Source of the DNA: Diogma glabrata
Lineage: Eukaryota; Arthropoda; Insecta; Diptera; Cylindrotomidae
Length of the DNA stretch: 64,000 nt
Direction: 5' to 3'
Assembly (NCBI GenBank): GCA_963693315.1
Contig: OY856188.1
Span: 252,255,905 to 252,319,904, forward strand
Positions 1-64,000 of the stretch are shown piece by piece. Numbering within the stretch: position 1 is the stretch's first letter; each line of letters begins with the position of its first letter. The notes under the pieces were generated by a model, which was given only the letters and a program-made list of their open reading frames with translations, did no database searches and was not told the DNA's origin. A program made the position numbers and the translations under genes.

Positions 1-1751
1 CGATCGTTCAGAAACTGTCAACCAACTCCATCGTTATGATAAATTTCTAACGTTGCCTCATACCTCATGCTGGTGGCATTCAAGACAACCCTAATAATTT
101 TTTCAAAGCTTTCATTCCACTCTAAAAAATTTTATGCAATACGGCTTCTGGTAACGCTCGCCCTTTTATACCACAGCGATTTCACCAGTCCGTTTTCAAT
201 GTCCTCCACAATTTATCCCATCCAAGAGTCCACAATTCTATAAAACTCCTTACTGATAAAGTCATTTGACCATCCTTTAAAATTATGTAATTCTGTGTCA
301 ATAGAATTTCCTCGTTTGCCAAAAATGCCACTTCCTTCATTTGAGGACAAACGTTATTGCGACACTATAATTTACCGCTATTCTCGCTTTTCTGAAGCCA
401 TTCCACTCTCGGATATTCTGCGAAAACGGTAGGTTCAGCACTTTATTGCAATTCGTGACAAGCAAGATCTTAGTTGCGCTAGAATGCATCTAGTGCTGCG
501 AGGCAGTTGGTTTTCTTCTGCAGCGACTTGTGCTCTTTCATTGAGGATTCGATTATATATGTAGTTGTTTATAGTATCTTCCACATCCTTGGTGTGAAGT
601 CTTTTTATGTCACTTCTATAAGTAAGCTCATCGATATTCATGGTGTCTGAATCCTCCCTAACTTCAGTTTGGAAGAGCTTAGCAGTTTTTCGTATGGCTC
701 AAGGTGGTGAGGCCATTAATAAGATGTCATTGCAGGGATGTTGCTCTTTGTGGCAGATGTATTGTTTGGACAGCATTTCATTATTTTCTCAAGATGGCCG
801 GTTGCTCCAGAAGTAGTTGAAAGAAATTTCGACCAAGGACCATCACAACAATTTCGACGAAAAAAACCGTTGCTAGCCAATTTAAATCCAATCTCTTTTG
901 TGAGGTTTCATGTCCTATAGGTTTCGAACGCAAATGCACTACTAGTTACAATCCTAAGGGTAAAGTTTCATCAAACGTTGCCATCGAACACTAAAATCTG
1001 CTATCATGGCTTACGACTGAACGGACTGGACACGAATTTTCGAACGACGAACCGTCAATTTTACTTGGTTTACGAACATTTTTTCATGAAGATTGCTAAT
1101 CTTTATCGGCAGAACTAATTTATGGTACACAATTAAATCTTCCTGTAGAATTTTTTAGCAAAAAATACGAATTTTGTTCCAAAATATTACCCAGTTGAAT
1201 AAACACTTCGTATACCTTTGTCCCAATAATGTATCAAGGCACACTTTTGAACAAGTCGTTTTGAAAGCCCTTGCCTCTTGTCTTGTTGACCTTACTCAGT
1301 CATAAGTCGTGACGTAAAAAATTTTATCATTGATCGCAAAGGTCAACATATGCGAGATTCCATCGACAGATTAAAACCTCGTTTTAGATTAGCAGCCGAG
1401 GAAAACTCAACTCAGCCTCTACCACCCTACCACTTCTAGCACAACTCTCAGTCACGCAGATGAAACACTATATCTTTTGCAGACAACGTTTAATCTACTT
1501 CTTCGGACTCCTTCTTTACCTTAGACTTCCACAGAAGTTAGGAAACACAACAAAGACTCCGCTAAAACCACAAAAAAGTAAAAATTAATATCATATGCCT
1601 CATACCGATAACGCTTCCGCTGCAACTACTCAAGCAGATCCAACTATCAGAACTCTCTTTCGATTTTTAATGCGCTGCCATACTAAAATCTCTCCTCCCT
1701 TACTTCTTTCTATTATGTATCGTTCCATTTTTGATAGCACTATTGGGGGAG
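1..1751 (+). pseudogene. Gypsy-type LTR retrotransposon pol remnant (integrase), ending at a polypurine tract
   Basis: The conceptual translation, with stops and frame changes, follows a Gypsy integrase. A spacer and zinc-finger-like stretch lies at about 130-300 (FHQSV, LSHP). A core piece follows at 357-430 (YSRFSEAIPLSDI). The core resumes at 875 (SQFKSNLF, then TTSYNP), continues through ELIYGTQLNLPVEFF at 1112-1156, and ends with a C-terminal piece at 1308-1440 (FIIDRKGQ, DSIDRLKP). Such proteins insert the element cDNA into the host genome. Multiple stops make this copy non-functional. It is interrupted at 432-862 by a LINE piece in the opposite orientation. The element continues off the left edge of the window. 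Family assignment rests on recalled motif patterns, not a search. Confidence 0.8.
432..862 (-). mobile_element. I/Jockey-like LINE 3' fragment with inverted 5' piece, nested in Gypsy integrase
   Basis: Minus-strand 435-800 encodes the C-terminal part of the same LINE that is nested at 13399-14147. Shared runs include NIDE-TYR, TVEDTI/DVEDTI, QVAAEE and ILAQLRS, and the upstream CND-L---PP stretch. Plus-strand 783-861 matches the conserved block found at 13402-13485 (minus), 7970-8058 (minus) and 9970-10025 (minus), so it is inverted relative to the coding part. This piece sits where the Gypsy integrase frame breaks off at about 430 and resumes at about 875. I found no exact target duplication. 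Confidence 0.7.
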
Positions 1752-1760
1752 TGTTGTGCC
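1743..1760 (+). promoter_or_regulatory. Candidate polypurine tract and 3' LTR start
   Basis: A run of Gs followed by AG (1745-1751) directly precedes TGTTGTG at 1752. This is the expected layout of a polypurine primer next to an LTR that begins with TG. It lies about 300 bp after the end of the integrase remnant, in the right order and on the right strand. The 3' end of the LTR could not be located. Confidence 0.5.
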
Positions 1761-3382
1761 AAATAAATTCACCTTATGCAAAAACTTCATTATCGAAAAC
1801 AAAGATCAAACCTACAATAAAAAATTAATTTTTTATGTTAAAAAACAATCAACATTATTAATTATCAAGAAATTGTATATATTCCTTTTTTTTCTCAATA
1901 CCATACGTTTTTTTATCAGTGTTATTGTGCTAAATTTTTTTAACGCGATGTTTTTAAATTTATTGTTCAAGTATTTTTGCTTTTCTCGGTCTTCATAATA
2001 ATAATTATAAGACTTTAATATTTAAATAAAAAAGAGGGCTAAGCAGATTATGTTTTACCAATGAAGGCATGACGAAATATCCTACCGAGGTGGGTGCCGG
2101 GTGGTTCTATGTGATTTGATTGTTGTATTGTTGGAAGTGACAAGAACATTAACTGTCCCGAAAGCCAAATCAGACCAACAACCTCTTTAATTAACCTAAA
2201 CATCAGTGCTATCTTGGCTTTCCTTGATGCCACAGTTGGTATGTTCAGAATAGTTCCAGTCCATGACACGGGGATATTGGAGCCTTACCTTTATAGCGGC
2301 TATTACTCCTGAGAGAAGAAGAAGACGGTTAACACAGTCTCCGTAGAACTATTGCTTTCAGCGAACCGAAAATCTGGGTTTCAGTTGAAATTTTTTTTGT
2401 TTATTCATTTGTTTGAAGTAAAACTTCTAGAAGTAAAACAAATAGATTTTATCTTAACCATAGTTTTTGAGGAGTACAAGTAGTACAAAAATCCTGAAAG
2501 GAGGAACATTAGAAGAACAGAAAAATTTGAGAAGTATAAAATCTCTCAAAGTAGTACTGTACTGCCGAAAGAAGAAGGTCTGATCACCTTAATATAAAAC
2601 ACAAAATACAACAAAAACACGTCACTAAAAGGTCGAAGAACGTTACCACTGCCAATAAAGTCGACCCAAACAGTGGATGCGGTTGCAGGCTCTCTTCAGG
2701 CACGGGTCAGGTGCAAAGGGCACTTTCGATACGGAGAGCAGCGTAGCCCGGTGTTGGACGAACCACCAATTTGGGGTAACTTTATAAATAGTTTACGGCT
2801 AGTAACAGTAACAGCGATAGCTAAACACTCAACCACAGTGAAATAAGGTGTAACGCATGTAAACTTGACAACGATTAAAGCGTTCGAAGCTACCTAGTTA
2901 CTAATATAAAAGAGCAAAGAAGCGAGAAGTTGTTAAAATTGAGAGGGACAGTACGAAGTGAAAAAACCATTTCACAAGTGAGAAAATAAGATGTCACCCA
3001 GCCGAAGTCTCATAGACCGATCGGGTTGACATTATTTATGTCCAACATTATGGGAAGAGTAATCGACAATCATATACAAACTTGTACTTTGAGAATATCG
3101 GTTCTGCACAATTGTACAAAACGGGAAGATAAACGGAAACCACGATGTTCAAGGTGGTTTAGCCCAGCTGTCATTATTCAGCTTAATTAAAGATCGCAGA
3201 GATATTTACCTGATACAACCCCTGACTTGAGTTGAATTTAATCTAATTACAGTATACCGTGTGTGATATGAGCATCGTGTAGATGTACACTCCTGTCAAA
3301 CTTTACAATGTTTTGATTTATGTAACCTCAAACTTCAAAATACGAAAGGAACGCAGCGAAGCAAGCACTCACGTGGATAAAC
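1752..3382. other. Intergenic, probable LTR and unclassified repeat debris
   Basis: The AT-rich part from 1752 to about 2030 is probably the decayed LTR. A block at 2048-2330 has higher GC and a minus-strand open frame (PPGTHLGRIF near its end) that resembles transposon 5' sequence, but I cannot place it. The part at 2640-2790 is also locally GC-richer, without a recognisable product. The promoter of the following gene should lie near the right end, but no clear TATA or initiator was seen. Confidence 0.35.
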
Positions 3383-4834
3383 ATGAAATATAAAATTAAT
3401 GAAATTGTAACATCGCAAGATAGTATAACACCACCAATAATAGGTTCGATATTATGTTTTTGTTTTCTATTATAGTTTTTATAAATCATTCCCTCTAGCT
3501 AATTTTCAGAATGGGATTGTATCGCCAGAAGAAACTGAAAATCTTGATTGTTTTACTGTTCTTAAAAACAACAAAACAAAATTAGCCGTTGCAAATTCAG
3601 GTACGAATATTTATCACGGGGAAGTTGTGAGAAATAGTGAGAAATCATTAGTTAAAACTTATATCGCTGTTGGAAATAAGCTTACCAAAAAGGTAACGTA
3701 CAAAAGTATAAAAACCAGTCAAATATGCTAACATTTATTTATAGATGAGGATTATAGAGGTTGATGAATGTGAGATGTTAAACGATATATATGATGTTCC
3801 TGAAAATATTTCTGATGTACCAAAAGCAAGAGATATTGATAAAGCAAAAAGATTGTTATTCAAATCCTTTGGGGGAAAAAGATCAAGTAATTATTATGAT
3901 CGAAATATTCGAAGCAAAACAAATTTGGATGTTTTGGAAGATCAGCTGATCTCATCAGTTACATGTAAGTATTAAATGCACAACCCCGCTGTTATAGTTT
4001 TTAATATGAGTTATAATTTACATTTTTAGTGGCATCAACGATATTGGATATGGAAAAAGATCGTTTTGATTTAGCAAAAGAGGAGAAAGATAGTATATTG
4101 GAATCAATACTGCCACCGATCAATTTAAATGCTACACAACTTGTTGACGTATACAAACTCACCGATCTCATACCGGAATCGGTTTTAAATGAACTACAAA
4201 AAGAATCAATCGATCTATTGAAAAATGAATCCCAAACAGAGTACGAATTTTTTTTATTGCCTGAATAAAAAAACGGCATTTAACATTATTATCTTTTCCA
4301 GAATTCAATCAGTTTACCTTCAAAATGTTATAACTAATATACGTGAGTCAAAATCTCCTGATTCACAGGAAAATTTGGATAAAGTAAAAATTTGCATATA
4401 CTTAGATGCTTTATTCCGTTTATCCCGTATAAGAATTACAGGAATTATTCAAAATCTAGCTACAATTGATATTGTTTTCAAGGATATATGTGAAAGATTT
4501 GTTCAGCCAGGAATGGCGAAACGGTAAAGTTTGATTTTATTGTTCTAAGCTAAAATAAATTAATTTTTGTTACAGGAAAAAGACATTGTACACCAGCAAT
4601 AAAACTATATGTTATATTTTAGTTTTTGGTATGCTTTTGTCTGATAAATATGAAATTTCCACAAGTGAATTTATTACAGAGTTTCGATTTTCCAAATCTG
4701 ATTTGTATAAGTATACAGCTGCTGTTGGTGCAATACATAATACAATAAGAAAAGTAATTGCTTTAAAACTACCGGATGGAAAACCAAAAATAGTTCAAAC
4801 AGTATTTAAATTAAATACATCAAAAAATAAATAA
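3383..4834 (+). CDS. Polr1E: RNA polymerase I subunit RPA49 (PAF53/POLR1E homologue), six exons
   Basis: Exons 3383-3443, 3499-3692, 3745-3964, 4030-4240, 4302-4523 and 4576-4834 join in frame to 1167 nt (388 aa plus stop). All five introns are 52-65 bp with GT..AG ends. The family binds RPA34 and helps RNA polymerase I initiate and elongate on rDNA in the nucleolus. The N-terminal dimerisation part shows PPIIANFQNG (residues 17-26), then ANSGTNIYHGE and KMRIIEVDE, like the human F-NG, LAAET--L-Y-G and MEVYDAE segments. The middle shows LPPIN and VYKLTDLIP. The C-terminal tandem winged-helix part (about residues 230-388) shows IYLDALFRL and TICYILVFGMLLSD. Human and yeast proteins are about 420 and 415 aa, so the length fits. 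The weakest point is the exon 1 donor (GTTCGA). An alternative exon 2 acceptor at 3509 would lose the conserved ANFQ. Confidence 0.88.
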
Positions 4835-4837
4835 TTT

Positions 4838-4849
4838 AATAAAAATAAA
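4838..4849 (+). promoter_or_regulatory. Polyadenylation signals of the RPA49 gene
   Basis: Two adjacent AATAAA hexamers (4838-4843 and 4844-4849) follow the stop codon by a few bases, and a third lies at 4860-4865. The next gene starts at 5027, so the 3' UTR must be short. Confidence 0.5.
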
Positions 4850-5026
4850 TATGAATTTAAATAAAATGGTTCTGTTTCCCTTCAACAAAAGCGCTTTTAT
4901 CAGTTAAATGAAATCATTAAACTAACTCATTCTGTCAATCCACCATTAAAATTTTTCCGATCAAGTGAGTTGTGTCACCATTGATTATAATTTTAATTCT
5001 TTGGGAATACGAACATCTTAAAAGTA

Positions 5027-6735
5027 ATGGCCTCCCGATTATTAAAACTAGCAAATCCGCTACGGTCTTATACAAAAGGCACAACTTTTATCAACGTTAG
5101 TATATTTATTAAAAAAAACTAATGAAAATCGAAGTTTCTTCTCTTTTTGACATTACGTAATTTTCGTAAAAATTTAATGATTTTTTATTCATTATTATAG
5201 CGCTTCAAATCAACACATGCCGCTGATTATAAAGCAGCACTTTTAAATGTTCCTGCGACCGAAACTTCAACGTTAGATAATGGACTTCGTGTTGCAAGTG
5301 AGGATTCCGGAGCGTCTACCGCCACCGTAGGTCTATGGATTGATGCTGGATCACGATACGAAACAGAATCTAATAATGGTGTTGCACACTTTTTAGAACA
5401 TATGGCTTTTAAAGTAAGTATTCTAATTTTGAACAAATGTAAGATTATATTATTGTTTTTGTACAAATCAGGGAACATGCAAAAGATCACAAACTGATTT
5501 AGAATTAGAAGTTGAAAATATGGGAGCTCATCTAAACGCATATACATCAAGGGAACAAACCGTATTTTATGCTAAATGTTTATCCAAAGATATTCCAAAA
5601 GCTGTTGAAATTTTGGGTGATATTATTCAAAATTCAAAACTTGGTGAATCCGAAATTGAAAGAGAACGAAGCGTTATTTTACGTGAGATGCAAGAAGTTG
5701 AAAGTAATTTACAAGAAGTTGTATTCGATCATTTACATGCTACAGCATATCAAGGAACACCATTAGGACAAACAATTTTAGGACCAACAAAAAATATTAA
5801 GTAATCAGAAAAAAATTTATAAATTTTTTCAGGAATATTGAAACCAATATTTTTTATGTTTCAGATCAATAAAAAAACAAGATCTTGCGGATTATATATG
5901 TACTCATTACAAAGCACCAAGAATTGTGTTAGCAGCATCTGGTGGTGTGAAACATAATGAATTAGTTAAAATCGCGGAAAAAGAATTATGTGGACTTGAA
6001 TCAACTTTTGATAATCGATCTGTAAAATTGAACACTTGTCGTTTTACTGGTTCCGAAGTTCGTGTTCGTGACGATTCTTTACCTCTGGCTCATATTGCTA
6101 TCGCTGTTGAAGGATGTGGTTGGTGTGATCAAGATAATATCCCATTGATGGTGGCTAATACATTAATCGGTGCATGGGACCGGTCACAAGGTGGTGGTGT
6201 AAACAATGCTTCAAACCTTGCTCGTGCCAGCGCTGAAAGCGGTAAGTTATCATAAAATTTTTCGATTTATTATTTCTGTACGAGTTTTTATGTTTTAGGT
6301 CTTTGTCATAGCTTCCAATCATTTAATACATGTTACAAAGATACCGGACTCTGGGGTATCTACTACGTTTGCGATCCAATGAAATGTGAGGATATGTTAT
6401 TCAATATCCAAAGTGAATGGATGCGGCTATGTACGATTGTAACTGATAGTGAAATCATTCGTGCTAAGAATTTATTAAAAACAAACATGTTGCTTCAATT
6501 AGATGGTACAACACCAATTTGTGAAGATATTGGTCGTCAAATGTTATGTTACGATCGTAGAATTCCGTTACATGAGTTGGAAAGCAGAATTGATTCCGTT
6601 ACAGCACAAAATGTCCGTGATGTTGCCATGAAATATATTTATGATCGTTGTCCAGCTGTTGCTGCAGTCGGACCTGTTGAAAATTTACCAGACTACGTCA
6701 GAATTCGTTCATCAATGTACTGGCTACGACTTTAA
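5027..6735 (+). CDS. PMPCB: Mitochondrial processing peptidase beta subunit, five exons
   Basis: Exons 5027-5095, 5201-5413, 5472-5800, 5865-6241 and 6299-6735 join to 1425 nt (474 aa plus stop). Introns are 105, 58, 64 and 57 bp, all GT..AG. The protein is the catalytic half of the matrix peptidase that removes presequences from imported proteins. Its own first 25-30 residues are basic and lack acidic residues, as in a matrix targeting signal. The M16 zinc motif HFLEH is at residues 86-90 (His86, Glu89, His90), and Glu166 in ILREMQE is the probable third ligand. The pattern [15 protein letters not shown] in exon 4 matches the family. Human PMPCB is 489 aa, so the length is normal. The Cys in FYAKC and the rest of the inactive C-terminal half look intact. 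There are no internal stops, so the gene appears functional. Confidence 0.95.
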
Positions 6736-6796
6736 ATTAATTAGTATTTAGAAGAAAAAAAAATTGTAATGTTTTACATTTTGAAAATAGTAACCA

Positions 6797-6814
6797 ATTA
6801 AATTTATTATTAAA
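6797..6814 (+). promoter_or_regulatory. Possible variant polyadenylation signals of PMPCB
   Basis: Two ATTAAA hexamers lie 62 and 74 bases after the PMPCB stop codon. No AATAAA is closer. The assignment is by position only. Confidence 0.3.
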
Positions 6815-7893
6815 ATGATAAATTAAACATTTGTGGCTACATAATTCGTTTTTTAAGGTCTTTTGTATTAAAATTTATGTTGGGGGAAAAAATATTTGTT
6901 TACAAAAGGGTTTTGCAAAGTTAGGATTTAGGTAATTGCAGTCCTCAGAAAATAGAATGAATAATTGAATAAAATCTTTTAAAGAGATAACACCAACATT
7001 GCCTACTTTTGACATTAAAGTTAGCATATAATGTTTCGTAATAGTATATTTTGCTACAAGAAATGGAAACACTTTTTTTCGTTAGTCAACATTTTTTGTT
7101 AATTCCAATTGTAACGCTTGACTAAATCGTTAGACATAAACTGCTGGCAATTATTCAAACTATAGCGATTCGTGGATACCCAAGTCTAACGAAAATCTGT
7201 TACATATAAGTATTAGTCTCTTCAGCTGTTATTTCGATTTTTTAATACCAACTATAACAGTCCTCAATCACGACCAGTGTATTTCAGTACCGCCAGGATA
7301 GTTTTAATAATCTAATTAAATACCGTGAACTAGAAAACTAGTCCAAATAACAATATATAAAAGGAAAAACAGTGGTGGGGTTTCCATTTCTGAAAGTAAT
7401 TCAATATTCACATAATAGCACCAACAATCGTGGGGTACTACCCGGTGTAAGGGTTCTGCAATGCCGGTAGGGCAACTAAAACTCGTTTGTTTAGTACTCC
7501 GTCACACTAAACCTCTTTTCTTACTTCTATATCTTCCCATCTTCGACGTCGCTAGAAGGGGAGTGTTGTGGCGGACTTAACTTTAATAAGTTATTGATAT
7601 ATTGCTAGTAACACCTAGGCGAGATAAGTTGACAGTTAGAGTAAAGTTAATACATGTTTCTATTTTCTTTCTTCAATAAAAAAAGTTTCCTAAGAACCTG
7701 TTTAGGTATTTCCTGATGTTTCTCAGGAGTGGTGTTGTGTTGACCAGTTCTTTGCATTAATGGTTGTTCTTTAAGGGACTTTAGCACGTTGTTGCGAGTT
7801 TGCATTTTGCTCAGTTTTGCGGTATGCGGCACAGTTTGTATCGTGTTTCCTGCGACCCCCATGCCCAAGGTATAATATATTTCACGATTCCAA
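6815..7893. other. Intergenic, with a second polypurine tract and possible LTR
   Basis: No gene was found. At 7554-7563 an AGAAGGGGAG tract is followed directly by TGTTGTGG, the same PPT/LTR layout seen at 1745-1758. An AATAAA lies at about 7675, as expected inside an LTR. The stretch upstream (7430-7550) is GC-richer, but no coding part of the element could be read with confidence. It may be a solo or truncated LTR of a related Gypsy element. Confidence 0.35.
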
Positions 7894-8058
7894 GTTGTTA
7901 TTGTTGTAGGGACGGGTGCGGTACTAATCACCCGGCTGTGCTTCTTTTCCCAAAAAATAGAGCGACGGATTTGTACATTTCGTCGAAATTGTTGTGATGG
8001 TCCTTGGTCGGAACTATTCCGAGTGCTTCTGGGGTGTAGACCCGTCCATCTTGAGAAG
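7894..8058 (-). mobile_element. Short SINE-like derivative of the I/Jockey-like LINE
   Basis: Read on the minus strand, this begins at CTTCTCAAG (8058), runs through the conserved block ending near 7975, and closes with CCTACAACAATAAC (7894-7909). That tail closely resembles the CTACAACAACAAC tail of the LINE copy ending at 14147. The element therefore joins the presumed LINE 5' end to the LINE 3' tail and lacks nearly all coding sequence. It lies immediately after the truncated LINE remnant in the same orientation. It may be an internally deleted copy or a true SINE that uses the LINE machinery. Confidence 0.5.
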
Positions 8059-10040
8059 CCTCGACGTAAGCTCGTCAATGTTACCGGTGATTTGGTTATC
8101 TGTGACATGCAAAAAGCACCTCACAGCACGCCTTATGTCTCTAGGTGGTGCAATTGTGGATATAAGTTGTCATTGATCTTTATGACAGGCCAGCCAATAG
8201 ATGTTTAGTTAGCATTTCATTATGTTCACGGACTGGTAATATGTTTTATTCCTCGTGCTAGTGATCTAGATGGTCATCAAATGACATCCGGTTACGGTTG
8301 GCAAGGATGGGTTTTGTGTTGTTTGTACCTTATTCCAGTGATTGTCTGGAACTGGTGGTGTCCATATGGGTGCAGCGTAGTTTATAATAGGTCTTCCTAT
8401 TGCTTTGTATGTTCTAACTAAAGCATTTTTATCTTTGCCCCATGAACTCTGATTTAGTGATTTCAATGCATTATTCCTGTTTTTAAGCCTAGATTTCACC
8501 GGTTGTGAATGAGCATTGAATTTAAGCAGTAGATCGAATATATGTTACGCCCCGCAGGAATGTGTATGTTGCCAATGCAGATGTTGTATTTCGCCTTTCG
8601 TCCAGTGGTGAACTTTTCAGTAGATAGTTCTAGTTTTCTGGTTTTAATCCAATTATTCAAGGTGTTCAGGTATAGGTATTCAGAATATTAGTGGATCGTT
8701 CCATTTCCCGTTGCATGCACCATGTAGTAGTTTGCATATGTCATGATGGTTATTATTTCTGGTGGAATAGCTAGAAATTGAATAATGAAGGTATGAAAAC
8801 TGCAACTTGTGGAACTCTTTGTCTTATAATGCTCTCATCTTGGATTTGAAGTAACGGTACTCTACAAAAGTAGCCAATAAGTCGAGTGCGACTAAGATTG
8901 TTTAGGGCAGGATCGTTTTTTGAAACTACCGATTTAGTTTTTTTTAATGAAGGATGGTGGTGGTACTATGTGCTATCCGGAAGTCATGTAGGTGTGGAGT
9001 TAAGTTGTAAGATCTCGTCACTCAAGAAAGCAGAAGTGCTTTAATCAGAGTGAGTCCGGCGCAAGAATGGAAATTGGTTTGTATGATTTTCTGTTTTCTT
9101 CAGGTTTCCCAGGTTTCAAGATGGAACTGATTCTGACCGTTTTCCAGATATTTGGTATCTGAATTCTGGAGAGTATTTAAACATGTGGTTGTGAAGTAGT
9201 TAAATCCCTTGTGTCCAATATGTTTGAATATGATCAAAACCCTCGATATTCAAAGCCTGATTATTTGACACGATATGCAACAAATAATGAACCTTACCAT
9301 TTGATTTAAGTTTTTTAAATGTAGTTTTTTATTTCAAGATGGTGCGAATTTTTTTATATGGATAAAACAAAACTCTAAACTTCAAAATGGCGCAAAAGCA
9401 ACCAGGCTTTGAATATCAAGGGTTTTGGTATGATAGCTGAGATGTGGAAAGTTTAGTTTAACATTTTGAACTCTACCGGCTGAGATGTAGCGATTTCTAG
9501 TTCTGTTAAAAATTTCTCTGAATTTCTTTTTCCATCAAGCGAAGTGGTAAAAATGGTTAACTTAATTCAAATTCACTCATTGGTAAGTTTATCCCAATCT
9601 GCTTTATCAAAATTAATTTTGGGTTTCTTCTCGTATTTTATTTAATCTATTCCATCGATTAAAGTGATTATGATTGACATGCTCTAAATGTTTCCTGGGA
9701 CTGAATATGTTGCCTGGATGTTGTTTGACCACATCGTGCTAGGTAGTTTAAAGTTCATTGCTTATGTGTAGTAAAACTTGAGCAGTTCTTGATGTGGCAC
9801 CATTCTTTGCAAATGTTGAATTGGATAGATGTTGTGTTTGACCTTAAAATGTTTTTACAATTCTATGTTTTTGTTGGTAAAGGTTTTTTTCATTACCAGT
9901 CATAACGAGGAGAGTTTGAAACAGTGAGGCTCGTGACAGTTGCTTCCTTACCCAAAAAAACAACGACAGAGTTGCACCTTTCGTCGAAATTATTGTGAAT
10001 GTCCTTGGTCGGAATTGTTCCCGAGTTTGGAGTCATCCGT
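8059..10040 (-). pseudogene. Decayed I/Jockey-type LINE ORF2 (reverse transcriptase)
   Basis: Read from high to low coordinates on the minus strand, the order is that of an ORF2. The 5' block is at about 10025-9970. A linker piece (KKPKINFDKADWD) follows near 9620. Reverse transcriptase fingers lie near 9150 (IPDIWKTVRISSILKPGKP). A degenerate palm follows near 8800-8740, where the YADD box reads YANY. The thumb is at 8499-8266 (RNNALKSLNQSSWGKDK, YKAIGRPIINYAAPIW, TGCHLM). A C-terminal piece (ILPVREHNEML) lies near 8220. Stops and frameshifts are common, the endonuclease is largely missing, and the catalytic Asp pair is lost, so it is inactive. Confidence 0.75.
9229..9434. mobile_element. 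194-bp hairpin MITE with TATGAT duplication
   Basis: Inverted repeats of about 25 bp lie at 9235-9260 and 9402-9428 (CAAAACCCTCGATATTCAAA against TTTGAATATCAAGGGTTTTG). The element is bounded on both sides by TATGAT (9229-9234 and 9429-9434). It interrupts the LINE remnant between the linker and the reverse transcriptase and is therefore younger than that copy. It has no coding capacity. Confidence 0.75.
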
Positions 10041-11544
10041 GAAAATTTCCACTGCTTCCCTCTCCACCAACCAACCTTTCATGTCTCCCCTTGAGAAATC
10101 CTGAAAAGTGTGAGGCTTAGCAAATTTGCCTTGAGGCCTAGTACATATGCAGAAGATGTGGTTATGCACCCCACCATCCTACACCAATTTCGAAGTCGTT
10201 TCCATGGATTTGGCTTTTGATTTAAGTATGTTGTGACAACTTGTTCGGGTCAACGCTTTGACGGAGATAAAATTCAATCAGTCTGCCCAGTGTTTAAAGT
10301 AGGTATTAGGGTGCTAGTTTTTCTTCTTTTTTTCGGTTCATTGAGCTGGTAAATGAAGCATCTCAACTTAGGCGGTAAAAATTGTTTTCAGCCAACCCAT
10401 TCGTCTCTAAGGTATTTTGTAGTTCAGCGGGTATAAAATTATTAGAACTAACTAATTTAAATGGTTTTAATTATCCGGCGAATCTTTGAGTGTCACTAGA
10501 CCCTACGGGCAGTAGCAGAAGTTCAGCCGGATCTTGGTGAAAGTATGTGTCCATTAATAATGGGTAGTTTCCTGACTATAAGGAGTCTGATTGAATCACA
10601 TACCCTGCTATTATTAGTTTGATTGCAAGAAGATGTATGATGCTAGAAGCCATGACTTCCTAAATATTTCCACGAAATAAGATTCCAGGATTTTTTCTTG
10701 GCCATCCGTAATCGCCTCCTCAACTTCCATCAACTTACAAAAACCAACTAAAGATCTATAACCGTACCCTCCTCGTCCATTACGTAATCTTTGTGGAAGT
10801 TAAAGCGTTTAACATCATATCTCACTCCAAGGTGTGCTCATTGCGGTTTGTTTACAGTTTAATCAGATTCAGTTATTTCTTATACTACTTGGTCAGGAAT
10901 TCAATATATTTCCTAAAGTTCCCTATCAACCCATTAACTTGTTCAACCTATCATTCTCAATTATAAAATTTAAAGCTTTTTGTTTTCCCATTCGTAACTT
11001 CATGCAACTAAATTTGCTCACATTTATCACATTTATATTTGCTCACATCTTAGATGTAAGTTCTAGATCTTAAGCCCACACTGGTTCAACCTCTACTGTA
11101 TTTTGTGAATTGCTTCATCACAACGAAATCATCTAGCTAATCACCATCCCGCCGTTGATCTTGTTTACCTCATTTATATATTATATGCAAATACGAGTCT
11201 GTGAAATTTCACTACTTTGAAGTAGTTCTCAATTCATCACCCACTTCCCCTATTCAAAAGATGTCCTATAAATAGGAATTCTCCTTTAACCAATAAATTT
11301 CAGTTAATTAGAAGTGTCAAGTCCTTTAGTATTGATCTTCTCTGTATTAAATAATCATATGTTCTCTGCACCCAATAAAATACCTCCACTATTATCCTTT
11401 CTCAGTTTCAGTTACTCAACTGTCGAGTGATTCCTTTTAAAATCATATACTGCGTCTGGCAACAAATTATTCTCATTAGGAATCGGTCAATTCGCCCTTT
11501 CAGCATTTAGTTCCATTGTTATGTTTTGCATTGATTGGACTATC
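10041..11544. other. Intergenic, nothing recognised
   Basis: No open frame with a recognisable family and no RNA gene was seen. Open frames here are short and have no supporting splice context. Confidence 0.4.
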
Positions 11545-11691
11545 TGTTAAGCAAGCTACAGACCTACAATCAATTTGTCAATCAATTGAAAACGAAATAA
11601 AATTTAGGGGATTTTTACCCAAAATTTTATTTCGTTTATTGATCGTTTTCGATTGATTGACAAATTGATTGTATGGTCAGCATGCTTAACA
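11545..11691. mobile_element. 147-bp hairpin MITE
   Basis: The ends TGTTAAGCAAGCT and AGCATGCTTAACA are inverted repeats. The inner arms (11565-11605 and 11627-11673) pair TACAATCAATTTGTCAATCA with its complement and continue inward through the GAAATAAAATTT pairing. Nearly the whole element can fold into one hairpin. No target duplication was confirmed. Confidence 0.65.
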
Positions 11692-12144
11692 TTCGTTTTT
11701 GTTGAATTATATCAATCAAATCATACTTCATGTACTTTCATTTTGCTGAGTAATATTAATTGTATCTTTTTTGTTTGTCTAGTGTACACAACTTGTCATC
11801 CCTGCGAAGTGGGGATCAGAATTCACTCACAGCCTGGCACATGCTTGTCGTAGGAGGCGACTGAATGTGCTGCGATGTTCGTAGACTGAATGGCTTAGAC
11901 ACCTTAGCGTCTCAGGTAGTAGGTGAATTTATTGCTCAGATGAACCCCCAACATAGTTGGGTGAACTTCATCGAGTATTACGGATTCACTGAAGCGAACA
12001 TCACAAATCAGGTATGCCAGTATACCTTATTCAGCAGCCCTGGAAACTGGATAGGATTCCCTGGGCCAATCACCCATTAATCCGAAACAAAAATTGATTA
12101 AAGAAACGCACACTAGGAAGAAAAAAGAAAAAACATCAAACCGG

Positions 12145-15100
12145 AAAAACAATCATATATCGACCCTTGGCTATCGCAACCGGACACGAATTGGGAACTG
12201 GAACGTCAGAACTCTAACAGAAACATCGAGGCTAGCACAAGTTGAGAAGGTATTGAATGAATATAAGATCGAAATACTAGGACTCTGAGTAAGATGGAAA
12301 AACAGTGGGGAATTGACAACAAGCGCCGGAAACTACTTCATATTCTCTGGCAAAGCCGACACACATGAACAAAGTGTAGGAATATTAACAACACCCAAAG
12401 CAAAGCAAGCACTACTCGAATGGAAACTGATAAGCAGCAGAATGATAACAGCTCGATTTCAGTCGAAAATCAGAAATACAACCATAATTCAGTGTATACA
12501 CATAAGAATACACTTGGACATCACCCGATGGAAGAACCAAGAAGCGAATCGATCACGTACTGGTTAACAAAAAATGTCTGTCCTCTCTTCAGGATGTCAG
12601 AACAATGCGTGGAGCAGACATACACAGTGACCACCAACTGATAAGAGCAACATTCAAAGTAAAACCAGCTGCTGTGAAACAAACCAAGTCTAATCGGAGA
12701 AAATTTAACACCAATAGATTGAGAAACAAGAACATACACGACATCTTCAAACAATCACTCCAGCTCAATCAATCAGGACATGAAGCCAGTAGTATAGATC
12801 ATAAATGGGAACCAATGAAGCAGCCTACATCAACACTGCTACAGATGTGCTCGGATACCAAGACAAGTCCCGCAAACCATGGATTAGCGATGATACTTGG
12901 AAGAAAATTGAAGAACGTCGACAGCTCAAGGTGCAACTATGTCACCAAAACACAACTGAAGCGCAGAACAAATATGAAAGCACAGCTAAACAAGTGAAAA
13001 AGATGGGAAGGAATGATCGCAGAAAATACCCAGAAGACATTCTCAAGACTGCTGAAACAGCAGCCGCAAATAGAAATTTGCGCACGCTACATCAAAACGT
13101 AAGAAAGGTCACAAACAAGTACACGTGTACCCCCCCAATAAAGAATGAATCTGGTGAAACCCTAACAACAACTGAACAGCAGCTTAATAGATGGAAAGAA
13201 TACTTCGAAGACAACAACCGAAATAATGAGGAAAGTTTCCAGTCTGCAGAAGGCACTAATAACGAAACTATCAACACCCATCCACCGACGGAGCGGGAAG
13301 TTAGAAGTACCATACAGAAACTGAAGAACAACAAAGCAGCTGGTACAGACAACATACCAGCGGAAGTATTCAAAGCTGATGCAGCTACCACAGCTGAAGC
13401 ACCTTTCGTCGAAATGTTTGTGATGGTCCTTGGTCGGAACTGGGTTCCGAGTACTTCTGGGGCGTAGACCCGTTCATCTTGAGAAGTCAGAACGCAGCCT
13501 TGCGTACAGCAACTGGATATCACCTGATGGCCCACTGAGATCACTTGCACGAAGAATGTAACATATTGCCGGTCCGTGAACACAACGAAATGATTACCAA
13601 ACAATATCTTTGGTCCTGTCATAGAGAGCAACATCCCTGCAATGACACCTTATCCATGACAACACCACCTAGAGAGCCGAAGGACGGCGAAATGCTTCCT
13701 ACAAGATGTCAAAAACAATGAAGACATAAATAACATCGACGAGCCTACGTACAGGAGGGGGTTGAAAAAGATACATACAAAAACCGTTGAAGACACAATA
13801 AAGAACTACGCCCCGAATCGAGTTCTTAATAGCAAACCACCACAAGTCGCTGCTGAAGAGGTAAAACTGCCATGCAGCACCAGAACCATCCTAGCGCAGT
13901 TAAGATCCGGTTGGTCACGCATCTTAAATAACTACATGAGTAGAATTGACCATGAAATTGTAGACAAGTGTCCCATATGTGAGGGCACACCACATGATGC
14001 TAACCACCTTTTCAATTGTCCAGAGAAACCAACCGACCTGACGAAGGAAGATCTGTGGTACCGCCCAAGGGCAGTAGCAGAGTTCCTGAACCTGGACTTG
14101 GAGCCGGAAGAATAGCACCTCCACGCGTCGCTACAACAACAACAACAACCACAGCTGAAATCCTAACACCACTATTAGCTAACATATGCAGTTCTGGCAA
14201 AATACCGGACAAATGGAAAGAGGGTTTAACCATAACAATTCCCAAGAAAGGGGATCTAAGAGAATGTAAAAATTGGCGAGGTATACCCCTGCTCAACACC
14301 ACAATGAAAGTATTAGCAATGATCATTCTGGAAAGAATATCTCCATCAATTAACAAGAAATTAAGAAATAAACAAGCTGGCTTTAGACAAGGCAGAAGCT
14401 GTACAGATCATATCAACACAATCCGTATCATCGTTGAACAATCTATCGAATGGAGTTGTACCTACTCTTCCACTGTATCTACTCTTCGTGGACTTCGAGT
14501 GGGCGTTTGACACAATCAACAGAACTGCTATCTGGAAAACACTTTGTGAAATGGGCATCCCAAATCAGATAATTGATCTAATCAAGGAAATGTATCGGAA
14601 TGCTGGGAACAAAATTCAATACAAAGGACAGCAAAGTGATAAGTACTTTAACAATCGGGGTGTAAGGCAAGGCTGTGTGTTATACCCGCTACTATTCCTC
14701 ATAGTACTAGATAGTGTCATGCGAAAGCTCAAGAACGAAAGTAAAAATGGCATCCTATGGGGACCATTAAGACGGCTCAATGATCTAGACTACGCAGACG
14801 ATATCTGCCTGCTTACACACAGACATGCCGACATGCAGCAGAAAATACAGAAGCTATCAATCCTTGCACATGAAGTTGGTCTCAAAATCAACATCACAAA
14901 AACAAAGCTAATGAGACTGAACACCAACGTGAGTACACCAATCAACATAAATAATACACAAGTCGACGATGTCGACAAATTCGTATATCTTGGTTGTACT
15001 GTAGCGAAAACAGGCGGAACAGAAGAAGACATCAGTCAACGCACAACGCATCAACAAACACATTTAGCTTGCTTCACAAGATTTGGAATGCGTCCGTCCT

Positions 15101-15513
15101 GTCAAGAAAAACAAAGCTACGAATGTTCAAAGCATGTGTTAAGTCAGTACTGCTGTATCGATGTGAAACATGGAAACAAACACAGAAGATCACAAATAAA
15201 CTTCAGGTGTTTGTGAACAAATACCTAAGAAAATTAATCAAATGCTTCTGGCCAAACACCATCAGTAACGAAGAACTTCTGCGGCAAACTGAGCAGATGG
15301 ACATTGAAACCGATATAAGAAACGAAAGTGGAGATGGATAGGACATACACTGAGAAAACCAGCAGAAGACATAACAAAGATGTCTCTGGAGTGGAACCCG
15401 CAAGGGAAAAGAAGAGTAGGAAGACCAGCAATGAACTGGAAGAAAACGGTGCTAGCCGAAGCAGAGCATATCGGAAAGACATGGAGAGTACTGAAAGCAA
15501 TTGCCCCCAATAG
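12145..15513 (+). pseudogene. RTE endonuclease-reverse transcriptase, broken
   Basis: The endonuclease starts with RIGNWNVRTL (about 12188). A stop follows EILGL, and a deletion near 12500 joins the middle of the domain to its end (DHQLI at about 12620). The linker holds the AGTDNIPAEVFKAD region. The frame is then interrupted by the nested insertion 13399-14159 and resumes exactly with ILTPLLANICSSGKIPDKW. The reverse transcriptase motifs are GFRQGRSCTDHI, FVDFEWAFDTIN, GVRQGCVLYPLLF and LDYADDICLL. The YADD box is intact. A frameshift lies near 14450, between QSIEW and PLYLLFVDF. The C-terminal WKQTQK, RWIGHTLRKP-like and WNPQGKRR segments are spread over frames between 15170 and 15500. The copy cannot make a working protein. 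Confidence 0.85.
13387..14159 (+). mobile_element. Nested 5'-inverted insertion of the I/Jockey-like LINE 3' end
   Basis: ACCACAGCTGAA is duplicated at 13387-13398 and 14148-14159 and brackets a 749-bp insert. The first 85 bp or so (13399-13485) is the conserved LINE 5' block in reverse orientation. The rest is the sense-oriented ORF2 C-terminus: LRTATGYHLM, ILPVREHNEM, then 13762-14115 with a Cys/His knuckle CPICEGTPHDANHLFNCP, ending at a stop (14113-14115). The 3' tail is CTACAACAACAACAAC. This is the structure produced by twin priming during target-primed reverse transcription. Removing the insert and one duplication restores the RTE reading frame. Confidence 0.85.
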
Positions 15514-15647
15514 AGTTAGATGATCCAGCCTAGTGCTCCTGAAATGGATATAAAGGGAAAAAAACACAACTTGTCAATTTGTCTTGTTTTTGTGTAATGT
15601 GTTTTGTTTGAAACTCGTTCTGTAGTTTTTCTTACATTGAATAAAAG

Positions 15648-16688
15648 AATTGGGCTATTATTTTGAAAACGTACATCGAAAAAAAACGACTATTTTTAAA
15701 AAATCTAAAATTTTGATATATTGTTGGTATTATGGCCCAATAACAATAGCCATGTATTGTTAACCAATAATGGACCAGTGCGTTTTTTAAAAGAAATATA
15801 ATTATAAAAAATTGCCAAAATATTTTCCTTTTCCGATAATCAGAATTATTTCAATTCAGAGGCAAAAAAAATATATAAATTAATTTTTTAATGTATTTGT
15901 TTGTAATATTATCATATTATTATATTATTATTGTTTCATTAAATTTTGATTTTTATAGAAAAAATATTTATTAATAATAGTCTCATGCTTATGTTAGTGT
16001 TAAGATATTGAAAGTGAATCACAAAGTTCGGTCGTTGGAATCTCCAATTCTTATTCTCAATAAAAACCTGTTTTTCACTGAGTAATGTACAGAATATGTT
16101 TCAATATTTAGTACAGATGTTAAAATATAAAATTTTCAATATATTAGATTCACCAAAGCATAATTAATTTGATGTAAAAACACATGTGAATTTTTCATAT
16201 ACTAAACTTTAAAAAATCGTACAAAAAATCCATATGGAATCTCTCACTTTTAATTTTTTAGTTTCATGGCTGCATGTGTTTACTTTAAAATTTGTGAAAA
16301 ACAAAAAAAACAGGACGATTTTTGAGATATGAGCTTTGAAGTAAACCAATGTTTAACGAGCCTCCTAGCGGAAAAGAAAAAAATTATTAATTTCCAACTT
16401 ACACATTTCGATTATTCAACTGTTTTTCTCTTTATTTACAAAAAAATACGTAAATCGCATGAAATTTATGGGATCTATTAACAAAACATTGACACCATTA
16501 CCAAAACTACGTGAAAAAGCCTAAAAAATTCATCAATTCAATTCTCGCATAACTCCGATTCAGAGTATTTAAGAAATAAACCTTTTTCTTTCGTCAATAC
16601 CAACAAATATATCAAAATTTCAGATTTTTTTAAAATCAAAAATTTAAAAATCGACAAAAAAATACGTTTTCAAAATAATAGCCCAATT
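15648..16688. mobile_element. 1.04-kb non-autonomous DNA transposon with about 90-bp TIRs
   Basis: The ends AATTGGGCTATTATTTTGAA (15648) and its complement (ending at 16688) are inverted repeats. Similarity continues inward about 90 bp (TTTTGATATATT near the inner edge of both arms). The outer AATT on both sides may be target duplication plus GGGC..GCCC termini. No transposase frame was seen inside. The termini resemble those of the larger element at 39837-44498. A PIF/Harbinger or related origin is possible but not shown. Confidence 0.65.
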
Positions 16689-19152
16689 GTATTTTTGCGG
16701 TATCTACAACCTCTAACCTCCTTTAAGAAAGTAACTCTGACCTCTGGAGATGTTGATTGAAGCGAAAATCCGAAAAACTGTTATTTAAGGAACGACCTCT
16801 ACAATCTCGACGTTTCATCCACTTTTACTCATTTAGTCTTGAAAATTCGTTTATATTTTATAAAAAAACAGTTAGTTAAATCAACTCCTTCTGGTCTTCC
16901 AACCAGTTTCTCCAAACTTTACCATTTTATTTCAATTTTTTAAAACGATTTAAAAGTCGTCCGACGAAGTTCCTGCTGAATATCAATACCGTCATCAAGT
17001 AGTTAACACAAACAATGAACGACTTACCCCTGATTTATAAAAAACTCTTCTTAAACGTAAATTAAAACTTATCCGTTATCAATTTTATAAATCAATTAAT
17101 TCTTTAAACGTAAATAACTAATTTCATTAGATCATTACATGCAATATATTGAAACCTAATCGTACCGACGTGCTGATCTATTAAGTAATAACTTTCCAGC
17201 TACCCCTTACACTATCTAAAGAAAAGTCTTTTGTATTATATAATATTGTACTTACCTATGTTGAACTAGAGATGGCATACATATTATGACGCGAATACAA
17301 AATACCACGTTAAAATTTACATAACTAGAAAACGATTTGTAATTTCCCAAGGTGGTATATATGCTAAATGTTATTTATTTCAGGTATTTATTATTAATCA
17401 CTAAACTAATCCGATATTATAGCATGTTATAAATCCAGTTAATATAAACTAATTAAGTCGCTTCGATTATGAGTATTTGACCTTAATTATTTTACAACTA
17501 AAGTTCAAGAGGTCAAATATATTTTCAAAAATATTGTTCTTTCTTTGTTTCAACTGAATAATGCATATATTGAATATTTCTAGTTTTCTATCTTTGCATT
17601 TCAAAAACTGGTTTTTTAGTTACAGGGATGTATAACTTGCAAAAACTTCACCATTTCTAAACCTGAAAAATCGTTAAATAAAAACAAGTTGATTTATTTT
17701 CTTCTTTTTTTTATTTAAAAAATTTCTTTTATTTCTTTTTTATTACTTTTAGTTTTTTGATTTTTCTTTTTAAAAAATTTCAGGAAAACAATGTCACATA
17801 GTTTTGATTTACATTAACATATTTTTTTTTTTTAGATATAAACAGAACAGAAAAAAAATAATAATAATAGTAATAAATAATAATTATGTAATATATAATA
17901 AGCTTTAATGTTTCTGTCGATTTGTTTTAGTTTGTAATTTTACATTTTGACATAAAGAAAAAATAAAATAGTAATATTAATACACTATAGTGAAAAAAAA
18001 AAAAGTTATTAAAACTGGAATACGTTTTGTTTTATTTAAATTATTTATATTTAAAAAAAACTGGTAACAAAAACAGAAAGATTAAAATTTAATAGAATAT
18101 TTTTTTGTTAAAATTATTATTAATAGAATTAAATAAACAAAATTATATATTCAGATTCATTGTTAAAATTACATAAAATTCTAGAAAATACTGTTTAAAA
18201 TGGAATTGTTTTTTTTTTTTTCAAATGATCAATTTGTGCGCGCTAGTATTATATTATGACATTATCATTTAAATTATTAAAATATATTTTCTTTTATCTA
18301 GAATTTTATAACGTTAACATTAAATACAAAAAAAAATAAAATTTCCTAACACATAGTGAATTATTTTGTCTATTTAACAGAAAAGGTTTGGAAAAAAAAA
18401 GAAAATAGCTTTAATTTAATATGCATTTTGCTGAAATTGTTGCCCACTCAATGTGAGTGAATTAAATATATGTATATATATATATTTTTATTTTAATTAT
18501 AATTAAAATTATTATTGATTTTATTTATTATTACTTTTGTTTTTTTTTAATAAATTGAATTTAACATCTATGATTGGACCACGTATACTAGTAATATGTA
18601 AAATTCTTAGCGTTGGTGTTTTATTTTGTTTGTTTTGATTAATTTATAAATTTCTATATACAAACAACCTCTTTTTCAATTAAATAAATTATTATTTTTT
18701 TTAATAATTGATCCCCAGAGTATTTATTTTGACTTTTGCTTGTAATTATTCAATTTGAGTATACGCAACTTTAATTAGTCAAAAGTATTTTGTTTTTTCT
18801 TGTTTATTTACAATTCAAATCGTTTTTTTAATAGTTTATTTTAAATGTAACGATATTTTATTAATTAGTAAAAATCGCCCCAAAAAAATTTCAGTCTTTG
18901 ATTGAATTTAATTTTTCTCTTATTTATACATTTATTAATTAATTTGAATTTAATTTGCTTGTTTTTTAATTATTTAATTTAAGTCGAGAAAATATTAATA
19001 ATACTTTATACTTTAGTATCAAACTAATAATATAAATAGTAAAAAAAATATTGTGTATGTATGAATTTTCTTTTTTTTAATTAATTTTAACGTCTTTTAT
19101 TTCTTTTTTTTTTATATAAATTAAATTAAAAAAAAAATTTGATTCATAATAA
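16689..19152. other. Gene-free AT-rich stretch, partly a likely 3' UTR
   Basis: No coding sequence was recognised. From about 17640 to 19152 the sequence is extremely A/T-rich with long A and T runs. On the minus strand it follows directly after the stop codon of the 123-aa gene, so part of it may be that gene's 3' UTR. No single polyadenylation site could be chosen among many TTTATT hexamers. Confidence 0.35.
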
Positions 19153-21633
19153 TTAATAAACGTATATTGTCTTAAGTTGGGGTTTCAATTCAGGTGGAAT
19201 ACATGGAGTTGGTTCATGTTTTCTTGTCACTAAACGTTTAAAACGTCCTCCTAATTGTTTTTTGAGGGTTTTTAAACCAGCCTTATCTGCTTGTACTAAT
19301 GCATCCTGTAAAAAGAAAAAAAAAGAAATAAATTTAGTATAAGAGATATTTGATTTAATTTATTTATTTATGGAAACGTTTAACGAAAGATCAAAGAAGG
19401 ATTTACAACTGTGGTCATAAAGGCTGAACATTACTTTGTGATGTCAACGCTATTTCAACGGCAATACCCTCAAACGTATCTTGCTCGAAAATATGTGTTA
19501 TTATGGTTTTTCATATTATTCACTGTTTGTGTGCTTTTGTCACTTTTGAATTAAAATGCAATATTTAAAAATATACTTTTTACTGTTTATTTTTAATTTA
19601 TTATTTTATTAATAATAATATAAACTTCCTTATAATAACAATTTAGAATTTCCAAATTGTTACTATAAGGAAGTTTATATTATTATTAATAAAATAAAAT
19701 TAAAAATAAACAGTAAAAAGTATATTATTAAATATTGCATTTTAATTGCTCGAAAAATCATTCGAAGGAAGAGAGAGCATCACATGAACAATGCATCGGC
19801 CACTAGCTGAATTATTGGCGCCCAATTTTAATTTTGTTGAAAAAATTCGCATTTTTCAAAAATGTTGGTTGGTTGGTCTAGCCTGCATTTTGTATATTTA
19901 AACTTTGATTTTCAATCAATTTGCTACCTTGAAAAACACGATTGAAGCAATCGTTTTACGAATTCTGAAAATAAAATGATGATAACCCTTTACAGTCGTC
20001 GTTTTCATTCTAGCACATACAAATCCATTATTCATTCGTCGCTATTTTGAATAGTTTTAAACTGTAGAATCCATTGATAACAAGCATTGATTATCACAGT
20101 TACAAACTTTAATACAAAAATATAATATAATCTCAAACGATATTTAATTAATACATACATAATATCAATTTACATTTAACCTAAAAACCGTTTTAAACCA
20201 AGTTTGTATTTGTTTTAATTTTTATACAAAAAAATGACCTTAAATAAAATGTAACTATAAAATCTCAATATTAAATAAAAAATTAATAATCACCCTATTT
20301 TTATGTAATCATTGACACACGTAGTTAAGACAAATAGATTTGTTTCTATGCTAATCTATCATTACATTTGATCGTGATGCAGAAATGCCATATAAAAAAC
20401 CACCATGTATTGTGCAACAACAACAATTTCAAAACAAACATGGAGGAGCGTCTGTTTAAATATTGAATACAAACAAAAACATTACCACATTGAGATTTTG
20501 TTGATTAGTCATTAATTCTTACGTTAATTTATATTACAAAATCCATAATTTTACTACATATGTTAATTTTTTTTACATAACGGGACGTGAGATTAAACTG
20601 TTTATGTAATTTTAGGCTGCCCTTAATTCAAAATATCGAATTTTGTTTTATTTACACTACATCGAATAAATATACATACAACAAAAACTTTTTGAATTTA
20701 ACGAGTTCAACGATCAATAAACGAATAATTTGATTCTCATTATCTTTTTTTGTTTCATTCATTATGCAATTTTGAATTTATTTAAGGTGAATTTTTCATG
20801 GTCACAGATAAAAAAAGGATAAACCGGAAATCTATCGCTAGACAGCAATTGTTTTTTGTTTGTTTTAATATACATAAACAAAAAAGGGTCGAAAATTAAG
20901 CGGTTTTTAAAGTTCATCGAACTGTTCTTATTTTTATCGTTTCTCATCTTCTTGAACTTTGTTTTTGTGAATAAAGCAAATATAAAAAAAAAACTATAAC
21001 AAAGAAAAACTAACTCGTTTTTTATAATTACAAAGCGTCCTTATTCTGTTTAAATAAAAACAAAACTTGTTAGCGTCTAAAAATGGCGGTTTAAAATAAA
21101 CTCCGATTGGTCCATTGTTGAAAAAAAGAGATACACCGACAACATTATAGACAGATCTATAACAGCTGTTTGTTAGTCTTAAATTTATGTTGTATGTTTT
21201 TATTTTGATCTTGTATTCGTGTATATATATATAATTTTTTTTAGTTATATTGTTATTTTTTTCTCCTTGGTAACAACTAACAATAAATTTAAAATCATTC
21301 AAGTTTTGTTTTGTGCTATATTTTTTTTACTTTTACGGAATTTGATCTTTCGTTAACGTTCAATATATATAAAAAAAATTTAATTAAATAATAATTATAA
21401 AAAAAACAACTTACTTGACTACTTGCATAGCATAAATTTGGTTGTGGCGGTAATGGTGGGAAGACCCAAACACTTGATGGATTTTGTCGGAAAGCAACTG
21501 GAGCTGTTTGTTGTTCCTGTACTGTTTGTTGTGATTCAACGTTGTTCACTGGGCTTATAGATGATTCTTCACGTTTTCTTAATTTGCTACGAACGAGACG
21601 CATTGTCAGTAATGTACCAGTACTTCCAACCAT
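19153..21633 (-). CDS. Unrecognised 123-aa protein, two exons
   Basis: Exon 1 is 21415-21633 (73 codons, from ATG) and exon 2 is 19153-19305 (50 codons plus TAA). The intron (19306-21414, 2109 bp) has GTAAGT at its donor and TTTTTACAG at its acceptor, in phase 0. The protein has a basic N-terminus (RLVRSKLRKREES), a Gln/Pro-rich middle, a tryptophan-proline motif VWVFPPLPPQPN at about residues 55-66, and a basic C-terminal half with GGRFKRLVTRKHEPTPCIPP. There is no signal peptide, transmembrane helix or catalytic motif that I can identify. The good splice sites, clean frame across the junction and GC contrast with the surroundings support a real gene. I cannot name the family. Confidence 0.65.
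19549..19747. repeat. Near-perfect 199-bp palindrome in the intron of the 123-aa gene
   Basis: AATTAAAATGCAATATTTAA at 19549 is mirrored by the complement ending at 19747. The arms are about 95 bp each with few mismatches and a spacer of under 10 bp around 19650. The centre includes ATAAACTTCCTTATA and its complement. When transcribed in either direction it would form one long hairpin. It may be a recent MITE or an end-to-end inverted duplication. Confidence 0.85.
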
Positions 21634-22316
21634 ATTTAATAATAATAAAAATAATTTATAGGAAATAAAATAAAAATCACAGATAAAATTCTAAAACAAT
21701 GTTTTCTAAATTAGAATTTATTTTTTATATATTTTGTTTTTGGTTTTGAATTAAGTTCTCTTCATATATGTAATATAGGAAATATAAGTTTATCACTCCT
21801 TTGGTTTTTTATCACAAAATAAATTATTTTTCCACTGACTAGAACATATAGTTAACTTTTGTTTCACAAAGTTTTTTTTTAGGAAATCATCTCAAAATCT
21901 TTTATTTTATATATGTTAACTGTTTTATTAATATAAACAACCTTCAACATATTTTACTTTAAATAACAAAAATCCAGTCAATTTTTTTCTATAAAATTAC
22001 GAGTTTTAATTTTTAAAAACAAAAAAAAAACTTTAATTTTTTTTTAAATCTTTTATTATATTTTCTAACTGTTACTTCTTCAAATGAAACACGAATTTTA
22101 AAACTGATAATTTCGGTGTTGGTCTTTTTATACAAAAACGAAGTTTTGACGTCAGTCAGCTGTTTACGAATTTATATCGCACTCGTTTTGTATTCGGTTT
22201 CATATACAAAATAAATAATATAAATGAAGAAAACAAATTCTCATGAAAAATAGAAAAATAATATTTTTTTGATTTTTTTTTTCATATGAGACATTTGAAA
22301 AAATAAAGTTACTATA

Positions 22317-22411
22317 GGTGCGTTCGATTTGACTGAAACAACTGAAAAAACAACAACAATTGCATTTAATTTTTCAGTTGCTTCAGTTGTTTCAGTCAAA
22401 TCGAACACGGC
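22317..22411. mobile_element. 95-bp hairpin MITE, copy 1
   Basis: The left arm GTTCGATTTGACTGAAACAA pairs with the right arm TTGTTTCAGTCAAATCGAAC. A second copy of identical length lies at 28753-28847 and differs at only a few positions. The two copies therefore define one young family. The outer ends are GGTGC and ACGGC. This copy lies about 680 bp upstream of the 123-aa gene start codon. Confidence 0.85.
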
Positions 22412-23509
22412 TTATAGTTGTCTTTCAATTAGTAGCGTCATAAAAAAAATTTGTGTAGTTTATTTTGTTTGTTTTTGTTATTAATGAAACTTTATTTGTT
22501 CAAAGAATTAATAGATCTCAATCGACCAAAACAACAATATTTTTCTAGAATAATATATTTATTTATTTATCATGCATTGCAGGTAAATTAATTACATATT
22601 TTCAATTTTTCTATTATTTATGGGTCATGTCATGTGTGGTTATATGAATACAAATTTTAATATTTTTGTGTTCACGAACCCAATAATCAATTCAGGTAGT
22701 TGTTTTTCTGTTTGTTCTGTTTCACCCAAACAGCAGGTGAAAAAAACTTAATAGCAGAATTTTTACGGCCTACGGAGTAACGGCAAGGAAGGACAAGAAG
22801 CTTAATTCTCGTTAGAAATTTTCTTTGTTTAACAAAAATGAAATTAAAATTGTATTTTTGCTATTTTTAACAAGAGCACGATTTAGCTTCGCGTGTGATT
22901 GGAATATATTTATGACATTATTTTAATTCGAATTTTATCGTTTTACTTTGTAAATATAGAGGAAATGAAATATGGATTAGATATTATTATAAATGTTCAA
23001 CGGTTAAATGTTAACCAAAAAGTTCTGGCAATATACAAAGCGACAATTACATGTGACGTCATATCTGACTTTTACTGACGAGGGCAACACCCTGGTCTAA
23101 ACAATATGGCATTCTGTAATTGTTGAATGGATTTCTTTTGGATAACTAAGTTGAGTTGGGACATTAATTACTTCGGTCTGAAAGATTTTTTTTTCTAAAA
23201 ATAGGTTTACTCAATGGGAAGAGCCGAGAGGACGATGTGTTCGATAACTACCGGAAGTATGTCAAAAAAATCGTCAAATGTGTCAAAACAAGGAAAATAG
23301 CATATTTTTGGCTTAAAAAACGTTCATTTTAATTTTTAAGTGATTACGAGTAGGAACATTGATTTTTGAGAAATATTGATGGTCGGGATTGGTATGTGAG
23401 ACCAAAATCTAGATTATTGCATTATAAGTTTGTCAAAAAAAATGTTGTCAAGTGTGTCAAAAAAATGATTTAATTTATTTTTTTAGATAATTTTTTGGAA
23501 AAAAAACTT
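22412..23509. other. Intergenic, nothing recognised
   Basis: AT-rich sequence with no supported gene. At 23255-23470 the phrase GTCAAAAAAATCGTCAA and a near copy recur, which suggests a small diverged duplication. Confidence 0.35.
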
Positions 23510-25240
23510 TAGCTGTTTGTTTACGTAAATATAATTGAAGATGGAAATTTTTGAATTTGTTATAGTTTTTGAAATATTTTTGGAATTTTGAAAAAAGTTT
23601 GTATTTTTGATTTTGTAATAATTTTTGCAATATTTTTAGAATTTTGGAAAAAGTTTTAATTTTTGTTTTTGTTATAATTTTTGAAATATTGAAAAAAAAA
23701 ATAGAATTCTTTTATATATAATTCTAAATTTTGAAAAAAGTTTCAATTTTTGATTTTGTAAGAATTTTTGGAATATTGAATTTTAAATTTAAAATTTTTG
23801 ATTTTATTATAATTTTTGGAATTTTGAAAAAAGTTTCAATTTTTGATATTGATATAATTTTTGCAATATTTTTAGTGTTTTGGAAAAAGTTTGAATTTTT
23901 GAATTTTTAAGAATTTTTGGAATATTATTAGAATTTAGAAAAAGTTTAAATATTTGATTTTATTCTAATTTATGGAATATTTTTGGAATTTTAAAAAAAA
24001 TAGAATTTTTCAATTTCAAGTTTTGATTTTGTAAGAATTATTGGAATATTTTTAGCATTTTGAAAAATTTTAAATTTTTGATTCTATTATAATTTGTATA
24101 ATTTTGGAGAAAGTTTCAATTTTTGATATTGTTATAATTTTTGCTCAATATTCTTAGAATTTCAATATTCTTAGAATTTTGAAAAAAGTTTGAATTTTTG
24201 GAATATTATTAGAATTTAGAAAAACTTTAAATATTTGATTTTATTCTAATTTTTGGAATATTTTTAGAATTTTGAAAAAAAAAATTTTTGAATTTTATAC
24301 ATATATGTATTTAGAATTTTGAAAAAAGTTTCAATTTTTGATTTTGTAAAAATTTTTTGGAATATTTTTAGAATTTCGAAAAATTTTAAATTTTTGATTT
24401 TATTATAATTTTTATAATTTTGGAAAAAGTTACAATTTTTGATTTTGTTATAATTTATGCAATATTTTTAGAGTTTAGGAAAAAGTTTGAATTTTTGAAG
24501 TTTTAAGAATTTTTGGAATATTATTAGAATTTAGAAAAAGTTTAAATATTTGATTTTATTCTAATTTATTGAATATTTTTGGAATTTTGAAAAAAAAATT
24601 GAATTTTTGAATTTTATATATATTTTTAGAATTTTGAAAAAGTTTCAATTTTTGATTTTGTAAGAATTTTTAGAATATTTTTAGAATTTTGAAAAATTTA
24701 AAATTTTTGATTTTAATATAATTTTGGAAAAAGTTTCAATTTTTGATTTTGTAATAATTTTTGGAATATTTTTAGAATTTTAGAAAATTTAAAATTTTTA
24801 TTTCATTATAATTTTTGTATTTTGAAAATAGTTTCAATTTTTGATATTGTTATAATTTTTGCACTATTTTTAGAATTTTGAAAACAGTTTGCATTTTTGA
24901 ATTTTTAAGAATTTTTGGAATATTATTAGAATTTAGAAAAGTTTAAATATTTGATTTTATTCTAATTTTTGGAATATTTTTAGAATTTTGAAAAAAGGAA
25001 AGAAATTTTGAATTTCATATATATTTTTAGAATTTTGAAAAATTTACAATTTTTGATTTTGGTTATAATTTATGTAATATTTTTAGAATATTTGAAAAAA
25101 GTTTTAATCTTTGATTTTGTAATAATTTGTGAAATATGTTTAGAATTTTGTTTGAAAAAAGTTTGAATTTTTTATTTTATTTAATTTTTACAATATTTTT
25201 GGAATTTCGAAAGAAATATGAATTTGTGATTTTGAAATAT
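23510..25240. repeat. Degenerate AT-rich minisatellite, unit about 55-60 bp
   Basis: The phrases GAAAAAAGTTTCAATTTTTG, ATTTTGTTATAATTTTTG and GGAATATTTTTAGAATTTTG recur in this order many times with substitutions and indels. The array is about 1.7 kb, so roughly 30 units. GC content is very low. A short TATATATA-containing segment recurs inside some units (23710, 24295, 24615, 25015), which hints at a longer higher-order unit. Confidence 0.85.
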
Positions 25241-25606
25241 TTTCTCGAAACGCTAAATGGAGATGTGGTTTTTGAGTAGTTTGCTGGTTGTATAATCTTT
25301 TCACTAAATTATGTTAATTTATGATCTGTTATAATTTTCCGGCATCGTATTGATGTTTCGTGTTAGTTTTCTAATACATATCTAAACAGAGATAAAAAAT
25401 ACATGTACTTTTTCAAAAAGTTATGTTTGATATACATCGCTACTCAAAACTAAAAACCATGTCCCCATAAAAGTTTTTTGCGAAAACTATATCAAAATCC
25501 TTAACCCAGACCGAAGTCGTGATATCTCAGAGCCTTGAGATTTCAGCCCCTCCATATTTTTGGATTTAAAATGAAGATCTTTCATATTAACTCCTGAAGA
25601 CTGGAT

Positions 25607-25792
25607 TTAGGGGATTTCTTTAGAAGTTTCAAAAACAGTCGAAATCAAAGCAAAGTGTTCCGCAAACAATGCGGCTTTTCTTGCGGGGTCAGTGACAATC
25701 AAATCATCGTCAATAATAGGAGGAATAGAAGAGTTTGTCCCAGATTTAAAAGAATTAATGGCACTGTAAAAACTTTTGTCAGAAATGAACAT
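25607..25792 (-). pseudogene. LINE ORF2 fragment (linker before reverse transcriptase)
   Basis: The minus-strand frame reads KSFYSAINSF, SSIPPIIDDDLIVTDPARKA and ALFAEHFA. This matches the linker that precedes the reverse transcriptase in Jockey/CR1-type LINEs (IPPL, DG-IVTDP--KA-LFAEHF). It is 5' and 3' truncated. It lies head to head with the next fragment. Confidence 0.7.
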
Positions 25793-25877
25793 AGTTGTTT
25801 GTCAGAAATGGACAATCTCTGCTTTTTGATTTTTGTTTCGTTCTCCCATATAGACTGCAGCATAAATAAAGAGCTTG

Positions 25878-26200
25878 AAGTGTCTTGATTCTTTACAACA
25901 GAGAGTTGTTAAATTGATCGTCAATTCAAATCTTACTAATGAGCTTGATTCCTTGTTTATTGCTGATTTGACGATATTTTACAAATACATTATGGATGAA
26001 CGAGCGTCTGCCTAGATCAAATCGATTTTACCTGAGTCTGCAAACTTCACACGTTACACCAGAGTAAGATGTAGACTTTTAGAACTATCGATCTTCAAAG
26101 GTATTTTTTTTAACAGAGTAGCTGGCATCTCTGGAATTTCTTGGTAGGCGTAAGTCTTCTCTGATTAAGGTCTTCTCTGAAACTTAAAATTAGCGTTCAA
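25878..26200 (+). pseudogene. LINE ORF2 C-terminal fragment
   Basis: The plus-strand frame reads CLDSLQQRVVKLIVNSNLTN, then ELDSLFIADLTIFYKYI. After a stop, IKSILPESANFTRYTR follows. This is the pattern of the region after the reverse transcriptase in Jockey/CR1 LINEs (L--LQ-R-V-LI, LTN, FY-Y). It is degenerate and truncated. The 3' end of a similar element is present at 63710-63960. Confidence 0.65.
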
Positions 26201-26390
26201 AAAATCCTCAAAGAAAATTGTTCAATTCTCACAAACCTTAGTTCCCTAGCTAGTATCGTATAATCAGAGACATTAATTTATAATTTATTATGGTTAAAAC
26301 TAAACAATGCCTAACTTTAAATAATGAGAAAATACAATATTGAAAATGATTGGTTATGGTGGCGGGTAGGGGTCCGGGCTCAGAGGACAG

Positions 26391-26441
26391 GAAATTCAAC
26401 CAGGGACCCCCCTTGTGTGTGACCCTGGTTGAATAGGTTTC
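26391..26441. repeat. GC-rich short hairpin
   Basis: GAAATTCAACCAGGG (26391) pairs with CCCTGGTTGAATAGGTTTC (ending 26441) around a loop of about 20 bases. The flanks (26360-26415) are unusually GC-rich for this window. It could be the core of a small MITE. I see no basis for calling it a microRNA. Confidence 0.5.
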
Positions 26442-26952
26442 TTGTGGATGGGAAACAAACTTGGGACATTGATGTTAATTTTCTTTTCGTATGTTTTTTT
26501 TTATCTGACAGTTAATTTTTATTTGTTTTGTATATGTCAGATCAAAAAAAAATCAATCTTTTTTTGATCTAAAATCTTTTTTTTCAAATCTGAGATTTTA
26601 GCAAGATTTACGAATACCAATGCAAATGAAATTTGACATAAGTCAATTGTATGCGTTTTATTATTTAATAAATGAGATTTCAAATTTTGAATAAGTTTAT
26701 TATTTCTAAATTAAATTAAATTAAATAAAAGTGTGTGAAGTGTGTAAAAATGGTTTACTATTATCAAAGCACATGTCACAAATAACATCTTTTTTACCCA
26801 CACATCAAAATTTTAAAAAACATCTGATTTCATTTTCGTTTGGTCACCAAAATCTAGATCTTTTTCGATTAAATCTGACATACCAAAAGAAATTCACATA
26901 AAATTCAGTTTTGGATAACGTAAATACATTTGATGAAATTTGAGTACATATG
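26442..26952. other. Intergenic, nothing recognised
   Basis: AT-rich sequence. A short inverted repeat of A and T runs lies at 26535-26605 (GATCAAAAAAA against TTTTTTTGATC). No gene was seen. Confidence 0.35.
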
Positions 26953-28190
26953 GTTTGAGTCTAGGGTTACCAACTGAGTATTTTTCACCCGGAGACTCAG
27001 GGTTTGCCGGCAAATCTCCGGTCTCAGGGTTTAGAAGGCAAATCTCCGGGCGAAATAATAATTACATAAAAAATAAAAAAATGTCAAATTTCTTTCAATT
27101 CAAATAAACAGAATTCGTTTGAAAACAAAAAAACGAAACTCTGTGTATTAGAAAACGGCCGAGTTTAGTTTTGCAATGAGTTTTTTGGTTATTTATGTTG
27201 GTTCATTGGATATTTTGTTTTTCCATATTACGTATAAGCTAATTGATGTTTTATGTCTATATTGGGTTGATGTTAATAGTTTTTTGTTGTTAATTTTGAA
27301 TGGTTTTGACATTTGAATTTAATTAGTTGCCCATATAAAACTGCGTATGTTAATTTTACTATTAAATAATAAATATCAGTCAAATGAAAATAATCCCAAA
27401 CAAAACAATGACAATGAAAGAAAATGTTATTACGTCTAGTTCAATAACGAATGGTTGAAAAATCATAACTATGAGGGGCTCGAAAAATTTAACGAGTTTA
27501 CAGGAAAATGCAGATGATGCTGTATTAATTTCATTATAAAGCATGATGGAGAATAAATTAAATTAAATTTTTATCATATATATAATACACAAGGCACGAA
27601 AAATCGTAGCCATAGGAAAGAAGAGAATACAGAAGAGAAAGAAGAGAATTCAAAAAGGTATAAAAAATCAAAAAAGACTAAAATAAACGAAACAAATAAA
27701 CAAAATTTTTTGAATTTCTTCAAAACCCCCGATATAGAAGCCTAACTCATTTTTAGCACAAACAAAATCGTGAACTTGTAGCGCAATTTTGAAATTAAAA
27801 CTCAATATAAAAAAAATTCCAAAAAATCGCCATAACGCCAACTGGAAAAATAAAACTCCATATAAAAAAAAATTCAAAAGGATTTAATCAAAGACACCAG
27901 TTTTCTGCATATGGCAATGTTCATTGTTTATTGCAAATAGCTTGAATCAGTAGGGCTATGTTTTAGGAGGTTTTGATTTCTTCCAAATTTTATCTCATTT
28001 CAATTTCAATTTATGCTTTGCTTGCGGATAGACGTATTATTTTCGATTGTGATTTTATTTCAGGCTTAAAAAAATACTTGTTTTAAAATTTGTGCAAATG
28101 CATAGGGGTCCCCTAGTGGAACTATATTTTTGTATACTATAAAATCTCCGGGTCGCGCGCTTTCAAGAGTTGGTAACCCTAGGTTTGACA
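26953..28190. mobile_element. 1.2-kb hAT-like non-autonomous element
   Basis: The ends CTAGGGTTACCAACT (26961) and AGTTGGTAACCCTAG (ending 28182) are inverted repeats. They are followed inward by a CCCGGAGA motif on the left and TCTCCGGG on the right. The flanking 8-mers GTTTGAGT (26953-26960) and GTTTGACA (28183-28190) agree at six of eight positions. An 8-bp duplication and AGGGTTRCCAAC-type termini are characteristic of hAT elements. No transposase with recognisable motifs remains in the 1.2 kb between. Confidence 0.65.
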
Positions 28191-28662
28191 TTCGTTTTTG
28201 ATGTAGCTTGGTAAATAAGGATTCTGTTTCCAGGAGTTTTCAGGAGTTCTGTATTCAACTCCCGATTTGTAACTTCTGGTTAGTTTTGTTTTAAAATTTT
28301 TGGCCTGTAGCTAACAATTACAAAGCGATTTTGATACAACTTTGGTACATTGTCAACACTATTAACGATAAATTAAATTTTGAAAAGTTCGTTTTATTTC
28401 GGTCTAAGGTAAGGTCCTATATGTTACAATCATAAAAAAAATATCAAAATTTTATACTTTGTAATTTTGACATTTCTCGATGTTTTGGGTTATAACTGGT
28501 TTAAATAAGCAAACAAACTATGTATGTGGGACGAAAACGCGACAACTGGGCCGATTTCAGTTTTGATTTTATTAAAATTCTTGACAGTGATCTGAAAATT
28601 TGTTAATTCAAAATAAGATAAATGGGGGAGGTGGTCTTGTATAAATGTATATTTAAAATTTC

Positions 28663-29066
28663 GGGTGCTTTCCAAACGACGACTTATTTGGTACTTATTA
28701 CTTATTTGCCGCCATACTAAAAATGTCAAAAAAATCATTCTAGACAATAATAGGTGCGTTCGATTTGACTGAAACAACTGAAAAAACAACAACAATTGAA
28801 TTTGATTTTTCAGTTGCTTCAGTTGTTTAAGTCAAATCGAACACGGCTAATGTCTATAATTATGTCAGTTTAAATCTGATTTATAAAAACGTGTGATGAA
28901 ATTAGTGACAGATATTAACTAAATTAAATAAAAAGTATATTTGACGTATCAGATTAGATTTTTATGGAAAACGAGATACAAAATAAGTTACCTTGCCAAC
29001 ATACTTATTCGAATAAGTTTAGAATAAGTTACGTTCCACAAATAAGTCGTCGTTTGGAAAGCACCC
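28663..29066. mobile_element. 404-bp TIR element carrying a nested MITE
   Basis: GGGTGCTTTCCAAACGACGA at 28663 is complementary to the end at 29066. The arms run about 45 bp (including AATAAGTCGTCGTTTGG). TTC flanks both ends and may be a 3-bp duplication. The 95-bp MITE copy 2 lies inside at 28753-28847, so this element is older. There is no coding capacity. Confidence 0.75.
28753..28847. mobile_element. 95-bp hairpin MITE, copy 2
   Basis: Same length and almost the same sequence as 22317-22411, with the same GGTGC and ACGGC outer ends and the same TTGACTGAAACAACTGAAAA arm. It is inserted in the 404-bp TIR element. The high identity of two copies 6.4 kb apart points to recent mobility. Confidence 0.85.
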
Positions 29067-30369
29067 TTCATAACGTCCTGTCATTTTATTTTGATGGACT
29101 TGTAGTGGTTTACCATAGTTCTGAAATCTTTTGGAGAAAATTCAGGGAAGGGAGGGAGATTGGTGGGGAGTGAGGTGACTTCAATCAGAAAGTTGTAAAC
29201 ATCAATTACTAACTTTAAGTTTTGTTGCTTGAGTTTGACGAATCTTAATACATAAGTCTTTAGTGCGGTTTTTCATAGTTTGAAAGCTTTTGGGCAAAAT
29301 TGGGCGGGTCAGGTAGGTGACTTCCCAGGTAACAATTTCGCCTAAATTTTTTAAATTATTCCAACTTAACTTGAAAAAGCATTGTGTAAGACCATATTAT
29401 TCAAGCTTTACCTAAAAAAAGCTTGTAAAATACTAGATTCACAAAGTTTCTTATATAATTCCTTAAGTAAAGCTTAATTCAATAATAAATATTTAGGGCA
29501 TATTCAAGCAACTGTTACTCAAGTATAATACCTTTTATAAGGTTTTATTCACATATAACTTTTAAGGTAGTATTCAAGATGTTTTTATTCAAGAATTCTA
29601 TCCCTTATATAAACCTTTATTAAAGTACAACTTTTAGGAAGAATCCAAGAAGATTCTTACCCAAGGATAGTTCCTTGTATACGACTTTATTTATGTATAA
29701 TAATTTTAGTAGTATTCAAGAAAATTGTTACTCAAGTAATATTTCTTATATACGGCTGTTTTCAATGAATATTAAAAGATTTACAACAAATCGATCTGTC
29801 AATATTTTTGACAGTTCGTTGTTTAACTCGCAATTGTGTGTTTTTTTATTAAATCACTTATCGATGTGTTTAAAAAGTTAAAAGTTAAGAACTTTAACAA
29901 ACTATTATTGATTAATACAAAAGATTATTTCAAAATGGTAGACATATTTTCGTCAATGGAAATTTGCAATTGCCATTATTCCGCGACCATTTAATCAAAC
30001 GTTTCTGATGATGGTTTATAAATTGATTGAGATTTACCATTTCTGATGATGGTTTATATAATGATTTGAGTTAGTCAACAAATAAATAAACTGATGATAA
30101 TTTGTCATATAATTCATTTTTGTATTAAATGTATGTAATCGCCATATTGTGCGCAATTTGCTTGGGAAAAAATTATATCAAAACTTGCAACAGATTGCAA
30201 CTGAATTATGGAAAATATAACGTAGAACGTTTATTTAATATGGTCATTTAACATTTATTTATTAACCAGCCAAATTGTGCAACTAAGTAATGCCAATCAC
30301 AGCATACTATACCCCTTACGAAGCTTGAGTAACACTTTTGTTCTGTATTGAGTAACGTACGTTTTATTC

Positions 30370-30453
30370 CTGTCGTGGAAATTGATTTAATGAACGAGTG
30401 CGTAAGGGTAAACGATGAGGAAGAGGGTCTGTGTTCGATTCCTGCCAGGCACG
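30370..30453 (+). other. tRNA-like module 1 (degenerate)
   Basis: A B-box-like GTGTTCGATTCCTGCC (30431-30446) follows a stretch with a weak A-box-like GAGTGCGTAAGGG. The stems do not pair well enough for a functional tRNA. It may derive from a tRNA or a tRNA-derived SINE. Confidence 0.35.
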
Positions 30454-30785
30454 TTTTTATTTATGAATTTTATTTTCTTTTTTTTTGTTTTATATTTATT
30501 CTTTAATCATTTTTAATCTTACAATTGAATGGAAACACATGCGTAGATATCGTATATGATTACGAAAAATTATTTTCATTTCGAGATTGTCCTCAATCAT
30601 AACCAATATTATTTTTAACAAAAACCCATATATTCTCATTTTAGGAAACCATTAGTACACTTTTATATGCATTCCTAATCAAAATGTTTGAATAAAAATT
30701 AATTCATAGTCGTGGTAGTGGTCCGAAACTTGAAATGTGTACAAATAATTTGTTAAACAATAGTGATTAAGTTTCAATTTTCTTT

Positions 30786-30866
30786 ATGACAGCTGCTAAA
30801 TAGAGAAGTGGATAGCGTGCGGTCCTGGAGAATCAAAGGTTACGAGTTCGATCCCTGCTACAGGCG
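30786..30866 (+). other. tRNA-like module 2 (degenerate)
   Basis: TAGAGAAGTGGATAGCG (30801-30817) is close to an A box and D arm. GAGTTCGATCCCTGC (30844-30858) is close to a B box and T loop. The spacing is right for a tRNA. The T stem and acceptor stem do not pair well, so I call it a tRNA-derived sequence, not a tRNA gene. The D-arm and variable-region phrases are most like an arginine-type tRNA. Confidence 0.4.
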
Positions 30867-32360
30867 TTTGTAAAGATGCGAAATGTGTAAAATAAATTGT
30901 AATTTCCGATAAAAGATTAACGCAATAGCAGCAATATACAAAAAAAGGAGTTTAATGCGCCAATTAACCAAAATAACTAAAGGAAACAATCACCAATTTT
31001 TTTTTCAGTGGCATCGCTTCTTGAATAGGCACTGAGTAATTCTCTTGAGAAAAGATTTACTCAAGCACTTTATTCAAGTAACATTTTGACAGCATTTGAA
31101 TAAGCCTTGAATAACAACTTATGTACCACTTTATTCAAACACTTATATAAAACATGAGTAAAGCATTATATATGTCTTCTTGAATAAAGAATATTTTTTC
31201 ATACGCCTTTTCTCCTTGAGTAGAGCTTGTATAAAACTTTTATCATGCATAGTTCAAGAATTTTAAATTTCCCCTACCATTTTAAATTCCTCTTTTAAAG
31301 CTTTACTCAATGATTACCTAGGTTAAATTGTTACCTGGGTTAAGTTCAATCTACACGACCTTTTATTTGATTTTGATGAAACTCTGAATAAAAGCTTTTG
31401 GTGGGATATTTTATAATTCTGAAAACTTTCGGGGAAAGTTGGACAAAGTTGGTGGCACCTCCTACCTCAACTATTTATTGAACACTTTGATAAATCTATG
31501 TCATGTCACTCGATTTTATTGAAACTTTTTACATTAGCTTTTTGTGCGGTATTCCATAGTTCTAAAAGCCTTTGTGCAAAATTAAAACTGTTATAACTCC
31601 ACGTTAAATTATAGGTTAACTTTGATAAAAGTTATTGCATAAGCTTTTGATGTAGGTGTGGTTTTCTATATTTTTGAACCCAAACGAAAGTGGTTAAAGT
31701 TGGAGGACGGCCCTCCCATACAAATGTTTATTTTAAACTTTAATAATGCTAATTTTGGCAACTAGATTTTGATGGATGTCATTTAGTGTGCTTTACAAAA
31801 TTGGACAAAGTGAGTGTCTCTTAAATGGCCAAATAGGGTTGTCCTCTTTAAACAACGGTACATATTGACAAACAATTTTTTTGCGACTAATTTAAAAATC
31901 CTACTCCATGTTGTGAAATTTGTTTCTCCTACTTCGGCTCGGTTGGATCATGGAATAAATTCTCGCAAAAAAAGCTTATAACAAAGTTGTTAGTCTGTAC
32001 GGTAGATAACACCAGAACCAGATATTTTCTGGTTGTTATTATAAAGAACTGATTGGATTGTAAGATAAGTGTAAACGCTGTGGTACTTCCCTCTGGAATA
32101 TCCCTAAATATCAGTTCTTTTTACAACTTTAATACTTAAAACATTTGATTTTACCATTTAAAGTTTTTTATATTTGTCGCAAATTATAAAACGAGTCAAT
32201 TGATGTCCCTAACCCTATACACAACTTTTGCAATCCAAGTTATTTCAGGCCAAGTTTTATCTGAAAATCTTAAGTCTCTGTTTCTTAACCGCAGTTCACT
32301 TTGTTTCAATCATCATATTTTTTGATAAAACTATCACCACCAAGAGTGTTTCAATGATTT

Positions 32361-32585
32361 ACACTCAAAAAAATAAAGGAAACTTTTACTAAATTTTTTT
32401 AAATATACAACATACAAATTTTTAAGGTCCAATCCAACAATAATTTGTAAATCAAATAAATTTGTTGTTTTTTCAAATACTTTTTTTTGTAATTTACAAA
32501 ATTTTTGGTAAATTTACAAAAATTTTGTGAGTTGTATATTTATAAAAAATTTGTAAAATTTACTTTGTTTTTGTTTTCTGAGTGT
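32361..32585. mobile_element. 225-bp AT-rich MITE with ACACTCA termini
   Basis: The left end ACACTCAAAAAAATAAAG and right end CTTTGTTTTTGTTTTCTGAGTGT are inverted repeats. Further inside, AAATATACAAC pairs with GTTGTATATTT. Elements with ACACTCA-A-rich termini are common in dipteran genomes. There is no coding sequence. Confidence 0.6.
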
Positions 32586-32848
32586 ATTATTTGTTAGAAT
32601 GTCAAATAAAAAAATAATTTTGACGAATTGCGTGGTATGATTTCAAAAAATTCGGTGTCGTAAATATGTTTGACTTCATAGGACAATGGTACATACGAAA
32701 CCAAGAATAGAGACATTTTAGGTCTAGATTTTATTGAATTTTTATCTGTGTATTTACGAAATCAATAAATATTTTACCATTTTCTGATTTTAGAATTATA
32801 ATTCACTAGACTGAAACTTGAATAGATTTTTGATAGGATTTTTTTAGG

Positions 32849-33379
32849 AAATAATTAATTTCTTAACCTCTCTATTTGTGAAAATCGAAGGTTTAGTAGG
32901 GATATTTTCTATCCAATACAATCCTAAGTCACTTGTGTAGTTATTATTGACTGTTTCCAATAAATCTGAAATCAATTTTACGACATCAGTCAAAGGTTAT
33001 TAGTGAATCATATGAATTTTTCAATTTGAAATCAGTTTTTGGGTTTATATGAATAAACACTACAGTTATTTTTTAATAAAAACAACTTTTATCTCTAAAC
33101 GTGTTTCGGTTCTGATTTGAACTCATAACCTTATCAATATTTTTATTAAAAAATAACTGTAAGGTTTATTCATATAAACCAAAAAACTGATTTCGAATTG
33201 AAAAATTCATATGATTCACTAATAAACTTTGACTGATGTCGTAAAATTGATTTCAAATTGATTGGCAACAGTCAATAATAAGTAATAACTACACAAGTGA
33301 CTTAGGATTGTATGGGATAGAAAATATCCATACTAAACCTTCGATTTTCACAAATAGTGACGTTAAAAAATTAATTATT
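32849..33379. mobile_element. 531-bp foldback element with about 240-bp arms
   Basis: From AATAATTAATTTCTTAACCT (32849) through ATCGAAGGTTTAGTA, GACTGTTTCCAATAA and TATGAATTTTTCAATT, the left arm is mirrored by the right arm (about 33130-33379) with scattered mismatches and small indels. The centre (about 33095-33130) is unpaired. There is no open frame. Nearly the entire element could form one hairpin. Confidence 0.8.
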
Positions 33380-33462
33380 TTGTAAAAAACTCTGAATTGG
33401 CCTGTAAAAAATGATTTACAACACAAGAAGTCGGAAGACGAAATTAATATCTATATAACAAA

Positions 33463-33640
33463 TAGGATTTTTGTGAGCTATTAAAGTAATCAACCGGTAA
33501 TGTTGAATTCGAACCCACACTCATTAGTACAGCGGCATTAAATTAATTTGAGGTATTAAAAATAAATTTGAATTGTACTGGTCAGTGTGGGTCTACCTAC
33601 TGTACTTAAGTTACTTGATTTTAATTGCTCACAAAAAAGC
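33463..33640. mobile_element. About 180-bp MITE with TTTTTGTGAGC termini
   Basis: TAGGATTTTTGTGAGCTATT (33463) and TTTTAATTGCTCACAAAAAA (ending about 33638) are inverted repeats. The inner phrases AGTAATCAAC and GTTACTTGATT also pair. The same terminus, TTTAATTGCTCACAAAATCC, occurs alone at about 49867-49886. Confidence 0.6.
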
Positions 33641-34760
33641 TAATTAATTCAAACATTTATTCAAGTCTAATAAATTATAATTGTAAGAAATTTTATATTT
33701 TTTCAAAATAGTGTTGCCTTTTCTTAATTGATCTGAATAAAGTATAGTGCATAACTCACTCAAATGACCAATTCCTACTCATACGATTACTGCTCTCATT
33801 TCGCTCTTGCTATATAAGCTGTATTCTCTTGTTAAATGAGTACCATCTTAGCATCATTATTTTTTGTCGCAGCTATTTAAGTTCGTTCATTATGTTCAAT
33901 TTTAAAACCATACAAAATAATCACTAAATATAATGTCTTTATACCGTCTTACTTGCACTTTATAAAACAATCGATTATTTTCAAAGAAATATTTAATAAA
34001 AAAAAATTGTTAAAAACTAGAATGATGAAATATTGACATACATATTGATATTTTCAATATTTTTACTATCATATTTCACATTTTCAATATAACTATTTTT
34101 GATAATATTGGCTCAATGCTTCAGATATTGAAAGCCAATACGAAATATTGACAGAGGGCAATCCTAGGGACAGCAATTTTTTAAGTCTTAAAAGAGTACG
34201 ATTTACAGATACAACATTTACACTGCCCTGCATAAACTTAAACTTTGCATGTATAAAGTGGATAGAGATCACCAGCATGGGGGTCGCCAAAATTAAAGTT
34301 CGTTTTGTTTCGGTGTGAAAGACCTATAAGTTCTAGAATCTACAATCAAATAATTTTATAATCTTACTCTCGCTAATTTTTGGAGATTTTTCGATGTTTT
34401 TGGGTCATAACTGGTCTAAATAAGCAAACACATTGTCTTTTTGCCCATTATGTGCAACGACAACGTGAAAAGTACTAGGCCGATTTCAAATTCTTTTAAA
34501 AAAATTCTTTGTCCGGAAGTAATGATCAGAAAAAGTTTTTGGGCAAAACTGGAGAAGAGGATCCCGAACGCCTGGGTATATAAAATTTTATAAATTTAAT
34601 TTTTGTCATTTGGAGAAAAACGGCTTGTTACATTAGCTTTAAGTGCGGTTTATTATCGTTTTAAAAGTCTTGTGTACAAAATTGGACAAAGAGGGAAGGT
34701 GACTCCCAAACATCTGTTTATTTAAAACTTTTATAACTTCATGCCATGTCATGTCGTGTC

Positions 34761-35339
34761 ATTTAATATTTGTAAAAGTCAATACATAAGCTTATGGTAT
34801 ATTACATTACATATTGCATCGTTTATGTTAACATACTTTTTTCGGCGGGTTTATTTTACAACCTCCATTACTTCCTCTCTTTCTTATTTTGTTTTTTTTA
34901 CTTTACACCTTTTTATGTTACTTAACGTTACCTGGTACCAAGTCTAAAAAATATTGTATGAAATTTAAATTTAATTTCAGCCCTAACGAGTTTGTTGCCT
35001 TTGACTAACGTCTCGGACAACAAATTCTCACTCGAAATGAAATTTAAAACTTTATACCCTTGGTACATAAATAACTATTAGATCGTAGGAACAATAAAAA
35101 CCAAGTGTACATACATATTTTGTCACGTTATTATCTTTTTGTCTCTATTTTCATTCTCTGATTAAGATACATTTTAGAATATGTAACTCCAAATTTTGTA
35201 AAACGTATTCTAAAATAATTAAATAAAATTTAAAAATGCTGTGCTGGTCGAAAACATTCAAAAGTATGTTTTGGAAAACTCCCGCGTACTCCAGTCACTG
35301 CCATGGACTGGACATATTAGTTAAAGTAAGACAGCACGT
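34761..35339. other. Intergenic, nothing recognised
   Basis: AT-rich, without a supported gene or repeat. A T/C-rich stretch near 34850-34920 gives a short hydrophobic open frame that looks accidental. Confidence 0.35.
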
Positions 35340-35660
35340 ACCTCTGGCAATAGATGTGAGATATCACTAGTCAAGGTGATATCAGAGGTGCTGGCAGATC
35401 ACATCTATTCAGTCAACACCTTCAATCTTAGCTATGGAGTATTCCTTGATGATGGCACATTTTGCTTGCTCGAAGAAACAGCCTCCATATAACTCTATGT
35501 ATGGGCTTGAATCATTGAGGAAAACAGTGCGTCACATGATTAAGAAATATGCCACTAACTGCTTCAATCAGCCAATAGGAGAAGCATTATTTAGGCAAAA
35601 TACAATAAACTTTTTCTTGTCTGCCAGTGCATATTATTCAGCACCTCTGAAAACTGACTA
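35340..35660 (+). repeat. Fragment of an unclassified repeat family (copy 1)
   Basis: The stretch with CATCTATTCAGTCAACACC, GAGTATTCCTTGATGATGG and TTGCTTGCTCGAAGAAA is similar to 62985-63135. The open frame 35434-35661 includes ACSKKQPPYNSMYGLESLRK. Its counterpart at 63072 reads FARRNEPLYHSICGVQSLKK, so the frame is shared and may be coding in the parent element. I cannot name that element. Confidence 0.5.
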
Positions 35661-36371
35661 GAATTCAACGAGCCAATTTTGTAATGTTCGTATTTTATAT
35701 TAAACAAATATTTTCCGGATAGCTAGAAATACCCGATAAATACCTGAAAAATGAATACATGGATATCGGATATTTATTATTTCAACTACCCGCTGGTAAC
35801 CCTTCCAATAATGAATCGGCATAGTTGATCACTTTTGGGTTAAATTTTGGTAAAAATATTTATGTTCATCTACATACTACTTTCGTTTAACAGGCTACTA
35901 CCAGCTCTGGTGCTCGCCACCAAGTGCTTCTCGTTTGTCGTTGGTGACTTCTAGTAACTGAAATTTATTTCACGCTAAGCATATTGAGAAACCGAATGTA
36001 ATCGTTAAATTTAGGAATCAGACAAAGAATATAAAACTAAAGAACAAAATGAAATTTTACAGGCAGTGAACGATTGCGAGGTAGACCCAGCTACAATTGG
36101 ATACAGACGTAATGAATGTCGCTAAAAATATCGGCTGCCATGATAAATATGCCGCTGCAGCAAATGACCGTGTTTAATATTCGAGGCTGGTTAGCTCGGC
36201 AACGACTTTGCATGGAGTATAAACGCCAAAAAACAAACGTAGTTTTTATTTTTAACCCAGTTGTCACAATTGCGAGTTTATTTCTAGCAACTTTTATTTT
36301 TGATTAAAGATAGTAACATAAAACCTCGAAGTCAGTCAGCAAAATATTGGTTTTCTCAATAAAAAATACCA
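35661..36371. other. Intergenic with a possible LINE C-terminal scrap
   Basis: At 36060-36110 a plus frame reads GSERLRGRPSYNWIQT, close to the GRP--NW motif after the reverse transcriptase in several LINEs. The scrap is too short to classify. Nothing else was recognised. Confidence 0.3.
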
Positions 36372-36479
36372 GCAGCCAAATTCTGTAATTGTGAAGCGGT
36401 GAAGTGATAAGTTTTTTAATGAAAAGAAACGAAGAAATTTTTATTGCTTCACCGCTTCACAGTTACAGAATTTGGCTGC
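36372..36479. mobile_element. 108-bp hairpin MITE with perfect 32-33-bp arms
   Basis: GCAGCCAAATTCTGTAATTG through GTGAAGCGGTGAAG (36372-36404) pairs with 36447-36479 with almost no mismatches. Outside the arms, ATACC and GGTAT are also complementary. The loop is AT-rich. The high arm identity suggests a young copy. Confidence 0.8.
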
Positions 36480-39400
36480 AGGTATCGTATGCAAATCATT
36501 AAAACTTCACAAACATAGCAAAAAAAACTGCTTTCCCTACGTCGCAGTTGGTATCACCATCCATCCCGGCTATGATTTATTAATAAATTGATTAAATTTA
36601 TTACATAATTGTTGTTCAGAAACAAATATGTTTCTCAACAACAATAAAATTGGTTTTAAAAAACATATTTTTTGTCTAGAAACATTTTTAACATGAAATT
36701 AATTTTTATACTGTGTAATGTTTGGATGATGGTAAAAACGGGACAGAAAAGCACCACTTACCATATCTCACGAAGCAAGACTGATAAGCGTTCAACATGT
36801 AAGCTGTATGCTTCAGAAGTAAATAATTGAAGATGTTCATATGGAATATGACTCATGCATGATAACTAGGAACTTGATGAATTTTATAACTTATATATGA
36901 CTAATTATTGGTACGAATAAGTCAAAATAATTTTTGTAGCAATATTATTAATTCAAATTTAAAAAAAAAATTCTCTTTATAGTTGATTTTGAGAAATACA
37001 ATAATTAAAAAAAAATATTACTCAGTTCATATTTCTGGAGATCTGGAATTTATTATCTTATTCTTGTGATTTAATTTGACGCATGTTTGAACTAGTTTTG
37101 ATAAATTTAAGGAATTGTGGGAGTTGCTGACATTTCGGGGAAGATCGCTCAAAAAACGTTTTAAGTTTCGATTATTTTATGAATATTATTTCTAATGTTT
37201 TTTGCCGCCGTTCCTCCCCTTCCTTATCAACCGTCGTGATTGACTTTTGATTACCTGGAAAAACGGAATGTTGATGCTTGTCACGGATTCGCTTTAAACA
37301 CTTTGATCAGATAATTGTCAAACATTTTTGTGAAAAAGAGACACTACCACAGCATTTATCGCATTTTCTTATAAATGAACACACACTGTTTTTGAAATAT
37401 AAAGATAAATTGCGGTTTACATAGTTTGTTTTCTAAATTACTTTGAATTTGTACCCGAATTGTTTGTTTTGTTTGGCGGTAGTAAAGTACTATGTAAAAC
37501 TCGTACAAAATACTAATATCCTTTTGCACGAGCATAACTATTAATGCCTGATGTACAATATTTTTATTTATTTTATACCTTTTTGTCTTTGAATATTTTG
37601 GAATCAATTAACTATTCGAAGACCATTAATTTTTTTTATTTTTTTATTGCAGAATCTTCATTTTTCTCAAATAAACTGTGTTGTATATACAAGGAATTAC
37701 AATATGAGTCAAACCAGCACATCAAAACCTTTAAAGTCCTAGGTCCCACAACAAAATGCGTTCAGAAGTGGGACGATAGTTTGTTTGCTACTTTTGTTTC
37801 GTTTTTTTATGTCGTTTTTAAAGGAATGGAGAGCTAAAAAATAAATCTTATCAGATAATTAAATATTGCACGGGCCAATATTTTTATGATAGGCGTGAAG
37901 ACATAAAATTAAAATTAAACCGTATTTTTTTTAAATTTACAGGAAGAAAACTAAATTTAGGTTGCCAGTAATCATGTGACGCACGTATATTCGAGCAAGG
38001 AATAGCACGCCACCATTAAGCAATATTCCATAACTAAGATTGAGGATATTACCGTTGACTGAATAGAGGTCATCCGCACCATTAAGATATCACATTGGGG
38101 ATCAGAGCAATATCGCCAGTGGTATATGATATCCTATGTTTACTCATACGTCAATAGCAGGGACTGAAGAACACGAGGTTGTTACAGTCACCACCCGAGA
38201 TTAACAAATTAGAAAAATCTACAAATAAAAAAATCCCGCCAAGTTGATCACATCGCAGTGTTGATTAAGGTTTTTACCTAAAACTATTGAGACGGGTATT
38301 GTTATTTTAAACCAAATAATCTATAAAATTTGAAACCAAAAAATTTTTGGGAAGTTACTGAAAAATGGAATACTAGATTTTATCACAAAAAATAGTGAAA
38401 CCAAGGTAAATAAAAGCGAATAGAAATACGAAAACATCTTGAAATGTTTCTATCGTCAAAATGAATTCTCTCTAAATTTTTGCAAGGTAAAGATTTAAGT
38501 TACTTTCATATTTTATATTATTTCCTAACCAATTGAATAAAATTATGGTAGATATGTGAAATGTATACTTGTATGTCTACTACATCTTTTACAAATAACA
38601 CTTTGTCCTATTTTATTAGTATCAAACTCATTTTAAAACTATTTACATATTATCATACAACAATACAAACACCCTCACAATGGTTGCCAATGCCAACTAA
38701 AATAAATATATAAAATTAAAATTATACACATTTTAATCTTTTACATATACATTTATTTTCTTTCGTTTAACTGACTATAAGTCTAAAGTTCGTTAAAGCA
38801 TCAGGGAATATATCTCTTTACGTTCAGACATATTGTATCGCCCTTACATTTATACCCTAAATAAATACAAAAATATATAGAAAAAAATTATTTGTTGAAA
38901 TAAAACTAAAATTCAATAGAAAATACATAATCACATCTTTTCTGGTTAATTGTAATTGAAATTATTTCAAATCTCATTCGATAGGTTGGCTTCACTTGAT
39001 GGCAGTTATTGGGTAAAGAACGTTCGATATTGAATTCATCCCACAATCCGGTTAGCAATTTTACGTTTTAATAATTATGATGCGGAGTGTATGCACTATG
39101 CACACTTAAAATAAAACCATGTTAAAGTCTAGATCTATTTTTAAGTAACTTTCATATTCTACAAATAAAATAAAATTATTTCTACAATCGTAACAGTAAA
39201 TATTGAACATAGTAGAATAAACAAGTAATTGAATTGAATAAATTTGTATTAAAACATAATATATTCATAATATTAATTATCTCAAATTATAAATTAAACA
39301 TGTCAACATTTATCGATAGTATAATTTTATTGGAATTCAATAAATAGTATAATTGATCCTATAATCACCTATATTGCTATTTCACCAGATGTTCATTGTT

Positions 39401-39833
39401 ATTGTAGTTTTTAAATTAATAATTATAAATTTCAATTTGTTTACGAATGTCAGGTTTGTTGTTTGCAATTATTTTTATTAACATTTTGTTTTTTTATTTG
39501 TCAGAGTTGACACCAATTAAACGATTAAGTACTATTTTTTACAATATTTAGTTGTTGCTTTCTCTCAATCGAAAAAAAAAACCGAGGAGTAACAAGAGAA
39601 ATGTATATGCCGATATCGTGATAGTATTTAAAAAATCAATAATTCTTTAATAATTTTACAAAGTTGAAAGTCTTTTTTTTTAACTTTTAAAAAATATTTT
39701 ATAACTGTCGATGACCGGATAAGCTAAGCGTTTTAACGTATTTATTTTAACTCGGATATAGTGTGATAGATAAATACATTAAAAAATTCATTTGACGCGT
39801 TCGAGCGTTAAAATTAACCTCGCACATAAAAAC
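36480..39833. other. Gene-free AT-rich stretch
   Basis: Open frames at 37356-37607 (minus) and 37544-37837 (plus) overlap each other and match nothing that I recognise. No inverted repeats longer than about 20 bp were noticed. No RNA gene was seen. Confidence 0.4.
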
Positions 39834-40338
39834 ATTGGGCGATATGTATAAAAACTAGTAAACACTAGTTAAACTTTACTACCTAGTTTAATACAAAATT
39901 GCTAGTATAGTAAAAAATTGGTTTGAGTATGAACTAAACTAGGAGGATAGTATTAAAAAACATCGCACTAGGTTGTTGCTATGGCGTTTACTAGGAATTT
40001 AAATAACAAACTTTTTTGAGTTGTCAAATAAATAACTTATTTGCTATATATCTTCGTATATATTTCCAGTTTTTGTAGTAAATTTGTAGAATTTTATGTT
40101 ATTAATTATAAGAAGAAGTTCAATATTAAAATATTCATTTTATTTTATATTTTTGTGTTTGTTCACATGGAATTGAAATAAGTTGTTTTATTGAAGAAAA
40201 AAAATCTTTATTCAGAACTCGTATTTAAGTAAAAATTTCTTCTAAAACTTCGAAACCTTTTATGTTTGATCTTTCATTAGTCAGACATGCAAGAATGAAG
40301 ATGCAGCCCAATTTCTTTTCAGAACAATTGGCCATAGA

Positions 40339-40602
40339 CTATTTGTCATAAGAGCTTTGAAGGTTTTCGTAGATTTGATACGTAATCTTTCGTAGATTGC
40401 TTTCAGCTATCAGATGGCAATTTGTGTATTGTTTTTGAGATTTACCTATACGTTTTTCCAATGTTTTGGGGTGTAAAATGAACTGATTGAATTCGTTGGC
40501 GTACCTCTTATTATTAGTCGTGGGTATGCCGTGAATCGTTTTTATTACGTTTCTGATTTGGAACTGCGGCTTACACAGTCTTTTATTTTTGCGATGAATC
40601 AT
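40339..40602 (-). other. Open frame of 87 aa inside the TIR element, unknown
   Basis: The frame is lysine- and glutamine-rich (KRLCKPQFQIRNVIKTIHGI and later HPKTLEKRIGKSQ). It is the longest unexplained frame in the element. It could be a transposase scrap. It has no recognised motif and could be accidental. Confidence 0.25.
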
Positions 40603-41509
40603 TTGAACCGCTCAAGCAACACTCTGTTTTGTCTTATTTAATGAGCTTATTACAAATGTGTGATAATGGAAGGCGCTCCTCTTACTAGCGATGGTATGCG
40701 TTGGCGATGAGTATATCGAATTATGCTAGAAACATTTGTTTTGTTAAATTGATGCCTCGTGGCATGGTGCAACAGGCTGCCGGGGGGTATAACCAAATGT
40801 GTGTTAACTAACACTGACAACTGACATCACTAATGACTATTGAATACAAGAATTACTCCTCTGTTCTATCATAATTCTTGCAAATAACATGTAGTTCTCA
40901 GCATTAATATTTATATTTGGATTAATTTGTATTCGTTACAGTTAAACTATAAGGAAATGCTATTGTTAAGTTTAGTATTTTTCCTGTTATAAGTTGGTAT
41001 TCGGCTTTTATTTTTGTTGCTTTTGAATATGTTAAAGACACAAGGGGATTTAAAACTCCAAAATTAACTCGAAAAACGTTTCTTTAGTCTGGTAAAGTTA
41101 AAATAACAGTCTTGAGAACGATAAACGAAAAGAACTTTTGCTGTTTAAGAACTATGCTTTCAAAAACAATCTAGAGCTTCTCAAGTACGAAAACTTAAAA
41201 AATTGAATGTGGTTTGGGCCACACTAGAGCGGGAGAAAAGAAGATGAGTTTGAGGTGTTCTTATATTAGAGTGGGTCTTATATTAGAGTAGTTCTTATGA
41301 AAATTTTAGAATTTTTTTGCTTTTATAGACTCAAAGGGCTTAAAATAAATTTGAATCTTTGTTTTGCTTGATTTGATTTTGTTTTACATCTTTGACTTTC
41401 ATATCTTAATAAATCTTCGTCCCCTTGCCATTTAGGTTTCTTTAACAAATAACATGGGGGGGTTGGCATTTAATAAAATAATCAAGTGGCGATTCTAGTC
41501 AAAGTACAT

Positions 41510-41900
41510 TAGACGAGCTAGTCCCAACTACCCTTGCAATAACATTGACATGGGCCAAAAATGTAGGTTAGAAAATAATCCTGCAAAAACAGTAGTGATT
41601 CTTTTTACCAGGAAGCAGAGGATCCCTGATATTGGCTCCATTGCTCTGGAGGGAAGTGATCTTGCACTTGCAGAACTAGCAAAATACCTATATACGTGCT
41701 GAATATCTGGTGGACTCACCTGGAAATCAAATATCACAGAAAGAGCCAAAAAGGTTACAGTAGCACTATCTATACTCATGTAAAAAAGCCATGGAAAAAT
41801 ATGGAATTTTGCACCTCACATATCCCAATGATTTTACATCTCGGTGATCAGACCGATCTTAATGTACGGTGTGATCATATGCTGGACTGCAATTTCTAAT
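41510..41900 (+). pseudogene. LINE reverse transcriptase thumb fragment
   Basis: The plus strand reads PAKTVVILFTRK, IPDIGSIALEGSDLAL, AKYLYTC and SGGLTWKSNI. It continues with KKVTVALS and RPILMYGVIICWTAI across frame breaks. This follows the Jockey/I-type pattern after the YADD box (NP-KT--ILFTRK, KYLG--L---LTW, RPI--YG---W). The copy is truncated at both ends and frameshifted. Confidence 0.7.
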
Positions 41901-42107
41901 GCTTCAACCCAGTAATGCTTCTCCATAATCTACCCTTTAATGTGCTAGATCAACAGATAACAAGAAAATCAACTCTTTGACTCAGCTATAGGGATATGAA
42001 GCAGTTGTTCTATATTTATTGATTCCAAGCATCTGATAGATTTTTAAAATATTGTAGATTCAAAATTCCTTTCTTGATCTGTATGAATCTAATTGCTTAT
42101 TGCTGCT

Positions 42108-42990
42108 TCAGTTATTATGGTTCTTGATTCCTGATTGGTATTGGACACACACCTCTGGCCACATGCTAAAATAATTCATTATGACTAGCACATATTTGTT
42201 GATGCTATCAGTAGCCGGAAATGGTCCAGCTACATTCATTGCAATTTTCTCAAATGGCGCTCCCATATTATACTGCCTCATATTACCATAACTTCTTCGT
42301 ATAGGTCCTTTTGCAGTGGCTATTCCACGACACCATTCCACTACCAATTGACATGCTCCTGACTAATAAAATCTACGTCGTACTTGGTCAAGTGTTTTCT
42401 TAATACCCAGGTGACCACCACTGGTTCCTCCATAACATTTCTTTAAAAACATGAGGTATTTTTATTTTTGGGACTACTACTAACATTGATTCTTTAACTG
42501 TACCATTAGAACTTGCAGAGGCTGTTCCATTATGACCAATATGACACTGTCTAGGTTTTTCTCCTTTTTCACTTACGTAAGCCTCACGTCAATAATGTTT
42601 TCCTAGCTTTCGGCCCGGTTACAGTGCTTGCATTCTACCTGGAATTCGTTAACATTTCCATGTGCCGTTCCTGTTCGATGTTTAATGTCATAATCATTAG
42701 CCTGTAAGCGTTTGATCCATTGTGCTCCCTACCCCGCTGGGTATTTAAATTGTAATAAACAACTCAATGCTCCATGATCACTACTCAAATGGAATTACAA
42801 GTGTTTGTGGAAATGTTTCACACATAGCACTATAGCCAGCAATTCTTTGTGGGTTGCACAATGATCCCTTTCTCGCTTGGACAGTGTCTTCGAGTAATAA
42901 GGTATTACTTTCACTTTCCCATCAATTTCATCAATTTCTTTTCCCCTCCTCCTATACCATCTTTGCTGGTATCAGTATTTAATATAAATT
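42108..42990 (-). pseudogene. Gypsy pol remnant (RNase H to integrase)
   Basis: On the minus strand an RNase H tail comes first (about 42990-42780: NTDTSKDGIGG, NPQRIAGYSAM). It is followed by a linker (about 42740-42600: QWIKRLQANDYDIKHRTG, ECKHCN), an integrase zinc-finger region (GGHLGIKKTLDQVRRRFY, about 42420-42365) and the integrase core (42347-42108: GAPFEKIAMNVAGPFPATD, NKYVLVIMNYFSMWPE). The domain order is that of a Gypsy element. Several stops and frameshifts show that it is dead. This family differs from the copy at the left edge of the window. Confidence 0.8.
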
Positions 42991-44654
42991 TAAGATTGCA
43001 TAGGATAAACCAGAACTGGTGCAGATCATAATCTTAACTGAAGTTCCATAATCGCGCATCGTTTTGCTTTTCGGTCTATTCAAATGCTTTATCTTTTCTT
43101 GGAAGCTTATGTAGGTTCTTAGCAATATAATCAAATTCTGGTATAAAACTTCGGTGTTGTACAATCATTGAAAACTGCAAAGCTCTGATAAATCTTTTAA
43201 CTTTAACATACAACAAACTATAGAAGTTTTTATCTTTAATAGAACCGAATTTATGAATATTTAAAAATAGCTCGACTAGCCAAAAAACACGAAATTCTCG
43301 ATATTTGGAACCGCTATATTTGCCAAAAAAAAAATCCTTGAACACGTATATATCGAGTAATCCTTGAATACGTATATCTTTTTATTCGTAGTAAATTTAA
43401 ATTTAAATTCGTAGTAAATATCAATGCGTTAGAAATTTTCACGATTTTCACATGACAAAAATATTTGTTAAAAATTTTAAGGGTAGCTTTCTCCCTTAGT
43501 TTTAATTTTTAAAAAATTTAAAATCGATTCTCCGATTATTTTAAATTTATTTCAAAATATACACTTTCAATTAATTCTTACCGCGTAATGGTAGTAGTAT
43601 CGATGTGAGTGCTAGAGGGCACTGTAGGCAAAAAAAACACAGTTTTCACGCAATTTTAAAACTTTATGATTTTTTTTCTCGGAAATATCAGCTTGTAAGC
43701 AAATTTTGTATGTGACAATTTTGACTTAAAATTTTTACGTAAATCACTTCTTATTAGCATGGGTCGCGTTAAACCTTGATCCGTCTCATTTGCTAATCAT
43801 TTTGCACGTTCCGCATTCCGCTGACACTTGAACGATTATTTAAAAGCCAAAGTGTATAAGCATATAAAATTTGGAGAAAAAAAACGTGCAAAGTTCATTG
43901 AACCAGAAGTAAGAAGCATTATGAACGAACAACAAGTCTGTAAGTGACACCATTCGTTATAGGTATTGCATCTCATTGATTCCGAGTTGTCAATATTAAT
44001 TACTTTACTCTGAAGATTGGGTCGATTCTGCTTCAGTAATTTCAAGAAGAGTAAATTACTATGTCTTAAAAGTTTACTATTTCTAAAGGTGTCTAAAGTT
44101 TACTGTTCCTTCACCCGGTTTACGCAATTTGTAAACTTTACATGCACGAAAACATATTTCATCTTCCAAATCAGAATAAAAAAACCAATAAATTCAATAC
44201 ATTTGTCTTGTTTTCGAATTCATATCACATCTCCAAAAGAAAAAACTATAAATTAACAACCTAGTAATAGTTTTAGTGTGGTAAATAAGACACTAGGTTT
44301 GATTATAGTATATACTAGCATGAATCCAGCAAACTTTGGTTTTTGTGCATACCAAACATAGCAAACACTCAAAAACAAAACAATTCGATGTTTATTTTTT
44401 AGCAAGCTAGTAAAGTAAAGTTTCGAATACTTTTTTATGCATACGAAAACTAGTAAACACTTAAAAAACCTAGTTACTAGGTTTTATACATATGGCCCAT
44501 TGTTCACTGAATATTATTTGCTCAATATTTTTGTGCCTGATGATGAGTTTTTATGATCGAAACGCGTCAAAGTATTTTTGTTTTGAAAATTGGCTTTGTA
44601 AATAAATTATTCAAATTTTAAATGTCCGACTACTTGGAAACTAAGGAAATATTT

Positions 44655-44935
44655 TTGGAGAAGTATAGCACAATTCTTTTTTAATTTCTTTCTTTTTTGT
44701 CTACTTTCGATTAAATTTTGTCTCATAATGGGTGTCAGCCAGGAACTGGCCCAAAAAATCTTACAAAATGAGAAAATACGTTAAAACCACTTTTTCACGT
44801 TTGAGTGATTTTTGGTCATTTTAGTCATTTTAGTTCCTGTTTGACGCCCATTATGAGACAAAAATTAATCGAAAGTTGACAGAAAAAAAAGAAGAAACTA
44901 AAAAAAAATTGAAAAATTGAAATACTTCTCGAAAT
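44655..44935. mobile_element. About 280-bp foldback MITE
   Basis: CTTTCGATTAAATTTTGTCT and CATAATGGGTGTCAGCCAGGAACT (left) are mirrored by AGTTCCTGTTTGACGCCCATTATGAG and the complement of the rest (right, to about 44882). Weaker pairing extends outward to CTTCTC-like ends. The centre is about 44765-44825. There is no coding sequence. Confidence 0.7.
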
Positions 44936-46959
44936 TTTGATTTTAAACTTTCAACCTTTAAAATAAGGGTGAACTATCCTCATAAATTTTAAAAATATTT
45001 TTTTATCTTAATCTACGGAAAAAGTTCTAACAAAATGCAATTTCTCCGTTTTTTGTTCAACCGCACTAATTTTTCTACGAAACTCAAAAGTGGTTGACGC
45101 AAAAATCGAATTTTGTAACCGCGACTGGCGGTTATGGTGTGGATCGTAAAATTTGAAAAAATTGATTATTATTTTCTCGTAAAGTATTTTCTATTCCCAA
45201 AGTTTGAGGATAAAATAATTATTTATGTGTGAAATTTGGCGTGAAATTTCCTACATATTGTGCACGAACTGATACAACTAGGAGGACCAACCATGGATAG
45301 GATCAAAGATATGTCGTAATAGATATCTCTTACGGTTCTTAAAGAATAATTTAAATTGTCATTTAAAAGCAATGTAATCACTATATTATACCGTATAGAA
45401 GGAAATACAAAACGAAATTGTATTCAACATCAGTGAAACACCCGGAAGGATTTTGTTTGTTTTTCCAAAGTTCGAAATATAACACAAATGACTGTCAAAA
45501 AATGATATTATTCGATATTTTACTTATTTTCACTTTTTTTCATTTATTTTTTAACAATTCCCTTTACAAAGTGAAACAGAGTGTTTATACGAAAGGCGAT
45601 ATTATATGGAAGTGATAAAGAAAAAAAGCGATATAGTGTAAATCAAATGGAAGTGTGAATAAGGGTGAAGTTTAAAAAAAAATTATGTCTAAATAGAAAT
45701 TTTGTGTGTATTTGTTTTCCTATTGTAAAACAAAAAAGTAGTCGTAATAAAGCTTAATAAAATCTGGTGGTATTACTTACTATTTAGTGATCAAATCAGA
45801 AGTGGATTAAGAAATAACTGCTACAGAATTGAGGTATAGGCCAATGCATAGAGAAAAACATAACAACAAGAATGAGTTGAAGTTCAAACGAGGGGGTAAA
45901 AACGCCACTAAATTTTTCGAAATCATATAGAATCTCTGCCAAATTAATGTTTATTTTACTAACAAATAAAAAAGTATCGAAACACCCTGTGGTTGAATTC
46001 ATTAAAAATATGAGAATTGAAAAAAATGGAATGCGATTTAAAAAGGAAAACTTTAGATTTTCAAGTATCTCTTTTCATGCTCTGGTAATGGTCTAGAACA
46101 GTTAATGATATTTTTGGTACCAACTTTTCTTATTTCTTTGGAACTTTCATAGGATAGTGATGATGAAATGATAGATTACAAAAAATAAGAAGTTCCACAA
46201 ACATGTCTGCCTGGTTATTTTTGGCCTGGACACCACTCCATCCTGGCAGAGGCAGCAGGAACTGAAGGAAAATATATTCGGGATGGCACTGCTGGAACCG
46301 ACAATCATCAAAACTCGAAAACCATATATAAATACCAGAGGTTAGATTTATGTGGATTATTCCATGTTCATAATTTTTCGTTTTTCCAACACTTAAGATA
46401 CAACTTTCTGCGACCGGTTGGAAAATATACCGCTTTGAAATTCACATTTGCATTTTTTAGTTATTTTCAAAAATATTTATATTAAATAAAAAATTTTAAC
46501 TAAAAAATTTGGGAAGGTGCACAAATTAGAGAACATTTTATCGATGATGAATTTTGAATACTTGAGCATTAAAAAACGACCACTGGTCTAGATTCTAGAT
46601 CGTATCGGTACTATACAATTGTTAGGTGCTATGCGTATCAATCGACGCATTTTTAATTTTCCAGAAATATTTAGTCTTATATTTTTGATCGACTTCATAG
46701 TACTTGGCATACAAGAACTATAGGTGAAATAAAAAATACATGGTTTTTTAGAAAATTTATAAAATGTATAATTTCAAAACAGGGTAGTCTGAAAGATTTC
46801 TGGAAAAAAGAACCACTTCCTGGATATTAACTGTTTTATGTGCATTTACAAGGTGTTTTATCAAAAATTTTCGACCTGATATGCATTTTTTTCAAAATTA
46901 ATATATTTACAATATTAGAAGAACTCTTTCTTCAAATTTTGGAATGATTAAGGGTAACT
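44936..46959. other. Intergenic, nothing recognised
   Basis: No supported gene. Short open frames at 45418-45615 and 45796-46002 have no recognisable features. Confidence 0.35.
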
Positions 46960-47780
46960 AAACTTTCATATTGTAAAAACAAACTTCCAAGAAAGGCCTA
47001 GCTTACGAGATCAGGCCGTCTTTACAAATTTTATTTCGTAATAGTTTTAACAGTGTAAGCAGAAAATTGACTGTGTAGTTTTTAGAAAGTCTAGACAATT
47101 ACCTTTGCTCAACACACATAAAATCGTTAATATTGGGTGAACCGTTCTGTTGTAGTTTGATTTCAAAGTTATCCTGAATTTGAATTTCCAGAAATCTTTC
47201 GGACCACGATGTGCTAAAACTAAACACTTAAAATTTTTCTAAAAACCATATATTTTTTTCACTGTTTGGCAAGCATGGAGTGGATCAAAAATGGTCGGTC
47301 GTCCAGATCCGGAATTTGGGATGAGAACCTCATCCTGTTTAAAATTTTAGCATGCGTAAGGTTGAAACTTAAATATTGTGAAAAAATTCATAAAACGCCC
47401 GTCTCAGCGCCATCTTTAAAAATTTTACCTCGTAATATTTTTAACAGTGTAATACTCTGTTTTTTTACTGACCCAGCCTTTTACCATGCCAATTGCCAAC
47501 GCACATAAAATAGTTGATATCCGATGAGTCATTCTCTTGCAATTTTATTTTAAATTCACCCTAAGCTTGAATTTCCGGAAATCTTTCGCACCACCCTGTT
47601 CTCAAACTAAACACTTTAAAATTTTTCTAAAAAGACCTGTATTTTAATTTCACCTATACTACTTGTTTGACAAGTGTGAAGTCGGCTAGAAATGGTCGGG
47701 TTCAGTTTCGATTGTCCAGATCACGAATTTCATGATGAAATCAAATGTTTCAAGTATTGAAATTTTAAACTAACTTAATT
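46960..47780. repeat. Tandem duplication, unit about 390-410 bp, two copies
   Basis: Ordered phrases recur with a nearly constant offset. CGTAATA-TTTTAACAGTGTAA is at 47037 and 47431. GAATTTCC-GAAATCTTTCG is at 47182 and 47569. AACTAAACACTT-AAAATTTTTCTAAAA comes next in both copies. GTCCAGATC is at 47301 and 47714. The copies have diverged considerably. A related phrase (GAAAGATTTCTGG) occurs in inverse orientation near 46788. Confidence 0.75.
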
Positions 47781-50084
47781 CTAAACATACTTTTTGGAGA
47801 AAATTTTCAAAAGAAGTACACCAATGTTTTATGACACATATTCTAAAATCTTACCAGTTCATCATTAAAATCAGAAAAATCGTTTGTTGTAAGCATTTTC
47901 TCAATCAACAAATATCTATCTGGCTCTGAAGTTATTATTTAAGTTGGCTGATTATGACTAATGCCAACACGGAAAATAAGGTTATTAGCTCACGGTATAA
48001 AATACTTTTGTTACGTAGGCGATAGCTTTCGAGAGACAAATACCAGAGGTTGCCAACAATAATCTACACTGCTATCGTTATGCCTGAATTATTTAAAAGA
48101 ATTGGGTATTTGATACCATTTATTTACCAATAACGAATTAGGTCATTTTTATTTAGAATTAAGAATATAGGGTAGGCAACGCTGTTTGACACCATCAGTG
48201 TTGGAAATGTTATTATATTACGGAAAGGGGAATTTTCTTCTTTAATTATTCTTTAAAAATAATTAATCTTCCCACTATTATAAACTTTTAAACGAATTGG
48301 TCGAGTTATAAAAGTAAACCATTAGGACAACGCCCTTTTTTGTTTTGCTTCCCTTGGGAAAATAAAAATATATAACTAAAAAACTCATTAATAATTATTA
48401 CTTTTATTTGCATTATTTTACAATGATTATGGTTGTAAAATTTGACATTAAATACAGTATTAATATATAAAACCGAAACCGTATCCGAAACGTAACAATA
48501 AGTAATACCACTACTAACACATTGTGACCCCGAAAAACATTGTAGTAAGCTTAAATAATTGTAGTAAATTAAACATATATTTACATTATATCAACATATG
48601 TATAGTTTTTGTTGTTGAAAAAAAAACCTTTTTATTTGGCATTCAAATCAAAGTCTAATTGATGTAACGCCATTTCTAATTATTTTTTTTTCACCGTTTG
48701 TTAATCATAATATATAATTCTTTGAAATACGTATTTTTTTTAACGATAAAAAATAAATTAAATAATTAATAATAATAATTGTAAAAGAGAAAATATTATT
48801 TATAAATCTTGACCCCGTTTTTAATGGCCAACCATCTGTGTGGTTGCTTTGAAAATATTAAACACTTACGTAGCATGTCGAACGACAAACACAAAAATAT
48901 ATTTTATTTATTTCATTTGTTTTTTTTTTTAAAGATGGCAAAAAATATAATTTTCGTTTTTACTTTCTAATTATATTTTTTGTCATGTTATGTTAAATAC
49001 AACCATAAATATATTATTTAATATTTAAACTATATTTAAAGGTTGAAAATATGATGTTTAAATGAAGTTTTTGTTAATATTTAATTTTAATTTATTACAA
49101 AATACAAACTAGTTCTTTATTATCTTCAATTAAAAATATAAAAAATAATGTTAACCCTTATACACTCAAATTAATAAAACTTTCGCTATATTAATTCAAT
49201 AATTAATTGTACAACTAAGTAAATGATTTAAACAAATGTTGCAAAATAATAATTGGCAGTTTATAATAAAATGTATAGCTATATTTTGTTATTCTAAGAC
49301 AAAGAAGGGAAACCATTTTGAAACAGTGGATGAAATGCAACTCTCTCTAAAAATACTTATGTTTACTTATTTACCAATTTTAGTTTTTTATAAAATTACA
49401 AGGTTTCAATAAAATAATAAACCGAGTTTCAGGAGCAGACAAACCGAAAATTCATCTAAGAATGATTTCACTGCACGTGTTCTTTTTATTTAAAAAAAAA
49501 AATTCCCTCTTTTTTTTATTAAAAAGAAGTTGGTTTGGAGGCGTCTGAGTAAATTTTATTTTTAACGACTAATATGTACATATAAAAGTTCTTGACAGGC
49601 GAGGGGAAAGAAGCTATGTGAGTGCGTGTAAGAGAATACAGGTGACATTAGGTGAAAATAGAAATTATGGTTAAAACATATTTTAATTAATATTATTGTG
49701 ATGTAAAAAAGTCTTTCAATTAATTTTCTCCATCATTATCTAACACGTTACGAATAGTTTTTCATCATCAACTGATTTTTAATAACTAATTTTGTCTTCT
49801 AAAAAGAAACAAATATGGTTCGAATCCCAGTCTGAAATGGAGAAATCCAAAATGGATGCTTGAGTTTAATTGCTCACAAAATCCTATATTTCAAAATTTT
49901 TCAAAGGTAGCTTGAAATAAATAAAATTGATGAGAAAATCAATGATGCTACATCAAGGGCGAAGGACTGCCCCATTTTCATAAAAACTAATTTGATATGA
50001 GCTTCGTTATGTTATTACACTGGCCTTGGATTACCTCGGTCTCATTACAAGAACAACGGCTATGGTTCGATATATGGTATCCGC
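47781..50084. other. Gene-free AT-rich stretch
   Basis: No coding sequence or RNA gene was seen. At about 49813-49890 a GGTTCGAATCCCAG phrase resembles a tRNA B box and is followed by a terminus shared with the MITE at 33463-33640. The partner terminus is absent, so it may be a half element. Confidence 0.35.
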
Positions 50085-50296
50085 CCCCTGGGGGTGGGGG
50101 TGGGTTCGTTGGAAAGCTTAGGTGGTGGGGGTTATATATATAGGTATCATAGGCCTGAGGGGTGGGGTTTAGGTTATTTGAAATGAAATATTTTATATAA
50201 TAAATATAATATTTTATGATATATTATGTTATTTTTCACTCGCTTCTGCGACCCTGCAGACCTTCGATCAATAGCATCCACCCCCCCCCCCCAACC
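50085..50296 (+). repeat. G-rich tracts with quadruplex potential and a C run
   Basis: Runs of three to five Gs recur between 50090 and 50170 (GGGGGTGGGGGTGGG, GGTGGGGG, GGGGTGGGG). A run of 14 Cs lies at about 50280-50294. Such composition is striking in this AT-rich window. Both strands could form G-quadruplexes locally. Confidence 0.65.
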
Positions 50297-50932
50297 ACCA
50301 TTTAGAAAACCTTTCTTCGTTGTTGGTCCTTTGTCCTTAAACATCTATTTCACTATAACATTTTGTGTTTGTTTTTTCATAATATTAATATTTAGATAAT
50401 TATAGTAATTATAGAAATAATAATAGAATATTTAATTTTATTTTCATTAACACAGAAACAAGCTCATATCAATAAAGTTCAAAATCTATCTGACCATTTG
50501 ATTATTAAAAAAATAAAACATAATTATAAGCAAAAAATCTTTACATTATTATTGTGGCGAAAGAAAGAAAACGGCGGATATAAATTTCTATTTCGTCACA
50601 AATCGTGGGGATGACTCACCCTGACATACTCAAGCCGGGCCAATTACCCTTATATGATTGCATTTAAACTTTAATTTCCTTTACGTCGTAAACACTCATA
50701 GATTTTCTTCCCAAATCCTTAATCTCGAAGGCTACATTTCTCATCAGCCGTCGTCTTCTAGCTTTTAAGAATTTCGGGGTTAGTTTATTGTTGTTGTTTT
50801 GGATTAAAATTTTATATTTAATTAATTAATTAACATAATTTTAATTAATTTATGTTTTTAATAGAGGAGAAACTTATAATTGTTTTAAAAAATCAGGAAA
50901 AAAATGGCATGAACATAATGAGGCAGAGAAAT

Positions 50933-51215
50933 TTATAAAGTTGTTATTGTTATTAGATGATATAAAAAAAATTTAGGTGCAAAAGATTTTAAGGCTTTGA
51001 TTCGACCGATTCGAACGAGATGTTGTTGAACACCAAATATATGTAACACTTTGTTCTCTAAGAACTTCATCAACCTTGTGGACGTGACCCGCCGTAACGG
51101 CTTGGTTAGTACAAATCGTCTGTAATGGTCCAGAACTATAACGATATGGGTGTGGCCTAGTCGGAAACGTGGATATGGTCCAAGAAAGTCGATGTACAAA
51201 CGTCCCCATTTCCTT
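50933..51215 (-). pseudogene. LTR-retrotransposon integrase core fragment
   Basis: The minus strand reads YIDFLGPYPRFRLGHTHIVI, VLDHYRRFV, PLRR, LENKVLHIFGVQQHLV. This follows the D-x-GP-P---G----IVLDH--KF pattern of integrases of certain LTR elements. The second and third catalytic positions are not preserved in frame. The piece is isolated and short. It belongs to a different clade from the Gypsy pieces at 0-1.4, 42 and 60-61 kb. Confidence 0.7.
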
Positions 51216-52340
51216 CTATGATAAACAGTAAAAATTTCAAATCTACTGAATCTGTTTATCCTGCAGCAGAATCTTGGTCTCCATCTTGGTTTTTTGAGCT
51301 CATATTGTTGTAATAATATTGATATTCAGCTCAATAACACTCTAAGCATTATAAGTGGAGCTCTCAAATCTCGAGTTGTTTCCAAGTCTCAAGTCTTTTC
51401 CTCTGCAATAATAATTGCTGTCATCAAAACGGAGGAGAATATGGGGTTGACTTTCTCATTTAGCGTCGTTTGGTTTCGACTCCTGTTTTATCGTTTTATT
51501 TATTCCAAGGTTTATACATGGTAGAATGAAAATATTCGTTTCTCTTCATTTTATTTTATTAAGTTACCTTTGAAAAATTTTGAGAGAACAACGAGAAGGA
51601 GAAAAACGAAGACGTTGGTTGTTCGGTAAAATATTTAATATTTGATTCCTTCCACTCGCCTGTCAAGAACTTATGCTAGCCAGAACCGCCTGTTATTGTA
51701 GCCACTTTCTTTAAATCGCTTAATCAAGCATATTGTTACGATTCTACATAAAGATTCTACGCAATGAAATACAAAACAAAATTGTATTCAGCCTCAATTT
51801 TGGATATACATACAATATTTCAAAAATAAAATCAACGTCATTGTTTCTAAGAAAAAGGGTCCATGAAAGCATGAAATAAAATATATCGAAAATAATAAGG
51901 TCCATTTCTGCAGCTTTCTTTGTAAAGAATGGATTTTCCTAGAATATACGAGAAATTATGCAGAATTATATATAATAATGAATTCCCTTTTGTAGAAGAG
52001 ATATAGTTTTTATTGGACTGGAGTTTTTTTAAACTAGGTTGCGACAGCGGAAATAGGTTTAGTGGAATGTGATTGTTAAATGAAAATTAATTAATTGTAA
52101 TCGAAACACGGTATCGTGAATAGAAAATAGCGTAAATAGAAGTAAAATTAGTTTTTGTAATTTTTAAGTATATCTTGTGTATTATTTTGGATGCTGTGTT
52201 TATATTGGAAATCTCCCCAACCAACCGTTGTAGTTTCTGCAGCTATTGAGAGAATATTCTAGAAAGGAATTAATGTTGGCTGTATTGTTTTTCTGTTGTT
52301 GTGGAGCAATAGCAGTGTTGAATACTTAGAATCCTAATCG
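51216..52340. other. Intergenic, possible upstream part of the LTR element
   Basis: Just above the integrase fragment (51216-51300) the minus frame continues weakly and is then lost. The remainder is AT-rich and unassigned. Several short open frames overlap on both strands without support. Confidence 0.3.
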
Positions 52341-52481
52341 ATGATCGAATCTAGAAGGAGATTTGGTAATTACGTTTATCGAATTGAGAGTAAGACCAAT
52401 TCGAAGCGACATCATGGTGAATTTTCATCTAACGCAACAACACCTACCGACTTAATTTTATCCGAGAATATGATCCAACAA
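52341..52481 (+). CDS. Possible first coding exon of an unknown gene (partial)
   Basis: An ATG at 52341 opens 47 codons that end with CAA directly before GTGAGA, a reasonable splice donor, in phase 0. The peptide starts MIESRRRFGNYVYRIESK and is polar and basic, with no repeat character. Codon use and base composition are less AT-biased than in the flanks. No downstream exon was identified in this window, so the gene would have a long intron or extend past the right edge. It could equally be accidental. Confidence 0.25.
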
Positions 52482-52719
52482 GTGAGATTTTTGTTTAAAT
52501 ATGATCAATCTTTCGATCATCTTTATTTATAAAATTTACAGAAAACGAAAATTTTTAATGGGCGATTTACATTTTTCAACATTTTTTTCCAGTAAAAATT
52601 GAAGCAATAAGTATATCATGATTTTCGTATGCGAGGCAAGAACAACAATATAAATATGCAAAATTTTACTGGAGCTTATATCTAGTTTTTGAGCAAATGT
52701 TGCCATAAAACTGAGAATG

Positions 52720-52758
52720 TTGGCATAAAATATACTTTACCCAAGTATATTTTATGGC
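52720..52758. repeat. Hairpin repeat, copy 1
   Basis: TTGGCATAAAATATACTT pairs with AAGTATATTTTATGGCA around TACCC. The preceding CTGAGAATG is shared with copy 2 at 53139-53175. Confidence 0.75.
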
Positions 52759-53004
52759 AGCAAAAATTATAGCATCGTCATTGTTGATTGTACTGAATAG
52801 CATCGCCATTGTTAAATTTTATAGTTGTAATTTCAAAGTTGAAAGCTGAGTTCAAAGATTAAATTGATCAAAATTTGATCGTCAACACAATCATCACCAA
52901 ATATAATATTTAAAGCTTTTTATTCTTATAAGAATCCATGTTTTTATTATGTTTAAATTTAATAAAAATCAACAAAAGAATAATTAATTTTTTCAATGTT
53001 TATC

Positions 53005-53111
53005 TGTCAAAAATTATAGCACAACGATTTCTAGGTTATATAAATTTCTTTCTCTTTTTAACTACCAAAAATTTTATATCGCGTGTAGGTCTAACTTTCA
53101 GTAAAAAAAAA
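53005..53111 (+). repeat. Direct repeat flanking the palindrome cluster, left copy
   Basis: Phrases TGTCAAAAATTATAG, TTCTCTTTTTAACTA, AAAATTTTATATC-CGTGTA and TCTAACTTTCAGTAAAA occur here in this order and again at 54487-54597. The repeat probably extends further left, because CATCGCCATTGTT occurs at 52800 and again at 54314. Confidence 0.75.
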
Positions 53112-53138
53112 TGTTACGGTATATAGTAACTGAGAATG

Positions 53139-53175
53139 TTGGCATAAATATACTTTACCCAAGTATATTTTATAG
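53139..53175. repeat. Hairpin repeat, copy 2
   Basis: Nearly the same as 52720-52758, including the preceding CTGAGAATG (ACTGAGAATGTTGGCATAAA). It lies just left of the palindrome cluster. Confidence 0.75.
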
Positions 53176-53184
53176 CAGAAATAG

Positions 53185-54165
53185 TTATTTGTTTAACTAG
53201 GAAGCAAAGTAGTAGATTGACTGCCGCGGCTGATAGTTCATAGCCGAGCGAAGCGAGGGTAGGAATTCAGCCAAGGCAGTCAATCTACTTTGCTGCCGAG
53301 TTGAACATATAATTTTTCACCGATTAATTACAATGATATGTAATTTAATAATTATTACTTTAAAAATAAAGCAAAATTTTAAAAATGAAAAAAAAAATCG
53401 CAATCGTTGGAAGGATTAGTTGTTATGGAAATGTCATAATAATTATAGATTGACAAATTAAAAAATTTCTGCCAGATTCGTAGAAAAATATCTGTTATTT
53501 TTATGAAGTCTAATTATTTTGCTGCCTAGGCAGCAAAGTACTTACTTTGCTGCCTAGGCAGGAAAAGTGCCACTTTGCTGACTGAAATAAGTCTGCAAAA
53601 TTTATATTTGCTGTCAATCGGAGAAAATAGTATATTATTGAATTAGGAGCTAAAGTCGTACTTTTTGTGTTGAGTCTATAGTTTGGCGGCCGACCGTAGG
53701 GAGGCCGACAATTATAGACGAAACACAAAAAGTCACTTTAGCTCCGAATTCAATACACTATTTTTTCGGCAAACGTTTAAATTTGTTTAAAAATATGAAA
53801 TTAATGCATCAAATTTTTTAAAAATATGTTTTATGTAATAAATTTTCTGAAATTAATTTTTTTTTATTTTTATTCATTAAAATGAACTGAAATACATTCT
53901 GTTTTGAACAAATTAATAATATCATTTTATTTTACTTTACTGCCGCCGTAAAAATATGAAAATTACTTTACAGCCGCCGTAAAAATATGAAAATTACTTT
54001 ACAGCCGCCGTAAAAATATGGAAGTTACTTTACAGCCGCCGGCAGAAAAAGTAAAAATGACGTCACTTTTGCAGCCGCCGGCTAAAAAGTAAGACTTTAG
54101 CTACTCCCCAGCGGCAGTAAAGTTAAACTTTACAGCCGTTAGCCGAAAAACACTATTTTACGGGA
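53185..54165. repeat. GC-rich palindrome and tandem-repeat cluster, function unknown
   Basis: In order: hairpin A at 53191-53308, with arms of about 45 bp (AAGTAGTAGATTGACTGCC against GGCAGTCAATCTACTT) and an inner loop holding GCCGAGCGAAGCGAGGG; a perfect 20-bp palindrome at 53518-53537 (TTTGCTGCCTAGGCAGCAAA) followed by a near copy; hairpin B at 53631-53758, with arms of about 55 bp (GGAGCTAAAGTCGTACTTTT against AGTCACTTTAGCTCC) and an inner loop holding GCCGACCGTAGGGAGGC; a 31-bp tandem repeat at 53933-54040 containing ACTTTACAGCCGCCGTAAAA; and further GCCGCCGGC and TTTAC palindromes to 54165. No open frame runs through the cluster. GC islands of this kind are absent elsewhere in the window. 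Confidence 0.8.
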
Positions 54166-54486
54166 ACATTAATTATTTTATTAGAAAAAAAATTAAGTTT
54201 TTGCTTGTCGAAGTGTTTTTTTAAATTAAAAATATTTAGTTATAATATTTTATCAAAATTTTAGTATTCTTTTGTATTATTTTTGTTTTTTGTGTCGGAT
54301 GTTAAAAATTTATAACATCGCCATTGTTGATTACAGTTCCAAAGATTAAAAATTATCGGTAGGTATTTTATTTATTTACTAATTTATTTATTTATAGAAT
54401 GATGGCAAACAGGCGTCTGCCATTTATTGTAATTGCTCAGTAATAAACAATATATTAATGGTTTTTTCATAATTTTAATTTTTGGA

Positions 54487-54597
54487 TGTCAAAAATTATA
54501 GTATATAGCGCTTCTATATTATAAATTTCGTTCTCTTTTTAACTATTAAAAATTTTATATCACGTGTAACTCTAATCTAACTTTCAGTAAAAAAATG
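54487..54597 (+). repeat. Direct repeat flanking the palindrome cluster, right copy
   Basis: See the left copy at 53005-53111. Order and spacing of the shared phrases agree, with perhaps one substitution in five. The two copies start 1.48 kb apart and lie on the same strand. Confidence 0.75.
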
Positions 54598-56690
54598 CTT
54601 GTAAAAATTTGGGAACTTGTAAATCGCCTATAAGAATCTTTTTTTGTACGTCAAAATAATTTTCGATCCGTATATATTTCTTCTATTGACGCTTTGATTA
54701 TTAACGTCACGTCACTAGCAATTCAGTTTTGGTTTTTATCGTTATTACTGTGACGATAGTGATTACAACTAAAATTTAAAATGCAAAACCAAAATTAGCG
54801 TTATCAGAAATAACCCCATAAATATGGAATAAAAACTCAAAACCAACCAAATGAGATTCTCGCAAGCCGCGTAACAGGTGCATATTGTATCTGAATTCTG
54901 CATCACTCATTCATATTTTAAAATATTATTTATGTATCTATCTATTATAACCTTTCCTTAAATCATCTGCGATGCCGTTTTGACGTTAGATACAAAATCT
55001 TATTTGCATGATTAACCGCTTTTTCGTCATTGAATTTTCTGAACAAATATTTTACAAACTTGGAAAAAATGGAAAATCATTTATTATTACTATTATTGTA
55101 ATGAAATTGTTCACTTACTTTAATTCGATTGTGAAAAAGTAAAATTCTACTCACCAAAATGTTTACTCATGAAAAAAGACAATGTTTTCATCTCTTGTAG
55201 GAAAATATACTATTATAAGTTAAACTTATTTGGTTAGAAATTTTTTTATAAAAAATGTCCGTTAGCTTGTATAGCAATAAAAAATTTTTACAATTCGTGT
55301 TTTATGTAATTATTTTTATTTTTATTAAGTAAATACTTAATCTTTGATAGGAGGTCTGGCATTGTACAGTGGATTAGAAAGATGCGTGAAAAATATTATT
55401 TATATTAAATTTTATGTAAAAAAATTTTCGTTCAACCCCATTTTAGTTTCGTTTACGCAAATTTTTAAAACAAATTTGCTTTTTATCGTTTATTTTATTT
55501 TTATTTTCTCTATCCTATCATTAAATATTACGGCCTACGAAATTATAGTGATTCGTGTTTTGATGTCAAATCTCGATCACCCACAATATCAAAGAGTTTT
55601 TGGTATTGCCAATATATCGTCGTTTGAAATTATGACGTTCAATAAACGAATTCCTTTACATTGACCTATTTATTTGTTCTTTAAACATACTAATTGAAAT
55701 GTCGTTGGAGCACTTTCAATTTTCGATCTTTAAATAATCAACACTCAATAGCTGTGTTTTGTTGGATGGCGTTTCTCTTGAAAGAATTTATTTGTCCGTA
55801 CATTTTACCGTTTAAAGATAGGAAACGATTTGATTTTATAAAATTATTTGTTTGAGGATAAAAGGTTATGTATTATTAGAACAATAAGAGCATAGACTAA
55901 TCACTAAACACACTGTCTCTAGATGGATGACCAGATATTGTCAAGAATTTTGATAAAAAGATAAGATAAAATAAAAAAAAATTTCAAGGAACAGAATGCC
56001 GTAAACTATGTAAGCTTTGATCAAACTGAAAATCAAATGATATCATCGCAATTAAAATTATATTCTTACAATGTCTATGATGTTCTACTTCAATGTTTTT
56101 ATTCAATTCATAATAGTTATTTAAGTATTAAGGGCAGTAAGAGTGCTTTGCCGATTGAGGATATATGTTTTGAGATCGAGACGAAGTCGAGATCTCTAAT
56201 ATATCCGAAATCGGTAAAACTCTTAATGCCCAAAATGCTTATTACATTTTTTGCACGATCAATAAAAATTCAATTAAAATTAATTAAATAATAAAATTCA
56301 TTTTTAAGAGTGTATATAACATTTATGAAATCAAAGATTTACGTCGGATTTTAAAATATATTACAGAATAAACGTTCCTGCATCGATTGGAATCAAAAAA
56401 TTTAGATCTCACCGACAGTTTTCGCGAAATAATTAATTTCAAAGTTTTCATTCATTCTATGTTATATTCGGTGGAAGTACCAAAATTTGTTAGAAAAATC
56501 AAAAATTCAGAATGTTCTTGCAAAGACACCCGAAAAAAAAACTTACGTTCAGTTTCTCTGTGCGATTTATGATTTATGAGCCCAAAAAACAGCGGTGTCA
56601 CCGGCAATCAGACGCAAATATTTAATTTAAAAATTTATAAAATCTGTTGCATACACCGGAAAGCTGACCGCCATTTGCAGAAAGAAAATC
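54598..56690. other. Intergenic, unsupported open frames only
   Basis: The frame at 55344-55664 starts after an acceptor-like TTGATAG and is partly hydrophobic, but it matches no family that I know and no partner exon was found. The frame at 56037-56291 is similarly isolated. Confidence 0.3.
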
Positions 56691-56860
56691 TGGCAACGTT
56701 GTGTGTGTTGGTCAAAGAGAAGTAAGTCTTTTTTCATCGTTCGTGTTCATAATAAGATATCGTGACAATCAAATTTTAAAATAAAATAATAAATATATTT
56801 ATTTATTCCTATTTTAAAATAATAAATATATTTGACTGACTGCGACGTTGCCAGATCTAC
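56691..56860. repeat. Inverted repeat, possible small transposon
   Basis: AAAATCTGGCAACGTTG (56692) pairs with CGACGTTGCCAGATCT (ending about 56860). The interior contains an AT-rich direct duplication ATTTTAAAATAATAAATATA. A GAGAAGTAAGTC phrase near 56720 looks like a splice donor, but no exon is supported. Confidence 0.45.
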
Positions 56861-57145
56861 TTTTCCATATAGTAGTTGCAATCAAATTAGAGACACATAT
56901 TTTTTAGTACTATGAAATTATATAATATTTTGGAAATATTCTATCATAAACAATTGTTGTAATTGATAAAAAGCATTCGTGAATTGAAATTTTTACATAA
57001 TAATTTGTTTGTTTGTTTGAAATTTTATTAGATGTACTACGCAATTTGACTATCTATACATCCTTAAGTTTGAATATTTTAAAGAAAATTTCTTAAAATC
57101 TCATTTCGAAATAGTAAGCTCTGCGTTTCATCATAATTCTATAAG

Positions 57146-57395
57146 TTTTTTTTTCTACACCCGTACTATAAAAATACACTTATATGACCAAAATCCGTTT
57201 TATAATGATATTCATTTCGATACAGATTTTATTACGATACAGATTTTTAATCAATAGAAAGAAACCCATAGCTTTTCAATCAAACATGCTATGCATTTGA
57301 CGTTTGTTGAAATTTTCGTATGGGAAAAAATTGAACTTTGAAATTTGAAAATTAAAATTTTCGTTCTTCGTTATTTACCGGGTGTAGAAAAAATA
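57146..57395. mobile_element. 250-bp element with CTACACCCG termini
   Basis: TTTTTTTTCTACACCCG (57147-57163) and CGGGTGTAGAAAAAA (57379-57393) are inverted repeats. The interior is not strongly self-complementary. No duplication was confirmed. Confidence 0.5.
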
Positions 57396-57584
57396 GCGTA
57401 TGCTATTCTCATGTAATGGTTGTTAATACATGATCGTAGCATAATATGCTATTGTTGCAGAACTAACTTTCATCGAATATTTTTTAAAGTTGAAGTTATT
57501 ATTTAAAATTGAAGCTAGTATATGTAAGTTGACCTGCAAATTTATTTTTAAAAAAATTGCTTTTATTCATACCCTGGGCTCTAC

Positions 57585-57655
57585 TTTACAGGTAAGTAAT
57601 TATTTACCGCCTACATGATCGGTAAGTAATTACTTACCGACCTGTGATTTGTAAA
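57585..57655. repeat. Nested short palindromes GGTAAGTAATTACTTACC
   Basis: ACAGGTAAGTAATTATTTACCG and CGGTAAGTAATTACTTACCG are each palindromic, and the outer ACAGGT and ACCTGT pair with each other. The palindromes contain perfect GTAAGT splice-donor strings on both strands, which could mislead gene finders. Confidence 0.6.
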
Positions 57656-60109
57656 CGAAACTTACTATGTTTATTTACGAATCAGCAAACATGCAAAATC
57701 GCCTGATCGTGCAAAAATGTATTTGAATACCAATAATCTCTATTTAGTCCTTCAAGTTTGTATTTTTAATAAGAAAAGGATTTTATGTGACTATGGCATA
57801 ACTGTCTTGATTTCATTATATTCGAAATACATAAGTAATAAATATTGAAAGAATACCATTTTTTTTCATTAGTTCGCATATGAAGAATAGAAGAGCCTTT
57901 TCATAAACATATATTTTTTCACAACAAAAAATAATTTGTCTGTTCTTTACCTGTTTGTTCGGTTTGATTTTATGATTTAATTTACGGAACAAGATCAAGA
58001 ACATTTCTTTTGCAGTGTTGTCTGCTTTTAAAGTAGAATTTAATAATAAACGACAGCATTGGTTTGACTTAAGTCAGACAAAGAGCGAATTTAAATAATT
58101 TTTAGCGGAAATAGTTTCATTAGCTCATATATATTAACAATCATTTAAGATTTGTGGATTGCCACCAATGTTAAACCATCAGAAAGCTCTCTAGCTATAC
58201 TACAGTCAACTTATTAAGTTCTCAATTCTCTATCCAAATAACCAGACAGTAATAATATAATTTTTTATAATTGATCATATAAACACATTTTTTTTATCCA
58301 CTTTCAAAACGAAAGTTATTTTGATAGAACTTATATTCCTCTCGTTCTCTCTGCATTCAAAGATTGTGATTTCTTTAAAATTATTAAGTTTTGGCGACAG
58401 CCGACAACACGCATTCATAACATGACTTAAGTTTTTATTGAAAGTATTAGTTAGTAACTGACTTTTTAATCTTTTTTTTTTTTTGAAGGAAGTCCCCGAC
58501 ATTTTTCAATATAACTTTAACGTTATATTTTGTATTAAGAAAAAAAAAACGTAAATGACTAATATAATGTTTCGTAATTATTTTTTCATTACCGAAAAAT
58601 TAAAGTTTATCAAGAAAAAAATCAGTTTCTTTGGATTTTATAAAAGAAACTTTTACAACTTAATGTTCATTTATTTATTGTTTTAATTTAAAAAGTAGGT
58701 TGAACAGTAAAAAAATGGCGAAAATAAATGAAATGATGAATTTCACTTTAATGATTTTTAATCAATTTTAAAAATGTAATAGTAATTTAAATGAAGTAAT
58801 AACTATGTTAAACGTTTAGGTTATTAAAGTTAGTTTTTTGTTCGCTTGCAATTGTTTCAAGTTAATGCATTCATTTGTATTCATGGTAAACAAGAAATAT
58901 TTTCATGTATATATTGGTATAAAAATCGATCAATTCGATCAACGAAAACGTTTGCTATTAACATTTCGTATAAAATTTACGTTATTTATAAATAAAATGA
59001 CTATTTATATTTAATATTGTATTTTCGTCTAAACAAACGAAAAATGTTATCACAAAACCGGAAACTTATATTTTTATAATGAAACCAAAGAATCTTGCAA
59101 TCAATCATAATCTTGTGTCCGTAATCTTTTGTGAAAGTTGTTTTATACAATCTATCTATTTCATATTGGAATGGTTTTAATATTGACTACTGAACCTGAC
59201 ACATTGTCCACTACTCCCCTACTATATTGATATTTTCTGTTCTTTTTTTCAAATATGTCCGGTAAATATCGTTAGTTAACTAAAACCAAAAGTTACCCCA
59301 TATTATCGAATATTATACCACCAAACTGAAAGAAAATGTCAATTAACTACGATAATCTATTTAAAACTATTGGTAAATAAATACTTCCTAGTTCATAATT
59401 AAGTCTAGAGTAATTAACCACAAAATACAGTCGATTCAATAAAACAAAAATATTTTACTATGTTATCAATGGCAAGCAAACTAATTTAACTGATTTATGT
59501 AAGAAATGAGTGTGTAGATATGTAACTTTATTATATTTATAATTTATTGTGATAAATACAATATATGATATTAATTATAAAAGCATATTTTAAGAACAAG
59601 GTTAACGCGGTTGGTTTTAATGAATTACATTTACGGTTTCCTGTAATAATAAATTTACAATAGCTATAAAATTATTAAGAAATAGTTCATAACTCATAAT
59701 TTTAATTGGGATTGGTTCAGAAAGCAAAACGCTAGTGTGGATAAATTGGCCTTAAAACTTCACAACAAACAAGAATTTTATGTAATGCGTAGCTAGCTCC
59801 TCAAATAATAGAATAATTTAACGACCATTCGAGCATTGTAAATTATTGTGAATTTGTGTCTAGTTGTGAAGGTGTATCTAGTTCAAGCTTGCACAAGTGT
59901 GCAAGCCCTCTGTGTACAAGTGTGTCCTCTGATCGCGATAAAGTGTCCGGAACGACAATGCTTTCACATTTGAAGTACCTAATGTTCGCGGTATATTTTG
60001 ATATGTAGTCTAATTGATAACTTTGACGAGGACTGTGTTCTTACTTTAACGAAATAACAGTTGTGAGTTATTTGTGATTAGTATTTATATGAAAGTCTTT
60101 ACCCTCTAT
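57656..60109. other. Gene-free AT-rich stretch
   Basis: No supported coding sequence. A perfect short hairpin GCTTGCACAAGTGTGCAAGC lies at about 59886-59905. Everything else is unremarkable. Confidence 0.35.
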
Positions 60110-60370
60110 AAAACATCTGAAGTGTTTGGGGGCACTGTAAATTGCCAGTAGCTGTTTGTCAAAAACAGAGTATTTTTGTTCGGAACAGGAAAGTTTTTTT
60201 GAGAAAAAGGAAAGAAGTTCATAACTCCTGTTATATAGCTGCTCCAGTACTGCACCTACAACGATATCTGAAACATCATTGTTTATTTGCAGAGTACCAT
60301 TATCAATCGGATGAGCTAATAATGTAGCTTGAGTCAGATCTGCTTTAGTTGCATTCGATTCGTAATCCTA
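60110..60370 (-). pseudogene. Gypsy RNase H fragment
   Basis: The minus strand reads KADLTQATLLAHPIDNGTLQ, VSDIVVGAVLEQL, SYELLSFFSKKLS, EQKYSVFDKQLLAIYSA. This is the typical Gypsy RNase H sequence (LLAHP, D-SD-A-GAVL-Q, L-FFS-KL---E-KYS-FD-ELLAIY-A). It is close to intact over this range but isolated. Confidence 0.85.
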
Positions 60371-60424
60371 ATCGAAAGCATGTTTTTCAAAAAACTCACA
60401 AAGTGTTTGGGTTCTCACAGAATA

Positions 60425-60650
60425 CGAACGACGACTCATAATGCACCCCTCCAATGCGCAATCGACTGACCATAGTCGTACCCCAAAATATCCGGCATGG
60501 TCCTCAGGACACAACCTATATATTCCAAAAGACCTGAATGACTGTGAACAGGTATTCGTCCAGGTGGGATAAGTCAAAACAGTTTGAACACCACTATATG
60601 AAGGGCTGTATCTGTATGCATAATTAAGCAAAGATTTCGTAAATATTTTG
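60425..60650 (+). pseudogene. Gypsy integrase C-terminal fragment, opposite strand
   Basis: The plus strand reads IPKDLNDCEQVFVQVG and, after stops, TPLYEGLYLY. This matches the integrase C-terminal pattern (DL--C-HVFVR-D-V--PL-PPY-GPY-V). It lies head to head with the RNase H piece, so the two cannot be parts of one collinear copy. Confidence 0.65.
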
Positions 60651-60734
60651 TTGTCAGGCTTAATCCTGCGTACATAACTGACGATCTAAAGATAATAGTT
60701 CCGACAGCAAATCCAGTTAAATCAATGAATTCAA

Positions 60735-60875
60735 ATTTTAAACACCATCTGGATGAGGAGCAAAATCTGCAGGGTGAGTGATATAGTGTTAATAAAATAA
60801 AATATAACGTAAAGCCACACTATATCACTCACCAGAAAGATGTTGCTTCTTATCCAGACGGTGATTAAAATTTGA
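60735..60875. repeat. Hairpin between the Gypsy pieces
   Basis: CACCATCTGGATGAGGAGCA and GGGTGAGTGATATAGTG (left) pair with CACTATATCACTCACC and GCTTCTTATCCAGACGGTG (right). The outer AAATTTTAAACACC and AAAATTTGAACG also partly pair. It probably is a MITE inserted between, or responsible for separating, the Gypsy fragments. Confidence 0.65.
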
Positions 60876-60959
60876 ACGTCTGTCTTGTACGGAGGTTTAA
60901 GTCTGTCGATGATGATCGATTGTGAGAACATAAACATTTTGTAAGTTCTTTGAAAACAT

Positions 60960-61190
60960 TTTTTCCGAACTGACTTCCTTGATTAGTCGTGATTTTAAGT
61001 GGAACAACGAATCAGGAAATGTGCTGGACTGTGAAAGCTTTTACTACGGCGGTTGATACTTTCATATCTGTCAGTGGTATCGCTTCAGGTCATCGTATGA
61101 ACCTTTCTATTATTGCTGAAAGTAATTGGATGGAGGTAATGGGTCAACCAGATCAATATGGATGTGTTTGAACCGATCAGTGGGCTGATC
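60960..61190 (-). pseudogene. Gypsy integrase core fragment
   Basis: The minus strand reads PEAIPLTDMKVSTAVVKAFT, then FVVPLKITTNQGSQF. This matches the core ...RW-EAIPL-DI-A-TV--AF-----FG-P--ITTD-G-QF. The second catalytic Asp position (TTDxGxQF) reads Asn here. On the minus strand it precedes the RNase H piece, which is the reverse of normal pol order. Confidence 0.75.
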
Positions 61191-61759
61191 CTAGTGAATT
61201 ATGAATCAAAAAATGAAACAGAATTTTAAGATGACAGTGGTCGTTTTATAAAGTTAAAAATATAAAGAAAATTAAAATATTTAATTTAAAATATATAAAT
61301 AAAATAACAACAACAAGTACAATAATATTCAAGCAACAAATTTTAATTATTAATTTATTTTATGATACTTTTATGATATTTTATGATCCAAATTCCAAAC
61401 AATCCATAAGAAATTTATTACATAAATATAAAATTTGAAACTTATTATTAAAGTTTAATTAGTTTTTAGTTTAAAATACGCTGTAATTCCTGCCTGTCAA
61501 ACCAATATAAAATTTGTTACAAGAATCCAGTTTTATGTAAACTATCTTTTGTACGTTCTTTAAATTTAGGTTTATTTTTCGATTGAAAATTTATAACTAT
61601 AATGCTGTTATTATAATTTTAATATAATTTTAATTTATTCTGGAACATTGAGTGATGTATAGGAATCAAATGTTTTAGAGAATACGAATTTGAAAAGGTT
61701 TTGTATTAGTAATATCAGATATTTGAAATGATTAAAAAGTTTCAATATTCCAATATTTT
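61191..61759. other. Intergenic, nothing recognised
   Basis: AT-rich, no gene or repeat recognised. Confidence 0.35.
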
Positions 61760-62607
61760 AATATTTCTATATTTCTATATTTCTATATTTCTATATTTCG
61801 ATATTTCTATATTTCTATATTTCTATATTTCTATATTTCTATATTTCTATATTTCTATATTTCTATATTTCTATATTTCTATATTTCTATATTTCTATAT
61901 TTCTATATTTCTATATTTCTATATTTCTATATTTCTATATTTCTATATTTCTATATTTCTATATTTCTATATTTCTATATTTCTATATTTCTATATTTCT
62001 ATATTTCTATATTTCTATATTTCTATATTTCTATATTTCTGTATTTCTATATTTCTATATTTCTATATTTCTATATTTCTATAATTCTATATTTCTATAT
62101 TTCTATAATTCTATATTTCTATAATTCTATATTTCTATATTTCTATATTTCTATATTTCTATATTTCTATATTTCTATTGTTCTATATTTCTATATTTCT
62201 ATATTTCTATATTTCTATATTTCTATATTTCTATATTTCTATATTTCTATATTTCTATATTTCTATATTTCTATATTTCTATATTTCTATATTTCTATAT
62301 TTCTATATTTCTATATTTCTATATTTCTATATTTCTATATTTCTGTATTTCTATATTTCTATATTTCTATATTTCTATATTTCTATATTTCTATATTTCT
62401 ATATTTCTATATTTCTATATTTCTATATTTCTATATTTCTATATTTCTATATTTCTATATTTCTATATTTCTATATTTCTATATTTCTATATTTCTATAT
62501 TTCTATATTTCTATATTTCTATATTTCTATATTTCTATATTTCTATATTTCTATATTTCTATATTTCTGTATTTCTATATTTCTATATTTCTATATTTCT
62601 ATATTTC
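61760..62607 (+). repeat. (CTATATTT)n microsatellite, about 105 units
   Basis: An 8-bp unit repeats with few interruptions (TTTCG at about 61798, TTCTGT at 62039, 62343 and 62568, AATTC at 62082-62125, TTGTTC at 62178). Because 8 is not a multiple of 3, the array is open in a frame that cycles through an 8-residue peptide (YFYISIFL). Those open frames are artefacts. Confidence 0.95.
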
Positions 62608-62815
62608 AATATTTCAATATTTCAATATGTCAATATTTCAATATTTCAATATTTTAGTATTTAAATATTTCAATATTTCAATATTTCAATATTTCAATAT
62701 TTCAATATTTCAATATTTCAATATTTCAATATTTCAATATTTCAATATTTTAATATTTCAATATTTCAATATTGCAATATTTCAAAATTTTAATTTTCAG
62801 TATTTCAATATTTCA
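62608..62815 (+). repeat. (CAATATTT)n microsatellite, about 23 units
   Basis: The unit changes at about 62607 from CTATATTT to CAATATTT by a single base and continues with the same 8-bp period to about 62790, then degrades. The change occurs once, so the two arrays look like an expansion from two variants of one ancestral unit. Confidence 0.9.
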
Positions 62816-62984
62816 GTTGATTCAATTGATTCAATTTATTCAAATGTTTCTAAGGTTTCAATTTGCTCAATAGTTTCAAATTTTCCAACGCTGCCAATGT
62901 TACACACATGAGGGATCACGTATTGCTGATTGGTGAGTTATCGTCACTTCAACGTACTACTGGGAATAGTAGGGAGGTGTCACT

Positions 62985-63260
62985 AGACATTGTAATATAC
63001 TGACGAATGAACTTTATTCAGTCAACGATAGCACGCTCAATATTTGATATGGCATATTCGTTGATGATGGAATGATGTTGTTTGCTCGAAGAAATGAGCC
63101 TTTATATCACTCTATATGTGGAGTTCAATCGTTAAAAAAAATATTTGCGTCCGTCAACACCTCAGAACGCATGTTGTTGTGGGATCTAGGTCTCAAAAAG
63201 TTATTATGTGTTGTTGTTTTGTTGTTTGTTACACAAAACATTTTATTTAGAAAAAAAGTT
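62985..63260 (+). mobile_element. Unclassified repeat fragment (copy 2) joined to a LINE 3' end
   Basis: 62985-63145 is similar to 35380-35540 (TTCAGTCAAC, TTGATGATGG, TTTGCTCGAAGAAA). From about 63158, CAACACCTCAGAACGC, GTTGTTGTGGGA and TTATGTGTTGTTGT match the LINE 3' end at 63820-63935. Thus either the parent element ends like the LINE or two elements have been joined here. Confidence 0.55.
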
Positions 63261-63709
63261 GCAAATGTTTTAATGTTTCAGTATTTCAATGTATAAATGT
63301 TATATAGAAGTGTGTTTTAAAAATTTCAATGATGAAATATTTGGTTCAAATGAAATATTTCATCTCAAATATTTCAAAAAATTTTACTGTTTCAAGTGTT
63401 AAAACTTTCAAATATGTTTAAAATATCTTCAGGAAAAGATTCAAATATTTTTAATGTTTCAAATGTTTAAAATGTTTATAGCAAATGTGTCAAATGTTTC
63501 AAACGTATGAAATATGTAAAATGTTTCAAATTTTTTAACATGCTTCCAAATATTTCGTTCCATTTTTACTGTTTCAAATGTTAGAAATGCTTCAAAAGTT
63601 TCAAACATTTAAAAATGTTTTCAGGAAAAGTTTTATTGTTTCAAATTTTTGAAATGTTTAAAATGTTTCTAGTTACAAATGTAAATTTTGAAAAATTTAA
63701 ATTGTTTCA
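63261..63709 (+). repeat. Degenerate TTTCAAATGTTT-rich simple repeat
   Basis: Phrases such as TTTCAAATGTTTAAAATGTT recur irregularly. It continues the composition of the microsatellite field but with a diverged and longer unit. Confidence 0.6.
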
Positions 63710-63960
63710 AATTTTACAAAAGAGAGACTTCTTTGTCCGAACTGCGTACAAATGGAATAGTTTGCCGGAACACTTAGTCTCAGGTGGCTTCAACCCACAG
63801 ATGTTTAAAAAAAGCGTTAATCTACACCTCAGAACGCCAGTTGTTGTGGGACCCAGGTCTAGACCTAGGTCCTAAAAGGTATTTATGTGTTGTTGTGACA
63901 CATATTCTAAACCCTATTACACAACACATTTTATTAAAAAAAAAAAAAAAAAAAAAAATT
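63710..63960 (+). mobile_element. 3' end of a Jockey/CR1-type LINE with poly(A)
   Basis: The plus frame reads RDFFVRTAYKWNSLPEHLVS, GGFNPQMFKKSVNLHLRT and ends at a stop (63873-63875). FF-RT---WN-LP--V----(N)-F---V---L is the C-terminal signature of this LINE class. A 3' UTR follows and ends in an A run at about 63935-63958. The 5' part is missing or replaced by the simple repeat. Confidence 0.75.
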
Positions 63961-64000
63961 ATTGAAAATGTTTGGAATTTCAAAGAACTTCGGATATGAT

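What the first reader, a model, noticed from the sequence alone, without database searches (positions are those of the whole stretch)
53185..54165. Two large palindromes whose loops carry GNA mini-hairpins with a compensating base change
Hairpins A (53191-53308) and B (53631-53758) have unrelated arms, yet their inner loops share GCCGASCGWAGSGAGG. The two S positions change together, G with C in A and C with G in B, so the inner pairing is kept. The inner hairpins are GCGAAGC and CCGTAGG, of the C(GNA)G type. d(GCGAAGC) is known as an exceptionally stable DNA mini-hairpin. Compensating change suggests that the folded form matters for a terminal structure, a recombination site or a protein-binding site of an unidentified element. 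This is the least explained structure in the window.
Basis: partly seen in the sequence, partly recalled or inferred. Interest (0 to 1): 0.8.

Follow-up and report, generated by a model that had tools for sequence, protein, structure and literature searches.

The report
Hairpin-ended Crypton-type transposons in an insect
The two palindromes are the left ends of small jumping genes of a kind moved by a tyrosine recombinase, and ten families in this insect genome keep the same hairpin shape although their inner sequences differ, which suggests that the enzyme reads a folded DNA strand much as bacterial integrons do.

Summary
Hairpins A and B are the left termini of two short elements joined head to tail: A = 53180-53625, B = 53626-54147. 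The motif occurs 839 times in the host assembly, the reversed-pattern control 0 times. A 1.63-kb relative sharing both ends of A carries a degenerate tyrosine recombinase (YR) of insect Crypton type; it is not a Helitron. Upstream of YR genes of other families lie hairpins of the same build but different inner sequence. In 11 rows (10 families, chosen for an intact tip) the tip GA-stem-c(GNA or GNNA)g-stem-GA starts at nt 66-67 from the element end in 10 and nt 62 in one. Extra left-arm bases near nt 29-35 and an irregularity near nt 46-49 recur. Arms pair well only within a row. The rule exposed a third, unreported element, K (56112-57714). Empty sites show exact insertion before AAA. In dimers the right end completes the palindrome, so the crossover lies in one arm, as in integron attC sites. 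Best reading: a folded-hairpin recombination site of a eukaryotic YR transposon. The identity is firm for A; the single-strand mechanism is inferred. No experiment; one genome.

The parts
53180..53625 (+). Element A, 446 bp, non-autonomous derivative of a YR (Crypton-type) element; starts AATAGT, ends CGGAGAA
   Evidence: Boundaries from copies with different flanks; 95% identical to nt 1-324 and 84% (138 columns) to the last 125 nt of the YR element in L347
53180..53318 (+). Terminal hairpin A
53244..53258 (+). Tip of hairpin A: CC-GA-GC-GAA-GC-GA-GG
53313..53325 (+). Box just inside hairpin A, inverse complement of the right end (the window copy TTTTTCACCGATT differs from the form TTTTTTCTCCGATT seen in most other A copies)
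53616..53625 (+). Right-end box of A (AATCGGAGAA), which completes the palindrome in a circle or dimer
53626..54147 (+). Element B, 522 bp, no gene, same architecture, joined head to tail to A
   Evidence: 16 full-length rows (repeat fetches of one place not removed) mean 99.3% identical to it
53626..53763 (+). Terminal hairpin B
53690..53704 (+). Tip of hairpin B: CC-GA-CC-GTA-GG-GA-GG
53761..53775 (+). Box just inside hairpin B (TTTTTTCGGCAAACG), inverse complement of the right end
54137..54147 (+). Right-end box of B (CGTTAGCCGAA)
54148..54157 (+). Host target half-site AAACACTATT (consensus AAA[A/C]NNNNT)
   Evidence: empty sites of other insertions
56112..57714 (+). Element K, 1603 bp, third hairpin-ended element, found by the structural rule; right end ...TGATCGTGCAA located by complementarity to the box inside its hairpin; no YR detected
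56112..56251 (+). Terminal hairpin K, tip ATC-GA-GAC-GAA-GTC-GA-GAT with GA at nt 67

Best explanation
A and B are the hairpin-bearing left ends of two short, gene-less, YR-dependent transposons (Crypton type), inserted head to tail; K is a third of the same build. Shown: the hairpin starts at the element's first bases; one member of A's family carries a broken YR gene; the hairpin's shape is conserved over families whose inner sequences differ; the other end of A and of B is the inverse complement of the box just inside the hairpin; insertion is exact, without duplication, before AAAM(N4)T. Inferred: that B and K use the same kind of enzyme; that the YR excises the element as a circle, whose junction rebuilds one large palindrome; that one strand of it folds (when single-stranded during replication, or by cruciform extrusion) and the YR recognises the folded stem by its bulges and spacer, exchanging strands in the arm near the base, with a host half-site as partner; that the tandem G.A plus c(GNA)g or c(GNNA)g tip nucleates and locks the fold on one strand and so sets polarity. 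This would be an integron-attC-like site in a eukaryotic transposon.
For: Terminal position: 46 of 47 distinct copies begin AATAGT or AATAAT where flanks diverge (one TATAGT). YR partner: the L347 element, about 1.63 kb, shares both ends with window A (95% over 325 columns, 84% over 138) and holds YR-like frames. YR exons of three other families match Phage_integrase (6.9e-07 over the cut-off; 6.2e-06 and 4.6e-04 below it). Fold model of an insect homologue (P0012): XerH, Cre, XerA, Tn1549 Int, an integron integrase. A hairpin 5' of the YR gene in 16 of 20 fetched upstream stretches. Geometry in 11 rows chosen for an intact tip: tip at nt 66-67 in 10 (the start of L351 was set by eye), nt 62 in I364; left-arm-only extra bases near nt 29-35 and an irregularity near nt 46-49 in 11 of 11 and in K; left-side excess near nt 53-58 in 10 of 11 (not C) and K. 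Arms: native -38.8 kcal/mol and 48.6 pairs on average; arms swapped between families -12.2 (n=108, best -18.6); right arm shuffled -9.9 (best -19.3). Five pairs outside the tip, 7 rows whose letters no search pattern fixed: 30 of 35 cells Watson-Crick, dealt-out mean 15.4, max 25, 0 of 10000 reach it; with A, B, C and K 50 of 55 (8 of those cells were fixed by the patterns). Loop-closing C-G in 7 of 7 rows where it was not fixed by a search. Right-end boxes of A and B, defined by flanks, match the inner box at 10 of 11. Empty sites: L287, L321, L305. Test of the rule: element K. Loops GTCA, GATA, GCTA are not GNRA, so they fit DNA better than RNA rules (d(cGNNAg) recalled); C-G closing of a d(GCA) loop is worth about 1.9 kcal/mol (PMC5815330 passages).
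Against: No single-strand step, circle or recombination was observed. DNA folding energies hardly differ between strands: + lower in 10 of 11, in 6 by under 2 kcal/mol, and - lower in J365. The energy model draws the GA/GA tip in 7 of 11 rows and K; in B, C, F356 and I364 it opens or shifts it. 4 of 20 upstream stretches had no hairpin and 5 more hairpins lacked the tip. Right ends of E and G were found only by looking for the inverse complement, and in 3 of 5 families tried (L369-L371) none was found. B and K have no YR-coding relative identified. The YR is not closer to the integron integrase than to Xer or Cre in the fold search (2a3v rank 35). Target position 4 of K is T, against the A/C rule. 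Only one genome; no relative found in viral or prokaryotic collections.
Confidence: 0.6

Rival explanations
1. The hairpin is a duplex-DNA palindrome: an array of ordinary YR binding sites in inverted order, never used folded.
For: Outer 20 nt are partly conserved in sequence (70% vs 53% shuffled), as expected of a binding site. Ordinary YRs bind inverted 11-13 bp repeats (PMC3212892 passages).
Against: Inner arms keep pairing but little sequence (55% vs 47% shuffled), and the left-arm-only extra bases and G.A tip stay at fixed distances; these features exist only in a folded strand.
Confidence: 0.17
2. The structure works in RNA: 5' leader of the YR messenger or a source of dsRNA.
For: It lies upstream of the YR start in the sense orientation. 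GAA-type tips and the GAAA loop of L352 would also suit RNA.
Against: In 34 of 47 copies examined the right end lies 355-531 bp from the left, so they keep the hairpin without the gene, which points to a need in cis for movement; loops GTCA, GATA, GCTA break the RNA GNRA rule.
Confidence: 0.08
3. Helentron/HINE: rolling-circle elements with inner inverted repeats, a 3' stem-loop and T-rich targets.
For: Anatomy agrees closely: subterminal inverted repeat, terminal stem-loop, internal tandem repeats, T-rich flank (PMC4067079 passages). Helitron_like_N matches are abundant in this genome (150 scored of 1385 candidates).
Against: The full-size relative of A encodes a YR, and hairpins of the same build lie upstream of YR genes of other families.
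Confidence: 0.04
4. Neutral process: template switching keeps correcting palindrome arms, so pairing needs no function.
For: The window holds other large palindromes without this tip, so palindromes are common here.
Against: Such correction would erase the G.A mismatches and bulges that are instead conserved at fixed positions.
Confidence: 0.08

Closest known systems
CryptonI / CryptonA transposons (Kojima and Jurka 2011, PMC3212892; passages and section 8 read)
   Same: Short element with a YR gene and no other domain, insect hosts, abundant non-autonomous derivatives, circular intermediate proposed.
   Different: That paper reports no terminal repeats in animal Cryptons and its main text holds neither 'hairpin' nor 'palindrom'; here a terminal hairpin, inverted boxes and a target half-site are found.
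Integron attC sites (PMC2727003, passages read)
   Same: Site conserved in fold rather than sequence; extrahelical bases, an unpaired central spacer and a variable terminal structure. Crossover in one arm near the base, so that integration splits the palindrome (recalled).
   Different: About 140 nt, conserved tip, carried by a transposon with its own YR in an animal; single-strand use not shown.
Helentrons / HINEs / DINE-1 (PMC4067079, passages read)
   Same: Subterminal inverted repeats, terminal stem-loop, T-rich targets, internal tandem repeats.
   Different: YR instead of Rep/helicase; stem-loop several times longer and structurally constrained.
Strand-biased circularizing elements (SE) of Vibrio (PMC9345347, passages read)
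   Same: YR element; one strand is copied into a circle; T-rich crossover region.
   Different: Bacterial, two integrases, no such hairpin mentioned in the passages seen.
d(GCGAAGC)-type GNA mini-hairpins (PMC6479982 and PMC5815330, passages read)
   Same: c(GNA)g loops at the tips of A, B, C, F, J and K.
   Different: Here embedded in a 140-nt terminal hairpin with flanking tandem G.A; other families use c(GNNA)g.

Membership tests
Crypton (animal type) | Tyrosine recombinase with R, K, H-x-x-R, H/W, Y | tested here: met
   K, H, R, W, Y invariant over 14 sequences incl. two families of this genome; the first R invariant over 29 homologues (roles of the residues recalled). Pfam PF00589. A's own relative L347 is broken; its H-x-x-R and Y motifs were read by eye from the DNA.
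Crypton (animal type) | Short element with YR as only gene | tested here: met
   L347 element about 1.63 kb; within it only frames belonging to the YR reach 60 aa. Other families were not measured end to end beyond the spans.
Crypton (animal type) | No terminal inverted repeats (as described in 2011) | tested here: not met
   Right ends of A and B, defined by flanks, are inverse complements of the box inside the hairpin (10 of 11 each). E, G and K agree at 11 of 11 but were located by that complementarity; L369-L371 gave none. This extends the published description.
Crypton (animal type) | 4-6 bp terminal direct repeats (fungal and oomycete groups) | tested here: not met
   Only shared As at the junction; empty sites.
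Non-autonomous derivative of a YR element | Shares both ends with a coding element | tested here: met
   A only. B and K: by architecture alone, no coding partner found.
Helentron / HINE | Rep/helicase-encoding partner | tested here: not met
   Partner of A encodes YR; not tested for B and K.
Integron attC-like site | Fold conserved, sequence not | tested here: met
   Arm swap and dealt-out tests; the outer 20 nt are partly conserved in sequence.
Integron attC-like site | One-sided extrahelical bases and unpaired spacer | tested here: met
   Near nt 29-35 left arm and nt 46-49 in 12 of 12 predicted folds incl. K; in F356 and F357 the latter is a single bulged G. Prediction only.
Integron attC-like site | Crossover within one arm of the palindrome | tested here: met
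   Dimer junctions and empty sites place it between the right-end box and AATAGT, up to shared As.
Integron attC-like site | Recombination of one folded strand | not testable with these tools
   Needs biochemistry.
Integron | IntI-type integrase | tested here: inconclusive
   Fold search ranks Xer and Cre above the integron integrase 2a3v (rank 35); the IntI-specific insertion was not examined.

The most novel reading that the evidence does not exclude
Insects carry a large group of tyrosine-recombinase transposons that move through a folded single-strand attachment hairpin with a conserved structural code (one-sided bulges, spacer, tandem G.A plus c(GNA/GNNA)g tip): a eukaryotic counterpart of integron attC recombination, probably copy-out, which would explain the high copy numbers.
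Probability: 0.5. Interest if true: 0.92.

Novelty: new variant of a known kind. Interest (0 to 1): 0.82.

Why it matters
How animal Cryptons recognise their ends and multiply has been open, since no terminal repeats were found in them (PMC3212892, section 8). A structure-coded end gives a testable site, a way to find Crypton ends by rule (it found K), and possibly the first eukaryotic case of folded-strand YR recombination, with use as a genome tool. The listings of my searches showed no report of hairpins in Cryptons; most subscription papers and all preprints are outside that library.

Tried and rejected
Rfam (gathering threshold) and tRNA scans of the window: nothing. Plasmid similarity: nothing. 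Helentron reading: held for a while, dropped when L291/L347 showed a YR. Alignment of the tips: MAFFT misaligned them, so pairs were counted by script. YR relatives in viral and prokaryotic contigs: none. Genome-wide empty-site search with L332 flanks and a GNNA tip count: not completed. L313's right end is a false call (an inverted neighbour) and is the one exception at target position 9. The 11 rows were chosen for an intact tip (one mismatch in F356). Not used: L348, L349, L350, L354, L355 (hairpin, tip damaged or absent; by arm sequence sister copies of families that are used), L353, L362, L366, L367 (no hairpin at the end), L352, L358, L360 (sisters with tip). F356 was left out of pair counts as a sister of F357. 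In one search the start of G359 was set 2 nt too early and that of L351 by eye; one search corrects the counts.

Full report
Observation. Both hairpins are real: folded as DNA they reach -39.5 and -45.6 kcal/mol (z -10.9 and -13.3). The 16-nt motif occurs exactly twice in the window (expected 0.07 at up to 3 mismatches). Read as a fold it is CC-GA-S-C-(GWA)-G-S'-GA-GG: a GNA loop, two pairs, a GA/GA tandem mismatch, and outer pairs.

Host genome. The window lies in a 1.33-Gb assembly. GCCGASCGWAGSGAGG occurs 839 times, the reversed pattern 0; the 100 places listed (one contig) are all paired. With N at the two S positions there are 1614 matches, again 0 for the control; of the 100 listed, 91 are Watson-Crick (C-G 75, G-C 12, A-T 2, T-A 2) and 9 are not. 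Most listed copies share one of a few tip sequences, so these are not 91 independent events.

Element boundaries. The 47 distinct copies examined were all fetched by this motif; each has it at the inner end of the long hairpin, and flanks diverge just before AATAGT (46 of 47 AATAGT or AATAAT; one TATAGT). Right ends are GCCGAA (B, B') or CGGAGAA / CAGAGAA (A). B is 522 bp in most copies (also 416 and 425); B' 523-531 (also 491, 501); A 445-450 (also 355, 418, 420). In 34 of 47 the right end lies 355-531 bp from the left, leaving no room for the gene. Six head-to-tail junctions were seen: L286, L290, L303, L318, L333 and the window itself. So the window holds A (53180-53625) and B (53626-54147) in one dimer.

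Target. Over 35 right junctions the host begins AAA (35, 34, 35 of 35), then A or C (35 of 35), and T at position 9 (34 of 35; the exception, L313, is a false right end). The left flank is weakly conserved, n=42. Joined flanks of L287, L321 and L305 match paralogues with no base added or lost at the junction (L302, L309; L326, L346, window 23179-23506; within a run of As for L305); L323 matches with a gap. There is no duplication beyond shared As. Types A and B sit at the same site of one repeat in L321 and L287.

Partner. L291, extended as L347, is an element of about 1.63 kb with A's hairpin at the left and A's end at the right: 95% identical to window A over 325 columns and 84% over 138. 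Between them are broken frames of a tyrosine recombinase; GHCLRR and KRHGGWKS...GYIED I read by eye from the DNA printed. An 88-aa piece finds 2959 first-look candidates in the genome; the 150 scored are 49-100% identical. YR exons of three other families match Phage_integrase, one above the cut-off. 226 relatives (120 listed) include beetle and wasp proteins. The homologue P0012 models as a Xer/Cre-like YR (pLDDT 83.8). This excludes a Helentron for A, although the anatomy resembles HINEs and Helitron genes abound here.

Hairpin code. I fetched 550-650 bp upstream of the YR in 20 copies. Sixteen show a hairpin at the left end (L354 in part); eleven of these have the tip intact or with one mismatch (L351, L352, L356-L361, L363-L365), five lack it, and four stretches show no hairpin. 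One or two rows per family with A, B and C give 11 rows, 10 families. The rows were chosen for the tip, so its presence is no test; its position, the outer pairs and the bulges are. The tip starts at nt 67 (8 rows, L351 with a start set by eye), 66 (2) or 62 (1). Predicted folds show left-arm-only extra bases near nt 29-35 and an irregularity near nt 46-49 in all 11, and a left-side excess near nt 53-58 in all but C (G359 numbers there are 2 too high). The energy model draws the GA/GA tip in 7 of the 11. Arms from different families do not pair: -12.2 against -38.8 kcal/mol (108 swaps). In the 7 rows whose letters no search pattern fixed, the five pairs outside the tip are Watson-Crick in 30 of 35 cells, against a dealt-out mean of 15.4 and maximum of 25 (10000 trials).

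Prediction. A generic tip scan of the window gave a third hit at 56178 (simulations mean 0.04). It lies at nt 67 from an AATAGT at 56112, in a hairpin with left-only bulges at nt 34 and 55 and a GA/GA loop at nt 46. The box inside that hairpin predicts the right end; ATCGTGC was sought in 56112-59000 and found once, in TGATCGTGCAAAAA, a 14-nt match to the prediction, placing the end at 57714. The host then reads AAATGTATTT: position 4 is T, unlike the A/C rule. No YR was detected in K. Of 226 AATAGT-like starts on both strands only A, B and K (plus B read backwards and an overlap of A) pass the fold filter.

Mechanism. The right-end box is the inverse complement of the box just inside the hairpin: 10 of 11 in A and in B, whose right ends are fixed by flanks. 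E, G and K give 11 of 11 but were located by this complementarity, and L369-L371 gave none (cross-family mean 7.0, maximum 10). In a circle or dimer the palindrome is therefore completed, and the crossover lies in its left arm near the base. One-sided extra bases, spacer and variable inner stem are features listed for integron attC (PMC2727003 passages); the split arm of attC is recalled. Gene-less copies keep the hairpin, so it acts in cis. Loops GTCA, GATA and GCTA obey the DNA rule c(GNNA)g (recalled) and not RNA GNRA; GAAA in L352 fits both. I infer a folded single strand as substrate; no result here shows single-strand chemistry, and strand energies barely differ.

Wider motif. Generic GNA tips are more often intergenic (95 of 182, crude ORF caller) than other loop classes (5 of 31, 2 of 28, 1 of 19), but these loci were fetched by the motif itself. 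So the mini-hairpin recurs elsewhere, with no link to YRs shown.

Noticed in passing
L001-L284 (viral contigs), e.g. L254:3568-3782, L103:245-2970: The same GA-NC-GNA-GN-GA mini-hairpin recurs, about half of it intergenic and with paired changes, in phage-like contigs. Of ten nearby proteins tested, three match terminase large and one small subunit families. Unexplained.
   Followed up: partly
window 32837-33392, 19549-19747, 44654-44934, 11545-11691, 60730-60876, 36366-36485, 28734-28863: Other large palindromes without the tip, scoring above all of 5 simulated sequences; not identified.
   Followed up: no
window 53932-54041 and 53514-53580: 31-bp tandem repeats inside B and stacked CTTTGCTGCC/GGCAGCAAAG palindromes inside A; role unknown.
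   Followed up: no
window 52991-53109 and 54473-54595: 78% direct repeats on either side of the A-B dimer, host repeat of unknown kind.
   Followed up: no
window 12605-15216: Broken non-LTR-like retroelement with reverse transcriptase matches.
   Followed up: no
window 61740-62814: About 134 copies of an 8-bp repeat TTTCTATA.
   Followed up: no
own genome: Helitron_like_N: 1385 first-look candidates, 150 scored, all 150 over the cut-off, some in open frames of about 1500 aa.
   Followed up: no
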